This document shows, in pieces, positions 1-64,000 of a stretch of 64,000 nucleotides of DNA; position 1 is the stretch's first letter; every line of letters begins with the position of its first letter. The DNA is from Bradyrhizobium sp. SRS-191 (GTDB taxonomy: Bacteria; Pseudomonadota; Alphaproteobacteria; Rhizobiales; Xanthobacteraceae). The DNA lies in the NCBI RefSeq assembly GCF_024586915.1, contig NZ_JANBVS010000014.1, positions 62,001 to 126,000 of the forward strand, read 5' to 3'. The notes under the pieces were generated by a model that was given only the letters and a program-made list of their open reading frames with translations, was not told where the DNA came from and ran no database searches. The translations under genes and the position numbers were made by a program.

Positions 1-1059
<1,059 letters not shown>

Positions 1060-1155
1060 CGGCCGGTCTGCTACAACACCTGTCGCGAATCCGCGCCGGC
1101 TTGGCGCGGATCGGGGATTCCGAGCCAACGGGACCTGACAGGGAAGGAATGCCTC

Positions 1156-2820
1156 ATGAGAGGAAGAAGTTTGCCATGCGCGAGCGCGATCGTCGTTCTG
1201 ACGTCGCTCGCGATTGCCCCGGCTGCTGATGCCGCGGCCTTGATCGGTGACGCCGCCGCAACCTGCGGCGGGCTTGCCGGCACCGCCGACGGCGCGGTGC
1301 AGATCGACACCGCCGCGATGCAGACGCCGGCGCCGTTGTCGGTGGCCGAGAAGGCGGGATCGCCCGCCGCCCGCGTCGTGCCGGCCACGCCGGCCTACTG
1401 CAAGGTGCTGGGTCATATCGCGCCTGGGGATCCCAACGCGCCGCCGATCAAGTTCGAGGTGAACCTCCCGGCCGATTGGAACGGCCGGTCGCTGCAATAT
1501 GGCGGCGGCGGCTTCAACGGCGTGCTGATCACCGGGCTCGGGTTGCCGCCGGCCTATCCGTTCGACAAGGACTCGCCGCTGGCGCGCGGCTTCGTGACCT
1601 ACGGCACCGATTCGGGCCATGAGTCCAAGCAAGGCGAGCCGCCGCAGGCCTTTGCGCTGAACGACGAGGCGTTCGAGAATTTCTCCCATGTCGCCTACAA
1701 GAAGGTGCGGGATGCCGCGGTGGGGCTCATCAAGCGCGCCTACGGCAAGGCGCCCGACAAGATGTACTTCATGGGCTCGTCCGAAGGCGGCCGCGAGGCG
1801 CTGACCATGGCGCAGCGCTACCCCGAGGATTTCGACGGCATCTTCGCCCGCGTGCCCGTGATCAATTGGGTCGGCCTGCAGCATGCCGGCACGCGCGGCG
1901 GGCTGGTGACGATGGGCGAGGGGTGGATCAGCCCGGTGCAGGTCAAGCTGGTGGCGGACGCTGTCCGCGCCAGCTGCGACAAGGCTGACGGCGTCGCCGA
2001 TAACCTGATCGCCAACCCGGTCGGCTGCAAGGCGAGCTTCAAGCTGGACGGCCTGCGCTGCCTCGACGGCAAGAGCAGCGATGCCTGCCTGAGCGAGGCG
2101 CAAATCAAGGCGATTGCCACCTTGCACGCGCCTTACAAGTTCTCGTTCCCGCTGGCCAATGGGCTCGACGACTATCCGGGCTGGGGCATCTCGGGCGAGG
2201 ATACCGAAGGCTTCGCGTCCGCGGGCGGCTGGATCTCGTGGTGGCTCGGCAAGGCCGCGCCGACGCAGCCTCCGACGCCGGCCAACGGCATCGCGTGGGT
2301 GTTCGGCGCGGGCGGCACGCAATATGTGTTCGCGCGCGATCCGAAGCTCGACGTCACCAAATATCGTCCGGAGGACTACAAGGAGCGCCTGCTGCAGGTC
2401 TCGCAGCTGATGGACTCCACCGATCCGGATCTCAGCCGCTTCCGCGCCCATGGCGGCAAGCTCGTCATGCTGGAGCACATGGCCGACTATGCGCAGAGCC
2501 CCTATGCCGGCATCCGCTATTTCGAGAGCGTCGAGCGCAAGCTCGGCAAGACGGAGACGGCGGAGTTCGCGCGGCTCTACACCGCGCCCGGCGTCGACCA
2601 CGTCGGCAACGGCGCGCCAGCCAATGTCGACATGCTGAGCGTGCTGGTCGACTGGGTGGAGAGCGGCAAGGCGCCGGGTGATCTCGAAGTCGTCGAGCAG
2701 AAGATCGAGGCGCCCGCTTTCGCCGTGACGCGCAGCCTGCCGCTGTGCCGCTGGCCGTCCTGGCCGCGCTACAAGACGGGGCCCGTCGAGCAGGCCGCGA
2801 GCTTCGGCTGCTCGGAGTAG
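1156..2820 (+). CDS. secreted tannase/feruloyl esterase family protein with altered CS-D-HC motif
   Basis: 554-aa protein of the tannase/feruloyl esterase family (alpha/beta hydrolase fold acting on aromatic esters). The N-terminus has a signal peptide ending near ADA-AA (about residue 26), so it should be exported. The nucleophile elbow is GSSEGGRE, giving Ser209; the Asp and His of the triad are Asp444 (MADYAQSP) and His482 (PGVDHVGNG). In the family the Ser is preceded by Cys and the His is followed by Cys, and the two form a disulfide; here the positions are Ser208 and Val483, so both halves are gone. It lies 96 bp after pobA on the same strand, which fits release and use of hydroxyaromatic acids, but the exact substrate is unknown. 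The ATG follows AGGGAAGGAATGCCTC. Confidence 0.85.
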   Translation: MRGRSLPCASAIVVLTSLAIAPAADAAALIGDAAATCGGLAGTADGAVQIDTAAMQTPAPLSVAEKAGSPAARVVPATPAYCKVLGHIAPGDPNAPPIKFEVNLPADWNGRSLQYGGGGFNGVLITGLGLPPAYPFDKDSPLARGFVTYGTDSGHESKQGEPPQAFALNDEAFENFSHVAYKKVRDAAVGLIKRAYGKAPDKMYFMGSSEGGREALTMAQRYPEDFDGIFARVPVINWVGLQHAGTRGGLVTMGEGWISPVQVKLVADAVRASCDKADGVADNLIANPVGCKASFKLDGLRCLDGKSSDACLSEAQIKAIATLHAPYKFSFPLANGLDDYPGWGISGEDTEGFASAGGWISWWLGKAAPTQPPTPANGIAWVFGAGGTQYVFARDPKLDVTKYRPEDYKERLLQVSQLMDSTDPDLSRFRAHGGKLVMLEHMADYAQSPYAGIRYFESVERKLGKTETAEFARLYTAPGVDHVGNGAPANVDMLSVLVDWVESGKAPGDLEVVEQKIEAPAFAVTRSLPLCRWPSWPRYKTGPVEQAASFGCSE

Positions 2821-2849
2821 TCGCGGGGTCGTGCGCCGACAATCACCGC

Positions 2850-2877
2850 CGTCGTCCCGGCGAACGCCGGGACGACG
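2850..2877. repeat. REP-like palindrome (CCCGGCG-AA-CGCCGGG core)
   Basis: Perfect 13-bp arms (CGTCGTCCCGGCG and its complement) around AA. The same core recurs at 25544-25567, and related forms are at 25411-25442, 49269-49297 and 50127-50251. It may act as a terminator after the esterase gene, though no T-tract follows. Confidence 0.75.
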
Positions 2878-2893
2878 ACTGAGTGTGACGTGG

Positions 2894-3037
2894 CGTAGGG
2901 TGGGCAAAGCAGCCGCCCGCAGGGCGGTTGCGTGCCCACCGTGTGTCCGAGCAAGCGGAGAAAATGGTGGGCACGGCGCGCGAGCGAGCGTCGCTCGTGG
3001 CGCGCAGTGTCGCGTGCGCGCCTTTGCCCACCCTACG
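2894..3037. repeat. MITE-like element, copy 1
   Basis: About 144 bp bounded by the 16-bp terminal inverted repeat CGTAGGGTGGGCAAAG / CTTTGCCCACCCTACG. An inner inverted pair, GTGCCCACC and GGTGGGCAC, lies inside. No ORF is contained, and no target-site duplication is clear. Copies 2 and 3 are at 43166-43309 and 49439-49579. Confidence 0.8.
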
Positions 3038-3054
3038 GCACCGCCGCTCGGGAC

Positions 3055-3555
3055 AGGTCCGATTCACGGTTCAAACAGCACGGGATCAGCCGACAACAAA
3101 CATGTCATCGCGGTCTCGCGGCGCATGGCGTCCGAGTTGGTGCAGCGACATCGTCCCTCCAAGTGAGAGGGCGCAGGGAATGCCGGGTGACAGCCTCACC
3201 CATGGCCCGCCTGCGAGAAAAATGCAGGCGGCAGGTACCACAGGTGCAGCCGAGCATCCGGCATTCCCTGCGCGGTGTCTTCACGCTTATACGCAGTCGC
3301 CCTGGTGCGCCGGCGTGTTGGCCACCTCCGCGCGAGGCGAAGCCTCGTCGCGCTCGCGACAATGCGCTTGCGCGCATTGCGCGGATGACACCAGCTTCGG
3401 GGTGTCGGGCCGCTGCGACTTCGCGTCCGCAAGCGATCGTTCGTCCGCACCCTCGTTGCCGAGCATGCTGCGATCTCCCGCGGCCACCGCATCCCCGCCT
3501 CGCGTGTCGTGACGATCGCGCGCAACGCCCCTCTCGTTGAGGCGGGATGGCCGGG
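3055..3555. repeat. composite intergenic repeat, copy A
   Basis: About 500 bp repeated with divergence at 49594-50056. The best conserved parts are a core bounded by GCGCAGGGAATGCCGG (3171-3186) and its inverted copy (3258-3273), and a 3' block at 3488-3532 that is essentially identical in both copies. In both places the block directly follows a MITE-like element. Within the core, CCGCCTGC and GCAGGCGG (3207-3231) can pair around a GAGAAAAAT loop. Confidence 0.75.
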
Positions 3556-3766
3556 AGATAAGCACATCTTCCGATAAGGCGAAAGAGAAATCTTCTTGAA
3601 ATCGGAATTTTTATTCGGCCGATCGGCGGTGGCTCACCGACGGGGGAGGCGTGATCGACACCTGGTTCCAGCGGCGACGCGCGCGTCCTGTTAGGAGTTC
3701 CCTCATTCTCCTCGTCAATGACGCGTTAAGCCGCGCGCGCCATGGTCGGCGGGGGAGGAGTTGCCA

Positions 3767-4981
3767 ATGTCTGCCGAACACCACGATGATGCGCGCCGCC
3801 TGGAAGCCCTGGCGGAACTCGATATTCTGGACACGCCGCGCGAGCTCGCCTTCGATCGCCTGACCGGACTGTGCCGGAAGATGTTCGACGTGCCGATGTC
3901 GACGCTGACCTTCATCGACGGTCATCGCCAATGGTTCAAGGCCGCTGAGGGCATGGCCGAGCAGGAGGGCGATCGTCGGCCGGCGCTGTGCAACTACGCA
4001 ATCCGGCAGTCCGAGCCCCTCGTCATCCCCGACACCCATCAGGACCCGCGCCTCGACGGCAACGTGCTGGTCTACGGCAAGCCTTTCATTCGGTTTTACG
4101 CCGGTGCGCAGCTCCGCATCTCCGGCGCCAATGTCGGTACGCTCTGTGTCATGGACACCAGGCCGCGCGCATTCGGTGCGCTCGAGGTCGAGATGCTCCA
4201 GGATCTCGCCGCGATCGCCGTCGACGAGCTGATGCTGCGCAACCTCAGCCTGCGCGACAGTCTGACCGGCGCGCTGTCGCGCCGCGCCTTCCGCTCCGAA
4301 GGGGAGCGTCTGCGCGCGCTCGCCGAGCGGCACGGCCATGCGCTCACCTGCGCCTTGCTCGACGTCGACCATTTCAAGTCGGTGAACGACACTCACGGCC
4401 ATGGCGTCGGCGATGTGGTGCTGACGAAGGTCGTGGAGGCCTGCCAGAACGTCCTGCGCGCCTCCGACGTGATCGGCCGGCTCGGCGGCGAGGAGTTCGG
4501 CATCGTCCTGCCGCATACGAGGCTGGGCGATGCGATGGCCGTGCTGGAGAAGATGCGCTCGGCCGTCGCCGCGCTGTCGATCGACAGTCCGTCCGGACCG
4601 ATCCGGGTCACGGCCAGCTTCGGCGTCGTGGATTTCACCCCCGGTCAGCCGTTCGACGCCATGCTCGAGCGCGCCGACCAGGCGATGTATGCGGCGAAGA
4701 CCAACGGCCGCAACCAGGTCATCGCGTGGGTCGACGCCGCGCCGTCGCTTGCGCCCACGCTGCGCCGCGTGTTCAAGGCCGGGCAGATCGCCTTCAATGC
4801 CGGACGCTCCACCTTCGACTGCACGGTGCGGGCGTTGTCCGAGACCGCCGCGGCGCTGGACGTGATCGCGACCGCGGACGTCCCCGAGCAGTTCAAGCTC
4901 GCGATCGCCAACGACGGCTTTTCGCGCGCCTGCCGCATGACCGCGCGCTCGGACAAGCGCGTCGAGGTCGTTTTCGTGTAG
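3767..4981 (+). CDS. GAF-GGDEF diguanylate cyclase with C-terminal PilZ-like domain
   Basis: 404-aa soluble protein predicted to make cyclic di-GMP. Residues ~10-150 form a GAF domain (start LEALAELDILDTP, typical of GAF-GGDEF proteins). The GGDEF domain (~160-320) has the signature GGEEF at 240-244 and an inhibitory I-site RASD five residues before it, so product inhibition is likely. The last ~85 residues resemble the short PilZ-like domains common in Bradyrhizobium proteins (FNAGRSTFDCTVRALSETAAAL), but they lack an obvious RxxxR and D/NxSxxG pair, so c-di-GMP binding there is uncertain. I chose ATG 3767 because GGGGGAGGAG ends 6 nt upstream; a TTG at 3761 is also in frame. Confidence 0.9.
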   Translation: MSAEHHDDARRLEALAELDILDTPRELAFDRLTGLCRKMFDVPMSTLTFIDGHRQWFKAAEGMAEQEGDRRPALCNYAIRQSEPLVIPDTHQDPRLDGNVLVYGKPFIRFYAGAQLRISGANVGTLCVMDTRPRAFGALEVEMLQDLAAIAVDELMLRNLSLRDSLTGALSRRAFRSEGERLRALAERHGHALTCALLDVDHFKSVNDTHGHGVGDVVLTKVVEACQNVLRASDVIGRLGGEEFGIVLPHTRLGDAMAVLEKMRSAVAALSIDSPSGPIRVTASFGVVDFTPGQPFDAMLERADQAMYAAKTNGRNQVIAWVDAAPSLAPTLRRVFKAGQIAFNAGRSTFDCTVRALSETAAALDVIATADVPEQFKLAIANDGFSRACRMTARSDKRVEVVFV

Positions 4982-5068
4982 ATGATCGGCTCGGCTGGGC
5001 CGGTCTCATCTGTCTTCTTGCAGAGTGGGAGCGCGGCCAGACCGCGCAACGCAGCAGCAGGACGCAGC

Positions 5069-5524
5069 ATGTTGATCGAGCACGAGACCTTCACCGCCGA
5101 AACCGGTCCGCCCCGCGGCCGCTTGTGGAATGAGGGCATATTTCGCTGGTGCAATTTCGTTCAGCTCGAGATCGAGTTGCCGATGGTCGGCGGCGCGATG
5201 ATCGGATGTGCGCTACGCGAGGTCGACTGGTATTGGGGGCTGTTCAATACGGTGCTGCTGTCGCACACCACCTTCAAGAGCTGCGTCTTCCGCGGCATGT
5301 CGTTCGCCGAATGCGAGTTCATCGCCTGCCGGTTCGAAGATTGCAGGTTCGTGCTCAACAATCTGCAGGGACCGTGCAGGTTCAGCAACTGCATCGTCGT
5401 CGAGACCGCATTCGACCGATGTGAGTTCGTCGTCGACAATCCGCGTTGCACGCCGGTCTTCGTCGAGACACGCTTTTACGGCTGCACACAGGCCGAGTGC
5501 TCCGGGCTCGCAGGCGTGGTCTGA
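5069..5524 (+). CDS. pentapeptide-repeat-like protein of unknown function
   Basis: 151-aa cysteine- and phenylalanine-rich protein. Its centre (residues ~50-140) reads as degenerate five-residue repeats with F or C at regular spacing (for example FKSCVFRGMSFAECEFIACRF), the hallmark of a right-handed quadrilateral beta-helix. No signal peptide or membrane segment is seen. The frame is open upstream to 4982, immediately after the previous stop, but the ATG at 5069 begins the first plausible coding stretch. The same-strand position 87 bp behind the GGDEF gene could mean cotranscription. No specific role can be given. Confidence 0.7.
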   Translation: MLIEHETFTAETGPPRGRLWNEGIFRWCNFVQLEIELPMVGGAMIGCALREVDWYWGLFNTVLLSHTTFKSCVFRGMSFAECEFIACRFEDCRFVLNNLQGPCRFSNCIVVETAFDRCEFVVDNPRCTPVFVETRFYGCTQAECSGLAGVV

Positions 5525-5606
5525 GCCGTCCGATGGCCCGCAACTGCGTTTGACAATCTCCTCCGAGGTCAGTTTACTTGATCGCATAAGTTGACAGGAG
5601 GCGACC

Positions 5607-5939
5607 ATGCATCTTCGTCACTTGATGGCTGCGGCGGCGTTCGTGCTCGCCTCGGCGCTTGCAGCGCCCGCTCTGGCGAACGACTTCTTCGCCACCGACA
5701 TCGACCGTCCCGGCGGGGACTACCGCAGCTTCGACATGTTCGACGACGCACAAGCCTGCCGGCAGACCTGCAATCGCGAGATGCCGCGGTGTCGCGCCTG
5801 GACCTATGTCAAGGCGCCGATGTTCTGGCACGGGCCGCGGCAGCCGCCGGCGCGGTGCTGGCTGAAGCGGGTGGTGCCACGGGCGCGCGCCAATCCGTGT
5901 TGCATCTCCGGCATTTCGGGCGGCCAGAGGATCGATTAG
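5607..5939 (+). CDS. secreted PAN/Apple-domain small protein
   Basis: 110-aa protein with a clear signal peptide (cleavage near ALA-ND, about residue 24) followed by a single PAN_4-type domain: an aromatic/aspartate start (DFFATDIDRPGGDYRSF), a CRQTCNREMPRCRAWTYV core and a CWLKR segment. Conserved cysteines are consistent with periplasmic disulfides. PAN domains usually bind protein or carbohydrate ligands; the ligand here is unknown. ACAGGAGGCGACC immediately precedes the ATG and supports this start. Confidence 0.8.
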   Translation: MHLRHLMAAAAFVLASALAAPALANDFFATDIDRPGGDYRSFDMFDDAQACRQTCNREMPRCRAWTYVKAPMFWHGPRQPPARCWLKRVVPRARANPCCISGISGGQRID

Positions 5940-6002
5940 GGCGCTTCGCAGTGATGCCGATCCTTGTCGAATTGTTCGCCGATCATCGCTGCACATCAAA
6001 AA

Positions 6003-6018
6003 TGAGTTGCGTACCTCA
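6003..6018. promoter_or_regulatory. imperfect palindrome before the LacI-type gene
   Basis: TGAGTTGCGTACCTCA pairs at 6 of 8 positions per arm and lies 39 bp upstream of the regulator start. TCAAAAAT occurs on both sides as a direct repeat. It could be the regulator's own operator; this is a weak, inferred call. Confidence 0.3.
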
Positions 6019-6056
6019 AAAATCGCGCTAAGTTCCTCAACCCGAAGGGGAGGAGC

Positions 6057-7085
6057 ATGAACGCACCGCTGACATTGCGGGACATCGCGCGGCAGGCCGG
6101 CGTCAGCTTGGCCACGGTCGACCGCGTGCTGCACAACCGGCCCGGCGTGCGCCCGGATACGGTGCGGCGCGTCAAGGACGCGATGGCGCGCAGCGCGTTC
6201 CAGCCGCATGCGGCGGCCTCCGAGCTGGCGCGCGCGCGGTCGCGGCGCTTTGCCTTCGTGATGCCGCTCGGCGGCAATCCCTTCATGCAGCAGATTCAGG
6301 CGCATCTCGGCGAGCTCGCGAACTGGATGGCCGCGCGGCGGCTGACCGCCGATGTCGTCACCACCGACGTGTTCGATCCGGCCGTGCTGGCCGGCAAGCT
6401 CGAAGATCTGGTCGGGCGCGTCGACGGCGTCGCGGTGGTGGCGCTCGATCATCCGAGCGTGCGTGCCGCGATCAACGATCTCGTCGAGTCCGGCGCCAAG
6501 GTGGTGACCCTCGTCTCCGACGTGCCGTCGTCGCGGCGGCATCATTATGTCGGGATCGACAACATCGCCGCCGGCCGCACCGCGGGCGCGCTGGTTGGAC
6601 GTTTCGCCGGCGGCAAGACCGGACGGGTCGCGATCATGGCCGGCTCGCAGGGCCTGCGCGATCACGCCGAGCGCATCTTCGGCTTCAGCCAGGTGCTGGC
6701 GGCGGAGTTTCGACAACTCGAGGTTTTGCCCGTCGCTGAGGGGCATGATGCGGACGATCGCTCAGAACACCTCATGCGCAAGCTGCTGGCCGAGCATCAC
6801 GACATCATCGGGCTCTACAATGTCGGCGCCGGCACCGCCGGCGTCGCCAAGGCGCTGACCGAGTCCGGGCGCGCCGGTGACATCGTGTTCGTCGGCCACG
6901 ACGTCACCGCGCTGACGCGGAAGCTGCTGCTGTCGGGCGTGATGCATGCGGCGATCTCGCAGAATCCGGGGCATGAGGCCCGTTCCGCGGTGCGTGTGCT
7001 GCTGGCGCTGGCGCGCGGCGAGCCGATCCTGAGCGAACAGGAAGCGATCCGCATCGACATCGTGATGCGGGACAATCTGCCGTGA
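6057..7085 (+). CDS. LacI-family transcriptional regulator of the xylose locus
   Basis: 342-aa repressor-type protein. The N-terminal LacI helix-turn-helix (LTLRDIARQAGVSLATVDRVLHNRPG, quoted in parts: RDIARQAGVS and VDRVLHNRPG) is followed by a periplasmic-binding-protein-like sugar sensor of type I (FVMPLGGNPFMQQIQ, then HHYVGIDNIAAGRTAG and VFVGHD). It precedes xylB by 118 bp in the same direction, so it most likely controls the xylBA-ABC genes in response to D-xylose or a derivative. AAGGGGAGGAGC precedes the ATG. Confidence 0.9.
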   Translation: MNAPLTLRDIARQAGVSLATVDRVLHNRPGVRPDTVRRVKDAMARSAFQPHAAASELARARSRRFAFVMPLGGNPFMQQIQAHLGELANWMAARRLTADVVTTDVFDPAVLAGKLEDLVGRVDGVAVVALDHPSVRAAINDLVESGAKVVTLVSDVPSSRRHHYVGIDNIAAGRTAGALVGRFAGGKTGRVAIMAGSQGLRDHAERIFGFSQVLAAEFRQLEVLPVAEGHDADDRSEHLMRKLLAEHHDIIGLYNVGAGTAGVAKALTESGRAGDIVFVGHDVTALTRKLLLSGVMHAAISQNPGHEARSAVRVLLALARGEPILSEQEAIRIDIVMRDNLP

Positions 7086-7090
7086 CACGG

Positions 7091-7111
7091 CGACCGCGGC
7101 TGGCGCGGTCG
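7091..7111. terminator. hairpin between regulator and xylB
   Basis: CGACCGCG and CGCGGTCG pair perfectly around GCTGG, just after the regulator stop. There is no T-tract, so it may separate regulator and catabolic transcripts or simply stabilise an mRNA end. Confidence 0.35.
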
Positions 7112-7203
7112 GATGGTTCACGGAACGAAGAGAAGAGCAGGCCACTGGTTTCGAGGCGCCGCAGAGCGCTGATGACCGGTGACCCGTGTGGGAGGAGTGG
7201 ACA

Positions 7204-8661
7204 GTGTTTCTCGGACTGGATGTCGGCACATCCGGCGTAAAGGCCGTGCTGGAGGACGAGACGGGCGCGCTGGTCGCGAGCGCCGGCCGTCCGCTGTCGC
7301 TGTCGCATCCGCAGCCATTGTGGTCCGAGCAGAATCCCGATCACTGGGTCGAGGCCGTCATCGGCGCGGTCGATGATCTCGCCGCGAGCCATCCGCGGCA
7401 GATGTCGGCCGTGCGCGGCATCGGCCTGTCCGGCCAGATGCACGGCGCCACTCTGCTGGGGCGCGACGGCCGGCCGCTGCGCCCCGCCATCCTGTGGAAC
7501 GACGGCCGCTCGCAGGCCGAATGCGCCGAACTCGAGCAGCGCTGTCCGGAACTGCACGCGATCGCCGGCAATCTGGCGATGCCGGGCTTCACCGCGCCGA
7601 AGCTGGTGTGGGTGGCGAAGCACGAGCCCGAGATTTTCGCTGACATCACGAAGGTGCTGCTGCCGAAGGCCTATGTGCGCTACCGGCTGTCCGGTGAGAT
7701 GGCCGAGGACATGTCGGACGCCGCCGGCACCTTGTGGCTCGATGTCGGCGCGCGGCGCTGGTCTGAAAAGCTGCTGGCGGCGACGGGCCTCGGTCTCGAT
7801 CACATGCCGCGGCTGGTCGAAGGCAATGAGCGCAGCGCGGTGCTGTCGCGCGCGCTGGCGCAACGCTGGGGCATGAGCGGCGAGGTCGTGATCGCCGGCG
7901 GCGCCGGTGACAATGCCGCGAGCGCGATCGGGCTCGGCGCGATCACGCCGGGCGATGCGTTCCTGTCGCTGGGCACGTCGGGCGTGCTGTTCCGCGTCAC
8001 CGATCGTTTCGCACCCGCGCCGGAAGCCGCCGTGCATGCGTTCTGCCATGCGCTCGGGGGGCTCTGGCACCAGATGGGCGTGATGCTGTCGGCCGCTGCG
8101 TCGCTGTCCTGGCTGGCGCGGATTCTCGGCGCGCCGGAAGCGGCGCTGCTCGCGCCGCTCGGCGGCAGCGTCGATCGCCCGAGCCCGGTGCAGTTCCTGC
8201 CGTATCTCGACGGCGAGCGTACGCCGCACAATGATGCGCATGCGGCGGGGGCCCTGGTTGGCCTGCGCAGCGCCGCCTCGCGCGACGATCTCGTGCAGGC
8301 GGTGCTGGAAGGCGTGGCCTTCGCCTCGCGCGACATGCTCGCGGCGCTCGGGCAGAGCGCGCAGGCGATCACCGAGCTCGATCTCGTCGGCGGCGGATCA
8401 CGCTCGTCGTTGTGGGCGCAGATCATGGCCGACGTGCTCGGCGTGACCGTGCATCGCGTCGAGGAAGGCGAGGTCGGCGCCGCCATCGGTGCGTCCAGGC
8501 TCGGCCGTCTCGCCGCGACCGGCGAAGCACCCGCCGATGTCTGCCGCAAGCCGCAGCGGCTGCAGAGTTTCGAACCGCGTGGCCCGCAACGCGCCGCCTA
8601 TGACGGCGCCTATGCGCAGTGGCGCAATCTCTATCCTGCTCTCAAGGAGAAATCCCCGTGA
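7204..8661 (+). CDS. xylB: xylulokinase
   Basis: 485-aa FGGY-family kinase that phosphorylates D-xylulose to D-xylulose 5-phosphate with ATP. The N-terminal phosphate-binding motif [15 protein letters not shown], the [11 protein letters not shown] segment, the NDGRS motif and the C-terminal ATP-site [18 protein letters not shown] are all present. The frame is open to a GTG at 7186, but the GTG at 7204 gives the usual family N-terminus and has GGAGGAG six bases upstream. Its stop overlaps the xylA start by 4 bp, indicating translational coupling. Confidence 0.95.
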
Positions 8662-9980
8662 ACGTCCAGGCTCCCTTCTTCCAGACCGGCGCAACCATTG
8701 CCTATGGCGGCCCGGAGTCGCGCAGCCCGCTGTCGTTCCGCTGGTACGACAAGGATCGGGTCATCAGGGGCAAGCGCATGGAGGACCATCTGCGCTTCGC
8801 CGTCTGCTACTGGCACTCGTTCTGCTGGCCGGGCTCCGATCCGTTCGGCGGCGAGACCTTCCTGCGGCCCTGGCAGCATGGCGACGATGCGCTGGCGCTG
8901 GCGCGCGCCAAGGCCGATGTCGCGTTCGAATTGTTCCGGCTGCTCGACGTGCCGTTCTTCACCTTCCACGACGTCGATGCCGCGCCGGAAGGCGCGACGT
9001 TGAAGGAGTCCGTCGCAAACCTCAACGCCATCGGCGACGTGTTCGAGCAGAAGATGGCTTCCGCCAAGGTGCGGCTGCTGTGGGGCACGGCCAACCTGTT
9101 CTCGCATCGCCGCTACATGGCGGGCGCCGCGACCAATCCCGATCCCGACGTCTTCACCTATGCGGCGGGCCAGGTGCGCGCCGCGCTCGAGGTGACGCAT
9201 CGCCTGGGGGGCGCCAACTACGTGTTGTGGGGCGGCCGCGAAGGTTATGAGACCTTGCTGAACACCGACATGAAGCGCGAGCTGGATCAGCTCGGCCGCT
9301 TCGTCTCGATGGTGGTGGAGCACAAGCACAAGATCGGCTTCAAGGGGCCGCTGCTGATCGAGCCGAAGCCGAAGGAGCCGACCAAGCATCAGTATGATTT
9401 CGACGTCGCGACCTGCTACGCGTTCCTGAAGCGCTACGATCTTCTGGCCGACGTCAAGCTCAACATCGAGCAGAACCACGCCATTCTCGCCGGCCATTCG
9501 TTCCAACACGAGATCGCGCTGGCGCAGGCGCTCGGGGTGTTCGGCTCGCTCGACATCAACCGCGGCGACGATCTCTTGGGCTGGGACACCGATCAGTTCG
9601 CGATGAACGTGCCGGAGCTGGCGCTGGTGTTCCATGACCTCCTCAGAGGGGGCGGCTTCACCACGGGCGGGCTGAACTTCGACGCCAAGATCCGGCGGCA
9701 ATCGATCGATCCGGACGATCTCCTGCATGCCCATGTCGGCTCGATGGATGCGTGTGCGCGCGCGCTGATCGCGGCCGACGAGATGCTCACGGACAGCGCG
9801 CTGACGGCGCCGCTCGCTCAGCGCTATGCCGGCTGGGACGGCGAGGAGGGGCAGGCGATCCTCGCCGGCCGCCGCTCGCTCGCCGAGCTCGCCGACCGCG
9901 CCGTCGAGTCCGGCCTGGATCCGCAGCCGCGCTCCGGCCGCCAGGAATATCTCGAAAGCGTGGTGAACCGTTATGTCTGA
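8658..9980 (+). CDS. xylA: D-xylose isomerase (class II)
   Basis: 440-aa enzyme that interconverts D-xylose and D-xylulose using two divalent metal ions. The catalytic [12 protein letters not shown] segment (His and Asp), the [16 protein letters not shown] region, the metal ligands in [31 protein letters not shown] and [19 protein letters not shown] are intact. The GTG start at 8658 overlaps the xylB stop (GTGA) and has AAGGAGA nine bases upstream. It is followed with an 8-bp overlap by the transporter ATPase gene. Confidence 0.97.
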
Positions 9981-10779
9981 CGCCAGCAACGTGAATGCGT
10001 CGATGAGCGGGGGCGCGACGGCTGTCATGGCCGCGGCGGCGCCGGTCCTCGACCTCAGAGGCATCGGCAAGCAGTTCGGCGCCATCCGGGCGCTGCACGG
10101 CGTCGACCTCTCGATCAGGCCGGGCGAGGTGGTCGGCCTGATGGGCGACAATGGCGCCGGCAAGTCGACCCTGGTGCGCATCATCGCCGGCAACTTTCCG
10201 CCGAGCCAGGGCACGATTCATTTCGACGGCCGCGAGGTGCATTTCCATCGCCCGATGGATTCGCGTAGCGTCGGCATCGAGGTCGTGTATCAGGACCTCG
10301 CGCTCGCCAACAATCTCACCGCCGCCGCCAACGTCTTTCTCGGCCGTGAGCTCCGGCGCAATTTCGGTCCGCTCAAGCTGCTTGATCACAAGGGCATGGA
10401 GGCGCGCGCGCTGGAATTGTTCCGCGAGCTGCGTTCGGAGACGCGGCCGCATGATCTCGTCAAGGACATGTCGGGCGGCCAGCGCCAGGCGGTGGCGATC
10501 GCGCGCACTCGCCTGTCCAATGCGAAGCTGGTGATGATGGACGAGCCGACCGCGGCGATCTCGGTGCGCCAGGTCGAGCAGGTGCTGAGCCTGATCCATC
10601 GGCTGAAGGAGCAGGGCATCGCCGTGATCCTGATCTCGCACCGCATGCCAGACATCTTCGCGGTGTGCGACCGCGTCGTGGTGATGCGGCGGGGCGAGAA
10701 GAAGGCCGACAAGCCGGTCGCTGAGACCAGCCCCGAGGAAGTCACCGCGCTGATCACCGGCGCCAAGGAGGCGGCGTGA
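9973..10779 (+). CDS. sugar ABC transporter ATP-binding protein (single-domain, CUT2 type)
   Basis: 268-aa ATPase that energises a sugar importer at the inner membrane face. Walker [11 protein letters not shown]-loop VVYQDLAL, signature [13 protein letters not shown], Walker [13 protein letters not shown] and switch ISHR are present. CUT2 ATPases such as XylG and RbsA normally carry two tandem ATPase domains (~500 aa); this has one, as in FrcA of the fructose system. In the second-half-type Walker B the usual ALD is AIS. It overlaps xylA by 8 bp and the permease start by 1 bp, so the five genes form one coupled operon. Xylose as substrate is inferred from context. Confidence 0.9.
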
Positions 10780-11876
10780 TGTCCGTTCCATCCGAGACCA
10801 GCCCCGCAAACACCGATGTGACGTTCACCAACGTCGGTGCGATGAGATGGTGGCACCGTGGCGTGTTCGCCTCGCAGACCGCCTATGTCACCTTGGCGCT
10901 GGTCGCGCTTATCGTGATCATGAGTTTTGCCAGCCCTTACTTCCTGACCGAAGGCAATCTGCAAAACGTCGCCAAGAACTTCTCCTTCATCGCGATCGCG
11001 ACGCTCGGCATCACCTTCGTGATCATCACCGGCGGCATCGACCTGTCGGTCGGCTCGCTGATGTGCTTTGCGGCGATGATCACCTCGATGGTGATGACGT
11101 CGCTGTCGACGCCGGGCATGCCGCTGTCGTCGCTGTTCGTGCATCTCGCCGCCGACGGCAAGACGGTGGTCGCCAACGTGCCCGGGCTGATCCTGATCGT
11201 CTCGGTGCTGGCAGGCCTCGCCGTCTCGCTGATGGTCGGCCTCATCAACGGCGTTTGCGTCGCGCTGCTCGGGCTGTCGCCGTTCGTGACCACGCTCGGC
11301 ATGCTGTCGATCGTGCGCGGCCTCGGCTACGTCATCTCCAACGGCAAGGGTAGCTTTCCCGGCGGTCCCGACGCCGACTACTTCTATGCGCTGACCCAGG
11401 GCGATGTGTATGGCGTGCCCGCGCCGTTCATCTATCTCATCCTGCTGGCGCTGCTGATGGCGCTGGTGCTGCACCACACGACCTTCGGCCGCCACGTGTT
11501 CGCGATCGGCGGCAACGAGAAGGCGGCGGAGCTGACCGGCGTCTCGGTGCCGCGCGTCAAGATCGAGGTCTATGTGGTCGGCGCTCTCGCCGCCGGCCTG
11601 CAGGGCATCATCATCTCCGGCTGGCTGGGATCAGCGCCGGCCAACATGGCGACGTCCTACGAGCTCAATGTGATCGCGGCGGCCGTGATCGGCGGCGCCA
11701 ATCTTGCCGGCGGCATCGGCGGCCCGCTCGGCGCCATCGTCGGCTGCGTGCTGCTGGAGGTGATCCGCAACGGCCTCGTGCTGGCGCAGGTCAACTCCTA
11801 CTGGCAGCAGACCCTGGTCGGCGTGATCATCATCGCCGCGGTGCTGGTCGATCGCATCCGCGCAAGGCTGATGTGA
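10779..11876 (+). CDS. sugar ABC transporter permease (BPD_transp_2 family)
   Basis: 365-aa polytopic inner-membrane protein of the RbsC/XylH/FrcC group with about ten hydrophobic segments. Recognisable family motifs are ITGGIDLSVGSLMCF near residues 80-95, NGVCVALLGLSPFVTTLG, and the cytoplasmic coupling-helix region FAIGGNEKAAELTGVSV. ATG 10779 is chosen, with AAGGAGG upstream and a TGATG overlap with the ATPase gene; a GTG at 10776 would add one residue. Confidence 0.9.
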   Translation: MSVPSETSPANTDVTFTNVGAMRWWHRGVFASQTAYVTLALVALIVIMSFASPYFLTEGNLQNVAKNFSFIAIATLGITFVIITGGIDLSVGSLMCFAAMITSMVMTSLSTPGMPLSSLFVHLAADGKTVVANVPGLILIVSVLAGLAVSLMVGLINGVCVALLGLSPFVTTLGMLSIVRGLGYVISNGKGSFPGGPDADYFYALTQGDVYGVPAPFIYLILLALLMALVLHHTTFGRHVFAIGGNEKAAELTGVSVPRVKIEVYVVGALAAGLQGIIISGWLGSAPANMATSYELNVIAAAVIGGANLAGGIGGPLGAIVGCVLLEVIRNGLVLAQVNSYWQQTLVGVIIIAAVLVDRIRARLM

Positions 11877-11976
11877 TCGCGACTCTTGTGACGAGATACT
11901 GGCCGGGATGAGACTGTCACGTCTATCCGCGCCCGGCACAGACAATCATCAAGGATAGACATGGAGGAGGGAAACC

Positions 11977-12912
11977 ATGAAGAAGCTGCTGTATGCGGTC
12001 GCATCGCTCGCGATCCTGATGGGGCCGGCCCAGGCCGAGACCAAGTATCGTTTCGCCATCGTGCCGAAGGCGATGAACAACCCGTTCTTCGACGTCGCGC
12101 GCGACGGCTGCCTGAAGCGCGCCAAGGAGCTCGGCAATGTCGAGTGCATCTACAAGGGGCCGGTCGAGCACGAGCCGGCCACGCAGGCGCAGATCATCCA
12201 GGACTTCATCACCCAGAAGGTCGACGGCCTCGCGATCTCCGTCGCCGACGTCGCGGCGATGACCAAGTCGATCGACGCGGCGACCGCGGCGGGCATCCCC
12301 GTCATCACCTTCGACGCGGACGCGCCGGGCTCCAAGCGCCTCGCTTATATCGGCACCAATAACAAGGACTTCGGCCTCGCGCTCGGCAAGCAGCTGCGCG
12401 AGCTGCGCCCTGACGGCGGCAAATATGCCGTGGTCTCCGGCGGTCCCGGCGCCAAGAACCTGGCCGAGCGCGTCGACGGCGTGCGTGAGGCGCTGAAGGG
12501 CTCGAAGTGGACGGAAGTGGCGGGCTCGCCGACCTTCTGCAACGATGATCCCGCGCTCGCCGTCCAGCAGATGGCCGATCTGCGCACCGCGACGCCCGAC
12601 CTCGGCGCCATCGTGCCGATCGGCGGCTGGCCGATGTTCGCGCCCGAAGGCTACAAGGCGTTCGTCAACAAGAACAAGAAGGACATCGACGCCGGCAAGC
12701 TGACGCTGGTCGTCGCCGATACCTTGAAGATGCAGCTCGAGCTGCTCCGCGACGGCTACTCCAACGCGCTCACCGGCCAGCGCCCGTTCGAGATGGGCGA
12801 GAAGTCGATGGACACGCTGCTGGCGATCAAGAAGGGCGAGAAGGTCCCGGAGATCATCTACACCGGTCTCGATCTCGTGACCAAGGACAACGTCGCCAAG
12901 CTTTTGAACTGA
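11977..12912 (+). CDS. sugar ABC transporter periplasmic substrate-binding protein
   Basis: 311-aa RbsB-like binding protein. A signal peptide ends near AQA-ET (about residue 20). The mature part starts with YRFAIVPKAMNNPFFDVARDGC, a typical pentose/hexose-binding CUT2 start (read in two pieces: IVPKAMNNPFFD and VARDGC), and has DGLAISVADVAAM and ITFDADAPGSKRLAYIGTNN strand-turn motifs. GGAGGAGGGAAACC precedes the ATG. It lies 100 bp after the permease gene, a spacing often seen where the binding protein is expressed more strongly, and a hairpin terminator follows. Confidence 0.92.
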   Translation: MKKLLYAVASLAILMGPAQAETKYRFAIVPKAMNNPFFDVARDGCLKRAKELGNVECIYKGPVEHEPATQAQIIQDFITQKVDGLAISVADVAAMTKSIDAATAAGIPVITFDADAPGSKRLAYIGTNNKDFGLALGKQLRELRPDGGKYAVVSGGPGAKNLAERVDGVREALKGSKWTEVAGSPTFCNDDPALAVQQMADLRTATPDLGAIVPIGGWPMFAPEGYKAFVNKNKKDIDAGKLTLVVADTLKMQLELLRDGYSNALTGQRPFEMGEKSMDTLLAIKKGEKVPEIIYTGLDLVTKDNVAKLLN

Positions 12913-12962
12913 TCTGAGTTCCTCCCGGGGAAAACCTGGCGGTCCGGCATCCGGCTTCGGTC

Positions 12963-12984
12963 GGCGGCCGGGCCGCCCTTTTTG
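12963..12984 (+). terminator. rho-independent terminator of the xylose operon
   Basis: GGCGGC and GCCGCC pair around CGG and are followed by CTTTTTGTTT, the classic stem plus T-tract, 50 bp after the binding-protein stop. Confidence 0.8.
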
Positions 12985-13011
12985 TTTGGGGTCTGCCCGG
13001 GTGTCATCGCG

Positions 13012-13046
13012 TTGACATCGAAATATACCTGACTTAAGTCAGGTAT
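13012..13046 (+). promoter_or_regulatory. promoter and 22-bp perfect palindromic operator of the MarR-GNAT gene
   Basis: A consensus -35 box TTGACA is at 13012-13017. Bases 13025-13046 are a perfect palindrome, ATACCTGACTT followed by its reverse complement AAGTCAGGTAT, ending one base before the ATG. It covers the spacer and the expected -10 region, so binding there would block RNA polymerase. Symmetry and length fit a MarR dimer site and suggest autoregulation. There is no room for a ribosome-binding site, so the mRNA may be leaderless. Confidence 0.7.
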
Positions 13047-13047
13047 C

Positions 13048-13923
13048 ATGCTCGATCCGATCGCCCGCGTCCGCCGCTTCAATCGCGCCGTCACCTCGGA
13101 GGTGGGCGCGCTCGACACCTCGTTCCTCGGTCGCGGCCGGACGCTCGGCGTGGCCCGCGTGCTCAACGCCATCGGCCATGGCCGTAGCGACGTCGCCGAT
13201 CTCCGCGATTATCTCGCGCTCGATTCCGGGCTGATGAGCCGCTTCCTGCGCAGCCTCGAGGAGGAGGGGCTGGTGACGACCAAGCCGCATCCCGACGATG
13301 CGCGCCGCCGCATCGCCAGGCTCACTGCTGCGGGCCGGCGCGAATTCGAGGCCTATGAGACGCTCTCCAATCGGCAAGCGCAGGCGATGATCGCGCGCCA
13401 CAGCCAGCCGCACGCCTTGCTCGCAGCCATGGATATGGTCGCCGCAGCTTTGGGCCGCGACCGCATCCGGATCGACGAGGTCGATCCGCGTGATGAGCAG
13501 GCGCGCTACTGCCTCAAGGAATACTACGCCGAGCTGTCGCGCCGTTTCGCGCGCGGCTACGACGTCGCGCTCTCGCGCGATCCCGACGCCGTGGACATGA
13601 TGGCGCCGCGCGGCGCGTTTTTCGTCGCGCTGTCCGATGGCTTGCCGCTCGGTTGCGTCGGTCTGAAAGGTAGCGGTGGCGCGGTCGCCGAGATCAAGCG
13701 CCTCTGGGTCGCTCCCGCCGCCCGTGGTCTCGGTGTTGGCCGCCGCCTGATGGACGCGGCCGAGCAGGCGGCACGAAAGCTGTCGATCACGACGCTCAGG
13801 CTCGACACCAACAGCGCGCTCGGCGAGGCCCAGCAGCTCTATCGCAAGACCGGCTGGACCGAGATCGAGCGCTTCAACGACGATCCCTATCCGGATCTGT
13901 TTTTCGAAAAGCAGCTGCGTTGA
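13048..13923 (+). CDS. MarR-type regulator fused to a GNAT acetyltransferase
   Basis: 291-aa two-domain protein. Residues ~1-145 form a MarR winged helix-turn-helix (DLRDYLALDSGLMSRFLRSL, wing KPHPDDARRRIARLT). Residues ~150-291 are a GNAT N-acetyltransferase with the acetyl-CoA loop VAPAARGLGVGRRLMD and the C-terminal LYRKTGWTEIERF. The architecture is known in alphaproteobacteria, but the acetylated substrate is generally unknown. The ATG follows the palindromic operator directly. The gene ends 12 bp from the convergent fabA-like gene. Confidence 0.9.
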   Translation: MLDPIARVRRFNRAVTSEVGALDTSFLGRGRTLGVARVLNAIGHGRSDVADLRDYLALDSGLMSRFLRSLEEEGLVTTKPHPDDARRRIARLTAAGRREFEAYETLSNRQAQAMIARHSQPHALLAAMDMVAAALGRDRIRIDEVDPRDEQARYCLKEYYAELSRRFARGYDVALSRDPDAVDMMAPRGAFFVALSDGLPLGCVGLKGSGGAVAEIKRLWVAPAARGLGVGRRLMDAAEQAARKLSITTLRLDTNSALGEAQQLYRKTGWTEIERFNDDPYPDLFFEKQLR

Positions 13924-13935
13924 GGGCATCAATGC

Positions 13936-14460
13936 TCATGCGGCCGTGAGCGCGACCTTCATGTTCCTGGCCTCATAGACGCAGGCGCCGTCCGCCAGCA
14001 CGCGTCCGTCTGCGATGCCGAGCACGAGGCGGCCGCGCTTGACCTGGCGCATGTCGACCTCGTAGCGCACGCACGTCACGTCCGGCGTGATCTGGCCCTT
14101 GAAGCTCACCTGGCCGACGCCGGTGGCGCGGCCCTTGCCCGGAGAGCCCGACCAGCCGAGCCAATAGCCGACCATCTGCCACATCGCGTCGAGACCGAGG
14201 CAGCCCGGCATGACGGGATCGCCGCGAAACAGGCAGTCGAAGAACCAGAGCTTCGGCGTGATATCCAGCTCGGCGACGATGCGTCCCTTGCCATAGCGGC
14301 CGCCGTCCTCACGAAGCTCGGTGAGGCGATCCATCATCAGCATCGGCGGGGCCGGCAGTTGCGCGTTGCCCGGGCCGAAATAGCCGCCCTCGCTGGAGCG
14401 CAGCAGATCCTCTCGCGTGTAGGACGATTGCGGCACGTGAAAGTCGCGCGGGTCGGGCAA
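13936..14460 (-). CDS. FabA-like hotdog protein lacking the catalytic histidine
   Basis: 174-aa protein that aligns over its whole length with the beta-hydroxydecanoyl-ACP dehydratase/isomerase FabA ([51 protein letters not shown]). FabA uses His70 (in GCHFxGDPVMPG) and Asp84. Here the Asp is kept but the His position reads CLF: the codon is CTG for Leu, two base changes from a His codon. Ordinary dehydration/isomerisation is therefore unlikely. No fabB is adjacent. The start is TTG 14460, eight bases behind CGAGGAGA. It may be a regulatory or binding paralogue; function unknown. Confidence 0.85.
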
Positions 14461-14959
14461 GGCGTTATCTCCTCGTCTGCAATCGGACGCCGCGGGCCAA
14501 GCACCTCCGGCGGCGGTTCCGGTACAGGATGGGAGTGCGGCGGAAGCCTTTCAAGTCCTGGGTGAATTCGAGAGCCTAAGGCCGCGATCGGAGGGGAGTG
14601 TCCGTCTGCCGACCACGCCCACCGCATGATGTTCCGGCTGGTGCCGTCTTGCATTGAACCCGACACCATCCCGCCTGCGTCTGACATGAACGGGCCTCGT
14701 TCCCGCGACGACGGACCTCTCCGGGCGGGTCGGCGTTAATGGCGCAGCAACGGCTTCATGAATGGATGTCGCTGCGGGGGAAGACGAATCATGACAACAA
14801 GCGAGGCAGCGTCATGCTGTGTTCCAGGATTCGACACAATCGTGGCCCGGCGGTCATGCAGCGCTGGTGAGACGTCGCCTCACTTCACTCCAAGATTTGT
14901 TCGAGCTTATAACTTGTTCGAGCTTATAGATCGTCCTGCGCCGGTCGCGCGGGGTGCAG
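14461..14959. other. intergenic interval between divergent genes
   Basis: About 500 bp with no supportable gene; short frames here lack ribosome sites and family resemblance. It must hold the promoters of the fabA-like gene (left) and the L,D-transpeptidase (right). The only distinct structure is the direct repeat at 14897-14928. Confidence 0.6.
14897..14928. promoter_or_regulatory. 15-bp direct repeat upstream of the L,D-transpeptidase gene
   Basis: TTGTTCGAGCTTATA occurs twice (14897-14911 and 14914-14928) with a period of 17 bp, 31 bp before the start codon. Tandem sites of this kind suggest binding of a regulator, for example a response regulator. The regulator is unknown. Confidence 0.5.
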
Positions 14960-16534
14960 ATGAACAGCATTGAATCGGGACACGGCATGGTGACACCATC
15001 CACGGGACCTCGGGCCATCGCAACGGCACGGCGTCGGGGAGTGGGCTTGATGGCCCTTGCGATCGTGGCGGCAGGGGTCCTGCCGGGCTCTCGCGCCGAC
15101 GCGCGGCAGGCGCGGCCCGCACCGGCCACCGAGGCGACGGCGCCACGGGCGCATGGTGATCCGATCATGGCGATCGTGTCGATCAAGGCGCAGAAGGTCA
15201 CATTCTACGATTCGGAGGGCTGGATCTGGCGCGCGCCGGTGTCGACCGGTGTCTCCGGCCGCGAGACGCCGGCCGGCGTGTTCGCCGTGCTGGAGAAGGA
15301 CAAGGACCATCACTCGACGCTCTATGACGATGCCTGGATGCCCAACATGCAGCGCATCACCTGGAACGGGGTGGCGCTGCATGGCGGGCCGCTGCCCGGC
15401 TATGCCGCCTCGCATGGTTGCGTCCGCATGCCCTACGGCTTCGCCGAGAAGCTGTTCGACAGGACCTTTATCGGCATGCGCGTGATCATTGCGCCCGGCG
15501 ATGTCGCGCCGGTCGATTTTTCGCATCCCGCCTTGTTCGTGCCGAGTGCGGACGCGCTCTCGGGCGCCCCTTCGCGGGCGACCACGCTCGCTCGTGAGGC
15601 GGAGGACGCCGCCAAGCTTGCCGACGAAGCCAAGGCCGCCGCGGCCGCCGCCGAGCGTGATGCGAAGTCGCTGAAGGCCTCCTTGCGCAAGCTGGAGCAG
15701 GCCAAGGCGCGCAGCGAGGCCGAGTTGAAATCCGCCGACCGGAAACTCGCCGCCGCCAAGACCGATCAGGCCAAGGCCCAGGCCGAGGACGCGAGGCAGA
15801 AGGCCGCGACCCAGACCACCGAAACGGCGGCGCAGCTCGAGGCTGCCAAGTCGGACTCCGTCGCCAAGCTAACTGCGGCGGCCACGACGAAGGACGCGGC
15901 GAAGGCGGCCGCCGCCAAGAAGACCGAAACCGCCAAGGCGGCGGAGGAAGCGAAGCTCGCGACCGAGCCGGTGTCGGTCTATATCAGCCGGTCGACGCAG
16001 ATGCTCTACGTCAGGCGCAATACGCACAAGCCGGCACGCGACGGCGGCGGCGAGGTGTTCGATACCTCGCTCGAATCGCCGGTGACGATCCGCGATCCCG
16101 ACCGGCCGCTCGGCACCCATGTGTTCACGGCCGTGGCGCAGAACGGCGCCGGGCTGCGCTGGACCGCTGTCACGATCGACGATGGCGACGACGCCAAGGA
16201 CGCGCTCGACCGCATCACCATCCCGAAGGACGTGCTGGCCCGGATCGCGCCGACGGCGGTGCCGCGCTCCTCGATCATCGTCTCGGACGAGCCGCTGTCG
16301 AGCGAGACCAACTATCGCACGGAATTTGTCGCGGTCTTGAGCAACCAGCCGCAAGGCGGCTTCATCACGCGCAAGCCGACCACCAATGTCGATGTTGTGG
16401 CCAGCGGCGATGAATATGATGATGGCTTCGGAAATATGTTCCAGCGCAGCTGGGACGGTCAGCCGATGACTTCGTCGCGTCGGCGCGGGCCGCCTCCGAC
16501 CTACTACCGGCCGGTGCAGCCGGGCTGGTGGTAG
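14960..16534 (+). CDS. L,D-transpeptidase (YkuD) with long coiled-coil and C-terminal extension
   Basis: 524-aa exported cell-wall enzyme. After a basic N-terminus and hydrophobic segment ending near SRADA (~residue 50), the YkuD domain spans ~70-175 with the catalytic HGGPLPGYAASHGCVRM motif (His152, Cys154). Such enzymes make 3-3 peptidoglycan crosslinks or attach proteins to peptidoglycan. Residues ~190-330 are an Ala/Lys/Glu/Asp-rich coiled coil. The last ~190 residues (VYISRSTQMLYVRR onward) resemble a second YkuD-like fold but contain no catalytic Cys. The frame also has a GTG at 14954 and an ATG at 14987; no start has a strong ribosome site. Confidence 0.85.
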   Translation: MNSIESGHGMVTPSTGPRAIATARRRGVGLMALAIVAAGVLPGSRADARQARPAPATEATAPRAHGDPIMAIVSIKAQKVTFYDSEGWIWRAPVSTGVSGRETPAGVFAVLEKDKDHHSTLYDDAWMPNMQRITWNGVALHGGPLPGYAASHGCVRMPYGFAEKLFDRTFIGMRVIIAPGDVAPVDFSHPALFVPSADALSGAPSRATTLAREAEDAAKLADEAKAAAAAAERDAKSLKASLRKLEQAKARSEAELKSADRKLAAAKTDQAKAQAEDARQKAATQTTETAAQLEAAKSDSVAKLTAAATTKDAAKAAAAKKTETAKAAEEAKLATEPVSVYISRSTQMLYVRRNTHKPARDGGGEVFDTSLESPVTIRDPDRPLGTHVFTAVAQNGAGLRWTAVTIDDGDDAKDALDRITIPKDVLARIAPTAVPRSSIIVSDEPLSSETNYRTEFVAVLSNQPQGGFITRKPTTNVDVVASGDEYDDGFGNMFQRSWDGQPMTSSRRRGPPPTYYRPVQPGWW

Positions 16535-16549
16535 CAGGCGAGGCCATCT

Positions 16550-16572
16550 TGACCGCGCGGGACGCGCGGTCA
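16550..16572. terminator. hairpin between convergent genes
   Basis: TGACCGCGC and GCGCGGTCA pair over 9 bp around GGGAC in the 55-bp gap between two convergent genes. It has no T-tract, but the position fits a bidirectional terminator. Confidence 0.5.
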
Positions 16573-16589
16573 GGTTCGATCAAGCCGGC

Positions 16590-17264
16590 TTAGTTGCGGC
16601 CCGCCGGCACGACGCCCGGCCACTGCATCGCGAACGGCTGAACCTGCTGCGGCTCGGTCTCCGCGGCGCGCGCAACGCGGCGGGCGCGATGCCTGTGCAT
16701 GCGGGCAATCGAGCTGGTGGCCTCGCGGGCCGTCTCGATGCGGGCGACCTGCTGGCGGATCTCGTTCGTGCTCGTGCGCAGCTGCTCGATGCCCATGTCG
16801 CTGGTTGCTGCAGCTGCGCGCAGGCTGCTCAGCTCGGTCGACGTGTCCTCATTGGCGGCGCGCAGCCGGATCGCCTGCCGCTTCAGCAGCGCGATGTCCT
16901 GCTCGATCTTGTCGGCGGTGTCACGACGGCGGGACTCGCTCTCGTCGGCGGCGGTGCGCAGCGTTGCCAGGCCGGTCTCGGCGCTGGTGAGGCTGGCGCG
17001 AAGCTGGACCAGATCTCCGGACGTGTCGTTCTGGCGATCGCGCAGCCGCGCCGTTTCGGCCTTGAGCTGAGTGAGTTCCGATGTCAGCGCGGCGACGCGC
17101 GTCTCCAGCGAGGGTGATCCATTGCCGGGAAAGGTGAAGCTGTTGGCTCCGCCGCCGCTCCACCAGATCACGCCGGCGCTCGCCGCCAGCGCCAGGCTCA
17201 TCGCAATTCGTAGAGAAGCCGTGCCGCTCTTCGGCGGGACATCCGGCGTGGTGGGTTTGCGCAT
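16590..17264 (-). CDS. single-pass membrane protein with periplasmic coiled coil, unknown function
   Basis: 224-aa protein. A short cytoplasmic basic/proline N-terminus is followed by one transmembrane helix (~residues 20-38, SLALAASAGVIWWSGG). Residues ~50-170 are a long heptad-rich coiled coil (ETRVAALTSELTQLKAE and similar). The tail is rich in Arg/His then Pro/Gln. I do not recognise a named family; such proteins occur widely in Bradyrhizobium as hypothetical proteins. It converges on the L,D-transpeptidase gene, so an envelope role is possible but unproven. Confidence 0.7.
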   Translation of the reverse strand: MRKPTTPDVPPKSGTASLRIAMSLALAASAGVIWWSGGGANSFTFPGNGSPSLETRVAALTSELTQLKAETARLRDRQNDTSGDLVQLRASLTSAETGLATLRTAADESESRRRDTADKIEQDIALLKRQAIRLRAANEDTSTELSSLRAAAATSDMGIEQLRTSTNEIRQQVARIETAREATSSIARMHRHRARRVARAAETEPQQVQPFAMQWPGVVPAGRN

Positions 17265-17562
17265 CGACAGGTCTCCGGGATTTGATTGAGACCATTATGT
17301 CCCTATTAAGGTTGCCAATGTTCTAAGCGCGCCGCGCCCGGTTCACTTTTCATCCACGTAGATTTGCGGGGGCGGGCCTGCTCCGGGACGCCCGAGCTAC
17401 AAACAAGCGCGGGACGATGCTGCGGACTGTCTATGCATCTGAAAGTTGCGTTGTCTTGGAGGGACGCGGTCGCATATCGCTCCAGCCTCGACCTGTTCGT
17501 CTTGCGCACATGATCTCTGAATTCGCTTCGCTCTTCCCGTGATCATGCTGTAAATCCCAGCC

Positions 17563-18480
17563 ATGTCCGATACGTCGATATCAGCCGCATCAGAGGCATT
17601 CGAACAGCTCGCCGAGGCCATCCGCCATCGCCGCTCTGTGTATGGCCATATCAGCGGGCTGCGCATGGATCGCTTCGCGCCGGGCGAGGCCTGGTCGACC
17701 TTGCCCTATCGCCCGGTGTTCGTCGGCGACAGTGACACCGGCGTGATCCATGGCGGCGTGGTCACCGCGATGTTGGACGAGAGTTGCGGCATGGCCGTGC
17801 AACTCGCGCTCGACGGCAGCAGGGCGATTGCCACGCTCGACCTGCGCATCGACTATCAGAAGCCCGCGACGCCTGGTCTCGACATCAAGGCGCATGCGGT
17901 GTGCTATCGCGTCACCCGCTCGATCGCCTTCGTGCGCGCGACGGCCTATCAGGAGGAGGAGAGCGAGCCGGTGGCAACCGCGACCGCCTGCTTCATGATC
18001 GGGGCCAACCGCACCAACATGCTGACCGATCGACCGGCCTTCACCGGCGCGCCGCCGCCGCTCGAAGCGCCCGACGATCCCTCAGGGCCGTTCGCGACCA
18101 GCCCGTTCGCGCGCTGCCTCGGCATCCGGTTGGCGGACGACGACACGCTCGTGATGCCGTTCTCGCAGCAGATCATCGGCAATCCCGTGCTGCCCGCGAT
18201 CCATGGCGGCATGACCGGCGCGTTTCTCGAGACCTCCGCGATCATCACCGTCATGCGCGAGCTCGGCGTGGACGCGCCGCCGAAGCCGATCGGGTTGACC
18301 GTCAACTATCTCAGGTCCGGCCGCGCGCTCGACACCATCGCCTCCGCCTCGATCGTCAAGCAGGGGCGGCGCGTGGTCGCCTTCGAGGCCCGCGCCTGGC
18401 AGGACGATGCGGCGAAGCCGATCGCAACCGCCTTCGGTCATTTCATGCTGCGGCCGGAGCCGGGGCAGGAGCATGACTGA
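17563..18480 (+). CDS. tandem-hotdog acyl-CoA thioesterase (PaaI-like)
   Basis: 305-aa cytosolic protein with two 4HBT/PaaI hotdog domains in one chain, at residues ~45-150 and ~185-300. Each carries the helix motif HGG (IHGGVVTAMLDESCG; IHGGMTGAFLETSAI) and the paired strand (LDLRIDYQKPATPG; LTVNYLRSGRAL). Hotdog thioesterases hydrolyse acyl-CoA or aromatic-CoA thioesters; a double-hotdog chain folds as one pseudo-dimer. The substrate is unknown. The 298 bp upstream shows no gene. The neighbour on the right is convergent and 6 bp away. Confidence 0.88.
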   Translation: MSDTSISAASEAFEQLAEAIRHRRSVYGHISGLRMDRFAPGEAWSTLPYRPVFVGDSDTGVIHGGVVTAMLDESCGMAVQLALDGSRAIATLDLRIDYQKPATPGLDIKAHAVCYRVTRSIAFVRATAYQEEESEPVATATACFMIGANRTNMLTDRPAFTGAPPPLEAPDDPSGPFATSPFARCLGIRLADDDTLVMPFSQQIIGNPVLPAIHGGMTGAFLETSAIITVMRELGVDAPPKPIGLTVNYLRSGRALDTIASASIVKQGRRVVAFEARAWQDDAAKPIATAFGHFMLRPEPGQEHD

Positions 18481-18486
18481 GCGCGG

Positions 18487-18840
18487 TCAGGGCTTGCGCA
18501 GGATCTTGTCCATCGTCTTGCCCCGCGCCAGCTCATCGATGAGCTTGTCGAGATAGCGGATCTCCCGCATCGTAGGCTCCTCGATCTCCTCGACGCGGAC
18601 ACCGCAGATCACGCCCTTGATCAGGGACCGCGCCGGATTCATCGCAGGCGCCTGCGCGAAGAAGGTCTCGAAATCGGTCCGTCGATCCAGCTGGGCTTCT
18701 AGCGCTTTCTGATCGTAGCCCGTCAGCCAGCAGATGATCTGATCGACCTCCGCTTTGGTGCGTCCCTTCTTCTCGCCCTTGGCGACGTAGAGCGGGTACA
18801 CGCTCGCGAAGCTCATCGTGTAGATGCGGTGTTTCGCCAT
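18487..18840 (-). CDS. DUF2200 family protein
   Basis: 117-aa protein matching the DUF2200 family from its first residues ([19 protein letters not shown]) through [19 protein letters not shown] and [19 protein letters not shown]. The family is widespread and has no established function; the Trp/Tyr-rich middle is its conserved core. The frame is open 23 codons upstream, but the ATG at 18840 gives the family N-terminus and has GGAGC nearby. Confidence 0.85.
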
Positions 18841-18912
18841 GATTGCTCCATGTCTTCGGGCGCGCCGAGGCGGCTCGTGCTGGTTCTCATCTGACCGCGG
18901 CGTCTTCACTTG

Positions 18913-20439
18913 TCAGCCCGGCAGGAACATCGGAAAGGTCACGCCGAGCGCCCAGGCCAGGATCAGCCCGAGACCGAGGCCTTCGGCCATCGGCGAGCAG
19001 GTCCTGCGGCCGACGCAGCCGCCGATCAGCCCGAACACGATGAAGAACAGCACGATGACCGGGATGATGATCAGCAGGAAGAACAGCCGCCTGAGGTCGA
19101 GCGCGACGGCGCCGCCGAGCGAGGCCAGGAAGACGCCGCGGATCCACAGCGTGCGCCACAGCGCGGCGTGGCCGCCCTGGTTGGCGATGCTGTCGGCCAG
19201 CATGGCGGGCACGGCGCCGACCGCGATCGCCGCAATGATCGGCAGGCGGGCCGGGATCGGCATGAAGGAGGCGACATAGCGATCGAGCGCGCCGCCAAAG
19301 ACGATGATCCCGTCAGCTGCCAGTACGACCGCTGCGAGCCAGGCCATGCGGCCGAAGCGGACGCCCTGCAGGCGCAACAGCAGGAGCGACAGCGCGCCGT
19401 AAACGAACAGATGCACCGCGAGATAGTCGGCGACCAGCACCGGCAGGAAGCGCGTGTCGACGAATCTCAGCGTGATCGGTGTGAGCACCGCCGGAGCCAG
19501 CGTGGCGATCGCCAGGGTTCGCAATGGCAGGACTGGCAACGGCGTATCGCCTTTCGGCAGCAGCTCGGCGAGCGGCCACGCCAGCAGGACAATGCCGGCG
19601 AGCAGCAGCGCAATGGCGCTGCCCGTGGCCGCTACCTCGCGGCTGCTGGTGCGGCCGAACACCTGATCGAGCCATGCGTGCGCCTCGCGCAGCGCCGTCG
19701 TCGAATACAACACGCTCACATGCTCGACGCCGGGCGCTACCACGGCGCGGCGCGCGCCTGTGGCGGCGGGATCGCCGACCGTGTCGCCCTCGTTGGCGGA
19801 GGCATCGGCGAGCTTCAGGTTACGCAGCGCGTCCCGGCGCAGCGCGCTCTCCCACTCGCCGGTGATGATCAGGAGGTTGCGCGGCGCGCTCGCGGTGACC
19901 GCTTCGGAGAACATCGAGATTGCCACCGTCGCGGCAATGCGCGCATCGGCCAGCGCCTCGCGCACGATGATGTCGGAGGCCATGGAGTGGCCGAGCAGCG
20001 CCACGCGGCCATCGGACCCGGGCAGCGACAGTGCCGCGTTGGTGACGCGGCCGAGTTCGCTCATCAGCTTGCGCGTCGTGCCGTCGATCCGCGTCACGTC
20101 GCCGGACATCGGCGTGGGATTGCGGCCATGCCCCTCGAAATCGAAGGAGACGGCGAGATAGCCCGCCTGCGCAAGCGTCAGCGCGTAGGCTTCCATGAAC
20201 TGGCGCGAGCCCGCGAACCCGTGGGCGATGACCACCACCGGCGCGGGGGGCGCGTCGCGGCGCTGATAGATCGTGATGGGGGTCGTGCCGACCTGGCCTT
20301 GCGTGATGGTGAGGCCGGCGCGCACCGCCTCGAGGCGCCAGATGCCGATGATGCCAAGCGCAAGCCCGGCCAGCGCCGCCGCCAGCAGCGCCATTGCGTG
20401 CGCGCGCATGGCAATGGATGGGCGCGGGGCGCTTGGCAT
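18913..20439 (-). CDS. alpha/beta hydrolase with C-terminal multi-pass membrane domain
   Basis: 508-aa inner-membrane protein. An N-terminal hydrophobic helix (~15-35) is followed by an alpha/beta-hydrolase domain (~40-270) with the oxyanion-loop motif VVIAHGFAGS and nucleophile motif LLGHSMAS; a late His is likely in PGVEHVSVLYS. The remaining ~230 residues contain about seven or eight hydrophobic helices. Such hydrolase-membrane fusions are annotated in Bradyrhizobium but lack a defined substrate. ATG 20439 has GGAG six bases upstream; an ATG at 20451 is also possible. The long open frame continuing upstream is a GC artefact covering another gene's DNA. Confidence 0.8.
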   Translation of the reverse strand: MPSAPRPSIAMRAHAMALLAAALAGLALGIIGIWRLEAVRAGLTITQGQVGTTPITIYQRRDAPPAPVVVIAHGFAGSRQFMEAYALTLAQAGYLAVSFDFEGHGRNPTPMSGDVTRIDGTTRKLMSELGRVTNAALSLPGSDGRVALLGHSMASDIIVREALADARIAATVAISMFSEAVTASAPRNLLIITGEWESALRRDALRNLKLADASANEGDTVGDPAATGARRAVVAPGVEHVSVLYSTTALREAHAWLDQVFGRTSSREVAATGSAIALLLAGIVLLAWPLAELLPKGDTPLPVLPLRTLAIATLAPAVLTPITLRFVDTRFLPVLVADYLAVHLFVYGALSLLLLRLQGVRFGRMAWLAAVVLAADGIIVFGGALDRYVASFMPIPARLPIIAAIAVGAVPAMLADSIANQGGHAALWRTLWIRGVFLASLGGAVALDLRRLFFLLIIIPVIVLFFIVFGLIGGCVGRRTCSPMAEGLGLGLILAWALGVTFPMFLPG

Positions 20440-20616
20440 GGTCTGCTCCATTCCTCCCGATTTGAGCGCAGCATATCTGAGGCAAACAGTAGGCGCGCCT
20501 CGAAGACCCTTGCAACGGCGGCATGGCCGCTTTCGAACGAAACCGCGGCCGCTTCGTTGACGACGGCGCCCCGGGAACCATATTCGGTGAGTCTGCCGCG
20601 GCAACAAGGAGGATGC

Positions 20617-21336
20617 ATGAAACCGGACGTGATCTGCCTGATGGCCTCCAGTGTCGATGGCCGGACCTGGCCCAGCCGCTGGCGGCCGAAGGGCTCGGGC
20701 GACGTGTTCGAGCAGGTGCATGAGAAGCTCGGCGGCGATGCCTGGCTGATCGGACGTGTCACCGGTCAGGAGTTCGCCAAGGGCAAGGCCTATCCGGCGA
20801 CGACCACCGAGCGCTTCCCGCGCGAGCATTGGATATGCCGGCGCGATTCCAGATCCTATGGCGTGGTGCTCGACGGCCACGGCAAGATCTGCTGGGGTCG
20901 CTCCGACATCGGCGGCGATCCGATCGTCGTCGTGCTGACGGAAGCCGTCTCGGATGCGCATATCGCAGGGCTGCGCAGCGAGGGCGTGTCCTATATCTTC
21001 GGCGGTGAGACCAAGCTGGATCTGCCGCGCGTGCTCGACATCCTCTCGCGCGAGCTCGGCGTGAAGCGCTTGCTGCTCGAAGGCGGCGGCCACGTCAACG
21101 GTACATTCCTGCGCGCAGGGCTGATCGATGAGCTCAACCTCGTGCTGTGCCCGGCCGTCGATGGCGCGAAGGGCGCGCCGATGGTGTTCGATTCCTCGGA
21201 GGCCGAGTCCGACCAGCGCGCCCCTTTGACGGCGATGACCCTGGAGAGCACGACGGCGCTGGAAGGCGGCGCGCTTTGGCTGCGCTACAAAATCACCAAC
21301 GGCGCAGACCTGCCGGCGCAGGCCGGTCATGGCTGA
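20617..21336 (+). CDS. RibD C-terminal-type (dihydrofolate reductase-like) reductase
   Basis: 239-aa stand-alone reductase domain of the RibD_C/DHFR-like fold. The N-terminal strand (VICLMASSVDGRT), the IGRVTGQEF helix and the NADPH-site segment VKRLLLEGGGHVNGTFLRAGLIDELNLVL are typical; the last two read as LLLEGGGHVNGTFL and IDELNLVLCP. Stand-alone homologues reduce flavin- or pterin-like or other small molecules; riboflavin synthesis itself is not implied because no deaminase domain is present. AAGGAGGATGC precedes the ATG. It overlaps the next gene by 8 bp. Confidence 0.85.
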   Translation: MKPDVICLMASSVDGRTWPSRWRPKGSGDVFEQVHEKLGGDAWLIGRVTGQEFAKGKAYPATTTERFPREHWICRRDSRSYGVVLDGHGKICWGRSDIGGDPIVVVLTEAVSDAHIAGLRSEGVSYIFGGETKLDLPRVLDILSRELGVKRLLLEGGGHVNGTFLRAGLIDELNLVLCPAVDGAKGAPMVFDSSEAESDQRAPLTAMTLESTTALEGGALWLRYKITNGADLPAQAGHG

Positions 21337-22630
21337 GCACGCGCACGACCACGTCATCGTCGTTGGCGCCGGCGCGGCCGGCTTGATGGCCGCGCGCGAG
21401 CTTGCCCGCGCGGGACGGAGGGTGACGTTGCTCGAGGCGCGCGAGCGCTGCGGCGGACGGATCCATTCGCTGCCTGAGAGCGAATTCGGTTATCGCGCGG
21501 ACGCCGGCGCCGAATTCATTCACGGCGAGGCGCCGGTCACCCATGCCTTGATGGCTGAGGCCGGACTGCGGTCCACGCCGGTCGACGGCGCGCGATGGCA
21601 CGTGTCTCACGGTGATTTCTCGCAGGACGATCCCGCCGCGGGGCAGATGCGTCTGCTCCACCGCGTGGCCCGGGAGCTCGATCAGGACATCACGGTCACC
21701 GAGCTGCTCGACCGTCATTTTGCAGGCGACGCGTTCGCGGCGCTGCGCAGCTCCGTGCTCGGGATGGTGCAGGGCTATGATGCCGCAGATCCGGGTCTTG
21801 CGAGCGTCTTCGCGCTGCGCGACGAATGGATGGGCGGTGAGCGCGGCGATCAGGGCCGCATCGTCGGCGGCTACGCGGCTCTGGTCGACTTCCTCGTCGC
21901 CGAGTGCCGGCGCCATGGTGTGACGATGCGGTTTCAGGCCGTTGTCAGCGCCGTCGAGAGCTCCGATGACGGTGTTGTCATCCGCTGTGCCGATGGCGGT
22001 GTCGAGCGCGGCGATCTCGCCGTCCTGACCGTGCCGCTGCCGCTGCTGCGGACCGTCGCGCTGCCGCCGGCGATGCGTGAACGACAGCAGGCAGCTGAAG
22101 CCATCGGCTTCGGAAATGTCATCAAGCTGCTGCTGCGCTTCGAGCGGCGCTGGTGGCTGGAGAACGGCGCACGCGACCTCTCCGACATGCTGTTTGTGCT
22201 GTCCGAGGCCAAGGTGCCGGTGTGGTGGACGCAGCATCCGGCCGATGCGGCCGTGCTGACAGGTTGGCTGGCCGGACCGCCGACCAGCGCCTTCGCTGCG
22301 TGCGACGAGGCCGCGCTGATCGAGGCCGGCGTTTCGGCGCTCGCGGGCATCTTCGACAAGCCCGTGGAGATGCTCAGGACGCAGCTGGTGGCAAGTCACG
22401 CGACCGACTGGAGCAAGGACCCGTTCGCGCGCGGCGCCTATTCCTATGCCACGCTCACGACGCGCGAGGCCCAGGAGATGCTGTCGCAGTGGGACGGCCC
22501 GGTGCTGATCTCGGGTGAGGCGCTGTACCGGGGCCGCGACATGGGAACGGTCGAGGCCGCGCTGGCGAGCGGCTGCGAGACCGCGCGGCGTATCCTCGCC
22601 GGGATGCGTGCGGGCACGCTTGCGAGGTGA
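21329..22630 (+). CDS. FAD-dependent amine oxidase
   Basis: 433-aa flavoprotein of the monoamine/polyamine oxidase family. The dinucleotide-binding motif VIVVGAGAAGLMAARELARAG with ARERCGGRIHS (the GG doublet) is at the N-terminus, and a C-terminal FAD segment (VLISGEALYRGRDMGTVEAAL) places the amine oxidase C-terminal helix. It oxidises amines to imines with H2O2 formation; the substrate is unknown. The 8-bp overlap with the RibD-like gene indicates translational coupling, so the two proteins may act together. Confidence 0.88.
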   Translation: MAEHAHDHVIVVGAGAAGLMAARELARAGRRVTLLEARERCGGRIHSLPESEFGYRADAGAEFIHGEAPVTHALMAEAGLRSTPVDGARWHVSHGDFSQDDPAAGQMRLLHRVARELDQDITVTELLDRHFAGDAFAALRSSVLGMVQGYDAADPGLASVFALRDEWMGGERGDQGRIVGGYAALVDFLVAECRRHGVTMRFQAVVSAVESSDDGVVIRCADGGVERGDLAVLTVPLPLLRTVALPPAMRERQQAAEAIGFGNVIKLLLRFERRWWLENGARDLSDMLFVLSEAKVPVWWTQHPADAAVLTGWLAGPPTSAFAACDEAALIEAGVSALAGIFDKPVEMLRTQLVASHATDWSKDPFARGAYSYATLTTREAQEMLSQWDGPVLISGEALYRGRDMGTVEAALASGCETARRILAGMRAGTLAR

Positions 22631-22698
22631 ATGCCGGACGTGCATGAAGCCCGGTGTGCGCCCGTCGTGCGCGTCTCGCCGGACAAGAGAGGATCATC

Positions 22699-23085
22699 AT
22701 GCTCGACCACGTCGGCTTCCCCGTCTCCGATTTCGCCCGCGCCAAGGCGTTCTACACGGCGGCGCTGGCGCCGCTCGGCTATGTCCTGATGATGGAGATC
22801 ACCGACGCGCAGACCGGTGGTCATGGCGCTCACGCCGGCTTCGGTGACGGTCGTCCGGATTTCTGGATCGGCACCGGCGGCACGGCCGCGACCTCGACGC
22901 ATGTCGCGTTCCACGCCAAGGACCGCGCCACGGTCGATGCGTTCTACCAGGCCGCGATTGCGGCCGGCGGGCGGGACAATGGCGCGCCGGGACTGCGGCC
23001 GCATTATCACCAGCACTATTATGGCGCCTTCGTCCGCGATCCCGACGGCAACAATATCGAGGCGGTCTGTCATACGCCCGCGTGA
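22699..23085 (+). CDS. VOC (glyoxalase/dioxygenase) superfamily protein
   Basis: 128-aa protein with the two beta-alpha-beta-beta-beta modules of the vicinal-oxygen-chelate fold: MLDHVGFPVSDFARAKAFY at the start and the later HVAFHAKDRATVDAFY and GAFVRDPDGNNIEAVC. His at position 4 and the Glu near the C-terminus are likely metal ligands. Substrate unknown. ATG 22699 follows GAGAGGATCATC and yields the family start; it lies 68 bp after the amine oxidase on the same strand. Confidence 0.88.
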   Translation: MLDHVGFPVSDFARAKAFYTAALAPLGYVLMMEITDAQTGGHGAHAGFGDGRPDFWIGTGGTAATSTHVAFHAKDRATVDAFYQAAIAAGGRDNGAPGLRPHYHQHYYGAFVRDPDGNNIEAVCHTPA

Positions 23086-23092
23086 GGCGCGA

Positions 23093-24025
23093 CTACACCA
23101 GCGCCGGCATGTGCTCGGCTGCTGCGGCAAGGCTCGGGGCGACCACGATCTCGAGCTGCTGGCGCAGCCAGCGATGCATCGGGTCGTCGTGGTGGCGCAG
23201 ATGCCAGACCATGTACATCGGCATCACAGGGCAGGGGACCGGCACCGGCGCGACGGCGAGGCCGCGCAACATGTAGGCCCGCAGCAGGCTCGGCAGAGTC
23301 GCGATCATGCGGCTGCCGCGCAGGAACGGTCCGATGCCGCCGAAGCCTGGCACTTGCGCGACGAAGCGCCTGACGATGCCGCGCTCGGCGAGGACCTCGT
23401 CGATGTCAAGCCGGCGGCGCGGCTCGTAGACGACGGTGACGTGGTCGCTGGCGAGATAGTCCTCCAGGCTTTCAGGCGGCTCGCGCTGGCCGGCATCGTA
23501 GAACACGCGGTAGCTGTCCTCGAACAGCCGCTTCTGCATGATGTCGCTGCCATCAGGCGGGCGCGGCGTGATGATCAGCTGGCAGTGCTCCTCGCGCAGC
23601 ATCTCAGGCGTCGGCGCGCCGGAGGGGATGACGCGAAGGCCGAGGCCGGGGGCCTGCGCGCGCGCATAGCGGAGCAGGGAGGGGAGCAGCAGATCGCGCT
23701 GCAGGTCGTTGGCGGCGATCGTCACCTGCGCGGAGATCTTCGCAGGTTCGAAGGCGGCGGCGTGGGAGAACGTCCGGAGATCGTCGAGTAGCGCGCGGGC
23801 GCGCAGCGCCAGCAGTTGCGCATGCGCCGTCGGCACGATGCCGCGGCCGGATTTGACGAACAGCGGATCGCCGGTGATGGCCCGCAGCTTGTCGAGCAGA
23901 TGGCTCACGGCCGATTGCGTCACGCCGAGCCGATGCGCGGCGCGCGTCACGGAGCCCTCCTCGATCACGGCGAGCAGGAGCTGCAGCAGATGGCCGTCGA
24001 GGTCCAAATGATCGAATTGACTCAT
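23093..24025 (-). CDS. LysR-family regulator divergent from ligAB
   Basis: 310-aa LTTR. The N-terminal winged helix (LLQLLLAVIEEGSVTRAAHRL, then GVTQSAVSHLLDKLR) and effector domain are typical. It is transcribed away from the dioxygenase genes with a 122-bp shared control region, the usual arrangement for an activator of an aromatic ring-cleavage operon. The inducer is likely protocatechuate, gallate or a ring-fission product, by inference. Confidence 0.9.
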   Translation of the reverse strand: MSQFDHLDLDGHLLQLLLAVIEEGSVTRAAHRLGVTQSAVSHLLDKLRAITGDPLFVKSGRGIVPTAHAQLLALRARALLDDLRTFSHAAAFEPAKISAQVTIAANDLQRDLLLPSLLRYARAQAPGLGLRVIPSGAPTPEMLREEHCQLIITPRPPDGSDIMQKRLFEDSYRVFYDAGQREPPESLEDYLASDHVTVVYEPRRRLDIDEVLAERGIVRRFVAQVPGFGGIGPFLRGSRMIATLPSLLRAYMLRGLAVAPVPVPCPVMPMYMVWHLRHHDDPMHRWLRQQLEIVVAPSLAAAAEHMPALV

Positions 24026-24097
24026 GTATCGGATCGGGCAGGCGGGCTTGATCGGCGGTGTCTGCCGGAGATACTGGCGGCATGGACCGCGCCGCGT

Positions 24098-24111
24098 TTG
24101 ATCCAGATCAA
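24098..24111. promoter_or_regulatory. FixK/FNR-like box upstream of ligA
   Basis: TTGATCCAGATCAA is a perfect match to the TTGAT-N4-ATCAA consensus of the FNR/FixK family. Its centre is about 43 bp before the ligA start and 79 bp before the LysR start. Inferred to mediate oxygen-dependent control. Confidence 0.55.
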
Positions 24112-24147
24112 GCGCGGCCGCTCAGAACGCTTTCAGGGGAGGTTTCA

Positions 24148-24501
24148 ATGTCCGCCACATCGGCCCGGCAGCCCGTGCCCGGCACCACCATCTTCGACGG
24201 CGAGCAGGCCCGCAAGGGCTATGCGCTCAACAAGATGTGCTACTCCTTCAACGATGCCGCCAACCGCAAGGCCTTCGTCGCCGACGAGGATGGCTATTGC
24301 GCGAAATACGGCCTCAACGCGCAGCAGCGCGCCGCGATCAAGAACCGCAATGTGCTGCAACTGATCGAGGCCGGCGGCAACGCCTATTACCTCGCCAAGT
24401 TCGCCGGCATCTTCGGCCTGGACATGCAGGACATCGGCGCGCAGCAGACCGGACTGACCAAGGATCAATTCAAGGCCAAGCTTCTGGCGGCACGGGGGTA
24501 A
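24148..24501 (+). CDS. ligA: protocatechuate 4,5-dioxygenase-type alpha subunit
   Basis: 117-aa small subunit of an extradiol class III dioxygenase. It matches LigA: GTTIFDGEQARKGYALNKMCYS, here read as FDGEQARKGYALNKMC, with FVADEDGYCAKYGLN and the helix NAYYLAKFAGIFGLDMQDIG. LigA shapes the active site of LigB. AGGGGAGGTTTCA precedes the ATG. The 5-bp gap to ligB shows an operon. Meta-cleavage of protocatechuate at 4,5 is likely, but gallate or a related substrate cannot be excluded. Confidence 0.92.
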   Translation: MSATSARQPVPGTTIFDGEQARKGYALNKMCYSFNDAANRKAFVADEDGYCAKYGLNAQQRAAIKNRNVLQLIEAGGNAYYLAKFAGIFGLDMQDIGAQQTGLTKDQFKAKLLAARG

Positions 24502-24506
24502 GCATC

Positions 24507-25343
24507 ATGGCAAAGATCGTCGGCAGCATCACCACCTCGCACGTCCCGGCCATCGGCGGCGCGATCGCCAAGGGGCTGCAGCAGGATCCGTATTGGAAGC
24601 CGTTCTTCGACGGCTTCCCGCATGTCCGCGAATGGCTCGCCAAGGTGAAGCCGGATGTCGTCGTGCTGGTCTACAACGACCACGGCCTCAACTTCTTCCT
24701 CGACAAGATGCCGACCTTCGCGATCGGCGCGTGCGAAAGCTATGGCAATGCCGACGAGGGCTGGGGCATCCCGCAGACCGCGCCGTTCCAGGGCGACAGC
24801 GAATTGTCGTGGCACCTGATCGAGCACCTGGTAAAGGAGGATTTCGACCTCACGACCTGCCAGGAGATGGTGGTCGATCATGCCTTCACGCTTCCCATGG
24901 CGCTGTGCTGGCCGGACCAGAAATGGCCGGTGCGGGTCGTGCCGGTGGTCGTCAACACCGTGCAGGCGCCGCTGCCCTCGGCGGCGCGCTGCTACAAGCT
25001 CGGCCAGGCGCTGGCGCGGGCGATCGAGTCCTGGCCGAAGGACGAGCGGGTCGTGGTGATGGGCACCGGCGGCCTGTCGCACCAGCTCGACGGTGAGCGC
25101 GCCGGCTTCATCAACAAGGATTTCGACGAGAAATTCATGGCCAGCATGGTCGACGACCCCGCCTGGGCGACGAAGTACTCAACGGCGGAGCTGGTCGAAC
25201 TGTCGGGCACGCAGGGCGTCGAGCTGCTCAACTGGATGGTCGCGCGCGGCGCCTTGCCGGAGAAGGTACGCAAGGAGCATGCGAACTATCACATCCCGAT
25301 CTCGAACACGGCGACGGGGTTGATGGTGCTGGAGCCGGCGTAG
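24507..25343 (+). CDS. ligB: protocatechuate 4,5-dioxygenase-type beta (catalytic) subunit
   Basis: 278-aa Fe(II) extradiol dioxygenase catalytic subunit. Metal ligands His12 (ITTSHVPAIGG) and His59 (VYNDHGLNFF) and the catalytic-base region GTGGLSHQLDGER are present, with the expected length. Together with LigA it opens protocatechuate to 4-carboxy-2-hydroxymuconate semialdehyde. The later pathway genes (ligC, ligI, ligJ) are not in the window. With pobA at the left edge it gives the two-step conversion of 4-hydroxybenzoate to a ring-opened product. Confidence 0.92.
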   Translation: MAKIVGSITTSHVPAIGGAIAKGLQQDPYWKPFFDGFPHVREWLAKVKPDVVVLVYNDHGLNFFLDKMPTFAIGACESYGNADEGWGIPQTAPFQGDSELSWHLIEHLVKEDFDLTTCQEMVVDHAFTLPMALCWPDQKWPVRVVPVVVNTVQAPLPSAARCYKLGQALARAIESWPKDERVVVMGTGGLSHQLDGERAGFINKDFDEKFMASMVDDPAWATKYSTAELVELSGTQGVELLNWMVARGALPEKVRKEHANYHIPISNTATGLMVLEPA

Positions 25344-25726
25344 CGGCCGTCGTCAATCTCGTTGGTCGGGATGCGATAAATGGCATCCGTTCCGCCAACG
25401 ACCATCACGCGGTATGGGTCCCGGCTCGCGGCCGGGACGACAGCGGTGGGTTTTGCCCGATCGCGTGACACATCACGGATGGGTTTGGCACGGACCGTGC
25501 CACATCAACGGTAAGTTAGGCACGACAGCGCCACATCACCGGTGTCGTCCCGGCGAACGCCGGGACCCATACCGCGGAAGCTCTCGAGGAACGTTTGCTG
25601 TTAGTTGCCCGTCGCGAGTAAAACCACCCGTGTGGCTGCCCCTCACCCCGACCCTCTCCCCGTAAGAACGGGGAGAGGGAGCGCAGCGTCTGTGTGGCGC
25701 TGGCTCCGCTCCGTGAGAAGCAGCAG
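25344..25726. repeat. gene-free interval with several palindromic repeats
   Basis: 383 bp without a gene. REP-like units occur at 25411-25442 and 25544-25567 (GTCGTCCCGGCGAACGCCGG), and a widespread proteobacterial palindrome at 25652-25679 (CCCTCTCCCCG, six bases, CGGGGAGAGGG). Short, irregular repeats of CACATCAC/CACATCAA occur between 25470 and 25545 and are not CRISPR-like. Confidence 0.7.
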
Positions 25727-26023
25727 CTAAGCCTCCTGCGTCTTCGCGCCCGACTTCAGCGTCTTCATGAACTGCCCGAACGCCGGGCCGAACTCGGCGA
25801 ACAGCGGCTCGCCCCGATGTTTCAGCAGGACGCCGCCGAGCAGCTTGAGGCCGGTGACGAAGACCTTGCTCTCATTGTCGTCGAACAGGCCGCGGCGCTG
25901 GATGCGGGCGATGATCTCGTTGAGATCGTCATGGCTCGTGAAGGTGAAGTCGTAGCTCGGACCGCCGGCGCTGTCGCTGCGCGGTCCGATGTCGGTCACC
26001 TCGATGGCGTAGGAGTGGGGCAT
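25727..26023 (-). CDS. DUF3861 family protein
   Basis: 98-aa protein matching DUF3861: a beta-rich start (HSYAIEVTDIG), FTFTSHDDLNEIIARIQRRGLFDDNE and the helix GLKLLGGVLLKHRGEPLFAEFGPAFGQFM, seen in pieces such as HDDLNEIIARIQ. No function is established. It begins 30 bp after the PadR gene on the same strand, so they are probably cotranscribed. Confidence 0.85.
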   Translation of the reverse strand: MPHSYAIEVTDIGPRSDSAGGPSYDFTFTSHDDLNEIIARIQRRGLFDDNESKVFVTGLKLLGGVLLKHRGEPLFAEFGPAFGQFMKTLKSGAKTQEA

Positions 26024-26053
26024 GTCGATGCTCCTTTGGTCTGTGTCCGAGTG

Positions 26054-26746
26054 TCAGGTCGCGGCGTCGTCGTCGCCCTCGATCTCGGCGATGGCGCGGT
26101 TGAGAATGTCGCTGACGCGCTTCGACTCCGCGTCGCTCCAGCCGCGCCGGTGCATCTTGAGCGCCATCTTCAGTGTCTGAACCGCTTGCAGCACCTGCTC
26201 AGACGGACGCATGCCGCCCATTGAACGCGCCAGGATGCGCAGGCGGCTGAGCAGGCCCTCGATGGCCGCCGCGTCATCCTTGAGAGCCTGGCGACCGGCG
26301 TCGGTGATTGCGAACAGCTTCTTGCCGCCCTCGGCCGAAGCGGCTTCGATCTGGCCCATGTCCTCGAGCAGGCTGAGGATCGGGTAGACCGAGCCGGGGC
26401 TCGGCGAATAGGCGCCGCCGACAAGCTCTTCGACCGCCTTGATCAGCTCATAACCGTGGCGCGGCTTCTCGCCGATCAGCCACAGCAGCAGGCTGCGCAG
26501 GTCGCCGGGACCGAAGACACGGCCGCCGCCGCCACGCCCGAATTCCTCACGGCCGCCGCGGCGACCGCGTTCGAACAGGCCTGGTCCGCGCGGACCGAAG
26601 CCGCCGCCGCGCCCGCCCATGCGAATGTCGTCGGAAGCCTCGTCGAAGCCGTGACGCCCATGGTGATGTCCACGATGGCCCCAGCCGCGCTCCTGGCGGT
26701 CGTCATCGCAGCGCGAGCGGTCGAATGTCCAATGATGATGTCTCAT
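26054..26746 (-). CDS. PadR-family regulator with His/Gly/Arg-rich N-terminal extension
   Basis: 230-aa protein. Residues ~75-160 are a PadR winged helix (LRSLLLWLIGEKPRHGYELIKAV, SPSPGSVYPILSLLEDMGQIE). About 70 residues before it are low complexity: MRHHHW, GHRGHHHGRHG, then Gly-Arg stretches, with Asp and Cys interspersed. Such an extension could bind metal or nucleic acid. The C-terminal helix pair is the usual dimerisation region. ATG 26746 has GGAGAT upstream. The gene lies 113 bp after the RND pump gene on the same strand but has its own palindromic control site, so its target is not certain. Confidence 0.85.
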   Translation of the reverse strand: MRHHHWTFDRSRCDDDRQERGWGHRGHHHGRHGFDEASDDIRMGGRGGGFGPRGPGLFERGRRGGREEFGRGGGGRVFGPGDLRSLLLWLIGEKPRHGYELIKAVEELVGGAYSPSPGSVYPILSLLEDMGQIEAASAEGGKKLFAITDAGRQALKDDAAAIEGLLSRLRILARSMGGMRPSEQVLQAVQTLKMALKMHRRGWSDAESKRVSDILNRAIAEIEGDDDAAT

Positions 26747-26770
26747 ACGATATGATCTCCGTTTCGTACG

Positions 26771-26784
26771 AACGATATATCGTT
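26771..26784. promoter_or_regulatory. palindrome in the PadR promoter region
   Basis: AACGATATATCGTT is a perfect 14-bp palindrome 24 bp upstream of the PadR start, inside an AT-rich stretch. ACGATAT also occurs at 26747-26753. A likely autoregulatory operator. Confidence 0.55.
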
Positions 26785-26859
26785 TTAAAATGTCGTTTGT
26801 CAATGGTGATCGATGTGACTCCCGGGATTGTTAGTTAACTCACTGATTTTATGTAATTT

Positions 26860-29800
26860 TCAGGACGCCGCTGTCGCCTCGCTGCCATGAACAGCCGCCT
26901 CGTGCGCGGTCCCGCGATGGGCGATCAGTGCGTACGCGACGGGCACCACGAACAGCGTGAACAGGGTGCCGATGGCGAGCCCGGTGGCGATCACGAGACC
27001 CATGTTGAAGCGCGACACCGCGCCGGCGCCGCTGGCCGCGATCAGCGGGATCACGCCGAGCACCATCGCCGCGGTCGTCATCAGGATCGGCCGCAATCGG
27101 ATCGTGGCCGCCTCGATGATCGCCTCGGTGCGCTCCTTGCCTTGCTCGCGCAGCTCGTTGGCGACCTCCACCATCAGGATGCCGTGCTTGCTGACGAGGC
27201 CCATCAAGGTCACCAGGCCGACCTGGGTATAGATGTTGATGCTGGCGCCACCGATGCCGAGACTGATGAAGATCAGCGCGCCCGCGAGCGACATCGGCAC
27301 CGACACCAGGATGATGATCGGGTCGACGAAGCTGTTGAAGAGGGCGGCGAGCGCCAGGAAGATGATGATCAGCGCGAACACGAAGGTGGTGACGAAGCCA
27401 CCGGACTCCTGCTCGAGCTGCCGCGACGCGCCGCCGTAATCGATCGAGTAGCCTGACGGCAGCGACGTCGACAGCTCCTTCAGGCTGGCGAGCGCATCGC
27501 CCATCGCGACCCCCGGCATCGCCACGCCCGAGATCGTCGCCGCATTGATCTGCTGGAAGTGGTTGATCGATTCCGGAATGGTCTTGTGCTCAAGCCGGGC
27601 GACCGTCGAGAGCGGCACCATCGTGTTGCCGCCGCTGCGGATCGAATAGTCGAGCAGCTGATGATCGGTCAGGCGGTCGTTCTGCCGGACCTGCGGGATC
27701 ACCTTGTATGAACGGCCCTCCAGGCTGAAATAATCCAGATAGTTGCCGCCCAGCATGGTCGCGAGCGCGCCGCCGAGATCGCTCATCTTCAGGCCGAGAT
27801 CGGCGGCCTTGTCGCGGTCGAACACGACCGTGGTCTGCGGCTTGTCGATCTTCAGGTCGGTGTCGAGGAAGATGAACTTGCCGCTTGCCAGCGCCTTGGC
27901 CATGAACTCGCGCGAGACGTCGTTGAGCTCGGAGAACGCGCCGGTGGTGCCGATGACGAACTGGACCGGCAGGCCGTTGCTGCCCGGCAGCGGCGCGGGC
28001 TGGAAGGCGACCGAGCGCGCGCCGGCGATGCCGTTCAGCATCTGCTGGAATTCCGGCTGTAGGGTCTTGGTCGTCGCCTTGCGCTGATCCCAGGGCTTGA
28101 GCACCCAGCCGCCGATCGCCTGCGTCGGGGTGTCGATCTGGAAGACGGTGCGCGTCTCGGGGCGCTGCGCGATCAGGCCGAACAGCTGCTGGCCATAGAA
28201 TTCGCGCTGCTCGAGCGTGGCCGAGGGCGCGGAGTTCGTCAGCGACAGCACGATGCCCTGGTCCTCGTCCGGCGCGAGCTCGCTGGTCGAGCTGACATAG
28301 AGCCAGGGGATCATCGCCAGCAGCAGCAGCGCGAACACGACGACCACCGGCTTGGTGGTGAACACGCTCTCGAGCCCGCGGCGGTAGGCGTGCGCGAGAC
28401 GTTCGAGCACATGGTCGATGGCCCGCACCAGCCGCGCCTCCAAGGTGGTGGCGCCGCGCTCGGTCCGGCGCAGCAGCCAGGCGCAGTTCATCGGCGACAA
28501 GGTGAGCGCGATCACCGCCGACACCGTGACGGCACCGGCGAGCGTGAAGGCGAATTCGGTGAACAACGCGCCGGTCAGGCCGCCCTGGAAGCCCACGGGC
28601 ACATAGACCGCGATCAGCACCACGGTCATCGCGATGATCGGGCTCGCCAGTGCGCGTGCCGACTGGATCGCGGCGTCGACCGGCGAGACACCCTCGTCGA
28701 TCAGCCGGTGCACCGCCTCGACCACGATGATGGCGTCATCGACGACGAGGCCGATCGCGAGCACCAGCGCCAGCAGGGTCAGGAGATTGATCGAGAAGCC
28801 CATCAGCAGCATCAGGCCGAAGGTGCCGATCAGCGACAGCGGGATCGCGATCACCGGGATCAGCACCGAACGCCATGAGCCTAGGAACATGAACACCACG
28901 ACGATGACGATGGCGATGGCTTCGACCAGCGTATGGACCACCTCGTCGATCGAGGAGTTCACGAAGTCGGTGGAGTCGTAGAGCACCTCGCTGGTGATCC
29001 CGTTCGGCAGCTGGCGCTGCAGGTCCGGCAACACCGCCTTCACGCCGTTGATGACGTCGAGGAGGTTGGCGGTCGGCGCCGCCTGGATGCCGATATAGAC
29101 GGCCGTCTTGCCGTTGAAGCGGGTTGCGCTGTCGTAGTCATCGTTGCCGAGCGTCACGTTGGCGACGTCGCGAAGGCGGATGATGGCGCCATTGACCTGC
29201 TTGACGACCAGGTTGCGGTATTGCTCCAGCGAATGCAGGTTGGTCGCCGCGGCGAGATCGACCTGCACCAGGCGGCCCTTGGTGGTGCCGAGACCGGAGA
29301 TGTAGTCGTTGCCCGACAGCGCCGTCGAGACGTCCGTCGCGGTCAGGCCGTAGGCGGCGAGCTTGTCCGGATCGAGCCAGGCGCGCAGCGCGAATTTCTT
29401 GGCGCCGAGCAGCTCGGCAGTCTGCACGCCGGACACGGCCTGCAGCTTCGGCTGCACCACGCGGGTGAGGTAGTCGGTGATCTGGTTCGGCGCCAGCACG
29501 TCGCTGGCGAAACCGATATACATGGCGTCGATGGTCTGGCCGACCTTCAGGGTCAGGGTCGGCTGTTGCGTGCCGGTCGGCAGCTGGTTCAGAACCGAGT
29601 TCACCTTGGCGTTGATCTCGGTCATCGCCTTGCCGGAATCGTAGTTCAGCCGCAGGTTCACCGTGATGGTGCTGCTGCCGGTGACGCTGGTCGAGGTCAT
29701 GTAGTCGATGCCGTTGGCCTGGGCGATCGCGTTCTCCAGCGGCGTCGTGATGAAGCCGGCGATGATGTCGCTGTCGGCGCCGGCATAGGCGGTGCTGACA

Positions 29801-29937
29801 GTGACGATGGCGTTCTGGGTGCGCGGATATTGCAGGATGGCAAGCGTCGTCATCGAGCGCAGGCCGAGCACGAGGATCAGCGCGCTGACCACGAGCGCCA
29901 GCACCGGCCGGCGGATGAAGATGTCTGTGAAACGCAT
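26860..29937 (-). CDS. RND-family multidrug efflux inner-membrane pump (AcrB/HAE1 type)
   Basis: 1025-aa proton-driven exporter of hydrophobic compounds. It starts with RFTDIFIRRPVLALVVSALI, has two large periplasmic loops and 12 transmembrane helices, and contains the TM4 acidic pair in AIGLVVDDAIIVVEAV that relays protons. Size and domain order are complete. It is the last gene of a tolC-type/adaptor/pump operon, 30 bp behind the adaptor. The end of the coding strand has no obvious terminator before the PadR region. Confidence 0.95.
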   Translation of the reverse strand: MRFTDIFIRRPVLALVVSALILVLGLRSMTTLAILQYPRTQNAIVTVSTAYAGADSDIIAGFITTPLENAIAQANGIDYMTSTSVTGSSTITVNLRLNYDSGKAMTEINAKVNSVLNQLPTGTQQPTLTLKVGQTIDAMYIGFASDVLAPNQITDYLTRVVQPKLQAVSGVQTAELLGAKKFALRAWLDPDKLAAYGLTATDVSTALSGNDYISGLGTTKGRLVQVDLAAATNLHSLEQYRNLVVKQVNGAIIRLRDVANVTLGNDDYDSATRFNGKTAVYIGIQAAPTANLLDVINGVKAVLPDLQRQLPNGITSEVLYDSTDFVNSSIDEVVHTLVEAIAIVIVVVFMFLGSWRSVLIPVIAIPLSLIGTFGLMLLMGFSINLLTLLALVLAIGLVVDDAIIVVEAVHRLIDEGVSPVDAAIQSARALASPIIAMTVVLIAVYVPVGFQGGLTGALFTEFAFTLAGAVTVSAVIALTLSPMNCAWLLRRTERGATTLEARLVRAIDHVLERLAHAYRRGLESVFTTKPVVVVFALLLLAMIPWLYVSSTSELAPDEDQGIVLSLTNSAPSATLEQREFYGQQLFGLIAQRPETRTVFQIDTPTQAIGGWVLKPWDQRKATTKTLQPEFQQMLNGIAGARSVAFQPAPLPGSNGLPVQFVIGTTGAFSELNDVSREFMAKALASGKFIFLDTDLKIDKPQTTVVFDRDKAADLGLKMSDLGGALATMLGGNYLDYFSLEGRSYKVIPQVRQNDRLTDHQLLDYSIRSGGNTMVPLSTVARLEHKTIPESINHFQQINAATISGVAMPGVAMGDALASLKELSTSLPSGYSIDYGGASRQLEQESGGFVTTFVFALIIIFLALAALFNSFVDPIIILVSVPMSLAGALIFISLGIGGASINIYTQVGLVTLMGLVSKHGILMVEVANELREQGKERTEAIIEAATIRLRPILMTTAAMVLGVIPLIAASGAGAVSRFNMGLVIATGLAIGTLFTLFVVPVAYALIAHRGTAHEAAVHGSEATAAS

Positions 29938-29967
29938 GGGGGGCTCTGAGCGTGGGCTTGCGTGCGG

Positions 29968-31083
29968 TTACTGATCGACGACATCAGGGGCGGCTTCGGC
30001 CACCGGGACGTGCGAATTGTCGATCTTCACGGGGCTGCCGTTGCGCAGCTTGATCTGTCCGGCGATCACCACCGTCTCGCCGGGCTTGACGCCGTCGGTG
30101 ATCGCGATGTGGTCCCCCTTGGCAGGTTTGCTCTTGATAAACATCTGCCGCGCCTTGCCCTGGCCGTCCTTGAGATCGTCGACGACATAGACGAGGTCGC
30201 CATAGGGATTGCTGACCACAGCGGTCAGCGGCAGGGTGACGAGCTGCTCGGGCTGGCCTACTCCGATCTCGACCTTGGCGAACATCCCCGGCAGCAGGCG
30301 CGCTTTTTCATTGTGCAGGGTGGCGCGGACCTGGACGTTGCGGCTGGTGGAATCGACCTTGGCGTTGATGGCCGAGATCTGGCCGGTGAAGCGCTCGCCG
30401 GGAAAGGCATCGACTGAGATGCCGACGTCCTGGCCGATCCTGATGTCGGCGAGCGACTGCTGCGGCAGATAGAAGTCGACGAAGATCGGGTCGAGGCTCT
30501 GCAGGGTGACGATGGTGGTGCCGGCGCCGAGATACTGGCCGAGATCGACGGCGCGGATGCCGAGCCGGCCGGCGAATGGCGCCTTCAAGGTCTTCTGCTC
30601 GACGATCGCCTTCTGCTGCGTGACCAGCGCCTGCGCGTTCTTCAGGTTGGCGCGGTCGCTGTCGAGCGTCGCCTGGCTCACCGCGTTGAACTTGATCTGC
30701 TCCTCGTCGCGCTTGACGACGATGGCGGCGTTCTCGGCGGTGGCCTGCAGCGACTGCAGCTTGGCGACGTCGTCGGTCGCGACGAGCTGGAGCAGTTGCT
30801 GACCAGCTTCGACGGCATCGCCGGAATTGAACTGGATGCTCTGCACGATGCCGGAGGCCTGCAGCGCCAGATCCGCGCCGTTGACGGCGCGCAGCGAGCC
30901 GACGGCGGTGAGATTGGAGCGCCACGGCGCCGTCGCCGCAACAGCGGTCGAGATCGTCTGCGGCGGGTTGGCCATGGCGCCGATCGCCTTGGCGATCATG
31001 ATGCCCTTGAACGTCTGGAATCCGTAGAGGCCGCCGAACAGAACGGCCATGGCGGCCAGCATGATCGTCATGCGCTTCGTCAT
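29968..31083 (-). CDS. efflux RND periplasmic adaptor (HlyD/AcrA family)
   Basis: 371-aa membrane fusion protein. One N-terminal signal anchor (~residues 5-22) is followed by the lipoyl half-motif (VGSLRAVNGADLALQASGIV), a helical hairpin (LQATAENAAIVVKRDEEQI), the second lipoyl motif (KAPFAGRLGIRAVDLGQYL), and beta-barrel and proximal domains. It links the inner pump to the outer channel. ATG 31083 overlaps the preceding stop (TAATG), which shows translational coupling. Confidence 0.93.
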   Translation of the reverse strand: MTKRMTIMLAAMAVLFGGLYGFQTFKGIMIAKAIGAMANPPQTISTAVAATAPWRSNLTAVGSLRAVNGADLALQASGIVQSIQFNSGDAVEAGQQLLQLVATDDVAKLQSLQATAENAAIVVKRDEEQIKFNAVSQATLDSDRANLKNAQALVTQQKAIVEQKTLKAPFAGRLGIRAVDLGQYLGAGTTIVTLQSLDPIFVDFYLPQQSLADIRIGQDVGISVDAFPGERFTGQISAINAKVDSTSRNVQVRATLHNEKARLLPGMFAKVEIGVGQPEQLVTLPLTAVVSNPYGDLVYVVDDLKDGQGKARQMFIKSKPAKGDHIAITDGVKPGETVVIAGQIKLRNGSPVKIDNSHVPVAEAAPDVVDQ

Positions 31084-32645
31084 TACATCGCTTCCTGGAT
31101 GGTCCGATTGGGGCCGGCGAAATAGCCGGGATTGGCGCGCGGCAGCGCCGCTGGAGTCTCGTCCTGGCGGTTCCACCAGCCGCCGCCGAGCGCCTGGAAC
31201 AGCGCGGCGGTGTCGGTGAAGCGCGTGGCCTGCGACTTGATGCGGGAGACGCGCGCGTTGAGATAGGATTGCTGCGCCGTGATGACGTTGGCGTAAGGCA
31301 CGGCGCCGCTCTTGAATTGCTCGATCGCCATCGCGAGGCTGTCCGAGGTGGCCTTCTCGGCCGCGGCCTGCGCCTTCAGCGCTTCGGCGTCATACTGAAT
31401 GGCGCGCAAGGAGTCGGCGACGTTCTGGAACGCGGTGATGACCGTGCTCTTGTAGAGCGAGAGATCCTGCTCGAACGTCGCGACGTCGGCTTCCTTGGTA
31501 TGGTACAGCGCACCGCCGTCGATCAGCTTCTGGCTGACGCTCGATGCCGCTTCCCACACCAAGGTCGTCGGCGAGAACAGCCGCTCCGGGCCGCTCGCGC
31601 CGTAGCTGCCGGAGAGCGTCACCTGCGGCAGCAGGTTGGCGATGCCGACGCCGACCGTTGCGGTGGCCTGGTGCAAGGTCGCCTCGGCCTGCCGGATGTC
31701 GGGACGCTGGCGGACGAGCGAGGAGGGCAGCGACACCGGCAGCCTGCGCGGCAGCTTCAGCTCCGCCAGCGTCACATGCTCACCGCGGTCCTGGCTAGGC
31801 AGCCGGCCGAGATAAGCCATCAGCTGGTTGCGCTGCTGCGCCAGCTGCTTCTGCAGGGGGGCGAGCGTCGCCTTGGCCTGCGCCAGCGTCGCTTCCTGCG
31901 ACAGCACGTCGGATTTCGAGATCGCGCCGACGTCGAACTGGCGCTGGATGCGGCCGAGCTGATCGCTCTCGGCCTTGATGATCTCCTCGGTGGCCGCGAT
32001 CTGGTCGCGCAGCGACGCGTCGGTGATCGCGGCCGTCACGACATTGGCGGTGAGCGCGAGATAGGTCGCCTCCATCTTGAAGCCCTGATAGTCCGCCTGC
32101 GCCTGCAGCGCCTCGACCTGGCGGCGTGTGCCGCCCCAGATGTCGAGCGCGTAGCTGACGCTCACCGAGGCTCCGTAGAGCGTGTAGAGCGAGGTCTGAC
32201 CGGGCCATTGCCCCTGCTGCGTGGTGGAGGCCTGGGTGCGCTCGGCCGATCCGCTCGCGCTCACCTGCGGAAACAGCGCCCCCTGTTGCGACAGCGCGTT
32301 CTCGCGCGCGGCGCGCAGCGCGAACTGCGCGGCCTCGATGTCCGGATGGTTGCGGATCGCCTCCTCGACGAAGGCGTTGATCTGGCGCGAATGAAGCAGC
32401 GCCCACCACGTGCCGGGCAGGTCGTGTCCCGACGCGAAGCTCTGTGCCTGGCCGCCCGGAGTAGTGGCACTGGCGGTCGCGGCGAGGCGGCGTTCGGACG
32501 TGTAGCCGGCCGTTGCCGGCGCATCCGGAGACATGAAGTCGGGACCCATCGCGCAGGATGCGAGCAGCACGCTGCAGCCGACGAGCCCGAGCGGCGCGAC
32601 AGTCGTGCCGCGTCTCGCGCCGGGCCGCCACCAGGCCAGAAACAT
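31083..32645 (-). CDS. outer-membrane efflux lipoprotein (TolC/OprM/NodT family)
   Basis: 520-aa outer-membrane channel subunit. A lipoprotein signal with lipobox LLASC places the lipidated Cys near residue 31. Repeated alpha-helical barrel segments follow (NHPDIEAAQFALRAARENAL; QRPDIRQAEATLHQATATVG), as in two OEP domains. It is the first gene of the efflux operon. ATG 32645 has GAAGGA eight bases upstream; a TTG at 32663 is in frame but less likely. Confidence 0.93.
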   Translation of the reverse strand: MFLAWWRPGARRGTTVAPLGLVGCSVLLASCAMGPDFMSPDAPATAGYTSERRLAATASATTPGGQAQSFASGHDLPGTWWALLHSRQINAFVEEAIRNHPDIEAAQFALRAARENALSQQGALFPQVSASGSAERTQASTTQQGQWPGQTSLYTLYGASVSVSYALDIWGGTRRQVEALQAQADYQGFKMEATYLALTANVVTAAITDASLRDQIAATEEIIKAESDQLGRIQRQFDVGAISKSDVLSQEATLAQAKATLAPLQKQLAQQRNQLMAYLGRLPSQDRGEHVTLAELKLPRRLPVSLPSSLVRQRPDIRQAEATLHQATATVGVGIANLLPQVTLSGSYGASGPERLFSPTTLVWEAASSVSQKLIDGGALYHTKEADVATFEQDLSLYKSTVITAFQNVADSLRAIQYDAEALKAQAAAEKATSDSLAMAIEQFKSGAVPYANVITAQQSYLNARVSRIKSQATRFTDTAALFQALGGGWWNRQDETPAALPRANPGYFAGPNRTIQEAM

Positions 32646-32665
32646 TTGGACATCCTTCTTCAAAA

Positions 32666-32682
32666 AACTAAACCGTTCAGTT
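32666..32682. promoter_or_regulatory. TetR-type operator between the efflux operon and its regulator
   Basis: AACTAAACCGTTCAGTT is a near-palindrome (7 of 8 arm positions paired) in the divergent intergenic region, 20-80 bp from both starts. Sequence and place are typical for an AcrR-like repressor site. Confidence 0.65.
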
Positions 32683-32748
32683 CTTTCTTGCCGGAGGATG
32701 GTGTCCGTGTCAGGCTTGAGTCAAGTCACGTTGATGCTAGAGAACGGC

Positions 32749-33489
32749 ATGGCCACATCTTCTTCGCACTTGCGTCGTGCCGGCAACACCGCGTCCGGCG
32801 CTCGCACGGATATCAAGCACGCGCAGATTCTCCACAGTGCACGAAGCCTGTTTCTGCAGCAGGGATTCGACACCACGAGCGTCGATGCGATCGCGCGGCA
32901 CGCCGGCGTGTCGAAGGCGACGCTGTATGGCCATTTCACCGACAAGGACGCGTTGCTGCTCGCTTTGGTCGAGGAAGACTGCAGGGCGAGGCGCGAGCCG
33001 TTGTGGGTGCGGGACGATCGCCCGATCGATCTCCAACGGGACCTGCGCGAGATCGCCCGCCGCTTCCTGTCGATGTTCCTCGACGGCAGCGGGCTGGCGA
33101 TGCATCGTCTGATGATGTCCTGCGCGGCGCGCTATCCGGCCATCGCGGAAGCCTTCATGAGAAACGGGCCCGACCGATGCGATGCCGAGGTGGCGTCGTT
33201 CTTGCGCGCCGCGCAGTCCGCGGGACTGCTCGATATTGCGAATGTGAAGCTGGCCGCGACGCAGTTTCTCACCCTGATCCAGGGCCGCTTGCCATTGACC
33301 TGGGCGCTGTCGCTGCAGGCGCCGAGCGCGGCGGAGTACCGCGCCCAGCTCGAGGGGGGCATCAAAGTGTTCATCGCGGCCTATGCAGGCCCCAAGGCGG
33401 ATGTCGGGAAGAGCCCGACGCGGCGCTCGAAGGCCGCGTCCAAGCCAGTATCACGTCGCTCGCTCGGATCGGCCGCCGGGCGGACTTGA
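32749..33489 (+). CDS. TetR-family repressor of the RND operon
   Basis: 246-aa regulator. The N-terminal TetR helix-turn-helix (ILHSARSLFLQQGFDTTSVDAI, then ARHAGVSKATLYGHFTDKDAL) is followed by a C-terminal TetR ligand domain of the AcrR-like kind (RFLSMFLDGSGLAMHRLMM). Divergent from the outer-membrane channel gene with a palindrome between them; it most likely represses the pump and is relieved by a pump substrate. The start is uncertain: ATG 32749 is used, while ATGs at 32698 and 32734 are in frame and none has a strong ribosome site. Confidence 0.88.
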   Translation: MATSSSHLRRAGNTASGARTDIKHAQILHSARSLFLQQGFDTTSVDAIARHAGVSKATLYGHFTDKDALLLALVEEDCRARREPLWVRDDRPIDLQRDLREIARRFLSMFLDGSGLAMHRLMMSCAARYPAIAEAFMRNGPDRCDAEVASFLRAAQSAGLLDIANVKLAATQFLTLIQGRLPLTWALSLQAPSAAEYRAQLEGGIKVFIAAYAGPKADVGKSPTRRSKAASKPVSRRSLGSAAGRT

Positions 33490-33493
33490 TCCC

Positions 33494-34411
33494 TCAGGAG
33501 GGGATCGATGGAGCCGCCGCGGACCCCGCCCGGAGGTCGCGGCTCCGCTGAGGCCGGCGCAGCCGGCGCTGCGTCCAGATCAGCACGCCCGTGATGAGCA
33601 GGGCGAGCAGCACCACCGAGATCAGCACGTTGGCACCGCTGCCGATCAGCGACCAGTTGCCCTCGTGCAGCAGCCGTACCCAGTTGCGCGGCAGCGCGGA
33701 GAGGCCGTCGGCGGTCACGGCATAGGCGCGCAGCTCATCGCCTTCGATGATACGCGCGAGCATCCGCCCGCCGCGATTGCCGATCATGTTGACGGTCGCG
33801 AGATCATGATCCCGGGCGACGATACTGACCGCCTCCGTCAACGAGACGGGCTTGGCCGAATTCGCCGGCGCACTGAAGAAGCTGTTGCTGGGGTCGAGCA
33901 GGACGCCGGTCAATGGGCTCAGCAGAATCAGCGGCAGGGTGAACCAGGCGGCGCCCTTGTGCCAACCGGACAGCGTGTTGCGCAGCCGCGGCAGCCCCAT
34001 CAGGATGCCGATGATCATGATGACGATCATCCCGATCGTGGAGATCGTCGTGAGACCCTCGATCCCGATCAGGTGCTCATGCGTCATGCGCGCCCACTGA
34101 AACACGCCGGCAGCGGCAGGCTTGTCGGTGACCGCGCCGCTGGTCATGTCGAGCTCGGTGCCGGGCCGTCCCTGCAAGGTCAGATGCTGCGTCGTCGGAT
34201 TGATCGAAATGCCGCGCGCCTTGCCGTCCGGATCATATTGCTTGATCAGCGCGGCCACGCGTGCCGGATCGACGCTGCCGGGCTTCACGGCCGCGACCTG
34301 CGCGATCGGCTCGAAGGAGAGAATCAGTCCGGTGACGATGATCACGAGCAGCGGCAGCGCGAAGGTCAGGCTGATCCAGCGGTGGAGTTTGAGTAGCAGC
34401 TGCTTGTTCAT
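33494..34411 (-). CDS. PepSY-associated transmembrane protein
   Basis: 305-aa inner-membrane protein of the PepSY_TM family with four transmembrane helices: LHRWISLTFALPLLVIIVTG at the start, GMIVIMIIGILMGLP, WFTLPLILLSPLTGVLLDP and VLISVVLLALLITGVLIW. A periplasmic PepSY-like domain lies between helices 1 and 2. Conserved His (LHRW, MTHEHL, GWHKG) may bind haem. Relatives act in siderophore-iron or other periplasmic reduction. It stands alone here and converges on the TetR gene. GGAG lies 7 bases before the ATG. Confidence 0.8.
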   Translation of the reverse strand: MNKQLLLKLHRWISLTFALPLLVIIVTGLILSFEPIAQVAAVKPGSVDPARVAALIKQYDPDGKARGISINPTTQHLTLQGRPGTELDMTSGAVTDKPAAAGVFQWARMTHEHLIGIEGLTTISTIGMIVIMIIGILMGLPRLRNTLSGWHKGAAWFTLPLILLSPLTGVLLDPSNSFFSAPANSAKPVSLTEAVSIVARDHDLATVNMIGNRGGRMLARIIEGDELRAYAVTADGLSALPRNWVRLLHEGNWSLIGSGANVLISVVLLALLITGVLIWTQRRLRRPQRSRDLRAGSAAAPSIPS

Positions 34412-34653
34412 CGTCGTCTCCAGATGATCGTCATGCACACGCATGGTGTGGCGAGACCGTTGTCCGCAGGCGCTCGCTCCGTGAACGTTTCTCATCGTTT
34501 CGCAAGGAGACGACGCCGGCAGACAGTCGTCCGTTCCGCCTTCAATAGCCGAGCGCGGTAGCGGGACGAAGGAGATAACTATTAATTTTAGGTCATACGC
34601 GGTTTGATCGACATCATTGCGGCAAAAGCAAATCTCTAGCTACGCAGATGATT

Positions 34654-35970
34654 TCAATTTGCATCAGATGCCATTGTGTCGCCATCCAGCACCTGCTTGA
34701 GGCGCGCCGCGTCCAATCCATTTTCCCAGCGTGCAATGACGATGGTCGCCACGGCATTGCCGATCAGGTTGGTCGGCGTCAGTCCCTGCGACATCAGGCG
34801 ATGGATGCCGAGCACGAGCGCGACGCTCGCGACGGGAATGGTGCCGGTTGCAGCAAGGGTTGCCGCCAGCACGACAAAGGCCGCGCCGGCGATGCCGGCC
34901 GCGCCTTTGGATGTCACCAGCAGGATCAGCAGGAGACCGACCTGGTGGCTGATGTCGAGATGCGTGTTGGTGGCCTGCGCCAGGAAGACCGCTGCGGTGG
35001 CGAGGTAGAGGCAGGTGCCGTCGAGATTGAAGGAATAGCCGGTCGGGATGACGAGGCCCACGATGCTGCGCTCGCAGCCGGCGGCTTCCAGCTTGGCCAG
35101 CATGCGGGGCAGCACGGTCTCCGATGAGGTGGTGGCGATGCAGACCAGGATCTCGTCGCGGATGTAGCGGATCAGCTTCCACAGGCTGAAGCCGGCGAGG
35201 GCGGCGATCGGGCCGAGCACGGCGGCGATGAAGATCAGGCAGGTCAGATAGAAGCTGCCGAGCAGCAGGCCGAGCTTGGCGAGCGAGCCGATCCCGAACT
35301 TGCCGACGGTGAAGGCGATCGCCCCGAACGCGCCGAGCGGAGCCGCCCACATCACGATCCGGACGACTCCGAAGATCATCTGGCCGGCGACCTCGATCAC
35401 GTCGGTCACGGCCTTGGCGCGGTCGCCGAGCCAGATCAGGGCGAAGCCGCACATCACCGAGATGAACAGCACCTGGAGAATGTTGCCCTCGGCGAAGGCG
35501 CCGACGAAGGTCTGCGGGATGATGTTGAGCAGGAACGGCACCAGGCCGACCGCCGCGGTCTGCTTGACGTAGGGCTCGATGGTCGCGGAGTTGATCGTCG
35601 CGGGGTCGATGTTCATGCCCGCGCCGGGCTGAAACAGGTTCACGGCGGCGAGCCCGATGATCAGCGCCAACGTCGTGATCACCTCGAAATAGACCAGCGC
35701 CTTGATGGCGACGCGGCCGACCTTGGCCATGTCGGCCATGTGGGCGATGCCGTTGACGACGGTGCAGAAGATGATCGGTGCGATCAGCATCCGGATCGCC
35801 TTGATGAAGGCGTCGCCCAGCGGCTGCATCTGCGCGCCGAGATCGGGCTTGACCGCGCCGAGCAGGATGCCGGCCGCCATCGCGATCAGAACCTGGACCC
35901 ACAATTCCTTCCACCAGGCGCGGCGGGCGCTGCCGGCGGACGCGGCGAGGGTCGAACTCGAACTGCTCAT
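34654..35970 (-). CDS. dctA: C4-dicarboxylate:proton/sodium symporter
   Basis: 438-aa DAACS-family transporter taking up succinate, malate and fumarate across the inner membrane. Recognised by IAPIIFCTVVNGIAHM, the serine-rich hairpin CIATTSSETVLPRM, the ion-site motif GYSFNLDGTCLYLATAAVF, and GLTPTNLIGNAVATIVIARWE at the C-terminus. Length is normal. DctA is usually under DctBD and sigma-54, but I see no dctBD genes nearby and no good -24/-12 box upstream. Confidence 0.95.
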   Translation of the reverse strand: MSSSSSTLAASAGSARRAWWKELWVQVLIAMAAGILLGAVKPDLGAQMQPLGDAFIKAIRMLIAPIIFCTVVNGIAHMADMAKVGRVAIKALVYFEVITTLALIIGLAAVNLFQPGAGMNIDPATINSATIEPYVKQTAAVGLVPFLLNIIPQTFVGAFAEGNILQVLFISVMCGFALIWLGDRAKAVTDVIEVAGQMIFGVVRIVMWAAPLGAFGAIAFTVGKFGIGSLAKLGLLLGSFYLTCLIFIAAVLGPIAALAGFSLWKLIRYIRDEILVCIATTSSETVLPRMLAKLEAAGCERSIVGLVIPTGYSFNLDGTCLYLATAAVFLAQATNTHLDISHQVGLLLILLVTSKGAAGIAGAAFVVLAATLAATGTIPVASVALVLGIHRLMSQGLTPTNLIGNAVATIVIARWENGLDAARLKQVLDGDTMASDAN

Positions 35971-36471
35971 GTCAGGTCCTGTTGGGGGGGGAGGCGGGAG
36001 AGCGCATCTTCATGGAAGCTTCGCGTCATCGCGTCAAATGCAGCCGACGCAAAGTGCATTTGTGATTTGTCCATCATTTCGCTGATATCGTGTTGCAGAA
36101 GGATCGCGCCGGCCGCCATCCGACATTCCCACATTTCACGTCATCTCCGAGCCGAGAGGCAAATTGTCTCCTGCGGTCATCGGCTTATCGCGATGTCCTG
36201 GCGTGCTGCTTGCGCAGGTGACGCTGTGCCGCCTGCTTCGCCGGAGGTGCAGATCGAGCAGGTTGAAGTCGCGTCGGAGCGAGGCCACTGTCCGGGGCCG
36301 GCGCGAGCGGTTCCGTGCAACGAAAAAAGCGTTCTTCGTCAAGCACCTGAGCGCGCAGCATTCAAGCCTGATCCGCAGTTGCCGCGGTTGTCGAGCGCGA
36401 CGGCGCAATGCTATCGACCGGAGCAAGGACGACCGGACCGCCGGTTGCAACTGATCAGGAGAGGAAACATC
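35971..36471. other. control region between dctA and the thiolase gene
   Basis: 501 bp between divergent genes with no supportable coding sequence. The right-hand reading frame stays open through it only as a GC effect. No clear palindrome, sigma-54 site or terminator was seen. Confidence 0.6.
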
Positions 36472-37704
36472 ATGGCCGACGCGCTCATCATCGACGCCTG
36501 CAGGACCCCGCGCGGCATCGGCAAGGCCGGGAAGGGCGCGCTGGCGGGGCTGCATCCTCAGCATCTCGGCGCCACCGTGCTGCGCGCGCTGGCCGAGCGC
36601 ACCGGCATCAACACCGCTGACGTCGACGACATCATCTGGGGCTGCTCGTCGCAGCGCGGGCCGCAGAGCGGCGATCTCGGCCGCATGTCGGCGCTCGATG
36701 CCGGCTACGACATCCGCGCCTCCGGCGTCACGCTCGACCGCTTCTGCGGCTCCGGCATCACCAGCGTCAACATTGCGGCCGCCCAGATCATGGCCGGGCA
36801 GGAGGATCTCGTCGTCGCCGGCGGCTGCGAGATGATGTCGATGGAGGGGCGCCGCGGCGAGGGGCCGCTGATGATGGACGCCGGCAATCTGCATCTGCGC
36901 GCGCTGCACCCGCAGTCGCACCAGGGCGTCTGCGCCGACGCCATCGCCACGATGGAAGGCATCACCCGCGCCGATGTCGACGCGCTCGGGCTGGAGAGCC
37001 AGAAGCGCGCGGCTGCCGCGATCGCCGGCGGCCATTTCAAGAAGAGCCTTGTGCCGGTCCATCGCGAGGATGGCAGCCTCGCGCTCGACCACGAGGAATA
37101 TCCGCGGCCGCAGACCACCGCCGAAGCGCTCGCTGGGCTGAAGCCGGCATTCCCGGCGATCGCCGACTATGCGCTCGACGACAAGGGCACGACCTATCGC
37201 AATCTCATCCTGCAGCGTTATCCCGGACTCGAGATCAATTTCATCCATCACGCCGGAAACTCTTCCGGCGTGGTCGATGGCGCGGCGGCGATCCTGCTGG
37301 CCTCGCCGTCCTACGCCAAGGCCCATGGTCTCAAGCCGAGAGGCCGGGTGGTGGCGATGGCCAATATGGGCGACGACCCGACGCTGATGCTGAACGCCCC
37401 CGTGCCGGCGACGCGCAAGGTGCTGGCCAAGGCCGGGCTCACGCTCGATGACATTGACCTGTTCGAGATCAACGAGGCGTTCGCCGTCGTGGCCGAGAAA
37501 TACATCCGGGACCTCAAGCTCGACCGCGCCAAGGTCAATGTGAACGGCGGCTCGATCGCGCTGGGGCATCCGATCGGCGCCACCGGTTCCATTCTGATCG
37601 GTACCCTGCTCGACGAGTTGGAGCGCCGGGATCTCAAGCGCGGCCTGGTCACGATGTGCGCGGCCGGCGGCATGGCGCCGGCCATCATCATCGAGCGGGT
37701 TTGA
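36472..37704 (+). CDS. acetyl-CoA C-acyltransferase (thiolase)
   Basis: 410-aa cytosolic thiolase. The acylated nucleophile is Cys in LDRFCGSGITSVN; the catalytic His is in INEAFAVVAEKY region and GHPIGATGS; the second Cys is in TMCAAGGMAPA. It cleaves or condenses acyl-CoA and acetyl-CoA. The sequence resembles the FadA/PcaF-like degradative type rather than PhaA, but the chain-length specificity cannot be read. It is a lone gene, preceded by AGGAGAGGAAACATC and followed by a strong hairpin. Confidence 0.92.
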   Translation: MADALIIDACRTPRGIGKAGKGALAGLHPQHLGATVLRALAERTGINTADVDDIIWGCSSQRGPQSGDLGRMSALDAGYDIRASGVTLDRFCGSGITSVNIAAAQIMAGQEDLVVAGGCEMMSMEGRRGEGPLMMDAGNLHLRALHPQSHQGVCADAIATMEGITRADVDALGLESQKRAAAAIAGGHFKKSLVPVHREDGSLALDHEEYPRPQTTAEALAGLKPAFPAIADYALDDKGTTYRNLILQRYPGLEINFIHHAGNSSGVVDGAAAILLASPSYAKAHGLKPRGRVVAMANMGDDPTLMLNAPVPATRKVLAKAGLTLDDIDLFEINEAFAVVAEKYIRDLKLDRAKVNVNGGSIALGHPIGATGSILIGTLLDELERRDLKRGLVTMCAAGGMAPAIIIERV

Positions 37705-37733
37705 GCGCTCACATCTCTCACGCGAGGCATCAC

Positions 37734-37758
37734 GCCCGCTGCGGCCCCCGCAGCGGGC
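37734..37758 (+). terminator. terminator after the thiolase gene
   Basis: GCCCGCTGCGG and CCGCAGCGGGC pair over 11 bp around CCC, followed by a weak T-run (GTCGTCTTT), 30 bp after the stop. Confidence 0.7.
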
Positions 37759-37965
37759 GTCGTCTTTGGATCCGGGGAGCCGGAAGGCGCGCGACGTCCT
37801 CTGCGACCTTTTGGGGCACTCCGTCGTTGACGCGGACGCTCCTGAGGGCTCCGCTGCGGTTCCACTTTCCGGACCAGTCAACCACGTTTCGGCTGGAAAG
37901 GAATTCGCGCTTGTTCCGCAAATTGCGGCACGCTATTGCCACGCAGAGGCCTCCTCGTAGAAGAA

Positions 37966-39762
37966 ATGGCTCTCGTGCTCTCGACGCTGTCGCATATCAT
38001 CGATCGCAAGGCTTCGAACCGGGTGGTCACGCGGCTGCGAGCCCTGCTGCGCAGCAACGAGTTCTACCTGATACCGCTGGCCCTGGTGATCGGCGTATCC
38101 ACCGGCGGTATCGTGACGGTGATGAGCCTGATCGCGCAGTTCGCGCATGTGATCATCTATGGCATCCCGATCGACGTCCGCCTCAGCGCCAACGCCTGGA
38201 TCAATCCGGTCGTCGCCCTGATCGCGCCGGCCTGCGGCGGGCTCGTCCTCGGCCTGATGGAATGGCAGCGGCGGCGCTGGAAGATCGCGGCCGCCGTCGA
38301 CCCCGTCGAGGCCAATGCGCTGCGCGGCGGGCGGCTGTCGATGCGCGACAGCCTCGTCGTCAGCAGCCAGACGTTGGTGTCCAACGGCTCCGGCGCCTCG
38401 GTCGGCCTCGAGGCGGGCTATACCCAGATCGGCGCCGGCGTCGCCTCGCTGCTCGGTCAGTATCTCACGCTCCGCCGCAACGACCTGCGCCTGATTGTCG
38501 GCTGCGGCGCGGCTGCGGCGATCGCGGCTGCGTTCGGCGCGCCGATCACCGGTGCGTTCTATGCGTGCGAGCTGATCGTGGGGGTCTATTCGGTCGCGAG
38601 CGCCGCGCCGATCCTGGCGGCCTCGCTGGCGGGGGCGCTGACCTCGCAATATCTCACCGGCGCGCCGTACTCCCTCGAGATCCAAAAGGTCGGCGCCGTC
38701 GGCTTCGAGCAGTATATCGCGCTGTTCGTGCTGGCGCTGCTCGTCGCCTTCATCGGCATCGTGGTGATGCGCGCCTCGCCGGCGGTGGAGCGGCTGTTCG
38801 TCCGCATCCCGGTCTGGCTGCGGCCGGTGATCGGCGGCGTCTGCGTCGGCGCCATGGCGATCGTGACGCCGCAGGTGCTGGCGGCAGGCCACGGCGCGAT
38901 GTTGCTCGACCTGCATCGCGAGATGGCGGTCGGCTTCATTGCCACCATCATCGTGCTCAAGCTCGCGGCGTGCCTGATCTCGCTGGCCTCGGGCTTCCGC
39001 GGCGGTCTGTTCTTCGCCTCGCTGTTCATCGGCAGCCTGCTCGGCAAGCTGTTCGCGGGGCTGCTCGCGATGGCCGGATTGAGTCTGGCGCTGGACCCGC
39101 TGGTTGCGATGCTCACGGGCATGGCGACGCTCGGCGTCGCCATCGTCGGCGGCCCGCTGACGATGTCGTTCCTGGTGCTGGAAATGACCCGCAGCGTCGA
39201 CGTCACCGCCGTCGTGCTCGGCGCCTGCATCGTGACCTCGGTCTGCGTGCGCGTGCTGTTCGGGCACTCGTTCTCGACCTGGCGGTTGCATCTGCGCGGC
39301 GAGACCATCCGCAGCGCCAACGATGTCGGCTGGCTGCGCAACCTCACCGTCGAGCGTCTCATGCGCTCCGACGTCGGCAAGGTGCCGACCACGACCTCGA
39401 TCGCCGCCTGCCGCCGCGAATTCGCGCTGGGCACGCGGCAGGCCGTGGTCGTCGTCAACAACAGCGACGATTATTGCGGACTGGTGTCGCTGCCCGACCT
39501 GTTCTCGGGTGAACTGGATTCGATCGCCGACGAGATCCAGGTGGTCGAGCTGGCGAAATATTTCGATGTCGCGCTGCTGCCCGAAATGAACGTCAAGACG
39601 GCGATGAAGATCTTTGACGATTCCGGCGCCGAGGTCTTGGCGGTGCTGGAGTCCGAGAACAGCCGCAAGGTGGTCGGCTTCCTGACCGAGTCGTTTGCGC
39701 GGCGCCGCTATGTCGAGGAGATCGACCAGGCCACGCGCGGCGTGCTCGGCGCGCTGTCGTGA
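37966..39762 (+). CDS. ClC-family chloride channel/transporter with C-terminal CBS pair
   Basis: 598-aa membrane protein. Residues ~25-440 form the ClC core: GSGASVGLEAGYTQ holds the selectivity helix and gating Glu, followed by GAAAAIAAAFGAPITGAFYACE and FRGGLFFASLFIGSLLG. Residues ~460-590 carry a CBS pair (VERLMRSDVGKVPTT; QAVVVVNNSDDYCGLVSL; VLAVLESENSRKVVGFLTE) that usually senses nucleotides. The frame opens at 37936; ATG 37966 follows AGAAGAA, which is a weak ribosome site. Chloride/proton exchange versus channel activity cannot be decided. Confidence 0.88.
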   Translation: MALVLSTLSHIIDRKASNRVVTRLRALLRSNEFYLIPLALVIGVSTGGIVTVMSLIAQFAHVIIYGIPIDVRLSANAWINPVVALIAPACGGLVLGLMEWQRRRWKIAAAVDPVEANALRGGRLSMRDSLVVSSQTLVSNGSGASVGLEAGYTQIGAGVASLLGQYLTLRRNDLRLIVGCGAAAAIAAAFGAPITGAFYACELIVGVYSVASAAPILAASLAGALTSQYLTGAPYSLEIQKVGAVGFEQYIALFVLALLVAFIGIVVMRASPAVERLFVRIPVWLRPVIGGVCVGAMAIVTPQVLAAGHGAMLLDLHREMAVGFIATIIVLKLAACLISLASGFRGGLFFASLFIGSLLGKLFAGLLAMAGLSLALDPLVAMLTGMATLGVAIVGGPLTMSFLVLEMTRSVDVTAVVLGACIVTSVCVRVLFGHSFSTWRLHLRGETIRSANDVGWLRNLTVERLMRSDVGKVPTTTSIAACRREFALGTRQAVVVVNNSDDYCGLVSLPDLFSGELDSIADEIQVVELAKYFDVALLPEMNVKTAMKIFDDSGAEVLAVLESENSRKVVGFLTESFARRRYVEEIDQATRGVLGALS

Positions 39763-39840
39763 TCGCGTCGTATCGCCGCGAGATGTGATCGCCGGGCCGG
39801 GACGGAGCAGGCTGCCGGCGGCTCGAGACGCGAGGATGAC

Positions 39841-41172
39841 ATGATGAGACGGATCAGAACGGCCGTCGTCGGCGCCCTGAGCGCATCGATTGTTTCGTCG
39901 GCCGTCGCCGAGCCTGCCGTGCTCAGGGGCAAGGACGCATTCGGCAGCTGGCAGGGCGATACGCCCGGCACGATCAGGCTGATCCGCCCTGCAGACCTGC
40001 CGAAGCCCGGCGCAACGGCGTCCGCCGCGAATGTCTCTCGCGTGGTGCAGCGGCCGGCCTCGGCGGTGCCCAAGGTGCCGGACGGCTTCAAGATCGCGCT
40101 GTTCGCCGAGGGGCTGAGCGGCCCGCGCATCATCCGCTCCGCGCCGAACGGCGACATCTTCGTCGCCGAGACTCGGGCCGGGCGCGTCCGCGTGCTGCGG
40201 CCGAGCGGCGATGGCAGCAAGGTCGAGAGCAGCGAGGTCTTCGCCGACCGCCTCGGCCATCCCTTCGGCATAGCGTTCTATCCAAGCCGCGATCCGCAAT
40301 GGGTCTATGTCGCGAGCACCGAGCGTGTGATGCGCTTTCCGTATCGCTCCGGCGACCTGAAGGCCTCCGGGCCGATGCAGGTCGTCGTCCCCGATCTGCC
40401 GGCCGGCTATGGCCACTCCACCCGTGACATCGTCTTCACAAGGGACGATCAGCGCATGCTGATCTCGGTCGGCTCCGCTGGCAATGTCGGCGAAGCGCTG
40501 GGCGAGCCGGCCGGCGGCCTCGCCGCCTGGATCAAGGCGCATCCGCTCGGCGCGGCCTGGGGCGGCGAGACGGATCGCGCCGGCGTGCTGGCGTTCGACC
40601 CCGAGGGCCAGAACCGCTCGCTGTTTGCGAGCGGCATCCGCAACTGCGTCGGCCTCGCCGTCCAGCCGGCGACGGGCGCACCGTGGTGCTCGACCAATGA
40701 GCGCGACGGGCTCGGCGACGATCTCGTGCCGGACTATGTCACGCGGGTGAAGGAGGGCGCGTTCTACGGCTGGCCCTGGTACTACATGGGCGACAATCCC
40801 GACCCGCGCCATGCCGGCGAGCGGCCGGACCTCAAGGGCAAGATCACCGTGCCCGATGTCTTGTTGCAGCCGCACTCGGCCTCGCTCGGCCTGACCTTCT
40901 ACGACGCCGACCTGTTCCCGCCGGAGTATCGCGGCGACGCCTTTGCTGCTGAGCATGGCTCGTGGAACCGGTCGAAGCGCACCGGCTACAAGGTGATCCG
41001 CATCCGGCTGAGGGACGGCGTGCCCACCGGCGAATACGAGGACTTCATCACCGGCTTCGTCGTCAACGACCGCGAGGTCTGGGGACGGCCGGTCGGCGTC
41101 ACCGTGGCGCGCGACGGCAGCCTTTTGATTTCCGAGGACGGCAACGGCACGATCTGGCGCGTCAGCCGCTGA
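39841..41172 (+). CDS. L-sorbosone/PQQ-dependent sugar dehydrogenase-like protein, periplasmic
   Basis: 443-aa soluble beta-propeller dehydrogenase. A signal peptide ends near SAVA-EP (~residue 24). The glucose/sorbosone dehydrogenase fold is marked by GFKIALFAEGLSGPR, NGDIFVAETRAGRVRVL, GHPFGIAFYP, LFASGIRNCVGLAVQP, the GAFYGWPWYYMGDNPDPRH segment and AAEHGSWNRSKRTGYKV. The cofactor is presumably PQQ; PQQ synthesis genes are not in the window. It is followed after 57 bp by the quinol-oxidase genes in the same direction, which suggests that electrons from sugar oxidation reach that oxidase. Confidence 0.85.
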   Translation: MMRRIRTAVVGALSASIVSSAVAEPAVLRGKDAFGSWQGDTPGTIRLIRPADLPKPGATASAANVSRVVQRPASAVPKVPDGFKIALFAEGLSGPRIIRSAPNGDIFVAETRAGRVRVLRPSGDGSKVESSEVFADRLGHPFGIAFYPSRDPQWVYVASTERVMRFPYRSGDLKASGPMQVVVPDLPAGYGHSTRDIVFTRDDQRMLISVGSAGNVGEALGEPAGGLAAWIKAHPLGAAWGGETDRAGVLAFDPEGQNRSLFASGIRNCVGLAVQPATGAPWCSTNERDGLGDDLVPDYVTRVKEGAFYGWPWYYMGDNPDPRHAGERPDLKGKITVPDVLLQPHSASLGLTFYDADLFPPEYRGDAFAAEHGSWNRSKRTGYKVIRIRLRDGVPTGEYEDFITGFVVNDREVWGRPVGVTVARDGSLLISEDGNGTIWRVSR

Positions 41173-41211
41173 GTTGTGTCTTGCGGCGCAGGAACCTCCG
41201 CAGCGCAACTC
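41171..41211. terminator. long-arm hairpin between the dehydrogenase gene and cyoA
   Basis: GAGTTG (41171-41176) and CAACTC (41206-41211) can pair, with an inner GCGG/CCGC stem. It has no T-tract and could be an attenuator or processing site. Confidence 0.3.
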
Positions 41212-41229
41212 GGTTGTGTGCGGGGTTGA

Positions 41230-42078
41230 ATGCCGGAAGACCGCATGAACATCTTCGATCCCAAGGGACCGATCGCCGCCGCCCAGCAGACGATCCTGAT
41301 CGATTCCGTGATCATCATGCTGGCGATCATCGTCCCGACCTCGATCGCGGTACTGGCCGCCGCCTATTGGTTCCGCAGCTCCAACACACGCGCGCGCTAT
41401 CGGCCTGATTTCGCCTATTCCGGCGCGGTCGAGCTCGTGGTGTGGTCGATCCCCGCGCTCACGGTGATCCTGCTCGGCGGCGTCGCCTGGATCGGCTCGC
41501 ACGAGCTCGATCCCGCCAAGCCGGTCGACGGCACCGGGCTTCCCATTCGCATCCAGGCGGTGTCGCTCGATTGGAAGTGGCTGTTCATCTATCCCGACCA
41601 GCGCATCGCGACCGTCAACAGCCTGACGGTGCCGATCGGCGCGCCGCTGCAATTCGAGCTGACCTCCGGCAGCGTGATGACCGCGTTCTTCATTCCGCAA
41701 CTCGGCGGCATGATCTACACCATGAACGGCATGGTGACGCGGCTGAACCTGCGCGGCGACCATGTCGGCACCTACAAGGGTCTCGCCTCGCAATTCAGCG
41801 GTGACGGCTTTCCCGACATGATGTTCGACACCAACGTGGTGTCGCAGCCGGATTTCTCCAATTGGGTTTCCAATACGGCGAAGAGCGATCAGGTCCTGGA
41901 CGAAGCGAGCTACAAGCAGCTCGCAGCGCAGTCGGTCGAAACCGCGCCGAAGACCTATCGGCTCGGTGATCCCGAGCTGTTCGGCAAGATCGCCATGCAG
42001 CACATCCCGCCGGCACCGGGACCGCAGCTCAGCGAGAACCAGGCGCGCGAGGAGAGCGGAGCGTCGCATGCCCATTGA
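41230..42078 (+). CDS. cyoA: cytochrome bo-type ubiquinol oxidase subunit II, without lipoprotein signal
   Basis: 282-aa subunit II. Two transmembrane helices (IDSVIIMLAIIVPTSIAVLA; VELVVWSIPALTVILLGG) precede a cupredoxin-like periplasmic domain (LDWKWLFIYPDQRIATVN, SGSVMTAFFIPQLGGMIYTM). CuA ligands are absent, as in quinol oxidases. Usual CyoA begins with a lipoprotein signal and Cys; here the protein starts directly at FDPKGPIAAAQQTIL and no lipobox exists. ATG 41230 is used; ATG 41245, behind GGAAGA, is equally possible. The next gene is cyoC, so the catalytic subunit gene cyoB that normally follows is missing. Confidence 0.9.
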   Translation: MPEDRMNIFDPKGPIAAAQQTILIDSVIIMLAIIVPTSIAVLAAAYWFRSSNTRARYRPDFAYSGAVELVVWSIPALTVILLGGVAWIGSHELDPAKPVDGTGLPIRIQAVSLDWKWLFIYPDQRIATVNSLTVPIGAPLQFELTSGSVMTAFFIPQLGGMIYTMNGMVTRLNLRGDHVGTYKGLASQFSGDGFPDMMFDTNVVSQPDFSNWVSNTAKSDQVLDEASYKQLAAQSVETAPKTYRLGDPELFGKIAMQHIPPAPGPQLSENQAREESGASHAH

Positions 42079-42102
42079 TCTCCTTGCAGCCGGAGTGGAC
42101 CG

Positions 42103-42744
42103 ATGTCGGTGACCACCGTCGAGCAATCGCCGGCCTATGCCGATCCGCATCATCTGCGCGCCGCCGACCATCCGGGGCCGGCGCCGAAACGGATCGTGAC
42201 CGGGTTCGGGTTCTGGATCTTCCTGCTCTCCGACATCGTGATGTTCTCGTGCTTCTTCGCGAGCTTCGCGGTGCTGTCCGGCGGCACGGCGGGCGGTCCG
42301 GGCGGGGCCGAGCTGTTCGACATCAGAAACGTCGCGATCGAGACCGCGCTGCTGCTGCTGTCGAGCTTCACCTGCGGCATGGCCAGCATCGCCGCCGAGC
42401 GCCACAACGCGCTCTGGTTCCAGATCGCGATGGCCGTGACCGGCCTGCTCGGCGCCGGCTTCCTGCTGCTCGAGATCCGGGAGTTCGCCGATCTCGTCGG
42501 CCGCGGCGACGGGCCGAGCCGCAGCGCATTCCTGTCGGCGTTCTTCACCTTGGTCGGCTGCCATGGCCTGCACGTTGCGGCCGGCATCCTGTGGCTGCTG
42601 ACGATGATGGCCCAGGTGGTCGCCAAGGGATTCCGCGCCGACATCGAGCGCCGCATCCTGTGCTTCGCGCTGTTCTGGCATGCGCTCGACATCATCTGGG
42701 TCGCGGTGTTCTCCGTGGTCTATCTGCTCGGGAGTGCGACATGA
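42103..42744 (+). CDS. cyoC: cytochrome bo-type ubiquinol oxidase subunit III
   Basis: 213-aa subunit III with five transmembrane helices. Family marks are FGFWIFLLSDIVMFSCFFASF, SFTCGMASIAAERHN, GCHGLHVAAGILWL and the end FALFWHALDIIWVAVFSVVYL (quoted in parts). Subunit III supports proton pumping and assembly but has no haem or copper. It starts only 24 bp after cyoA, behind CCGGAGTGGACC, and overlaps cyoD by 4 bp (ATGA). Confidence 0.93.
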   Translation: MSVTTVEQSPAYADPHHLRAADHPGPAPKRIVTGFGFWIFLLSDIVMFSCFFASFAVLSGGTAGGPGGAELFDIRNVAIETALLLLSSFTCGMASIAAERHNALWFQIAMAVTGLLGAGFLLLEIREFADLVGRGDGPSRSAFLSAFFTLVGCHGLHVAAGILWLLTMMAQVVAKGFRADIERRILCFALFWHALDIIWVAVFSVVYLLGSAT

Positions 42745-43142
42745 GCGATCACGCCCAGGATTTCGGTGGGTTCGACGACCGCGGCGATCTCGCGCCGGGC
42801 GAACAGCAGCATGGCGACCTGCGTTCGCGCATCCTGTTCTACCTCGCGGGCCTCGGGCTTGCGGTCCTGCTGACGGCGACCTCGTTCTTCATCGCCGGAA
42901 CCCACCTCGTCTGGCAGCCCTCGATTCCGGTGGCCCTGATCGTGCTGGCGATCGCGCAGATGGGCGTGCATCTCGTGTTTTTCCTGCACATCACCACCGG
43001 GCCGGACAACACCAACAACGTGCTGGCGCTGGCCTTTGGGCTGCTCATCGTCTTTCTCGTGGTCGGCGGCTCGCTGTGGATCATGGCGAACCTCAACCAC
43101 AACATGATGCCGATGGATCAGCTGATGCGGATGCAGCAGTGA
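42741..43142 (+). CDS. cyoD: cytochrome bo-type ubiquinol oxidase subunit IV
   Basis: 133-aa subunit IV with three transmembrane helices (LFYLAGLGLAVLLTATSFFI; ALIVLAIAQMGVHLVFFLHI; LALAFGLLIVFLVVGGSLWIM). It matches CyoD family assembly subunits. An N-terminal acidic stretch precedes helix 1. It is the last gene of the short cyo run; no cyoE (haem O synthase) follows. Confidence 0.92.
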   Translation: MSDHAQDFGGFDDRGDLAPGEQQHGDLRSRILFYLAGLGLAVLLTATSFFIAGTHLVWQPSIPVALIVLAIAQMGVHLVFFLHITTGPDNTNNVLALAFGLLIVFLVVGGSLWIMANLNHNMMPMDQLMRMQQ

Positions 43143-43165
43143 GAATTGCTGACATCTGCGAGGTC

Positions 43166-43309
43166 CGTAGGGTGGGCAAAGGCGCGCCCATGACGTTGGC
43201 TTGCCCGCTCTGAATTCGCGCGCGCCGTGCCCACCATCGGCGTCGCGGGAGCCGGGATATCGTGGGCACGCGACCACCGCTTCGCGGCGGCTGCTTTGCC
43301 CACCCTACC
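43166..43309. repeat. MITE-like element, copy 2
   Basis: Bounded by CGTAGGGTGGGCAAAG (43166-43181) and its inverted copy ending at 43308-43309. GAGGTC outside the left end faces GACCTC outside the right end, so the terminal repeat is longer here (~22 bp with one mismatch). Inner GTGCCCACC and GTGGGCAC also occur. It lies between convergent genes, where it can double as a terminator. Confidence 0.8.
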
Positions 43310-43325
43310 GACCTCAGCTCCCACC

Positions 43326-44093
43326 TTACTTCTTCCCCGCCCGGCAATTGAAGGCCCGGCGGAAGCCGGAGGCTTTCGCGTCGTCCTCGGAGCAGAACCA
43401 GCGGTCGGGCTCGGTGGTCGCGGGATAGCTCGGGCAACCCTGCAGATGATAGATGCCGATGTTGCCGGTGACGCGAGCGCGCACGGCGAACTTGCCTTTG
43501 ATCGTGCAGCCCGGCGGCGCGCTCGGTGTTTCCGGGAACAGCACCGCGCGGATCTCCTTGTCGCGATCGGCGCGGCAGGCGGCGCCGAGCAGGGCGCCAT
43601 CCTTCTTGTCGCTGCGGAACTCGCTCGGAGCGATGAAGCATCCCTTCCACAGTCCGCGCGCGGCGTCCTTGGCGGCGGCGATATCGTCCTTGCCGCGATA
43701 CTTCACGGCTGGGTCGACGCCGACCGCGTAGCCGGCGCGGGCGACCTGCTGGTTCAGGCTGAGCTTGTCGCCATCGACGGCGCATAGGCCGATCTTGCGG
43801 GCCTTGAGCGGCTTGTCCGGACCGAGATCCTCGCAGCGCACCGAGCGGCCGCCGATCAGCTTGCTGAGCTGCTCGCGCGCCTCGACGCCGCAACTCCAGG
43901 GATCGGCGTGGTCGTCGATGCAGAGCTGGTCGACCTCCGGCGCGTCGATGCCATCCAGCCGATACACGGTGTCGCCGAGCTGGAGGGTGTCGCCGCTGCG
44001 CACCGTCGCCGTCGCCGCCAGCGCCGGGCTCAGTGCGGCCATGGACGCAACCGCAACAACGATCGCTGTCCGAAACCCCGCAGTCATGCCCAT
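43326..44093 (-). CDS. secreted thermonuclease (SNase-like) family protein
   Basis: 255-aa protein with a signal peptide ending near ALA-AT (~residue 27). The N-terminal half matches the SNase-like fold (GDTLQLGDTVYRLDGIDAPEVDQ, then LNQQVARAGYAVGVDPAVKYR), a family of Ca-dependent or Ca-independent nucleases. The C-terminal ~100 residues (CTIKGKFAVRARVTGNIGIYHLQGCPSY, then EPDRWFCSEDDAKASGFRRAFNC) form a Cys-rich domain also seen in other nuclease-like proteins. Whether key catalytic Arg/Glu residues are kept I cannot be sure. AAGGAGAACGAG precedes the ATG. It is opposite in strand to the flanking dehydrogenase genes. Confidence 0.82.
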   Translation of the reverse strand: MGMTAGFRTAIVVAVASMAALSPALAATATVRSGDTLQLGDTVYRLDGIDAPEVDQLCIDDHADPWSCGVEAREQLSKLIGGRSVRCEDLGPDKPLKARKIGLCAVDGDKLSLNQQVARAGYAVGVDPAVKYRGKDDIAAAKDAARGLWKGCFIAPSEFRSDKKDGALLGAACRADRDKEIRAVLFPETPSAPPGCTIKGKFAVRARVTGNIGIYHLQGCPSYPATTEPDRWFCSEDDAKASGFRRAFNCRAGKK

Positions 44094-44307
44094 CTCGTTC
44101 TCCTTGCCCGTGCAGCCATCAGTCCTACCATCTGGAACAACGCATGATCAATTCAGCCAATAAACGCTTGCCGCAGCTGCCGCTCCGCTTCGGCGCAGAT
44201 GGGCCATGAGCCAGACGCAGCCAAGCCAGGGAATACTCTTTACCGAATCCGTCTAAGAAGCATTCCAGGTTGGGATCGCGGAGATCCGGCAAGAGGGGGC
44301 TGAAGAG

Positions 44308-45099
44308 ATGCACACCGACGATCGCTCGGCCATGCGCGCCAAGTTCGCGCCGCCGACCGAAACGCCGCGCCATGCGAGCATGTCGCGGCGCAGTCTGCTG
44401 GCAACGGCGGCGCTGCTGATCACGACGTCCGGCGCGGCCGCGAAGGTCGTGACCAAGGTGCTGCCGTGGCGGCCGAACGAGGTCTACCCGGTCACTCCCG
44501 TCACGCCGGGAGGCTGGCTGTTCTTCACCGCCGAAGAGGCCGCGGTCGTCGACGCGATCGTCGACCGCCTGATCCCGGCGGACGAGCTGGGCCCCGGCGC
44601 CAAGGAGTCGGGCGTCACCACCTTCATCGACCGGCAGCTGACCGGCCCCTATGGCGGTCACGACTGGCTCTACATGCAGGGGCCGTTCGCCACCAATCCG
44701 CTGCCGACGCAGGGCCTGCAGTCGCCGCTGACGCCGCGGCAGCAATATCGCCAGGGCCTTGCGGCGCTCGCCGCCTATTGCAAGGCGAATTACAACGGCC
44801 GCGGCTTCGCCGACCTGTCGGGCGACGAGAAGGACAAGCTGCTCGCCGGCATGGAGAAGGGCGACGTGAAGTTCGACGGCTTCTCCAGCCGCATGCTGTT
44901 CAATGCGGTCCATGGCAACACCATGGAAGGCTTTTTCGCCGACCCGATCTACGGCGGCAACAAGGATATGGCGGGCTGGAAGCTGATCGGCTTCCCCGGC
45001 GTGCGCTACGACTTCCGCGACGTGATCGACAATCCAAACAAGCCTTACACGCTGCCTCCGGTGAGCATGCAGGGGCAGCCGGCCTGGGGAGTTCGCTGA
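44308..45099 (+). CDS. gluconate 2-dehydrogenase subunit 3 family protein
   Basis: 263-aa small subunit of a membrane-bound sugar-acid dehydrogenase. A twin-arginine signal (SRRSLLATAALLITTSGAAA) is at ~26-46, so the folded complex is probably exported by Tat and carries its partner. The family core is FFTAEEAAVVDAIVDRLIPAD, read in parts, with GVTTFIDRQL and MLFNAVHGNTMEGFFADPIYGGN. It lies 1 bp before the flavoprotein gene and starts the three-gene operon. Confidence 0.9.
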   Translation: MHTDDRSAMRAKFAPPTETPRHASMSRRSLLATAALLITTSGAAAKVVTKVLPWRPNEVYPVTPVTPGGWLFFTAEEAAVVDAIVDRLIPADELGPGAKESGVTTFIDRQLTGPYGGHDWLYMQGPFATNPLPTQGLQSPLTPRQQYRQGLAALAAYCKANYNGRGFADLSGDEKDKLLAGMEKGDVKFDGFSSRMLFNAVHGNTMEGFFADPIYGGNKDMAGWKLIGFPGVRYDFRDVIDNPNKPYTLPPVSMQGQPAWGVR

Positions 45100-45100
45100 C

Positions 45101-46867
45101 ATGGCACGCCGTCTTCCTCGCAAGGATGTCGCCATCGTCGGGCTCGGCTGGACCGGCTCGATCATGGCGCTCGAACTGTGCCGCTCCGGTCTCGACGTCG
45201 TCGCGATCGAGCGCGGACCGTGGCGCGACACCGCCACCGATTTCAACATCGGCACCGCGCCGGACGAGCTGCGCTATGCCGTCCGCCACGACATCTTCCT
45301 GCGCACGCGGCAGGAGACGCTGACGATGCGCAACAATTCGTCCCAGACGGCGCTGCCGATCCGGCGCTGGGGCAGCTTCCTGCCGGGCAACGGCGTCGGC
45401 GGCGCCGGCTCGCACTGGAACGGCCAGACCTGGCGGTTTCTGCCCGACGATTTCCGTCTGCGCAGCAAGATGATCGAACGCTACGGCGAAAAGATCATGC
45501 CGGAAGGCCACCAGATCCAGGACTGGCCGATGAGCTATGATGAGCTCGAGCCGTTCTACGACAAGTTCGAACATGTGCTGGGCATCTCCGGCAAGGCCGG
45601 CAACATCAAGGGACAGACGCAAGCGGGCGGCAATCCGTTCGAGGGCTGGCGCGAGCGCGACTATCCGACGCCGCCGATGAAGCAGGGCTACTCGCAGGAG
45701 CTGTTCACGAAGGCTGCGGCCGGCATGGGTCTGCATCCGTTCCCGCGGCCCTCGGCCAACCTGTCGTCGGCCTACACCAACCCCTACGGCTGCAGCATGG
45801 CGCCCTGCACCTATTGCGGCTTCTGCGAACGCTTCGGCTGCTCGAACTATTCGAAGTCGTCGCCGCAGACCTGCGTGCTGCCGGCGCTGGTGCGCGAGCC
45901 GAATTTCGAGGCCCGCACCGAATGCGAGGTCACCAAGGTCAAGCTGTCGGGCGACGGCAAGATGGCGACCGGCGTGATCTATGTCGACGCCAATGGCGAG
46001 GAGTGGGAGCAGCCGGCGGATCTCGTGCTGCTGTGCGCCTACGGCCTGTTCAACGTCCGCCTGATGCTGCTGTCCGGCATCGGCAAGCCCTATGATCCGC
46101 AATCGGGCGAGGGCGTGGTCGGCCGCAACTATGCCTACCAGACCGGCTCCGGCGCGACCGCCTTCTTCGACAACGTCAACTTCAATCCGTTTGCGGCGGC
46201 GGGTTCGCTCGGCGTGGCGCTCGACGACTACAACAGCGACAATTTCGATCACGGCCCGCATGGCTTCGTGGGCGGCGCCTCGATCACCAACGCCTACACC
46301 AACGGCCGGCCGATCATGTACCGGCCGACGCCGCGGGGCACGCCGACCTGGGGTTCGGCGTGGAAGAAGGCGGTGCGCGAGACCTATCAGCGCGTCACCA
46401 ATGTCGGCGCGCAGGGCAGTGTGATGAGCTATCGCGCCAACTATCTCGACCTCGATCCGACCTACAAGGATCAGCTCGGGCGCCCCTTGATGCGGATGAC
46501 GTTCGACTATCAGCCGAACGAGATCAAGATGGCCAACTGGATGGCCGAGCGCTGCGAGGAGATCGCCAAGGCGATGGGCGCCAAGACCACGCAGATCAAC
46601 CGGTTGAACACGCCCTGGAACGTCGTGCCGTATCAGAGCACGCACAACACCGGCGGCACCGTCACCGGATCGGACCCCAAGACCAGCGTGCTGAACCGGT
46701 ATCTGCAATCCTGGGACGTCTCCAACGTGTTCGTGATGGGCGCGTCGACCTTCCCGCAGAACGCCGGCTACAACCCGACGGGCACGGTGGGGGCGCTCAC
46801 CTATTGGGCGCTGGATGCCATTCAGAAAAAATATCTGAAATCTCCTGGAGCTCTGGTGCAGCAATGA
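45101..46867 (+). CDS. GMC-family flavoprotein, gluconate 2-dehydrogenase-type large subunit
   Basis: 588-aa FAD enzyme. The dinucleotide motif is VAIVGLGWTGSIMALELC, followed by the E in AIERG; the FAD loop is LPGNGVGGAGSHWNGQTWRF and the C-terminal catalytic part NTGGTVTGSDPKTSVLNRYLQSW with NAGYNPTGTVGALTYWA. There is no signal peptide, consistent with piggy-back Tat export on the small subunit. It likely oxidises gluconate, 2-ketogluconate or another aldonic acid in the periplasm and passes electrons to the cytochrome subunit encoded next (4-bp overlap). Confidence 0.92.
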   Translation: MARRLPRKDVAIVGLGWTGSIMALELCRSGLDVVAIERGPWRDTATDFNIGTAPDELRYAVRHDIFLRTRQETLTMRNNSSQTALPIRRWGSFLPGNGVGGAGSHWNGQTWRFLPDDFRLRSKMIERYGEKIMPEGHQIQDWPMSYDELEPFYDKFEHVLGISGKAGNIKGQTQAGGNPFEGWRERDYPTPPMKQGYSQELFTKAAAGMGLHPFPRPSANLSSAYTNPYGCSMAPCTYCGFCERFGCSNYSKSSPQTCVLPALVREPNFEARTECEVTKVKLSGDGKMATGVIYVDANGEEWEQPADLVLLCAYGLFNVRLMLLSGIGKPYDPQSGEGVVGRNYAYQTGSGATAFFDNVNFNPFAAAGSLGVALDDYNSDNFDHGPHGFVGGASITNAYTNGRPIMYRPTPRGTPTWGSAWKKAVRETYQRVTNVGAQGSVMSYRANYLDLDPTYKDQLGRPLMRMTFDYQPNEIKMANWMAERCEEIAKAMGAKTTQINRLNTPWNVVPYQSTHNTGGTVTGSDPKTSVLNRYLQSWDVSNVFVMGASTFPQNAGYNPTGTVGALTYWALDAIQKKYLKSPGALVQQ

Positions 46868-48129
46868 GCGCGAACATGACGAGGCACTGGACCACGCACA
46901 GACATGGGCTGCGGCATCTGCTGGCCGTCGCGCTGCTGACGATTCCGTCGGCGGCGATCGCCGATCCCGACACCTATCTCGAAGCGATGCGCGGCAGGGC
47001 GCTGGTGACGGCCGGCGACTGCGTCGCCTGCCACACCGCGCCCGGCGGCGCGCCGTTCGCCGGCGGCTTGGCGCTGCAGACCCCGTTCGGCGCGATCATG
47101 ACGCCGAACCTGACGCCGGACAACGCCACCGGCATCGGCAGCTGGAGCGCGGATGATTTCGCCCGCGCCATGCATGAGGGCAAGCGGCCGAACGGCACGC
47201 GGCTCTATCCGGCATTCCCGTATCCCTCCTACACCAAGGTGACGCGCGCGGATGCGGACGCGATCTTCGCCTATCTGCGCTCGCTCGCGCCGGTCTCGAA
47301 CGTCGTCAACCGCAACACCTTGCCGTTCCCGTTCAACATCCGGACCTCGATGCTGGCCTGGAACGCGATGTTCTTCACGCCGGGCGAGTTCAAGCCCGAT
47401 CCGGCCAAATCGGAGACCTACAACCGCGGCGCCTATCTGGTCGAAGGTCTCGGCCATTGCGGGGTCTGCCATACGCCGATGAACGCGCTCGGTGCCAACA
47501 AGGCCGACCATGCCTTCGAGGGCGGACGGATCGACAATTGGACGGCGCCGAACATCACCAACGACGCCCAGCTCGGGCTCGGCAAATGGTCGGTCGACGA
47601 CGTCGTGCAATATCTCAAGAACGGCCAGGCGCGCGGCGTCATTGCCTCCGGCCCCATGAAGGACGTGGTCGAGAACTCGACCTCCAAGATGCCGGACGAC
47701 GATCTCAAGGCCATGGCCGTCTATCTGAAGGAGCGCGGGGCGGCGGGGGGCGCGACGCCGAGTCCCGTCGCGGCCACTGACGGTCGGATGAAGGTGGGCG
47801 AGGCGATCTTCGTCGACACCTGCGCGGCCTGCCATGTCCGCAGCGGCGAGGGCATTCCGCGGGTGTTCCCGAAGCTCGCCGGTGCGACGATCGCGGTCCA
47901 GGACGATCCGGCCTCGCTGATCCACGTGGTCATCACGGGCGGGCAGGCCGCTGCCACTGCGACGCATCCGACCGCGCCAACGATGCCGTCCTTCGGCTAT
48001 CGTCTCAGCGACGAGCAGATCGCGGCCGTCGTCACCTATGTGCGCAACAGCTGGGGCAATGCCGCATCTCCGGTAACCGCGGGTGAGGTGAAGGCCGTTC
48101 GCGGCAAGGTGACGGGCGCCGCCGACTAG
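46864..48129 (+). CDS. triheme cytochrome c subunit of the dehydrogenase complex
   Basis: 421-aa protein with a signal peptide ending near AIA-DP and three haem c motifs: CVACH, CGVCH and CAACH, each in its own domain. This matches the cytochrome c subunit of alcohol, sorbitol and gluconate dehydrogenases, which reduces membrane ubiquinone. With the upstream subunits it forms a periplasm-facing complex. The Ala/Pro-rich stretch ~295-310 links domains 2 and 3. The gene overlaps the flavoprotein gene (ATGA). Confidence 0.93.
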   Translation: MSANMTRHWTTHRHGLRHLLAVALLTIPSAAIADPDTYLEAMRGRALVTAGDCVACHTAPGGAPFAGGLALQTPFGAIMTPNLTPDNATGIGSWSADDFARAMHEGKRPNGTRLYPAFPYPSYTKVTRADADAIFAYLRSLAPVSNVVNRNTLPFPFNIRTSMLAWNAMFFTPGEFKPDPAKSETYNRGAYLVEGLGHCGVCHTPMNALGANKADHAFEGGRIDNWTAPNITNDAQLGLGKWSVDDVVQYLKNGQARGVIASGPMKDVVENSTSKMPDDDLKAMAVYLKERGAAGGATPSPVAATDGRMKVGEAIFVDTCAACHVRSGEGIPRVFPKLAGATIAVQDDPASLIHVVITGGQAAATATHPTAPTMPSFGYRLSDEQIAAVVTYVRNSWGNAASPVTAGEVKAVRGKVTGAAD

Positions 48130-48196
48130 CGGCCGAGCGGCCTCCTTGCACTGGCGCGGCCCGCTACCCATCTGACGAGGCGAAGGAAATTTCGCC

Positions 48197-49231
48197 ATGT
48201 TGGACTTCACCTCAGATCTCGCCGGCGACGACCTGTCGCCGGCGCAAGCGTCGTCTGCTGCCCCGGCCGATGACCGGGCGCTGCTCGACGCCTATTCGAA
48301 TGCGGTCATCGACGTCACCGAGCGGGTCGGCCCCGCCGTCGTGCGCGTCGAAACCAGCCCAAAAGCCGGCTCCCGCGCCGAGCGCGGCGGGCTCGGCTCC
48401 GGCATCGTGATCTCCCCGGACGGGCTCGTGCTGACCAACAGCCATGTGGTCGGCAGCTCGAAGAGCATCCGGCTGCGCGATGTCGAGGGCGTCGTCACCG
48501 ATGCGCAGGTGCTCGGCGTCGATCCCGACACCGATCTCGCTTTGCTGCGCGCCAACCATGCGCGCGACCTGCGCTATGCCGCGCTCGGCAATTCCAAGAG
48601 CCTCCGGCGCGGCCAGCTCGTGGTCGCGATCGGCAATCCCCTGGGCTTCGAGTCGACCGTCACGGCCGGCGTCGTGTCGGCGCTGGGCCGCTCGATCCGT
48701 TCGGTGTCGGGCCGGATGATCGAGGACGTCATCCAGACCGATGCGGCGCTCAATCCCGGCAATTCGGGCGGCGCGCTGGTGTCGTCGTCCGCCGAGGTGA
48801 TCGGCATCAACACCGCCATCATCCAGGGCGCGCAGGGCATCTGCTTTGCGGTCGCCAGCAACACCGCGCAGTTCGTGCTGTCGGAGATCATCCGCCACGG
48901 CTACGTCCGCCGCGCCTATATCGGCGTCTCCGGCCAGACCGCGCCGGTGCCGCGGCGTCATGCCGTGCTCGCCGGTGTCGAGAACAAGATGGGCGCGCTG
49001 TTGATGCAGATCGAGCCGGACGGACCGGCGGCGCGTGCCGGCCTGCTGCCGGGCGATGTCGTGATCAAGCTCGACGGCGTCGACATCAACGGCGTCGACG
49101 ATTTGATCCGCGTGCTGGACCGCGACCGCATCGGCCGCACGGTGGCGATGGATGTGCTGCGGCTGGGGAGGTTGCGCGGCATCGACATCCATCCGGTGGA
49201 GCGCAAGCCGGCGGTGCGGCAGGCGTCTTGA
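48197..49231 (+). CDS. HtrA/DegP-like serine protease with one PDZ domain
   Basis: 344-aa S1C protease. The trypsin-like domain (~30-225) has His in VLTNSHVVGSS, Asp in DPDTDLALL and Ser in NPGNSGGALVS. One PDZ domain (~235-330) contains MGALLMQIEPDGPAARAGLLPGDVVIKLDG, quoted as GPAARAGLLPGDVVIKLDG. There is no recognisable signal peptide or anchor at the N-terminus (DFTSDLAGDDLSPAQ), so it may be cytosolic, unlike periplasmic DegP. It stands alone, 67 bp after the cytochrome gene. Confidence 0.9.
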   Translation: MLDFTSDLAGDDLSPAQASSAAPADDRALLDAYSNAVIDVTERVGPAVVRVETSPKAGSRAERGGLGSGIVISPDGLVLTNSHVVGSSKSIRLRDVEGVVTDAQVLGVDPDTDLALLRANHARDLRYAALGNSKSLRRGQLVVAIGNPLGFESTVTAGVVSALGRSIRSVSGRMIEDVIQTDAALNPGNSGGALVSSSAEVIGINTAIIQGAQGICFAVASNTAQFVLSEIIRHGYVRRAYIGVSGQTAPVPRRHAVLAGVENKMGALLMQIEPDGPAARAGLLPGDVVIKLDGVDINGVDDLIRVLDRDRIGRTVAMDVLRLGRLRGIDIHPVERKPAVRQAS

Positions 49232-49438
49232 GCGTCGTGGGACGCTGAGCCGTGGCCACACCCACCGCTGTCGTCCCGGCCTTGAGCCGGGACCCATATC
49301 CCCAGGGAGCGGTTTGAGGCAGGCTGGTCATTGGCTTTTTGCCCAACACGTCCGCCGCGGAGTATGGGTCCCGGATCGGCTCCATGCCGCGCTGGCGCGC
49401 GTCATGGCTTGTCCGGGACGACAGCGGAGTTCGTAGTC

Positions 49439-49579
49439 CGTAGGGTGGGTAAAGCGAGCGCCCGTAGGGCGGTCGTATGCCCACCGTGCATCGGCGTGCT
49501 CGACAGTCATGGTGGGCACGGCGCGAGAGAGAGTCTGGCTTGCAACGCAGCTTCGAGGCGCGCCTTTGCCCACCCTACG
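49439..49579. repeat. MITE-like element, copy 3
   Basis: Left end CGTAGGGTGGGTAAAG (one change from the other copies) and right end CTTTGCCCACCCTACG, with inner TGCCCACCGT and ATGGTGGGCAC. It directly precedes composite repeat copy B, as copy 1 precedes copy A. Confidence 0.8.
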
Positions 49580-49593
49580 GCTGCGTCGCTTGT

Positions 49594-50056
49594 GGTTGAC
49601 TTCACAGTCTCAAACAGCACGGACATAGCATCTCAGTCTCGCGGCGCATCACGCCCGAGTGCTGCGATCAGTTCGTCCCTCGCAACACGCAGAGGGCGCA
49701 GGGAATGCCGGGTGAGGGCCTCACCCATGGCCCGCCTGCGAGAAAAATGCAGGCGGCAGGTACCACAGGCAAAGCCGAACACGCCGGCATTCCCTGCGCG
49801 ATGGGTTGACGGCTGCTTCGCGATCTCCCCGGTGCGCCGGCTTGTTGGCCACCGTATCGCGACAATGCGCTTGCGCGCATTGTGCGGACCTCAGCTTCGG
49901 GAGGCCAGGACCACGCGACTTGACCGTCCGCAAGCGCCCGTTCGTCCGCACGTCCGGTGAGAACATGCTGCGAGCTCTCGCGGCCATCGCATCCCCGCCT
50001 CGCGTGTCGTGACGATCGCGCGCAACGCCCCTACTGCAGTGAGGCGGGATGCGTGG
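49594..50056. repeat. composite intergenic repeat, copy B
   Basis: Partner of 3055-3555. The core is bounded by GCGCAGGGAATGCCGG (49696-49711) and its inverted copy (49784-49799), 104 bp against 103 bp in copy A. The 3' block 49987-50031 is essentially identical to 3488-3532. The middle is more divergent and shorter. Confidence 0.75.
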
Positions 50057-50545
50057 ATAAGATCACGATTTCCGGAAAATAGCAAGTAGATTATTTTTAT
50101 CGGAAGTCAGTGCGGTGTCCTCCGCTGTCGTCCCCGGGCTTGACCCGGGACCCGGACTCCGCGGCGGGAGTGATAGAGCGATGTGATCGACGTCGGCGCG
50201 CAACAAGACAAGCCGGTGGCTATGGGTCCCGGGTCAAGCCCGGGACGACAGTTGTGGGCTTGGCGCCCTTCGGTGGCCATGCACACTCGCAGTCGCGCGG
50301 ACTCCTTTTCCTGATGCACCGAGATGCATATTCGTGATCATTGCATGCAACGGCCGCTCAAGAAATGAGCTGGCTTGCGGGTGCCTGATCGTTGCCCAGC
50401 AACCGGGCAGCATCACCAATCGTCTCAACCTGTTGAAGTAGTTCGTTCTTCTCCAAGGCCGTTGCGCCTCGTCCTATTGTACACAATGGCACACCGCTTG
50501 CTTCGTCTTCTGCGAGGCATTCTCGCGAGGAGGCAAGCGGCTGGC

Positions 50546-51232
50546 ATGGCGAACTCATCTGCAGCGGCAAGCGCCACGATCACAGCCGAGCCGGAGCCGA
50601 TCACGCTCGACCTGTCGAAGACCGCGCTCGTCATCATCGACATGCAGCGCGACTTCATGGAGCCCGGCGGCTTCGGCGAGACGCTGGGCAATGACGTGTC
50701 GCAACTGGCCCGTGCCGTGCAGCCGATCGCCAACGTGCTGGCGGCGGCGCGCAAGACCGGCATGCTCGTCATCCATACGCGCGAGGGCCACGAGCCGGAT
50801 CTCTCCGACGCGCCGCCGGCCAAGGTCGAACGCGGCGCTCCCTCTCTCCGCATCGGCGATCCCGGACCGATGGGGCGCATCCTCATTCGCGGCGAGGCCG
50901 GGCACGACATCATTCCCGCGCTCTATCCCACCGACGGCGAGGTCGTCATCGACAAGCCGGGCAAGGGTGCGTTCTACGCCACCGAGATGGGCGACGTGCT
51001 GAAGCATCACGGCGTCGAGAACCTGCTGGTGTGCGGCGTCACCACCGAGGTCTGCGTCAACACCACCGTGCGCGAGGCCAATGACCGCGGCTATCGCTGC
51101 GTCGTCATCTCCGATGGCTGCGCGTCCTACTTCCCGGAATTCCACGAGATGGGCCTGAAGATGATCAAGGCCCAGGGCGGCATCTTCGGCTGGGTCGCGG
51201 ACTCCTCCGCGGTGCTGAAGGCCATGGTCTGA
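50546..51232 (+). CDS. isochorismatase-family cysteine hydrolase
   Basis: 228-aa hydrolase. The triad is Asp in [14 protein letters not shown], Lys in [13 protein letters not shown] and Cys in [18 protein letters not shown]. Members hydrolyse amides such as biuret, ureidoacrylate or carbamoylsarcosine, and the cis-peptide VTTE is usual. The sequence is closest in style to biuret/ureidoacrylate hydrolases, but this is not proven. ATG 50546 is used with AGGAGG 12 bases upstream; an ATG at 50486 would add a basic N-terminus. A nucleobase-type permease gene follows 72 bp later. Confidence 0.85.
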
Positions 51233-51304
51233 GAGGCGAGTGAGAGATCTGAGACGGATGAGTTCGATCATGTAGTCGCTGACGGCAAACAGGGGAGCAA
51301 GGCG

Positions 51305-52948
51305 ATGAGCGGAAGCGGGACGACAAGCTCGGTCAAGGCGGATTTCAAGCCGGTGCTCTGGACACCGGGCGATTGGAACGCGTTTTTCGGTTTCGGCACC
51401 AACATCCTCGTCAACATGCTCGTTCTCACCGGGCTGTTGCGCTTCGTCCTGAAGATGCCGGACAGCCTGGTGTTCGGCCGCATCCTGCCGGCGCTCGGCC
51501 TCATGATGTGCCTGTCGACCCTCTACTACGCGTGGCTCGCTTATCGGCTGGCGCAGAAGACCGGGCGGACCGACGTCTGTGCGCTGCCCTCCGGCGTTAG
51601 CGTGCCGCACATGTTCATCGTCACCTTCGTGATCATGCTGCCGATCACCTTGAAAACCGGCGATCCCCTGAAGGGCTGGTCGGCCGGCCTGGTCTGGGTG
51701 TTCTTCCAGAGCTTCATCCTGATGATCGGCGGCTTCGTCGCGCCGTTCATCCGCAAGATCACGCCGCGCGCGGCGCTGCTTGGCACGCTCGCCGGCGTCT
51801 CCGTCACCTTCATCTCGATGCGCCCGGCATTGGAGATGTACATGACGCCGCAGATCGGCCTCGTCTGCTTCGCGATCATTCTCGTCAGCTGGTTCGGCGG
51901 CGTGAAATATCCGAAGGGCCTGCCGGCGGGCCTCGTGGCGATCGCCGTCGGCATGATCATCGCCTGGGGCTCGAACCTGTTCGGCCTCGGCCTCGGCGGG
52001 CTCAGCGTCAAGGGCGTCGGCGATGCCTTCGCGAGCTTCGGCTTCTCGGTGCCGCTGCCGGCGTTCGGCACTGTCTTCTCCGGCTTCGAATATCTGGGGA
52101 TCATCCTGGTGACCGCGATCCCGTTCGGCATCTATGACCTAGTCGAGGCCATGGACAATGTCGAGAGCGCGGAAGCGGCGGGCGACGAATATCCGACCAC
52201 GCGCGTGTTGACCGCCGACGGCATCGTCAGCCTGATCGGCTGCATGATGGGCAACCCGTTCATCAACGCTGTCTATATCGGCCATCCCGGCTGGAAGGCG
52301 ATGGGCGGCCGCATCGGCTATTCGGCGGCCACCGGACTGATGGTGATCGTGCTGTCCTGGCTCGGCATCATCTCGGTGCTGCTGGCGCTGGTGCCGGTCG
52401 TCGCGATCTCGCCGATCCTGCTCTATATCGGCATGCTGATCGGCGCGCAGGCGTTCCAGACCACGCCGGTGAAACATGCGCCGGCGATCGTGCTCGCCTT
52501 CACGCCGCATCTTGCCGCCTGGGCCAAGCTGCAGATCGACACCATGCTGGCGTCCACGGTGACCGCGGCGCAGGCGGTCGGCGGCCTCGCGGCCGACAAG
52601 GTCGATGCGGTCAAGACCGCGGCAATCGCGGCGCTGCCGCAGCAGGGGGTGCTGTATCACGGCCTCGAGGTGATGGGCGGCGGCTCGATCCTCGCCGGCC
52701 TCGTGCTCGGCGCGATCGGCGTGTTCGTGATCGAGCGCGACTTCACCAAGGCGGCAGCGTTCGCGCTCGCGGGCGCGGTCATGACGTTCTTCGGCTTCAT
52801 GCACGGCGAGGCCGTCGGCATCGGCGTGACCCCGGCGGTGGCGCTGGCCTATGTCGTGGTCGCGGGCGGACTCTTTGCTCTGGGACGGCTCGGCATGTCC
52901 GAGAGCTACGTGCCGCATGCCGACATGCAAGCGGCGCCGGCGGAGTAG
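51305..52948 (+). CDS. NCS2-type (nucleobase/ascorbate) permease
   Basis: 547-aa inner-membrane transporter with 12 to 14 hydrophobic segments. The start (FFGFGTNILVNMLVLTGLLR) and the NCS2-like core (ALPSGVSVPHMFIVTFV; SRITADG-like TRVLTADGIVSLIGCMMGNPF; NAVYIGHPGWKAMGGRIGYS) resemble AzgA/xanthine-type carriers. An extra hydrophilic Ala-rich insertion (~415-450) precedes the last helices. With the neighbouring amidohydrolase it suggests uptake and breakdown of a nitrogen-rich heterocycle; the substrate is unknown. Confidence 0.8.
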   Translation: MSGSGTTSSVKADFKPVLWTPGDWNAFFGFGTNILVNMLVLTGLLRFVLKMPDSLVFGRILPALGLMMCLSTLYYAWLAYRLAQKTGRTDVCALPSGVSVPHMFIVTFVIMLPITLKTGDPLKGWSAGLVWVFFQSFILMIGGFVAPFIRKITPRAALLGTLAGVSVTFISMRPALEMYMTPQIGLVCFAIILVSWFGGVKYPKGLPAGLVAIAVGMIIAWGSNLFGLGLGGLSVKGVGDAFASFGFSVPLPAFGTVFSGFEYLGIILVTAIPFGIYDLVEAMDNVESAEAAGDEYPTTRVLTADGIVSLIGCMMGNPFINAVYIGHPGWKAMGGRIGYSAATGLMVIVLSWLGIISVLLALVPVVAISPILLYIGMLIGAQAFQTTPVKHAPAIVLAFTPHLAAWAKLQIDTMLASTVTAAQAVGGLAADKVDAVKTAAIAALPQQGVLYHGLEVMGGGSILAGLVLGAIGVFVIERDFTKAAAFALAGAVMTFFGFMHGEAVGIGVTPAVALAYVVVAGGLFALGRLGMSESYVPHADMQAAPAE

Positions 52949-53371
52949 GTCGGCTGCGGCACGAAAGCTAATTCGTGCCCCGTCATGCCCGGGCTTGTCC
53001 CGGGCATCCACGTCGTTCCCGGAATGCCGCACGACGTGGATGGCCGGGACAAGCCCGGCCATGACGACCTGGAGACAGGCGAGTGCCAAGTTTGCCCTGT
53101 CGTAATCGATCGCCGGCGTAGTGGGGAAGGCAATCGCGTATGGCCCGGCCTTCGTTCGGGGCCTCATGGTTCGAGACGCGCCGAAGTCGGCGCTCCTCAC
53201 CATGAGGGTTGAGAATCCCGCCGCGAAAAAGGCCTCGTCCTGAGGAGCCCGCCGGAGGCGGGCGTCTCGAAGGACGGTCGGGGGCACGCTGCCGGCTGCG
53301 AGCTTTGCTCATATGCGATAGCCCGGGCGCTCCTACTTGCGTTCGCGAGACGCCGGTTCTGTTTCCGACGG
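52949..53371. repeat. gene-free interval with two palindromic repeat families
   Basis: 423 bp. Bases 52981-53016 and 53031-53066 are near-perfect 36-bp inverted arms (starting CGTCATGCCCGGGCTTGTCC) with a 14-bp loop. From about 53160 to 53290 a second family occurs, with CTCATGGTTCGAGACGCGCC, CTCACCATGAGG and CGTCTCGAAGGACG. No gene is supported. Confidence 0.75.
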
Positions 53372-53983
53372 TCATCCCGGCGGCTGATCGAGATAGTAGC
53401 GCAGCAGGTCCTGGCCGGGCTCCGACAGCCACTCGGCCGCGCCGGTGACATAACCCTCGATCAAGCCGCTGGTCCCGATCAGATAGGTGATCGGCATCGC
53501 CGGGGTGGCGAAGATCGAGGCCTCGGTGTTGGCCGGATTGGTCGCCTGTGCATGCGGATCGGCGAAGGAGGAGCGGGGCATCGCGATCGCTTCCGCATAG
53601 CGGCGGATCGTCTTGATGTCGCGCCGATCGGTGCAGATTGTCCAGACATCGAGCGCCGGCATCCGCGCGCGCTCCAGCGCGGCCAGCGTCGGCAGGTCGA
53701 TCTTGCAGGCCGCGCACCATGTGGCCCAGAGATTGACCAGCGTGACATGGCCGGGCTTGGGCGCGAGCATCACGTCCTTGCCGCTCATGTCCTGCAGCTT
53801 GAGCGGCGGCAGCGGGTTGCGCGGCCGTTCGACGATGAACTGGCTGCGGCCGCTGCGGAACATCGGCGGCCGCGGATCATCAGCCGCGGCACGGACACGC
53901 GGCGTCGATATGAGTAGGGTGGTCGCAGCTCCGAGCAGTGCTGCACGGCGCGTGAGCGCGCAGGAGGACACGGACTCAGCCAT
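53372..53983 (-). CDS. periplasmic TlpA-like thioredoxin-fold protein
   Basis: 203-aa thiol-disulfide protein. A Tat-like signal (LTRRAALLGAATTLLISTPRVRA, quoted as TRRAALLGAATTLLI) is followed by a TlpA/ResA-type domain with the redox motif WATWCAACK and the cis-Pro segment ATPAMPITYLIG. Such proteins reduce periplasmic disulfides; in sulfur-oxidation clusters the equivalent (SoxW/SoxS) keeps SoxY reduced. It overlaps the dsrE-like gene by 8 bp and lies near the sox operon, which makes that role plausible. Confidence 0.85.
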   Translation of the reverse strand: MAESVSSCALTRRAALLGAATTLLISTPRVRAAADDPRPPMFRSGRSQFIVERPRNPLPPLKLQDMSGKDVMLAPKPGHVTLVNLWATWCAACKIDLPTLAALERARMPALDVWTICTDRRDIKTIRRYAEAIAMPRSSFADPHAQATNPANTEASIFATPAMPITYLIGTSGLIEGYVTGAAEWLSEPGQDLLRYYLDQPPG

Positions 53984-54440
53984 GGATGTAGGACCAGCCC
54001 TTGCGCTGCAGCTCGACGACACGGCCGATGCCGAACGGCACCAGCTTCGCGCCGTCGATCAGCTGGATGGTCAGGTTCTCCTTGCTCTCGGCAATCGCCT
54101 TCGACGAGGCGCACATGCTGAAGCCGATATGCGGATACATCTGGCGCAGCGTGGCGATCGGCTCCTTCAACGGCGACTTGTCGTCGCGAAGCACATCTAT
54201 GCCGCTGCCATTGGCGACGACCTCGATGATGGGCGTCTGTCCGAGACTGGCGAAATGCCGCGTCAGATTACCCGAATAGCTGATGGCGTGGCCCATCACG
54301 TGCGGATCGTTGCGGTCGATCAGGATGACGATGCCGGCGTGATGCTGGGCGACGGCCGGCACGGCGGGGGCTGGAGCGCCGAGGGCCGTCGCGCCAGCCA
54401 GGAAGCCGCGGCGCGACAGGTCTTGAACAGGTTCGCTCAT
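53976..54440 (-). CDS. exported DsrE/DsrF-like protein
   Basis: 154-aa protein with a Tat-type signal (DLSRRGFLAGATALGAPAPA) and a DsrE-like fold (IVILIDRNDPHVMGHAISYSG; IGFSMCASSKAIAESKENL). DsrE-family proteins carry sulfur as a persulfide on a Cys; the Cys in GFSMCASS is the likely site. Export to the periplasm is unusual for DsrE, which is normally cytosolic. It lies between the doxX-like and tlpA-like genes. Confidence 0.82.
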   Translation of the reverse strand: MSEPVQDLSRRGFLAGATALGAPAPAVPAVAQHHAGIVILIDRNDPHVMGHAISYSGNLTRHFASLGQTPIIEVVANGSGIDVLRDDKSPLKEPIATLRQMYPHIGFSMCASSKAIAESKENLTIQLIDGAKLVPFGIGRVVELQRKGWSYIHG

Positions 54441-54504
54441 CGCTACTTTCTTGTCGCAAGGGAAACCGTCGGCCGTGGCAATTCCAAGGCCTTTGGTGGC
54501 CGGG

Positions 54505-54936
54505 TCAGCCGCGCGGCGCGATCGGCGCCTTGCCGTTGCGGCCCCACAGCACGAACAGCGACAGCGCGAGCAGCACGATGTTGAGCGGCGTCACGGCGCC
54601 TTCGCCGCGGGAGAGATGGAAGACGAGGGCGAACACCTGGAGCGTAGCGCAGCCAAGAGCGGCCAGCACGGTCAGGCGCGGCATGATGCGGGTCAGTGAC
54701 GGCAAGAGGATGCCGATGCCGCCGGCGAGATCGATCAGGCCGATGGTCCGGACGAACCCGACCGAATATTCGCCGGCCCAGGGCATCATCTGCGCCAGCT
54801 CCGGGATCGGCGTGAACGTCTTCATCACGCCGGAGAAGGTGAACAGGGCAAACACCAGGACCTGGGCGGTCCACAGGCCGATGCGCAGCGCCAGAGAGGG
54901 TTGCAGCGGAAGGTCGTTGGTCGTCGTCGCGGACAT
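54505..54936 (-). CDS. DoxX-family membrane protein
   Basis: 143-aa protein with four transmembrane helices (LRIGLWTAQVLVFALFTFSG; FVRTIGLIDLAGGIGILLP; LTVLAALGCATLQVFALVFH; LNIVLLALSLFVLWG), matching DoxX-like proteins. DoxX/DoxD relatives include thiosulfate:quinone oxidoreductase subunits, and others act in redox stress. GGAGACCCCTG precedes the ATG. It is divergent from the LysR gene and leads the dsrE-tlpA set. Confidence 0.8.
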   Translation of the reverse strand: MSATTTNDLPLQPSLALRIGLWTAQVLVFALFTFSGVMKTFTPIPELAQMMPWAGEYSVGFVRTIGLIDLAGGIGILLPSLTRIMPRLTVLAALGCATLQVFALVFHLSRGEGAVTPLNIVLLALSLFVLWGRNGKAPIAPRG

Positions 54937-54996
54937 CAGGGGTCTCCAGGATTGAATCGTACCCCGACACTGGTGATTTCGTCTGGTTTGATCATT

Positions 54997-55015
54997 ATGC
55001 TTCCTGTTGAAGCAT
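54997..55015. promoter_or_regulatory. inverted repeat between doxX-like and lysR genes
   Basis: ATGCTTC and GAAGCAT flank CTGTT, in the 98-bp divergent control region, 20 bp before the LysR start. A likely LysR-type operator controlling both directions. Confidence 0.55.
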
Positions 55016-55034
55016 CATTTCCTCTGGGTTGATA

Positions 55035-55994
55035 ATGGATACGCTGGTCAGTATTCGGGTATTCTGCCAGGTCGCCGAGCTCAAGAGCTTCGCGGCAGCG
55101 GCCGATCGCTTGAGCCTATCGCCGGCGATGGCCTCCAAGCATGTCATGCAGCTGGAGCAGCGGCTGTCGACCCGGCTGCTCAACCGCACCAGCCGGCGGG
55201 TCGGCCTGACGGAGGCGGGACAGGTCTATTTCGACCAGGTGCGTCCGATGCTCGATCAGCTCGACGAGGCCGAGGCCGTCGTCAGCAAGGCCACGGTGAT
55301 TCCGCGCGGCACCTTGAAGGTGAGCGCGCCGGTGTGGTTCGCGAATCCGCTGTTCGCCGGCACACTCGCCGCCTATCGCGCGCGCTACCCGGACGTGGTG
55401 ATCGATCTCGATCTCAGCGGTCGGCTGGTGAATTTGGTCGAGGAGGGGTTCGATCTCGCGTTGCGCGTGTCGGCGACGCCCGGCGACGGGCTGATCGCGC
55501 GGCCGCTGGCCCCGGTGCTGATGCAGCTCGTGGCGTCGCCGACTTATCTCGCCACGGCAGGGCGGCCGAAGGCGGTCACCGATCTCAACGGCCATGCGAT
55601 GCTGAAGTATGCGCTGTATCCGCTGCGGACGATCACAGTGCCCGCCCCGGAGGGCGAGGTGGCGCTGACCTTCAAGGATGTGCTGATCAGTGGCAACGAG
55701 ACCCTGCTGCATCACGCCGCCGTCGCCGGCATGGGCATGGCCGTGCTGCCGCGCTGGCTGATGGCCGACGACCTCGCCGCGGGCCGGCTCGAGCCGGTGC
55801 TGCCGGAGCTGCTGACGATCAAGGCGCCGCTGATGGCGGTCTATCCCAGCCGCAAATATCTCTCGGCCAAGGTCCGCACCTTTATCGACTTCATCGCCGC
55901 CGATCCGCTGATGAAGCAGGCGTCGGACGGACCCGCGGCTGCGATCGATCCGGTCGCGGCGCAGGCGAGGAAGGGGCGGAAGAGGGGGGCGTGA
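55035..55994 (+). CDS. LysR-family regulator next to the sulfur genes
   Basis: 319-aa LTTR of the CrgA/AaeR-like subgroup (MDTLVSIRVFCQVAELKSFAAAADRL; then SLSPAMASKHVMQLEQRL and TSRRVGLTEAGQVYFDQV). It is divergent from doxX-dsrE-tlpA and convergent with soxA. It probably controls the doxX set. A TTG at 55029 is also in frame; ATG 55035 gives the usual family start. The Arg/Lys/Gly-rich tail is unremarkable. Confidence 0.88.
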   Translation: MDTLVSIRVFCQVAELKSFAAAADRLSLSPAMASKHVMQLEQRLSTRLLNRTSRRVGLTEAGQVYFDQVRPMLDQLDEAEAVVSKATVIPRGTLKVSAPVWFANPLFAGTLAAYRARYPDVVIDLDLSGRLVNLVEEGFDLALRVSATPGDGLIARPLAPVLMQLVASPTYLATAGRPKAVTDLNGHAMLKYALYPLRTITVPAPEGEVALTFKDVLISGNETLLHHAAVAGMGMAVLPRWLMADDLAAGRLEPVLPELLTIKAPLMAVYPSRKYLSAKVRTFIDFIAADPLMKQASDGPAAAIDPVAAQARKGRKRGA

Positions 55995-56023
55995 GCATCT
56001 TGGGTTGCCGAAGGTCTCTCCGC

Positions 56024-56054
56024 CGTCATGGCCGGGTCAAGCCCGGGCATGACG
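56024..56054. repeat. REP-like palindrome between convergent genes
   Basis: CGTCATGGCCGGG and CCCGGGCATGACG flank TCAAG with one mismatch. It is related to the large palindrome at 52981-53066 and may terminate both transcripts. Confidence 0.65.
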
Positions 56055-56132
56055 AGCTACTCATGGGGCCCGCGTTCGAAGCGACATCCTGCGAGCTCGA
56101 ACTCATCAAATTGCGGCTGACGCGCTGCACGC

Positions 56133-56909
56133 TCAAGGCCGCACGGCCGGTGCGTCCATCGTCATGCCGTGCGCGCGCGACATCAGATACAGCTCGAGCG
56201 AGATCATGTCGGGCGCGTCGAAGTCCAAGGCTTGCGCGCGGACGCCTGTCATGCAGCCGCGCAGGCGCCGCTGCAGCGAGCCCATGCCCTGCCATTCCAG
56301 GCGGTAGATCGGATAGCCCGTCGGCTGCGCTTGCGTGATCGCCGAGCCGGCGAGATGCTTGTCCCAATTGTCGTCGTGGCAATTGGCGCAGGCGAGATTG
56401 AGCTGGCCCTGGCGTTGGACAAACAGCTCGCGGCCGCGCGCGACCGCTGAGGCGAGGCGCGGATCGTCGCCGGCCGTGATGGGCATCCCGCGCGACTGCT
56501 TCGCGATCACAGCGGTCAGCGCCAGCAACTCGCGGCTCTCCGGCGCGAACGGATCGGCCTGCTGATGCTGCCTGCGGCAGAGATTGACGCGCTGGCCGAG
56601 ATCGACCGGCGCGCCGCTTGCCGCGTTGAAAGCGGGATAGCGCGCGGCGACGCCCTTCATGCTGGCGTCGGCGGCACCGTGGCAATCGCCGCAGGACTTG
56701 TTGGCGGCGCCGGCTTTCGTGCTCCACAGCGTCTCGCCATCGAGCACCGACAGCATCGCCGGATTGGCGGTGTCGTCGTCCTGCATCGCCTTGGTGTCCG
56801 ATGACAGGAAGTCGTAGCCGGAGCGGCGCGCGGATACGGCGATCTCGCCGGCGAGCACGGGCAGGGCGGCGCCGAGCAGGACCATAACGGCAAGCAGTGC
56901 GCGCGGCAT
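56133..56909 (-). CDS. soxA: sulfur-oxidation diheme cytochrome SoxA
   Basis: 258-aa periplasmic protein with a signal peptide ending near VLA-GE. Two haem c motifs, CGDCH and CANCH, mark the diheme form. RRLRGCMTGVRAQ contains the active-site Cys that ligates haem and forms the cysteine persulfide in SoxAX. SoxAX joins thiosulfate (or another sulfane donor) to the Cys of SoxY. ATG 56909 overlaps the soxZ stop (TGATG). In ordinary clusters soxB follows; here the operon ends. Confidence 0.93.
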   Translation of the reverse strand: MPRALLAVMVLLGAALPVLAGEIAVSARRSGYDFLSSDTKAMQDDDTANPAMLSVLDGETLWSTKAGAANKSCGDCHGAADASMKGVAARYPAFNAASGAPVDLGQRVNLCRRQHQQADPFAPESRELLALTAVIAKQSRGMPITAGDDPRLASAVARGRELFVQRQGQLNLACANCHDDNWDKHLAGSAITQAQPTGYPIYRLEWQGMGSLQRRLRGCMTGVRAQALDFDAPDMISLELYLMSRAHGMTMDAPAVRP

Positions 56910-57229
56910 CAGTCGACCGTGATCACAGCCGACGCATTGGCGACGAAGCCGTTGTCGCCGATCCATTCGAACTCGAAGCGGCCGCTCTCGCTCGCCGTGG
57001 TGAAGAACGACAGGAATGGGTTGGCGGCGATGGCCGGATAAAGATCGGCGCGGAAGATCTCGGCGCCGTTGAACCTGCAGGTGAAGCTGGTGATGATGTC
57101 GCGCGGGATCGCATCGCCCGCGGCGGTGTGGCGATAGCCCGGCTCCATCACGTGGCTCATCAAGGTCTTGATCTCGATGATCGCGCCGCGCTTGGCTTTG
57201 GCGGGGACGTTGACGAGGGCGGCGGGCAT
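56909..57229 (-). CDS. soxZ: sulfur carrier complex subunit SoxZ
   Basis: 106-aa protein that pairs with SoxY. Family features are PAKAKRGAIIEIKTLMSHVME, GDAIPRDIITSFTCRFNG and the end FEFEWIGDNGFVANASAVITVD. It has no signal, as is usual, and is exported with SoxY. It overlaps soxY and soxA by one base each (TGATG), indicating coupled translation. Confidence 0.95.
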   Translation of the reverse strand: MPAALVNVPAKAKRGAIIEIKTLMSHVMEPGYRHTAAGDAIPRDIITSFTCRFNGAEIFRADLYPAIAANPFLSFFTTASESGRFEFEWIGDNGFVANASAVITVD

Positions 57230-57717
57230 CACGGCATCTCCTCGGTGCAGGCGGCGAGGGTGACGATGACGTCGACGGTCGCCGACCAGAATGAGCCGTC
57301 GGAGAGCTTTGCGATGGCCACCACTTTCTGGGTGTCTGCGAGCCGGATGCGCGTCGTGACCTGGGCGCGGCCGGCGCTCGGCGTGAGGAAAAAGTTCGCG
57401 ACGTTGGGCTGCGGGTTCTTCTCGTTGAAGACGTGGATGCTCTTGACGAAATTGTCGGGCGTCATCGGATGATCGACGCTGACCGTCATCGGCACGGTGT
57501 TGCCGTTCTCGACGAGTGGCGGAATGTCGAGCCGGACCTTGCCGGTTTGCACATGCGCCTCGCCGACGAGATTGCGGATCGCAGAGGCGAGCATTGCCGG
57601 GGTGGCTTGCGCCGGCCTCACGGTGACGAGCGGCAGGGCGCTCGTTGCGGCGACGGTTCCTGCCAGCTGCAGCAGGTGGCGGCGCGAGAGGTGGAGCGGG
57701 TCGAACATGCTGCTCAT
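57229..57717 (-). CDS. soxY: sulfur carrier SoxY with unusual C-terminus
   Basis: 162-aa sulfur carrier. A Tat signal (LSRRHLLQLAGTVAATSA) leads to an immunoglobulin-like domain. The canonical carrier arm is GGCGG at the very end; here the end is VTLAACTEEMP, so the carrier Cys (residue 157) is retained but its flexible glycines are replaced and five residues follow. The arm may be less mobile or suited to other enzymes. ATG 57717 lies 6 bp after the soxX stop; ATG 57708 is an alternative. Confidence 0.93.
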   Translation of the reverse strand: MSSMFDPLHLSRRHLLQLAGTVAATSALPLVTVRPAQATPAMLASAIRNLVGEAHVQTGKVRLDIPPLVENGNTVPMTVSVDHPMTPDNFVKSIHVFNEKNPQPNVANFFLTPSAGRAQVTTRIRLADTQKVVAIAKLSDGSFWSATVDVIVTLAACTEEMP

Positions 57718-57723
57718 ATGGGC

Positions 57724-58170
57724 TCACTCGCGAAGGGTCGCGAGATAGGCGACGATATCTTCGATCTGCTCGGCCGACAGGATCGGCTTGTCGCGCCAGG
57801 CGGAACCGACGCGGGTCAGGCCGTCGAGGCGATAATAGGACGGCATGATCGTCGCCGGATTGACGCTGGAGGCATCGACCAGCCGCAGCCGCAGTTGCGC
57901 GGTCGTGGAGCGGCTGCCGGCGCCGGCCAGGCTCGGGGCGAGATCGCCCTGGAAGCGCGCTTCAGGAAACGGGCCGGAGTGACAGAGGATGCAGGTCGAG
58001 CTTCGCGCGAGCACCAACGCGCGGCCGCGCGTCGCATCGCCGGGCCGGCCGGTCAGCGATTGCGCGATGCCGTCGCCGGAGATCGTGTACGGCTTCAGCC
58101 CCTCGGCGAAGATGGCCGCGGGCAGGGCGGTGATGATCATGGCGATCACCCGGCTAGCCGAACGCATCAT
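57724..58170 (-). CDS. soxX: sulfur-oxidation monoheme cytochrome SoxX
   Basis: 148-aa periplasmic cytochrome with a signal peptide ending near FA-EG (~residue 22). One haem motif CILCH and the distal Met in the NPATIMPSYY segment are typical of SoxX. It pairs with SoxA. Its start overlaps the soxF stop by 17 bp; ATG 58170 or 58167 may be used. Confidence 0.93.
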   Translation of the reverse strand: MMRSASRVIAMIITALPAAIFAEGLKPYTISGDGIAQSLTGRPGDATRGRALVLARSSTCILCHSGPFPEARFQGDLAPSLAGAGSRSTTAQLRLRLVDASSVNPATIMPSYYRLDGLTRVGSAWRDKPILSAEQIEDIVAYLATLRE

Positions 58171-59437
58171 GGGTCAGCGCCTTGAACCAGGCCGTCGCAG
58201 CATCCGCCTCGGCCGCGCGCGTGGTGCGCGGCGCGTCGACCGGGCTTGCCTTGCCGCCCTCCGCTTCGGCGAACAGATCTCCCTTGGGCTGATAGACGCC
58301 CGACAGCGAGAACGCGTAGTCCGGCGCGACGAGGCTGTAGCAGATGCCGGTCAGCAGCGGTGGCGGCTCGATCCGCCGTGCGATCAGGTCGCGCGCGATC
58401 ACGGCCGCACAGGCTCGTCCTTGCGCCTGCGCCGCGCCGGCCGATTTCGGAATGCCGCCGCCGAGACAGGCGTCGCCGATGATATGGACATCCGGCACGA
58501 GCTTCGAGGCGAACGTCGCTGCGTCGATCGGGCACCAGCCGGTGCGATCGACGGTGCCGGCCAGCGCGGCGATGCGGCCGGCCTTCTGCGGCGGGATGAT
58601 GTTGGCGACATCCGGAGTGTAGTTGCCGAATTCGGTGACCACCGTGCGCGTGGCGGCGTCGACGCCGGTGACGCGGCCGCCCTGTGACAGCGGGATGCGC
58701 TCGATCATGCCGGGGTAGAGCTGCTGCCACGCCTGCTCGAACAGCTTCTGTTGCGAGAAGCTATCCTTGGCGTCGAGGATCAGCACCTTCGACTTCGGCT
58801 TCCGCGCTTTCAGATAATGCGCGATCAGGCTGGCGCGCTCGTAAGGTGCCGGGGGACAGCGCGACGGATTGGCAGGCACCGCGATCGCCACCGTGCCGCC
58901 GTCCGGCATCGCCTCTATCTGCTTGCGCAGCAGCAGGGTCTGCTCGCCGGCCTTGTAGGCGTGCGGCATGACGGCGGACGCTGCTTCGTCGTAGCCTTGC
59001 AGCGCCGTGAAATCGAGATCGATGCCCGGCGCGAGCACGAGCCGGTCATAGTCCAGCGTGGTGCCGTCGGCGAGCTTGACCTTGTGCCCGGCCGCATCGA
59101 TTGCGGTGGCCGCCTGCAGCATCACGCGCACGCCGTCTGCAGCGATCCTGTCGTAGCCGAACTGCTGCGCGCCGATGTCGCGCAAGCCGGCGATGACCTC
59201 GTTGCTTTGGGGGCAGGAGGTGAATGTCTTGCTCGACTCGACCAGCACGACGTCGAACCTCTCATCGGACTTGCACAGCGCGCGGGCGCAACTGGTGCCG
59301 GCAAAGCCGCCGCCGATCACGACGACGAACGCGCCCATCTTCGCCCGCAGCACGGCGGGCGCGCCCATCATCGCAACGCCCGCCGCGATCAGGCCGCCGA
59401 CCTCTCTGCGCGTGCGCCGTCGGGATGTTGTCATCAT
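58154..59437 (-). CDS. soxF: flavocytochrome c sulfide dehydrogenase-type flavoprotein SoxF
   Basis: 427-aa periplasmic FAD protein. A Tat-like signal (RRRTRREVGGLIAAG) precedes FAD motif VVVIGGGFAGTSCARAL. The two redox Cys are in TSCPQSNEVI-like FTSCPQSNEV and in GWCPIDAATF; another Cys lies in SRCPPAPYER. FCSD oxidises sulfide to a Cys-bound sulfur and passes electrons to a cytochrome; no separate fccA cytochrome gene is here, so SoxX or another c-type cytochrome may accept them. It follows the molybdenum hydroxylase gene by 52 bp in the same direction. Confidence 0.92.
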   Translation of the reverse strand: MMTTSRRRTRREVGGLIAAGVAMMGAPAVLRAKMGAFVVVIGGGFAGTSCARALCKSDERFDVVLVESSKTFTSCPQSNEVIAGLRDIGAQQFGYDRIAADGVRVMLQAATAIDAAGHKVKLADGTTLDYDRLVLAPGIDLDFTALQGYDEAASAVMPHAYKAGEQTLLLRKQIEAMPDGGTVAIAVPANPSRCPPAPYERASLIAHYLKARKPKSKVLILDAKDSFSQQKLFEQAWQQLYPGMIERIPLSQGGRVTGVDAATRTVVTEFGNYTPDVANIIPPQKAGRIAALAGTVDRTGWCPIDAATFASKLVPDVHIIGDACLGGGIPKSAGAAQAQGRACAAVIARDLIARRIEPPPLLTGICYSLVAPDYAFSLSGVYQPKGDLFAEAEGGKASPVDAPRTTRAAEADAATAWFKALTHDAFG

Positions 59438-59489
59438 GTCGAACCGACGTGATGGCGGCCCTTGCTGCGAACGGCCGCCGCCGCGCCTC

Positions 59490-61673
59490 TCATGCGAAGG
59501 TGATGTTCTGGTCGCGCAGCGGCACCGAGCGGATGCGTTTGCCGGTGGCGGCGAAGAACGCGTTCAGCACGGCCGGAGCGGCGACGCCGATGGTCGGCTC
59601 GCCGACGCCACCCCAGAAGCCGCCGCTCGGGATCATGATCGATTCCACCTTCGGCATCTCGGCGATACGCATCGAGTTGTAGCTGTCGAAATTGGTCTCA
59701 ACGATGCGCCCGTCCTTCACCGTGCAGCCGCCATAGAACAGCGCCGACAGCCCGTAGACGAACGAGCCCGCGATCTGCCGCTCGACCTGCGCCGGGTTGA
59801 CGACATAGCCCGGATCGGTCGAGGCGACGATGCGGTGAACCTTGATCTTGGTGCCGTCGATCACCGAGATTTCGGCGGCGCCCGCGACGTAGCTGCCATA
59901 GCCGTGCAGCTGCGCCAGCCCGCGGTAGACACCTTCCGGCGCCGGAGTGCCCCAGCCGATCTTCTCGGCCACCGCGTTGAGCACCGCGAGATGCTTCGGG
60001 TTCTTCGCCATCAGCTTGCGGCGGAACTCGAGAGGATCTTGCCCTACGGCGTTGGCGAGCTCATCCATGAAGCATTCAAGATAGATCGCGTTCTGGTTCA
60101 CGTTGACGCCGCGCCAGAAGCCCGGATTGATATGCGGGTTGCGCATCGAATGCTCGATCAGCAAATTCGGCACGGAGTAGCCGATCGTCGCCTCGCCCGA
60201 GGGCGCCAGCCCCTGGAAGGTCGCGGGGTCCTTGCCGTTGACGAGCGCATCGGGCCTCAGGCTGAACAGGATCGACTGGCCGGAGATGCGCATGTGCAGC
60301 GCGGTCAGGTTGTTGTCGGCGTCGAAGCCGCCGGTCAGCTTGCACTGCGTGATCGGGTGATAGCGGCCATGCGTCATGTCCTCCTCGCGCGACCATAGCA
60401 GCTTGATAGGCGTGCCCGGCATCGCCTTGGCGACCTGCACGGCCTGGCGGACGTAATCGGTCTGGCCGCGCCGGCCGAAGCCGCCGCCGAGGATCAGCTT
60501 GTGCACCTCGCATTTGTCGGCCGGCAGGCCCGACGCCTCCAGCACCGCGGCGAATGCGGCCTCGCCATTCTGCGTGCCGCACCACACCTCGCAGCGATCG
60601 GGCGTGTAGAGCGCGGTCGCGTTCATCGGCTCCATCGTGGCGTGGTTCTGATAGGGATAGTTGTAGACGGCCTCGATCTTCTTCACCGCGCTCGCCAGAG
60701 CGGCCTTCGCGTCGCCGTTCTCGTTGCCGACGAAGGCGGGACCGGAGTCCAGGCCTTCCGCCAGCCATTTGCCGATCGACTCCGAGGAGACTTTTGCGTT
60801 CGGGCCTTCGTCCCACACGATCGGCAGCGCATCGAGCGCGGTCTTGGCGTGCCACCAGGTGTCGGCGACCACGGCGACCGCGGTGCCGTCGACCGCGATC
60901 ACCTTCTTGACGCCCTTCATGCCGGCGATCTTGGCCTCGTCGAAACTCTTCAGCTTGCCGCCGGTGACCGGGCAATCCTTGATCGCGGCGTTGAGCATGT
61001 TCGGCAGCTTGATGTCGGCGCCGTAGATCATTGCGCCCGTGACCTTGTCGGCGGTGTCGAGGCGCTTCACGCCCTTGCCGATCAGGGTCCAGTCCTTGGG
61101 ATCCTTCAGCTTGACGTCGGCCGGCGGCGAAAGCTTTGCCGCCGCTTCGGCGACTTTGCCGTAGGTCGTGGTCTTGCCCGAGGCCTTGTGCGTGATGACG
61201 CTGTTGGCGGCCGTGCATTCGGCCACCGGCACCTTCCACTCGTCGGCCGCGGCCTGGATCAGCATCATGCGCGCGGCGGCGCCGCCCTTGCGGACGTAGT
61301 CCTGCGACGAGCGGATGCCGCGGCTGCCGCCGGTGGAGAAATCACCCCACACGCGCTTGCGCGCGACGTTCTGGCCGGGCGTCGGATATTCGGTCGTGAC
61401 CTTGCTCCAGTCGCAGGCGAGCTCTTCCGCGACGAGCTGGGCGAGACCGGTCAGCGAGCCCTGGCCCATCTCGGAACGGGCGATGCGGATCACCACGGTG
61501 TCGTCGGGCCGGATCACGACCCAGGCGTTGACCTCGGGCGAGCCGTCGGCGGCGCGCACCACCTGCGGCCCGCCGAAGGGAATGTCGAGCCCGAGCGCGA
61601 GGCCGCCGCCGAGCGCGGCGGTGCCGATGACGAAGGAGCGGCGGTTGAGACGCGGCGTCACATGCTGGTTCAT
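59490..61673 (-). CDS. exported molybdenum hydroxylase large subunit (isoquinoline 1-oxidoreductase beta/xanthine oxidase family)
   Basis: 727-aa molybdopterin-binding subunit. A Tat signal (LNRRSFVIGTAALGGGLALG) shows periplasmic location. Moco motifs GGGFGRRGQTDYVRQAV and the GVGEP segment with the catalytic Glu (FWGGVGEPTIGVAAPAVLNA) are present, with the family's usual size. Substrates of the family are aromatic heterocycles or aldehydes; here it is unknown. AAAGGAGGCCGGC precedes the ATG. It is followed by soxF with only a 52-bp gap, so it is likely cotranscribed with sox genes. Confidence 0.9.
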   Translation of the reverse strand: MNQHVTPRLNRRSFVIGTAALGGGLALGLDIPFGGPQVVRAADGSPEVNAWVVIRPDDTVVIRIARSEMGQGSLTGLAQLVAEELACDWSKVTTEYPTPGQNVARKRVWGDFSTGGSRGIRSSQDYVRKGGAAARMMLIQAAADEWKVPVAECTAANSVITHKASGKTTTYGKVAEAAAKLSPPADVKLKDPKDWTLIGKGVKRLDTADKVTGAMIYGADIKLPNMLNAAIKDCPVTGGKLKSFDEAKIAGMKGVKKVIAVDGTAVAVVADTWWHAKTALDALPIVWDEGPNAKVSSESIGKWLAEGLDSGPAFVGNENGDAKAALASAVKKIEAVYNYPYQNHATMEPMNATALYTPDRCEVWCGTQNGEAAFAAVLEASGLPADKCEVHKLILGGGFGRRGQTDYVRQAVQVAKAMPGTPIKLLWSREEDMTHGRYHPITQCKLTGGFDADNNLTALHMRISGQSILFSLRPDALVNGKDPATFQGLAPSGEATIGYSVPNLLIEHSMRNPHINPGFWRGVNVNQNAIYLECFMDELANAVGQDPLEFRRKLMAKNPKHLAVLNAVAEKIGWGTPAPEGVYRGLAQLHGYGSYVAGAAEISVIDGTKIKVHRIVASTDPGYVVNPAQVERQIAGSFVYGLSALFYGGCTVKDGRIVETNFDSYNSMRIAEMPKVESIMIPSGGFWGGVGEPTIGVAAPAVLNAFFAATGKRIRSVPLRDQNITFA

Positions 61674-61684
61674 GCCGGCCTCCT

Positions 61685-62134
61685 TTAGGCGTTCGCCGCG
61701 GCGTGGATCGCCTCGCGCACCTGCGCGAAGGTTCCACAGCGGCAGATGTTGGTGATGGCGTCGTTGATGTCCTGATCGCTCGGCTTCGGATTGTCCTTGA
61801 GCAGCGCGGCGACGGCCATGATCATGCCGCTCTGGCAATAGCCGCATTGCGGAACGTCGTTCTCGAGCCAGGCCTGCTGCACCTTGTGCAGGCCATTGTC
61901 GCTGCCGAGCCCTTCGATGGTCGTGATCTGCTTGCCGACCGCCTCCGAGACCGTCACGCCGCAGGAGCGCACGGCGGTGCCGTCGAGATGCACCGTGCAG
62001 GCGCCGCATTGTGCGATGCCGCAGCCATATTTGGTGCCGGTCAGTCCGGCGTTCTCGCGGATCGCCCACAGCAGCGGCGTGTCCGGCTCGACGTCGAGAG
62101 TATAGGATTTTCCATTAATCGTGAGGTTTGCCAT
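61685..62134 (-). CDS. [2Fe-2S] small subunit of the molybdenum hydroxylase
   Basis: 149-aa iron-sulfur subunit with both clusters' ligands: plant-type [12 protein letters not shown] with the later SC, and the C-terminal CGYCQSGM and CRCGT. It transfers electrons from the molybdenum site. There is no signal peptide, so it should be exported bound to the Tat-tagged large subunit. AAGGGATCTGCG precedes the ATG. It is the first gene of the ior-sox run; the large subunit starts 11 bp after its stop. Confidence 0.93.
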
Positions 62135-62188
62135 CGCAGATCCCTTTCGTTCAACTCGCCAGCTGAACTGAGGGCCGCACTGTGGCGC

Positions 62189-62205
62189 GAACGATTGCAT
62201 CGTTC
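62189..62205. promoter_or_regulatory. palindrome upstream of the ior-sox operon
   Basis: GAACGAT and ATCGTTC flank TGC, 55 bp before the first start codon, in a 140-bp gap shared with the MFS gene's end. A likely regulator site; the regulator is unknown. Confidence 0.5.
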
Positions 62206-62274
62206 AAATCAAGAATATGCGTTTGCGGCGCGGAAGATTTGTGATGGAGCGGGGTTGTAGTTCGCCCGAACTCA

Positions 62275-63672
62275 TCAGCCCCGCGGCGGCGCAACCGCCA
62301 GCCGCAGGAAACTCATCACGCTGCCGAGCGCCGCGAAGCCCGCGCCGAGCGCCAGCGCCAGGGTTGCGCCTTCGCGCCCGGCGAGGCTGAAGCACAGCGC
62401 AGCCAGGGCCGCGCCGGTCGTCTGGCCCGTCAGCCGCGCGGTCGCGACGATGCCGCTGGCGCCACCGCTGCGATGGGGCGGGGCGCTTGACATGATGGCC
62501 TTCATATTGGGCGCCTGGAAGAAGCCGAACCCGATGCCGCAGATCAGCATCCGCCAGACGATGTTCGGGATGCTCGGGTTCTCCGGCAACATGGCGAGCA
62601 GCGCCATGCCGGTGCCGAGCATCACCAGGCCGATGCCGCCGAGCAGTCCGGCGGGAAAGCGATCCGAGAGCCGGCCGGCGATCGGGGCCATGATGGTCAC
62701 CGCGAGCGGCCAGGGCGTCATGAAGAAACCGGTCTCGACCTGCGAGCGCTGCAAGATGTCCTCGAAATAGAACGGCAGCGACACGAAGCCGAGGCCCTGC
62801 ACCGAGAAGGAGCACACGGCCGTGGCGGCCGACAGCGCGAACACGCCGCGGCGGAACAGGTCGATCGGAAGCATCGGCGCGGGGTGGTCGGCCTGGCGCC
62901 GCGCCAGGATGATGCCGAGCACGAGCGCGCCGACCAGTTCCGCCACCACCATGGCCGGCGTCGCGCCATGCGCGGCGCTGCCGATGCCGGTGATGAAGAG
63001 GCCGAGGCAGACGGCGGCCAGGGCGGCGCCGAGGAAGTCGAAGGCATGCTCGGCGCGCGGCGTCCGCGGCAGCATCTTCAGGCCGATGGCGATCGCGATC
63101 AGGCCGAACGGCAGGTTGATCGCGAACAGCCACGGCCAGGAGCCGAGCGAGAGAATGGCGGAGGCAATCGTGGGTCCGAAGGTGAAGGAAATGCCGACCA
63201 CCAGCGCGTTGTGGCCGAGGCCGCGGCCCAGCATCTTGCCGGGATAGACATAGCGCACCAGCGCGGTGTTGACGCTCATGATGCCGCTGGCGCCCAGGCC
63301 CTGCAATGCGCGGGCGATCACCAATGTCGGCAGCGACCAGGCCAGCGCGCAGCCGACCGAGGCCAGCGTGAACAGCAGCAGGCCCCCGAGATAGATGCGC
63401 TGGTGGCCCACGATCTCGCCGAGTGCGCCGAGCGGCAGCAAGGTCGCGACCAGGGCGATCTGGTAGATGTTGACGACCCAGACCACTTCGGCCGGGGAGA
63501 CGTGCAGATCGTTGGAGATCGACGGCAGCGCGATGTTGGCGATCGCGACGTCGAGCGAAGCCATCGACAGCGCCGTGAAGATCGCCGCGATCGCCCAAGG
63601 GCGCTGGCTTGCAGGCAGGCCATCGGCCGCGCCGTCGCCGGCGAGCTTCGAAGCATGGTGGCGGTTGGACAT
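62275..63672 (-). CDS. MFS drug-type exporter (DHA2-like)
   Basis: 465-aa transporter with about 12 to 14 transmembrane segments. The motif-C-like and DHA marks include FTALSMASLDVAIANIALPSIS, VARALQGLGASGIMSVN-type IARALQGLGASGIMSVN, and GRGLGHNALVVGISFTFGP. It most likely expels toxic small molecules by proton antiport. It is not obviously linked to the ior-sox operon that follows it on the same strand. ATG 63672 is chosen (AAGG seven bases upstream); an upstream in-frame extension has no family resemblance. Confidence 0.88.
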   Translation of the reverse strand: MSNRHHASKLAGDGAADGLPASQRPWAIAAIFTALSMASLDVAIANIALPSISNDLHVSPAEVVWVVNIYQIALVATLLPLGALGEIVGHQRIYLGGLLLFTLASVGCALAWSLPTLVIARALQGLGASGIMSVNTALVRYVYPGKMLGRGLGHNALVVGISFTFGPTIASAILSLGSWPWLFAINLPFGLIAIAIGLKMLPRTPRAEHAFDFLGAALAAVCLGLFITGIGSAAHGATPAMVVAELVGALVLGIILARRQADHPAPMLPIDLFRRGVFALSAATAVCSFSVQGLGFVSLPFYFEDILQRSQVETGFFMTPWPLAVTIMAPIAGRLSDRFPAGLLGGIGLVMLGTGMALLAMLPENPSIPNIVWRMLICGIGFGFFQAPNMKAIMSSAPPHRSGGASGIVATARLTGQTTGAALAALCFSLAGREGATLALALGAGFAALGSVMSFLRLAVAPPRG

Positions 63673-64000
63673 GGTGGCCTTTTGGGGACCTTCGGTGCGC
63701 GCGTCTCCGATGAGCATGTACACGGCAGCGGGCGAGAGCCCCAGCCGCCGCGGGCGCATGGGCGTATGCGCGAGGGTGGAGCCGAGAAGTCGGATGCTTG
63801 CAAAGGCCCCCTCGTCTTGCTCCGTCATTCCGGGGCATTCGCGCAGCGAATGAGCCCGGAATCCATGACCACGGACAATAAGTGTGAGGCGAGACGCCCA
63901 CCACCGGCATGCCCCACACGATGTCCTGTGGGTATGGGGTCCGGCTCGCACTGCGCTTGCGGCCGACTGCGTCGGCCTCAAGCTCCGCGCGCCCCGGAAC
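63673..64000. other. right-edge intergenic stretch
   Basis: 328 bp without a supportable gene. A palindromic repeat with CATTCCGGGGCATTCGCGCA and AATGAGCCCGGAATCCATGA lies at 63826-63869. The window ends inside this interval, so a promoter for the MFS gene is expected nearby but not identified. Confidence 0.6.

Follow-up and report, generated by a model that had tools for sequence, protein, structure and literature searches.

Sox genes are commonly used as markers of thiosulfate oxidation. Comparison of the Ior-Sox cluster described here with the canonical Paracoccus-type system (soxXYZABCD) shows that it contains the same SoxX, SoxY, SoxZ and SoxA families in the same order, together with the SoxXA haem motifs and the haem and Cys-ligand region of SoxA, but lacks SoxB and SoxCD, carries IorAB in addition, and has a SoxY arm consisting of AAC plus a tail instead of GGCGG. 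Truncated Sox systems, in which SoxB is present and SoxCD absent, differ from the cluster in having SoxB. The fused SoxYZ-S2/S4 proteins encoded beside PQQ alcohol/methanol dehydrogenases (TIGR04557) likewise pair a divergent SoxY carrier with a periplasmic oxidoreductase, according to the accessible part of PMC11237559. In the Ior-Sox cluster, by contrast, SoxY and SoxZ are separate genes, SoxXA is present and the enzyme is a Mo hydroxylase; its SoxY and SoxZ (63.6 and 27.5 bits) both miss the TIGR04557 cut-off of 140. The membrane-bound aldehyde dehydrogenase of Gluconobacter oxydans (8gy3) and IorAB-type Mo hydroxylases resemble the module enzyme in the fold of most of the large subunit and in having an adjoining [2Fe-2S] subunit gene, whereas the cytochromes encoded next to the enzyme in the Ior-Sox module are SoxX and SoxA, with a small cytochrome c in some cases. 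The label IorAB refers to architecture only, with no claim of isoquinoline as the substrate. The SoxY is already known as a protein model (NCBIfam TIGR04487, 'SoxY-related AACIE arm protein'); new here are its cluster context, the link to IorAB, and the SoxB-less genomes. Among the matches listed, the literature searched neither names an IorAB-Sox cluster nor ties a TIGR04487-type SoxY to IorAB.

The cluster lies in a 64,000-nucleotide stretch of Bradyrhizobium sp. SRS-191 DNA (hereafter the window), as a run of seven genes, iorA-iorB-soxF-soxX-soxY-soxZ-soxA, on the minus strand (56133-62134, Table 1). Every product matched its expected family in a profile search, which found no SoxB or SoxCD in the cluster. 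The first-pass annotation had described seven genes on one strand, with gaps of at most 52 bp, stop/start overlaps, and no soxB, soxC or soxD among them, and the coordinates and profile matches bear this out. The widest gap (52 bp) separates iorB from soxF, and 11 bp separate iorA from iorB, with iorB counted from the ATG at 61673. Further along the run, soxF and soxX overlap by 17 bp, soxX and soxY are 6 bp apart, and soxY and soxZ overlap by 1 bp. Judging from the translation, the likelier start of soxA is the ATG at 56909, ahead of a signal-peptide-like stretch, rather than position 56966. A purine-rich stretch lies immediately upstream of the iorA ATG, and a promoter and terminator scan gave figures close to those from shuffled sequence. 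The LysR gene, on the opposite strand 138 bp past soxA, adjoins the module only in the closest relatives of the window (L008-L012), with no match at the remaining module loci compared.

Table 1. Genes of the Ior-Sox cluster and its flank, in window coordinates
Gene or product	Position	Strand	Description	Profile evidence
iorA	61685..62134	-	149 aa, [2Fe-2S] small subunit of a xanthine-oxidase-family hydroxylase	Fer2 and Fer2_2 over cut-off
iorB	59490..61673	-	727 aa, twin-arginine signal and Mo-cofactor large subunit	MoCoBD_1/2
soxF	58154..59437	-	flavocytochrome c sulfide dehydrogenase-type flavoprotein	FCSD_central 160 bits; FCSD-flav_bind 72 bits
soxX	57724..58170	-	mono-haem cytochrome c	TIGR04485 74 bits (cut-off 61)
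soxY	57229..57717	-	variant arm ...VTLAACTEEMP	TIGR04487 246 bits (cut-off 172)
soxZ	56909..57229	-		PF08770 89 bits; TIGR04490 79.5 bits (cut-off 76)
soxA	56133..56966	-	di-haem cytochrome, Cys-ligand region (RRLRGCMTGVRA)	TIGR04484 229 bits (cut-off 110)
LysR-type regulator	55029..55994	+	flanking gene	LysR_substrate and HTH_1
DoxX-like membrane protein	54505..54936	-	possible accessory in this clade	DoxX_2 85.8 bits
DsrE-like protein	53976..54440	-	possible accessory in this clade	DsrE 21.7 bits (marginally below cut-off 22.7)
TlpA-type thioredoxin	53372..54022	-	WCAAC; possible accessory in this clade	AhpC-TSA 30.5 bits; TlpA model 72.7 bits (below cut-off 230)

A search of the whole genome located soxXYZABCD and a second soxXYZAB elsewhere, with SoxB over cut-off on two contigs (C2 and C15) and SoxC over cut-off twice on C2. 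These sets rule out an organism without soxB and soxCD; a full soxB-soxCD set elsewhere, which the first-pass annotation had named as part of what would count against its reading, is present. What stands of that reading is the conserved joining of IorAB to Sox and the existence of genomes free of SoxB and SoxC. The TIGR04487-type SoxY and the soxB and soxC genes elsewhere in the genome had been overlooked. Crosstalk between the cluster and the full Sox sets of the window genome is possible.

To describe the module beyond the window, gene models at fetched loci were made with tblastn and a GC-based ORF picker. IorB was in place at 76 of the best 80 loci (of 298 relatives), and the other four were broken by contig ends. 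Together with 40 further loci these make up the 116 module loci, a count that keeps near-duplicates between collections and does not include the window itself; one locus (L204) was excluded because its IorB match was 25% and on the opposite strand. The module was found in 37 fetched genomes from 13 genera and 10 families, one of these families in another class. Conservation of the iorAB-soxFXYZA order, which the first-pass annotation had proposed to check, extends through the 13 genera and both classes. Among named strains, Bradyrhizobium BTAi1 is a carrier of the cluster. A chance or local arrangement is excluded, because the cluster is conserved across relatives. Its core consists of IorAB, SoxX, SoxY with the AAC arm, SoxZ and SoxA, mostly with SoxF and sometimes with a small cytochrome c.

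None of the 116 module loci contained SoxB. At the genome level, SoxB scored over cut-off in 27 of the 37 module genomes, and neither SoxB nor SoxC did so in the other 10. Because these 10 genomes carry the module, it does not need SoxB or SoxC. At the level of sequence, the core is kept as one gene cluster also where neither protein scores over cut-off, and the Ior-Sox cluster is a separate, conserved system. A survey of neighbouring genes at the module loci compared found no conserved substitute for SoxB next to the module, and no conserved neighbour pointing to an organosulfur substrate.

The window SoxY scored 116 bits with the model for true SoxY, below the cut-off of 125, and belongs to TIGR04487 by its score over the curated cut-off. 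By pattern, 115 of the 116 module SoxYs have an AAC arm, and the remaining one (L165) reads VTMAAC; the arm of L300 was read from L149. A GGCGG terminus was present in 21/21 SoxB-type clusters and in 0/116 module SoxYs. The SoxB-type set comprised those clusters that happened to be fetched, in stretches of 8.5 to 19.5 kb, and within these stretches IorAB was beside none of the 21. The lone AAC-like arm without IorAB (L203, genome G235) occurs alongside SoxF and SoxZ. A SoxY tree was poorly resolved and did not show the module SoxYs as a single clade (including 5 of the best 80 loci, after removal of L090 and of ten near-duplicate module rows and trimming of the last 9 residues). Several SoxYs of distant modules fall below the TIGR04487 cut-off of 172, such as those of G220 (164.8 bits) and G583 (170.6 bits). 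The search for viral copies of the AAC-armed SoxY gave two pattern matches, neither of them a relative.

The cytochromes of the module are well preserved: SoxX has CXXCH at 116/116 module loci, and SoxA has two CXXCH motifs at 111/116 and the strict motif of the Cys ligand at 102/116. The window SoxA could be aligned with the solved SoxA structures 1h31 and 2c1d. SoxF, whose FCSD domains score over cut-off in the window, was not found at 17/116 module loci and is therefore accessory. Among the 99 module copies, CPP[AG]P[YF]ER was present in all 99 and C[PYW].SN in 95, while a third-cysteine pattern of our own devising matched 21.

The window IorAB has the MoCoBD domains, the [2Fe-2S] subunit and the active-site Glu (within GxGEP) of xanthine-oxidase-family Mo hydroxylases, and its IorB translation contains NRRSFVIG and GGVGEP. 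Both cysteine motifs were present in 110/110 module IorAs, and the IorB GEP at 115/116 loci, the exception being a split copy (L045). Among the matches listed by Foldseek and VIA-align, the structures nearest to IorB were aldehyde dehydrogenases and oxidases, the closest being the aldehyde dehydrogenase 8gy3_C (Z 42.5, rmsd 3.2, 656 aligned residues, about 26% identity), and none was a sulfane-oxidising enzyme. Comparison with five paralogues showed many differences at residues fixed in the module IorB clade. In a tree of 32 of the 125 module-like IorBs and 16 of the 17 paralogues, the former lay on one side of a branch with support of 100. With solo copies added (31 sox-linked, 9 solo and 5 paralogue rows; L287, read short, and L291, partial, left out), module IorBs no longer formed a clade of their own: four solo IorBs were basal and five nested among sox-linked rows. 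The end branches of the nested copies were 0.43-0.81, versus at most 0.44 for sox-linked IorBs. At least five genomes carry IorAB of the module clade without the module, a minimum count, since only the best 3 or best 2 candidates per genome were scored. The IorBs of the five have nearly all the clade marker residues, yet no AAC-armed SoxY accompanies them. One genome (G418) keeps IorAB-SoxXA with no SoxY at all. These cases rule out a strict dependence of IorAB on Sox genes, so IorAB does not require the carrier. The first-pass suggestion that SoxYZ carries an organic sulfur or aldehyde substrate for IorAB may hold, but the solo copies are more easily explained if IorAB acts on a free substrate.

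We tentatively favour, with a little less than even confidence, a form of the Sox carrier system that stands alone and works independently of SoxB, in which IorAB oxidises a small periplasmic organosulfur compound or aldehyde. IorAB, with its Tat-type signal and its likeness to aldehyde dehydrogenases, would oxidise the carbon in a small molecule free in the periplasm; an organosulfur compound, or an aldehyde that comes with one, is the likeliest candidate. SoxXA would next couple the sulfur group (a thiol, sulfide or similar) oxidatively to the SoxY arm cysteine; SoxF and cytochrome c would accept the electrons and also assist in freeing the carrier. The altered arm would keep the carrier off SoxB, so that no thiosulfate-to-sulfate cycle would run. 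This reading draws on the constant linkage of IorB, the lack of IorAB beside the SoxB-type clusters fetched, the arm difference, the 10 genomes with neither SoxB nor SoxC over cut-off, the preserved SoxA motifs, the IorB branch, the structural likeness to aldehyde dehydrogenases, and the Moco-related neighbours and B. diazoefficiens soxY2 described below. Counting against it are the solo IorABs, the AAC-like arm at L203, the neighbours that point to no organosulfur substrate, the poorly resolved SoxY tree and the 27 module genomes with SoxB.

A role on the carbon side, with IorAB as a periplasmic aldehyde oxidase and SoxXA-YZ either bearing the aldehyde at the cysteine or removing Mo-poisoning thiols, appears rather unlikely. 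It would suit the structural neighbours of IorB and the solo IorAB copies; in its favour, too, only some 5 kb separate a SoxYZ-bearing ORF of the window genome from a PQQ dehydrogenase. The idea is modelled on the carbon role proposed, in the accessible part of PMC11237559, for the fused SoxYZ that adjoins alcohol/methanol dehydrogenases. The SoxYZ fusion at L090 has no SoxX or SoxA match nearby, however, whereas module loci keep SoxXA, mostly with the cysteine motif, which suits sulfur conjugation. Quite improbable is an inorganic route in which IorAB replaces SoxCD, oxidising SoxY-bound sulfane, with the sulfur leaving by thiolysis instead of through SoxB. The position of a Mo enzyme where the SoxCD function is needed, and the modules in genomes without SoxB and SoxC over cut-off, would agree with it, but we know of no xanthine-oxidase-family enzyme that oxidises sulfane sulfur, and IorBs of the module clade that keep almost all of its marker residues occur without module SoxY. 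Those five genomes, and the lack of a conserved SoxB substitute in the neighbour survey, weaken the suggestion in the first-pass annotation that the missing oxidation is provided by IorAB.

That IorAB and SoxFXYZA do unrelated jobs and are only co-regulated is, if anything, slightly less probable still. IorAB is separate from sox several times, and seemingly unrelated genes can share conserved operons, as noted in the accessible part of PMC11237559, but the gene order is constant over 13 genera and two classes, the change of arm tracks linkage to IorAB except at L203, and the end branches of the nested solo IorBs also speak against it. Least likely, and very much so, is an auxiliary arm of canonical Sox, in which SoxB from elsewhere acts in trans on the module carrier: most module genomes, and the window genome too, do have SoxB, but the 10 genomes with neither SoxB nor SoxC over cut-off and the absence of GGCGG from all module SoxYs argue otherwise.

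If the favoured SoxB-independent system is real, an undescribed periplasmic oxidation linking carbon and sulfur operates in Bradyrhizobium and in many further bacteria. The cluster points to an uncharacterised branch of sulfur/organosulfur metabolism common to many bacteria. With confidence marginally lower than for the favoured system, it may represent a second, general Sox-type pathway with a SoxB-free, SoxXA-loaded carrier, its own arm code, and a dedicated Mo hydroxylase for a small organosulfur compound or sulfur-bound aldehyde in the periplasm. Such a pathway would extend across Alphaproteobacteria into at least one lineage outside that class, and is undescribed in the literature searched. 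Where a common SoxXYZA cluster occurs free of SoxB and SoxCD, it could wrongly be counted as evidence of thiosulfate oxidation. In the accessible part of PMC11237559, a large SoxY phylogeny deleted sequences without the GGC motif, a filter that the module SoxY fails. The soxY2 of B. diazoefficiens, reported in the accessible part of PMC5748708 as dispensable for thiosulfate oxidation, is, we infer, a gene of the AAC-armed module type. Two plasmid homologues are publicly annotated under the TIGR04487 name, and XdhC and/or Moco-synthesis genes adjoin the module in four f61 loci and in L145 (G285).

Seven genes make up the cluster, as the first-pass annotation had described: all lie on the minus strand with gaps of at most 52 bp, and the soxF/soxX and soxY/soxZ pairs overlap. 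Pfam and NCBIfam assign them to a [2Fe-2S] subunit and a MoCo-binding subunit (IorA and IorB, names used here for the xanthine-oxidase-family architecture only), an FCSD-type flavoprotein (SoxF), SoxX, SoxY, SoxZ and SoxA. IorB contains the twin-arginine motif NRRSFVIG, suggestive of Tat export. The window SoxY matches the NCBIfam model TIGR04487, 'SoxY-related AACIE arm protein' (246 bits, cut-off 172), and scores 116 bits against the true-SoxY model, under its cut-off of 125. The existence of this model indicates that curators already recognize the variant arm. Past LysR, on the same strand as the cluster, lie DoxX-like, DsrE-like and TlpA-type genes. This LysR-DoxX-DsrE-TlpA set is also present in four other loci (L008, L009, L010, L012), while L011 stops within LysR at a contig edge; none was detected in the remaining module loci around the best 80 SoxY relatives. 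On the downstream side of the module, many Bradyrhizobium loci share a permease-like protein of 547 aa that has no Pfam match, together with a protein carrying an isochorismatase domain.

Coordinates of the gene cluster, its neighbors and related loci
Feature	Sequence	Position	Strand
iorA-iorB-soxF-soxX-soxY-soxZ-soxA	window	62134-56133	minus
DoxX-like, DsrE-like, TlpA-type genes	window	53372-54936	minus
Permease-like protein	window	51305-52948	
Isochorismatase-domain protein	window	50375-51232	
ORF matching SoxY and SoxZ (L090)	G000:C30 (window genome)	18000-37900 (locus)	
AAC-like arm SoxY without IorAB (L203)	G235:C1	3243000-3258500 (locus)	
iorA-iorB-soxX-soxA (L286)	G418:C1	2348000-2364000 (locus)	
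mddA	locus L212 (Methylobacterium plasmid)	19416-20150	

Absence of soxB and soxCD from the organism, the reading that the cluster first invited, did not hold. The window genome (7.6 Mb, 96 contigs, 99% complete) contains four SoxZ copies and two SoxB copies over the cut-off. Contig C2 carries soxX-Y-Z-A-B-C-D and contig C15 soxX-Y-Z-A-B, most gene names being assigned by position and tblastn; the two SoxC matches over the cut-off are both on C2. Since soxB, soxC and soxD occur elsewhere in the genome, their lack is a property of the cluster and not of the organism. On contig C30, one ORF matches both SoxY and SoxZ; a metallo-beta-lactamase-fold protein adjoins it, and a PQQ dehydrogenase lies about 5 kb away.

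Scanning one genome per species gave 298 relatives of the window SoxY; the best 80 of these were examined, and nearly all are from Bradyrhizobium. IorB was at the expected position in 76 of these 80 loci, and in the other four the contig ends short of that position. TIGR04487 matched over the cut-off in 17 of 297 genomes drawn from the order and 15 of 398 drawn from the phylum, and loci were fetched around these and weaker matches. The order singled out in the first-pass annotation, iorA-iorB-(soxF)-soxX-soxY-soxZ-soxA, recurs in 37 genomes from 13 genera and 10 families, one of them (f109) of a different class; in two genomes the contig ends before iorA. The rest of the weak matches are SoxB-type or other clusters. 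Three plasmid records also contain the module (Neorhizobium galegae, Methylobacterium sp. NMS14P and Roseomonas marmotae). On the Methylobacterium plasmid, mddA (methanethiol S-methyltransferase) lies about 8 kb past the module, which has two glutathione S-transferase genes around it. Because SoxF was not detected in 17 of the 116 module loci and is encoded downstream of soxA in L151 and L213, the core is iorAB-soxXYZA. In some members, 7 of 30 clustered loci among them, a gene for a small cytochrome c adjoins soxF or separates it from iorB. In L045 and L211 iorB is in two pieces, possibly through a frameshift or sequencing error.

As controls, we used the 21 SoxB-containing clusters among those fetched. 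All 21 encode a SoxY ending in GGCGG, and none contains IorAB within the stretches fetched. The pattern [AGSP]AC followed by 2-5 residues fits 115 of 116 module SoxYs, the sole exception being L165 (VTMAAC). Both the module and SoxB are missing from eleven other SoxY loci. Among them is L203, where an AAC-like arm (VTLAACRSE) occurs with SoxF and SoxZ only, so the tie between arm and IorAB is imperfect. A further arm type, GGCLT, adjoins SoxF and SoxZ without SoxB (L191, L192, L204, L209, L210).

SoxB was present over the cut-off in 27 of the 37 module genomes. In the 10 without it, three of which are single-contig (G583, G488, G065), SoxC was also not found over the cut-off; the same search recovered SoxC in the window genome and G471. 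Some of the 10 gave sub-cut-off matches, as did control genomes without Sox. The module is thus able to exist without both enzymes. As a variant of the Sox carrier system, it is both real and widespread. No paper naming an IorAB-Sox cluster was among the matches listed from the open-access literature. The SoxY phylogeny described in PMC11237559 deleted sequences without GGC; the module SoxY arm, in contrast to that set, lacks the required GGC.

In the consensus Sox model, SoxAX conjugates thiosulfate to SoxYZ, SoxB takes off the sulfonate and SoxCD oxidizes the sulfane, as outlined in PMC5336275, which stresses that none of these steps has been directly shown. Gene content and order, the arm, the cysteine and haem motifs and the absence of SoxB and SoxC over the cut-off in some genomes are read directly from sequence. 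Because the module has no SoxB and a different arm, its AAC-armed carrier would serve a cycle other than canonical Sox. A small substrate would have its carbon oxidized by IorAB and its sulfur taken up by SoxXA-YZ. Bradyrhizobium diazoefficiens has two soxY genes, and its thiosulfate oxidation is reported to need soxY1 only (PMC5748708); the dispensable soxY2 agrees with the proposed mechanism if it is the module soxY. One main rival would give SoxXA-YZ a carbon-side role, as already proposed for fused SoxYZ (PMC11237559); the other would give IorAB a SoxCD-like role.

By sequence, the solved structure closest to IorB is that of an aldehyde dehydrogenase large subunit (8gy3_C, E 7.2e-75). An AlphaFold model of IorB (21 sequences, mean pLDDT 77.6) had this entry as its best match in both Foldseek and VIA-align 2 (Z 42.5, rmsd 3.2, 656 aligned), followed by aldehyde oxidases and other family members. 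In one family (f61), soxA of L156 is followed by genes for an XdhC-MobA protein, MoaA, a ThiS-family protein, MoaE and MoaC; the other three loci of this family (L157, L171, L172) have relatives of the MoaA, MoaC and MobA-like proteins. XdhC and a MobA-like protein also follow the module in L145. XdhC chaperones are described as usually needed for maturation of xanthine-oxidase-family enzymes (PMC2997495). These neighbors support a working molybdenum hydroxylase, without pointing to its substrate.

In a phylogenetic tree, 32 module IorBs and 16 paralogues fell on opposite sides of a branch with support 100. By hand count, IorB matches with 58% identity or more occur in 44 genomes over both draws. 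Of these genomes, 38 have the complete module, one has IorAB-SoxX-SoxA only (G418), and five lack the module (G188, G168, G238, G257, G559). The remaining matches are at or below 46%, except two at 52-54% and further copies in already counted genomes (G257, G638, G274, G553). With solo copies added to the tree, the sox-linked IorBs form no clade of their own. Four solo IorBs branch earliest (L290, L283, L289, L285) and five are nested among sox-linked rows (L280, L281, L282, L284, L288). End branches measure 0.43-0.81 in the nested copies and do not exceed 0.44 in the sox-linked rows; this part of the tree has several weak forks. The five nested copies keep nearly all clade-marking residues, including the W of GGFWGGVGEP. 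Neither SoxY nor SoxA was found in G188. In the single-contig genome G418, SoxY was not found although SoxA is present, and SoxX and SoxA keep their haem motifs and cysteine region. Other SoxYs in the five solo genomes have a GGCGG end or lie within long ORFs resembling SoxYZ fusions. We read this as the carrier genes having been lost several times, while IorAB could go on working with a free substrate. Second IorAB copies without sox genes also occur in two module-bearing genomes (L287 in G553, L289 in G638).
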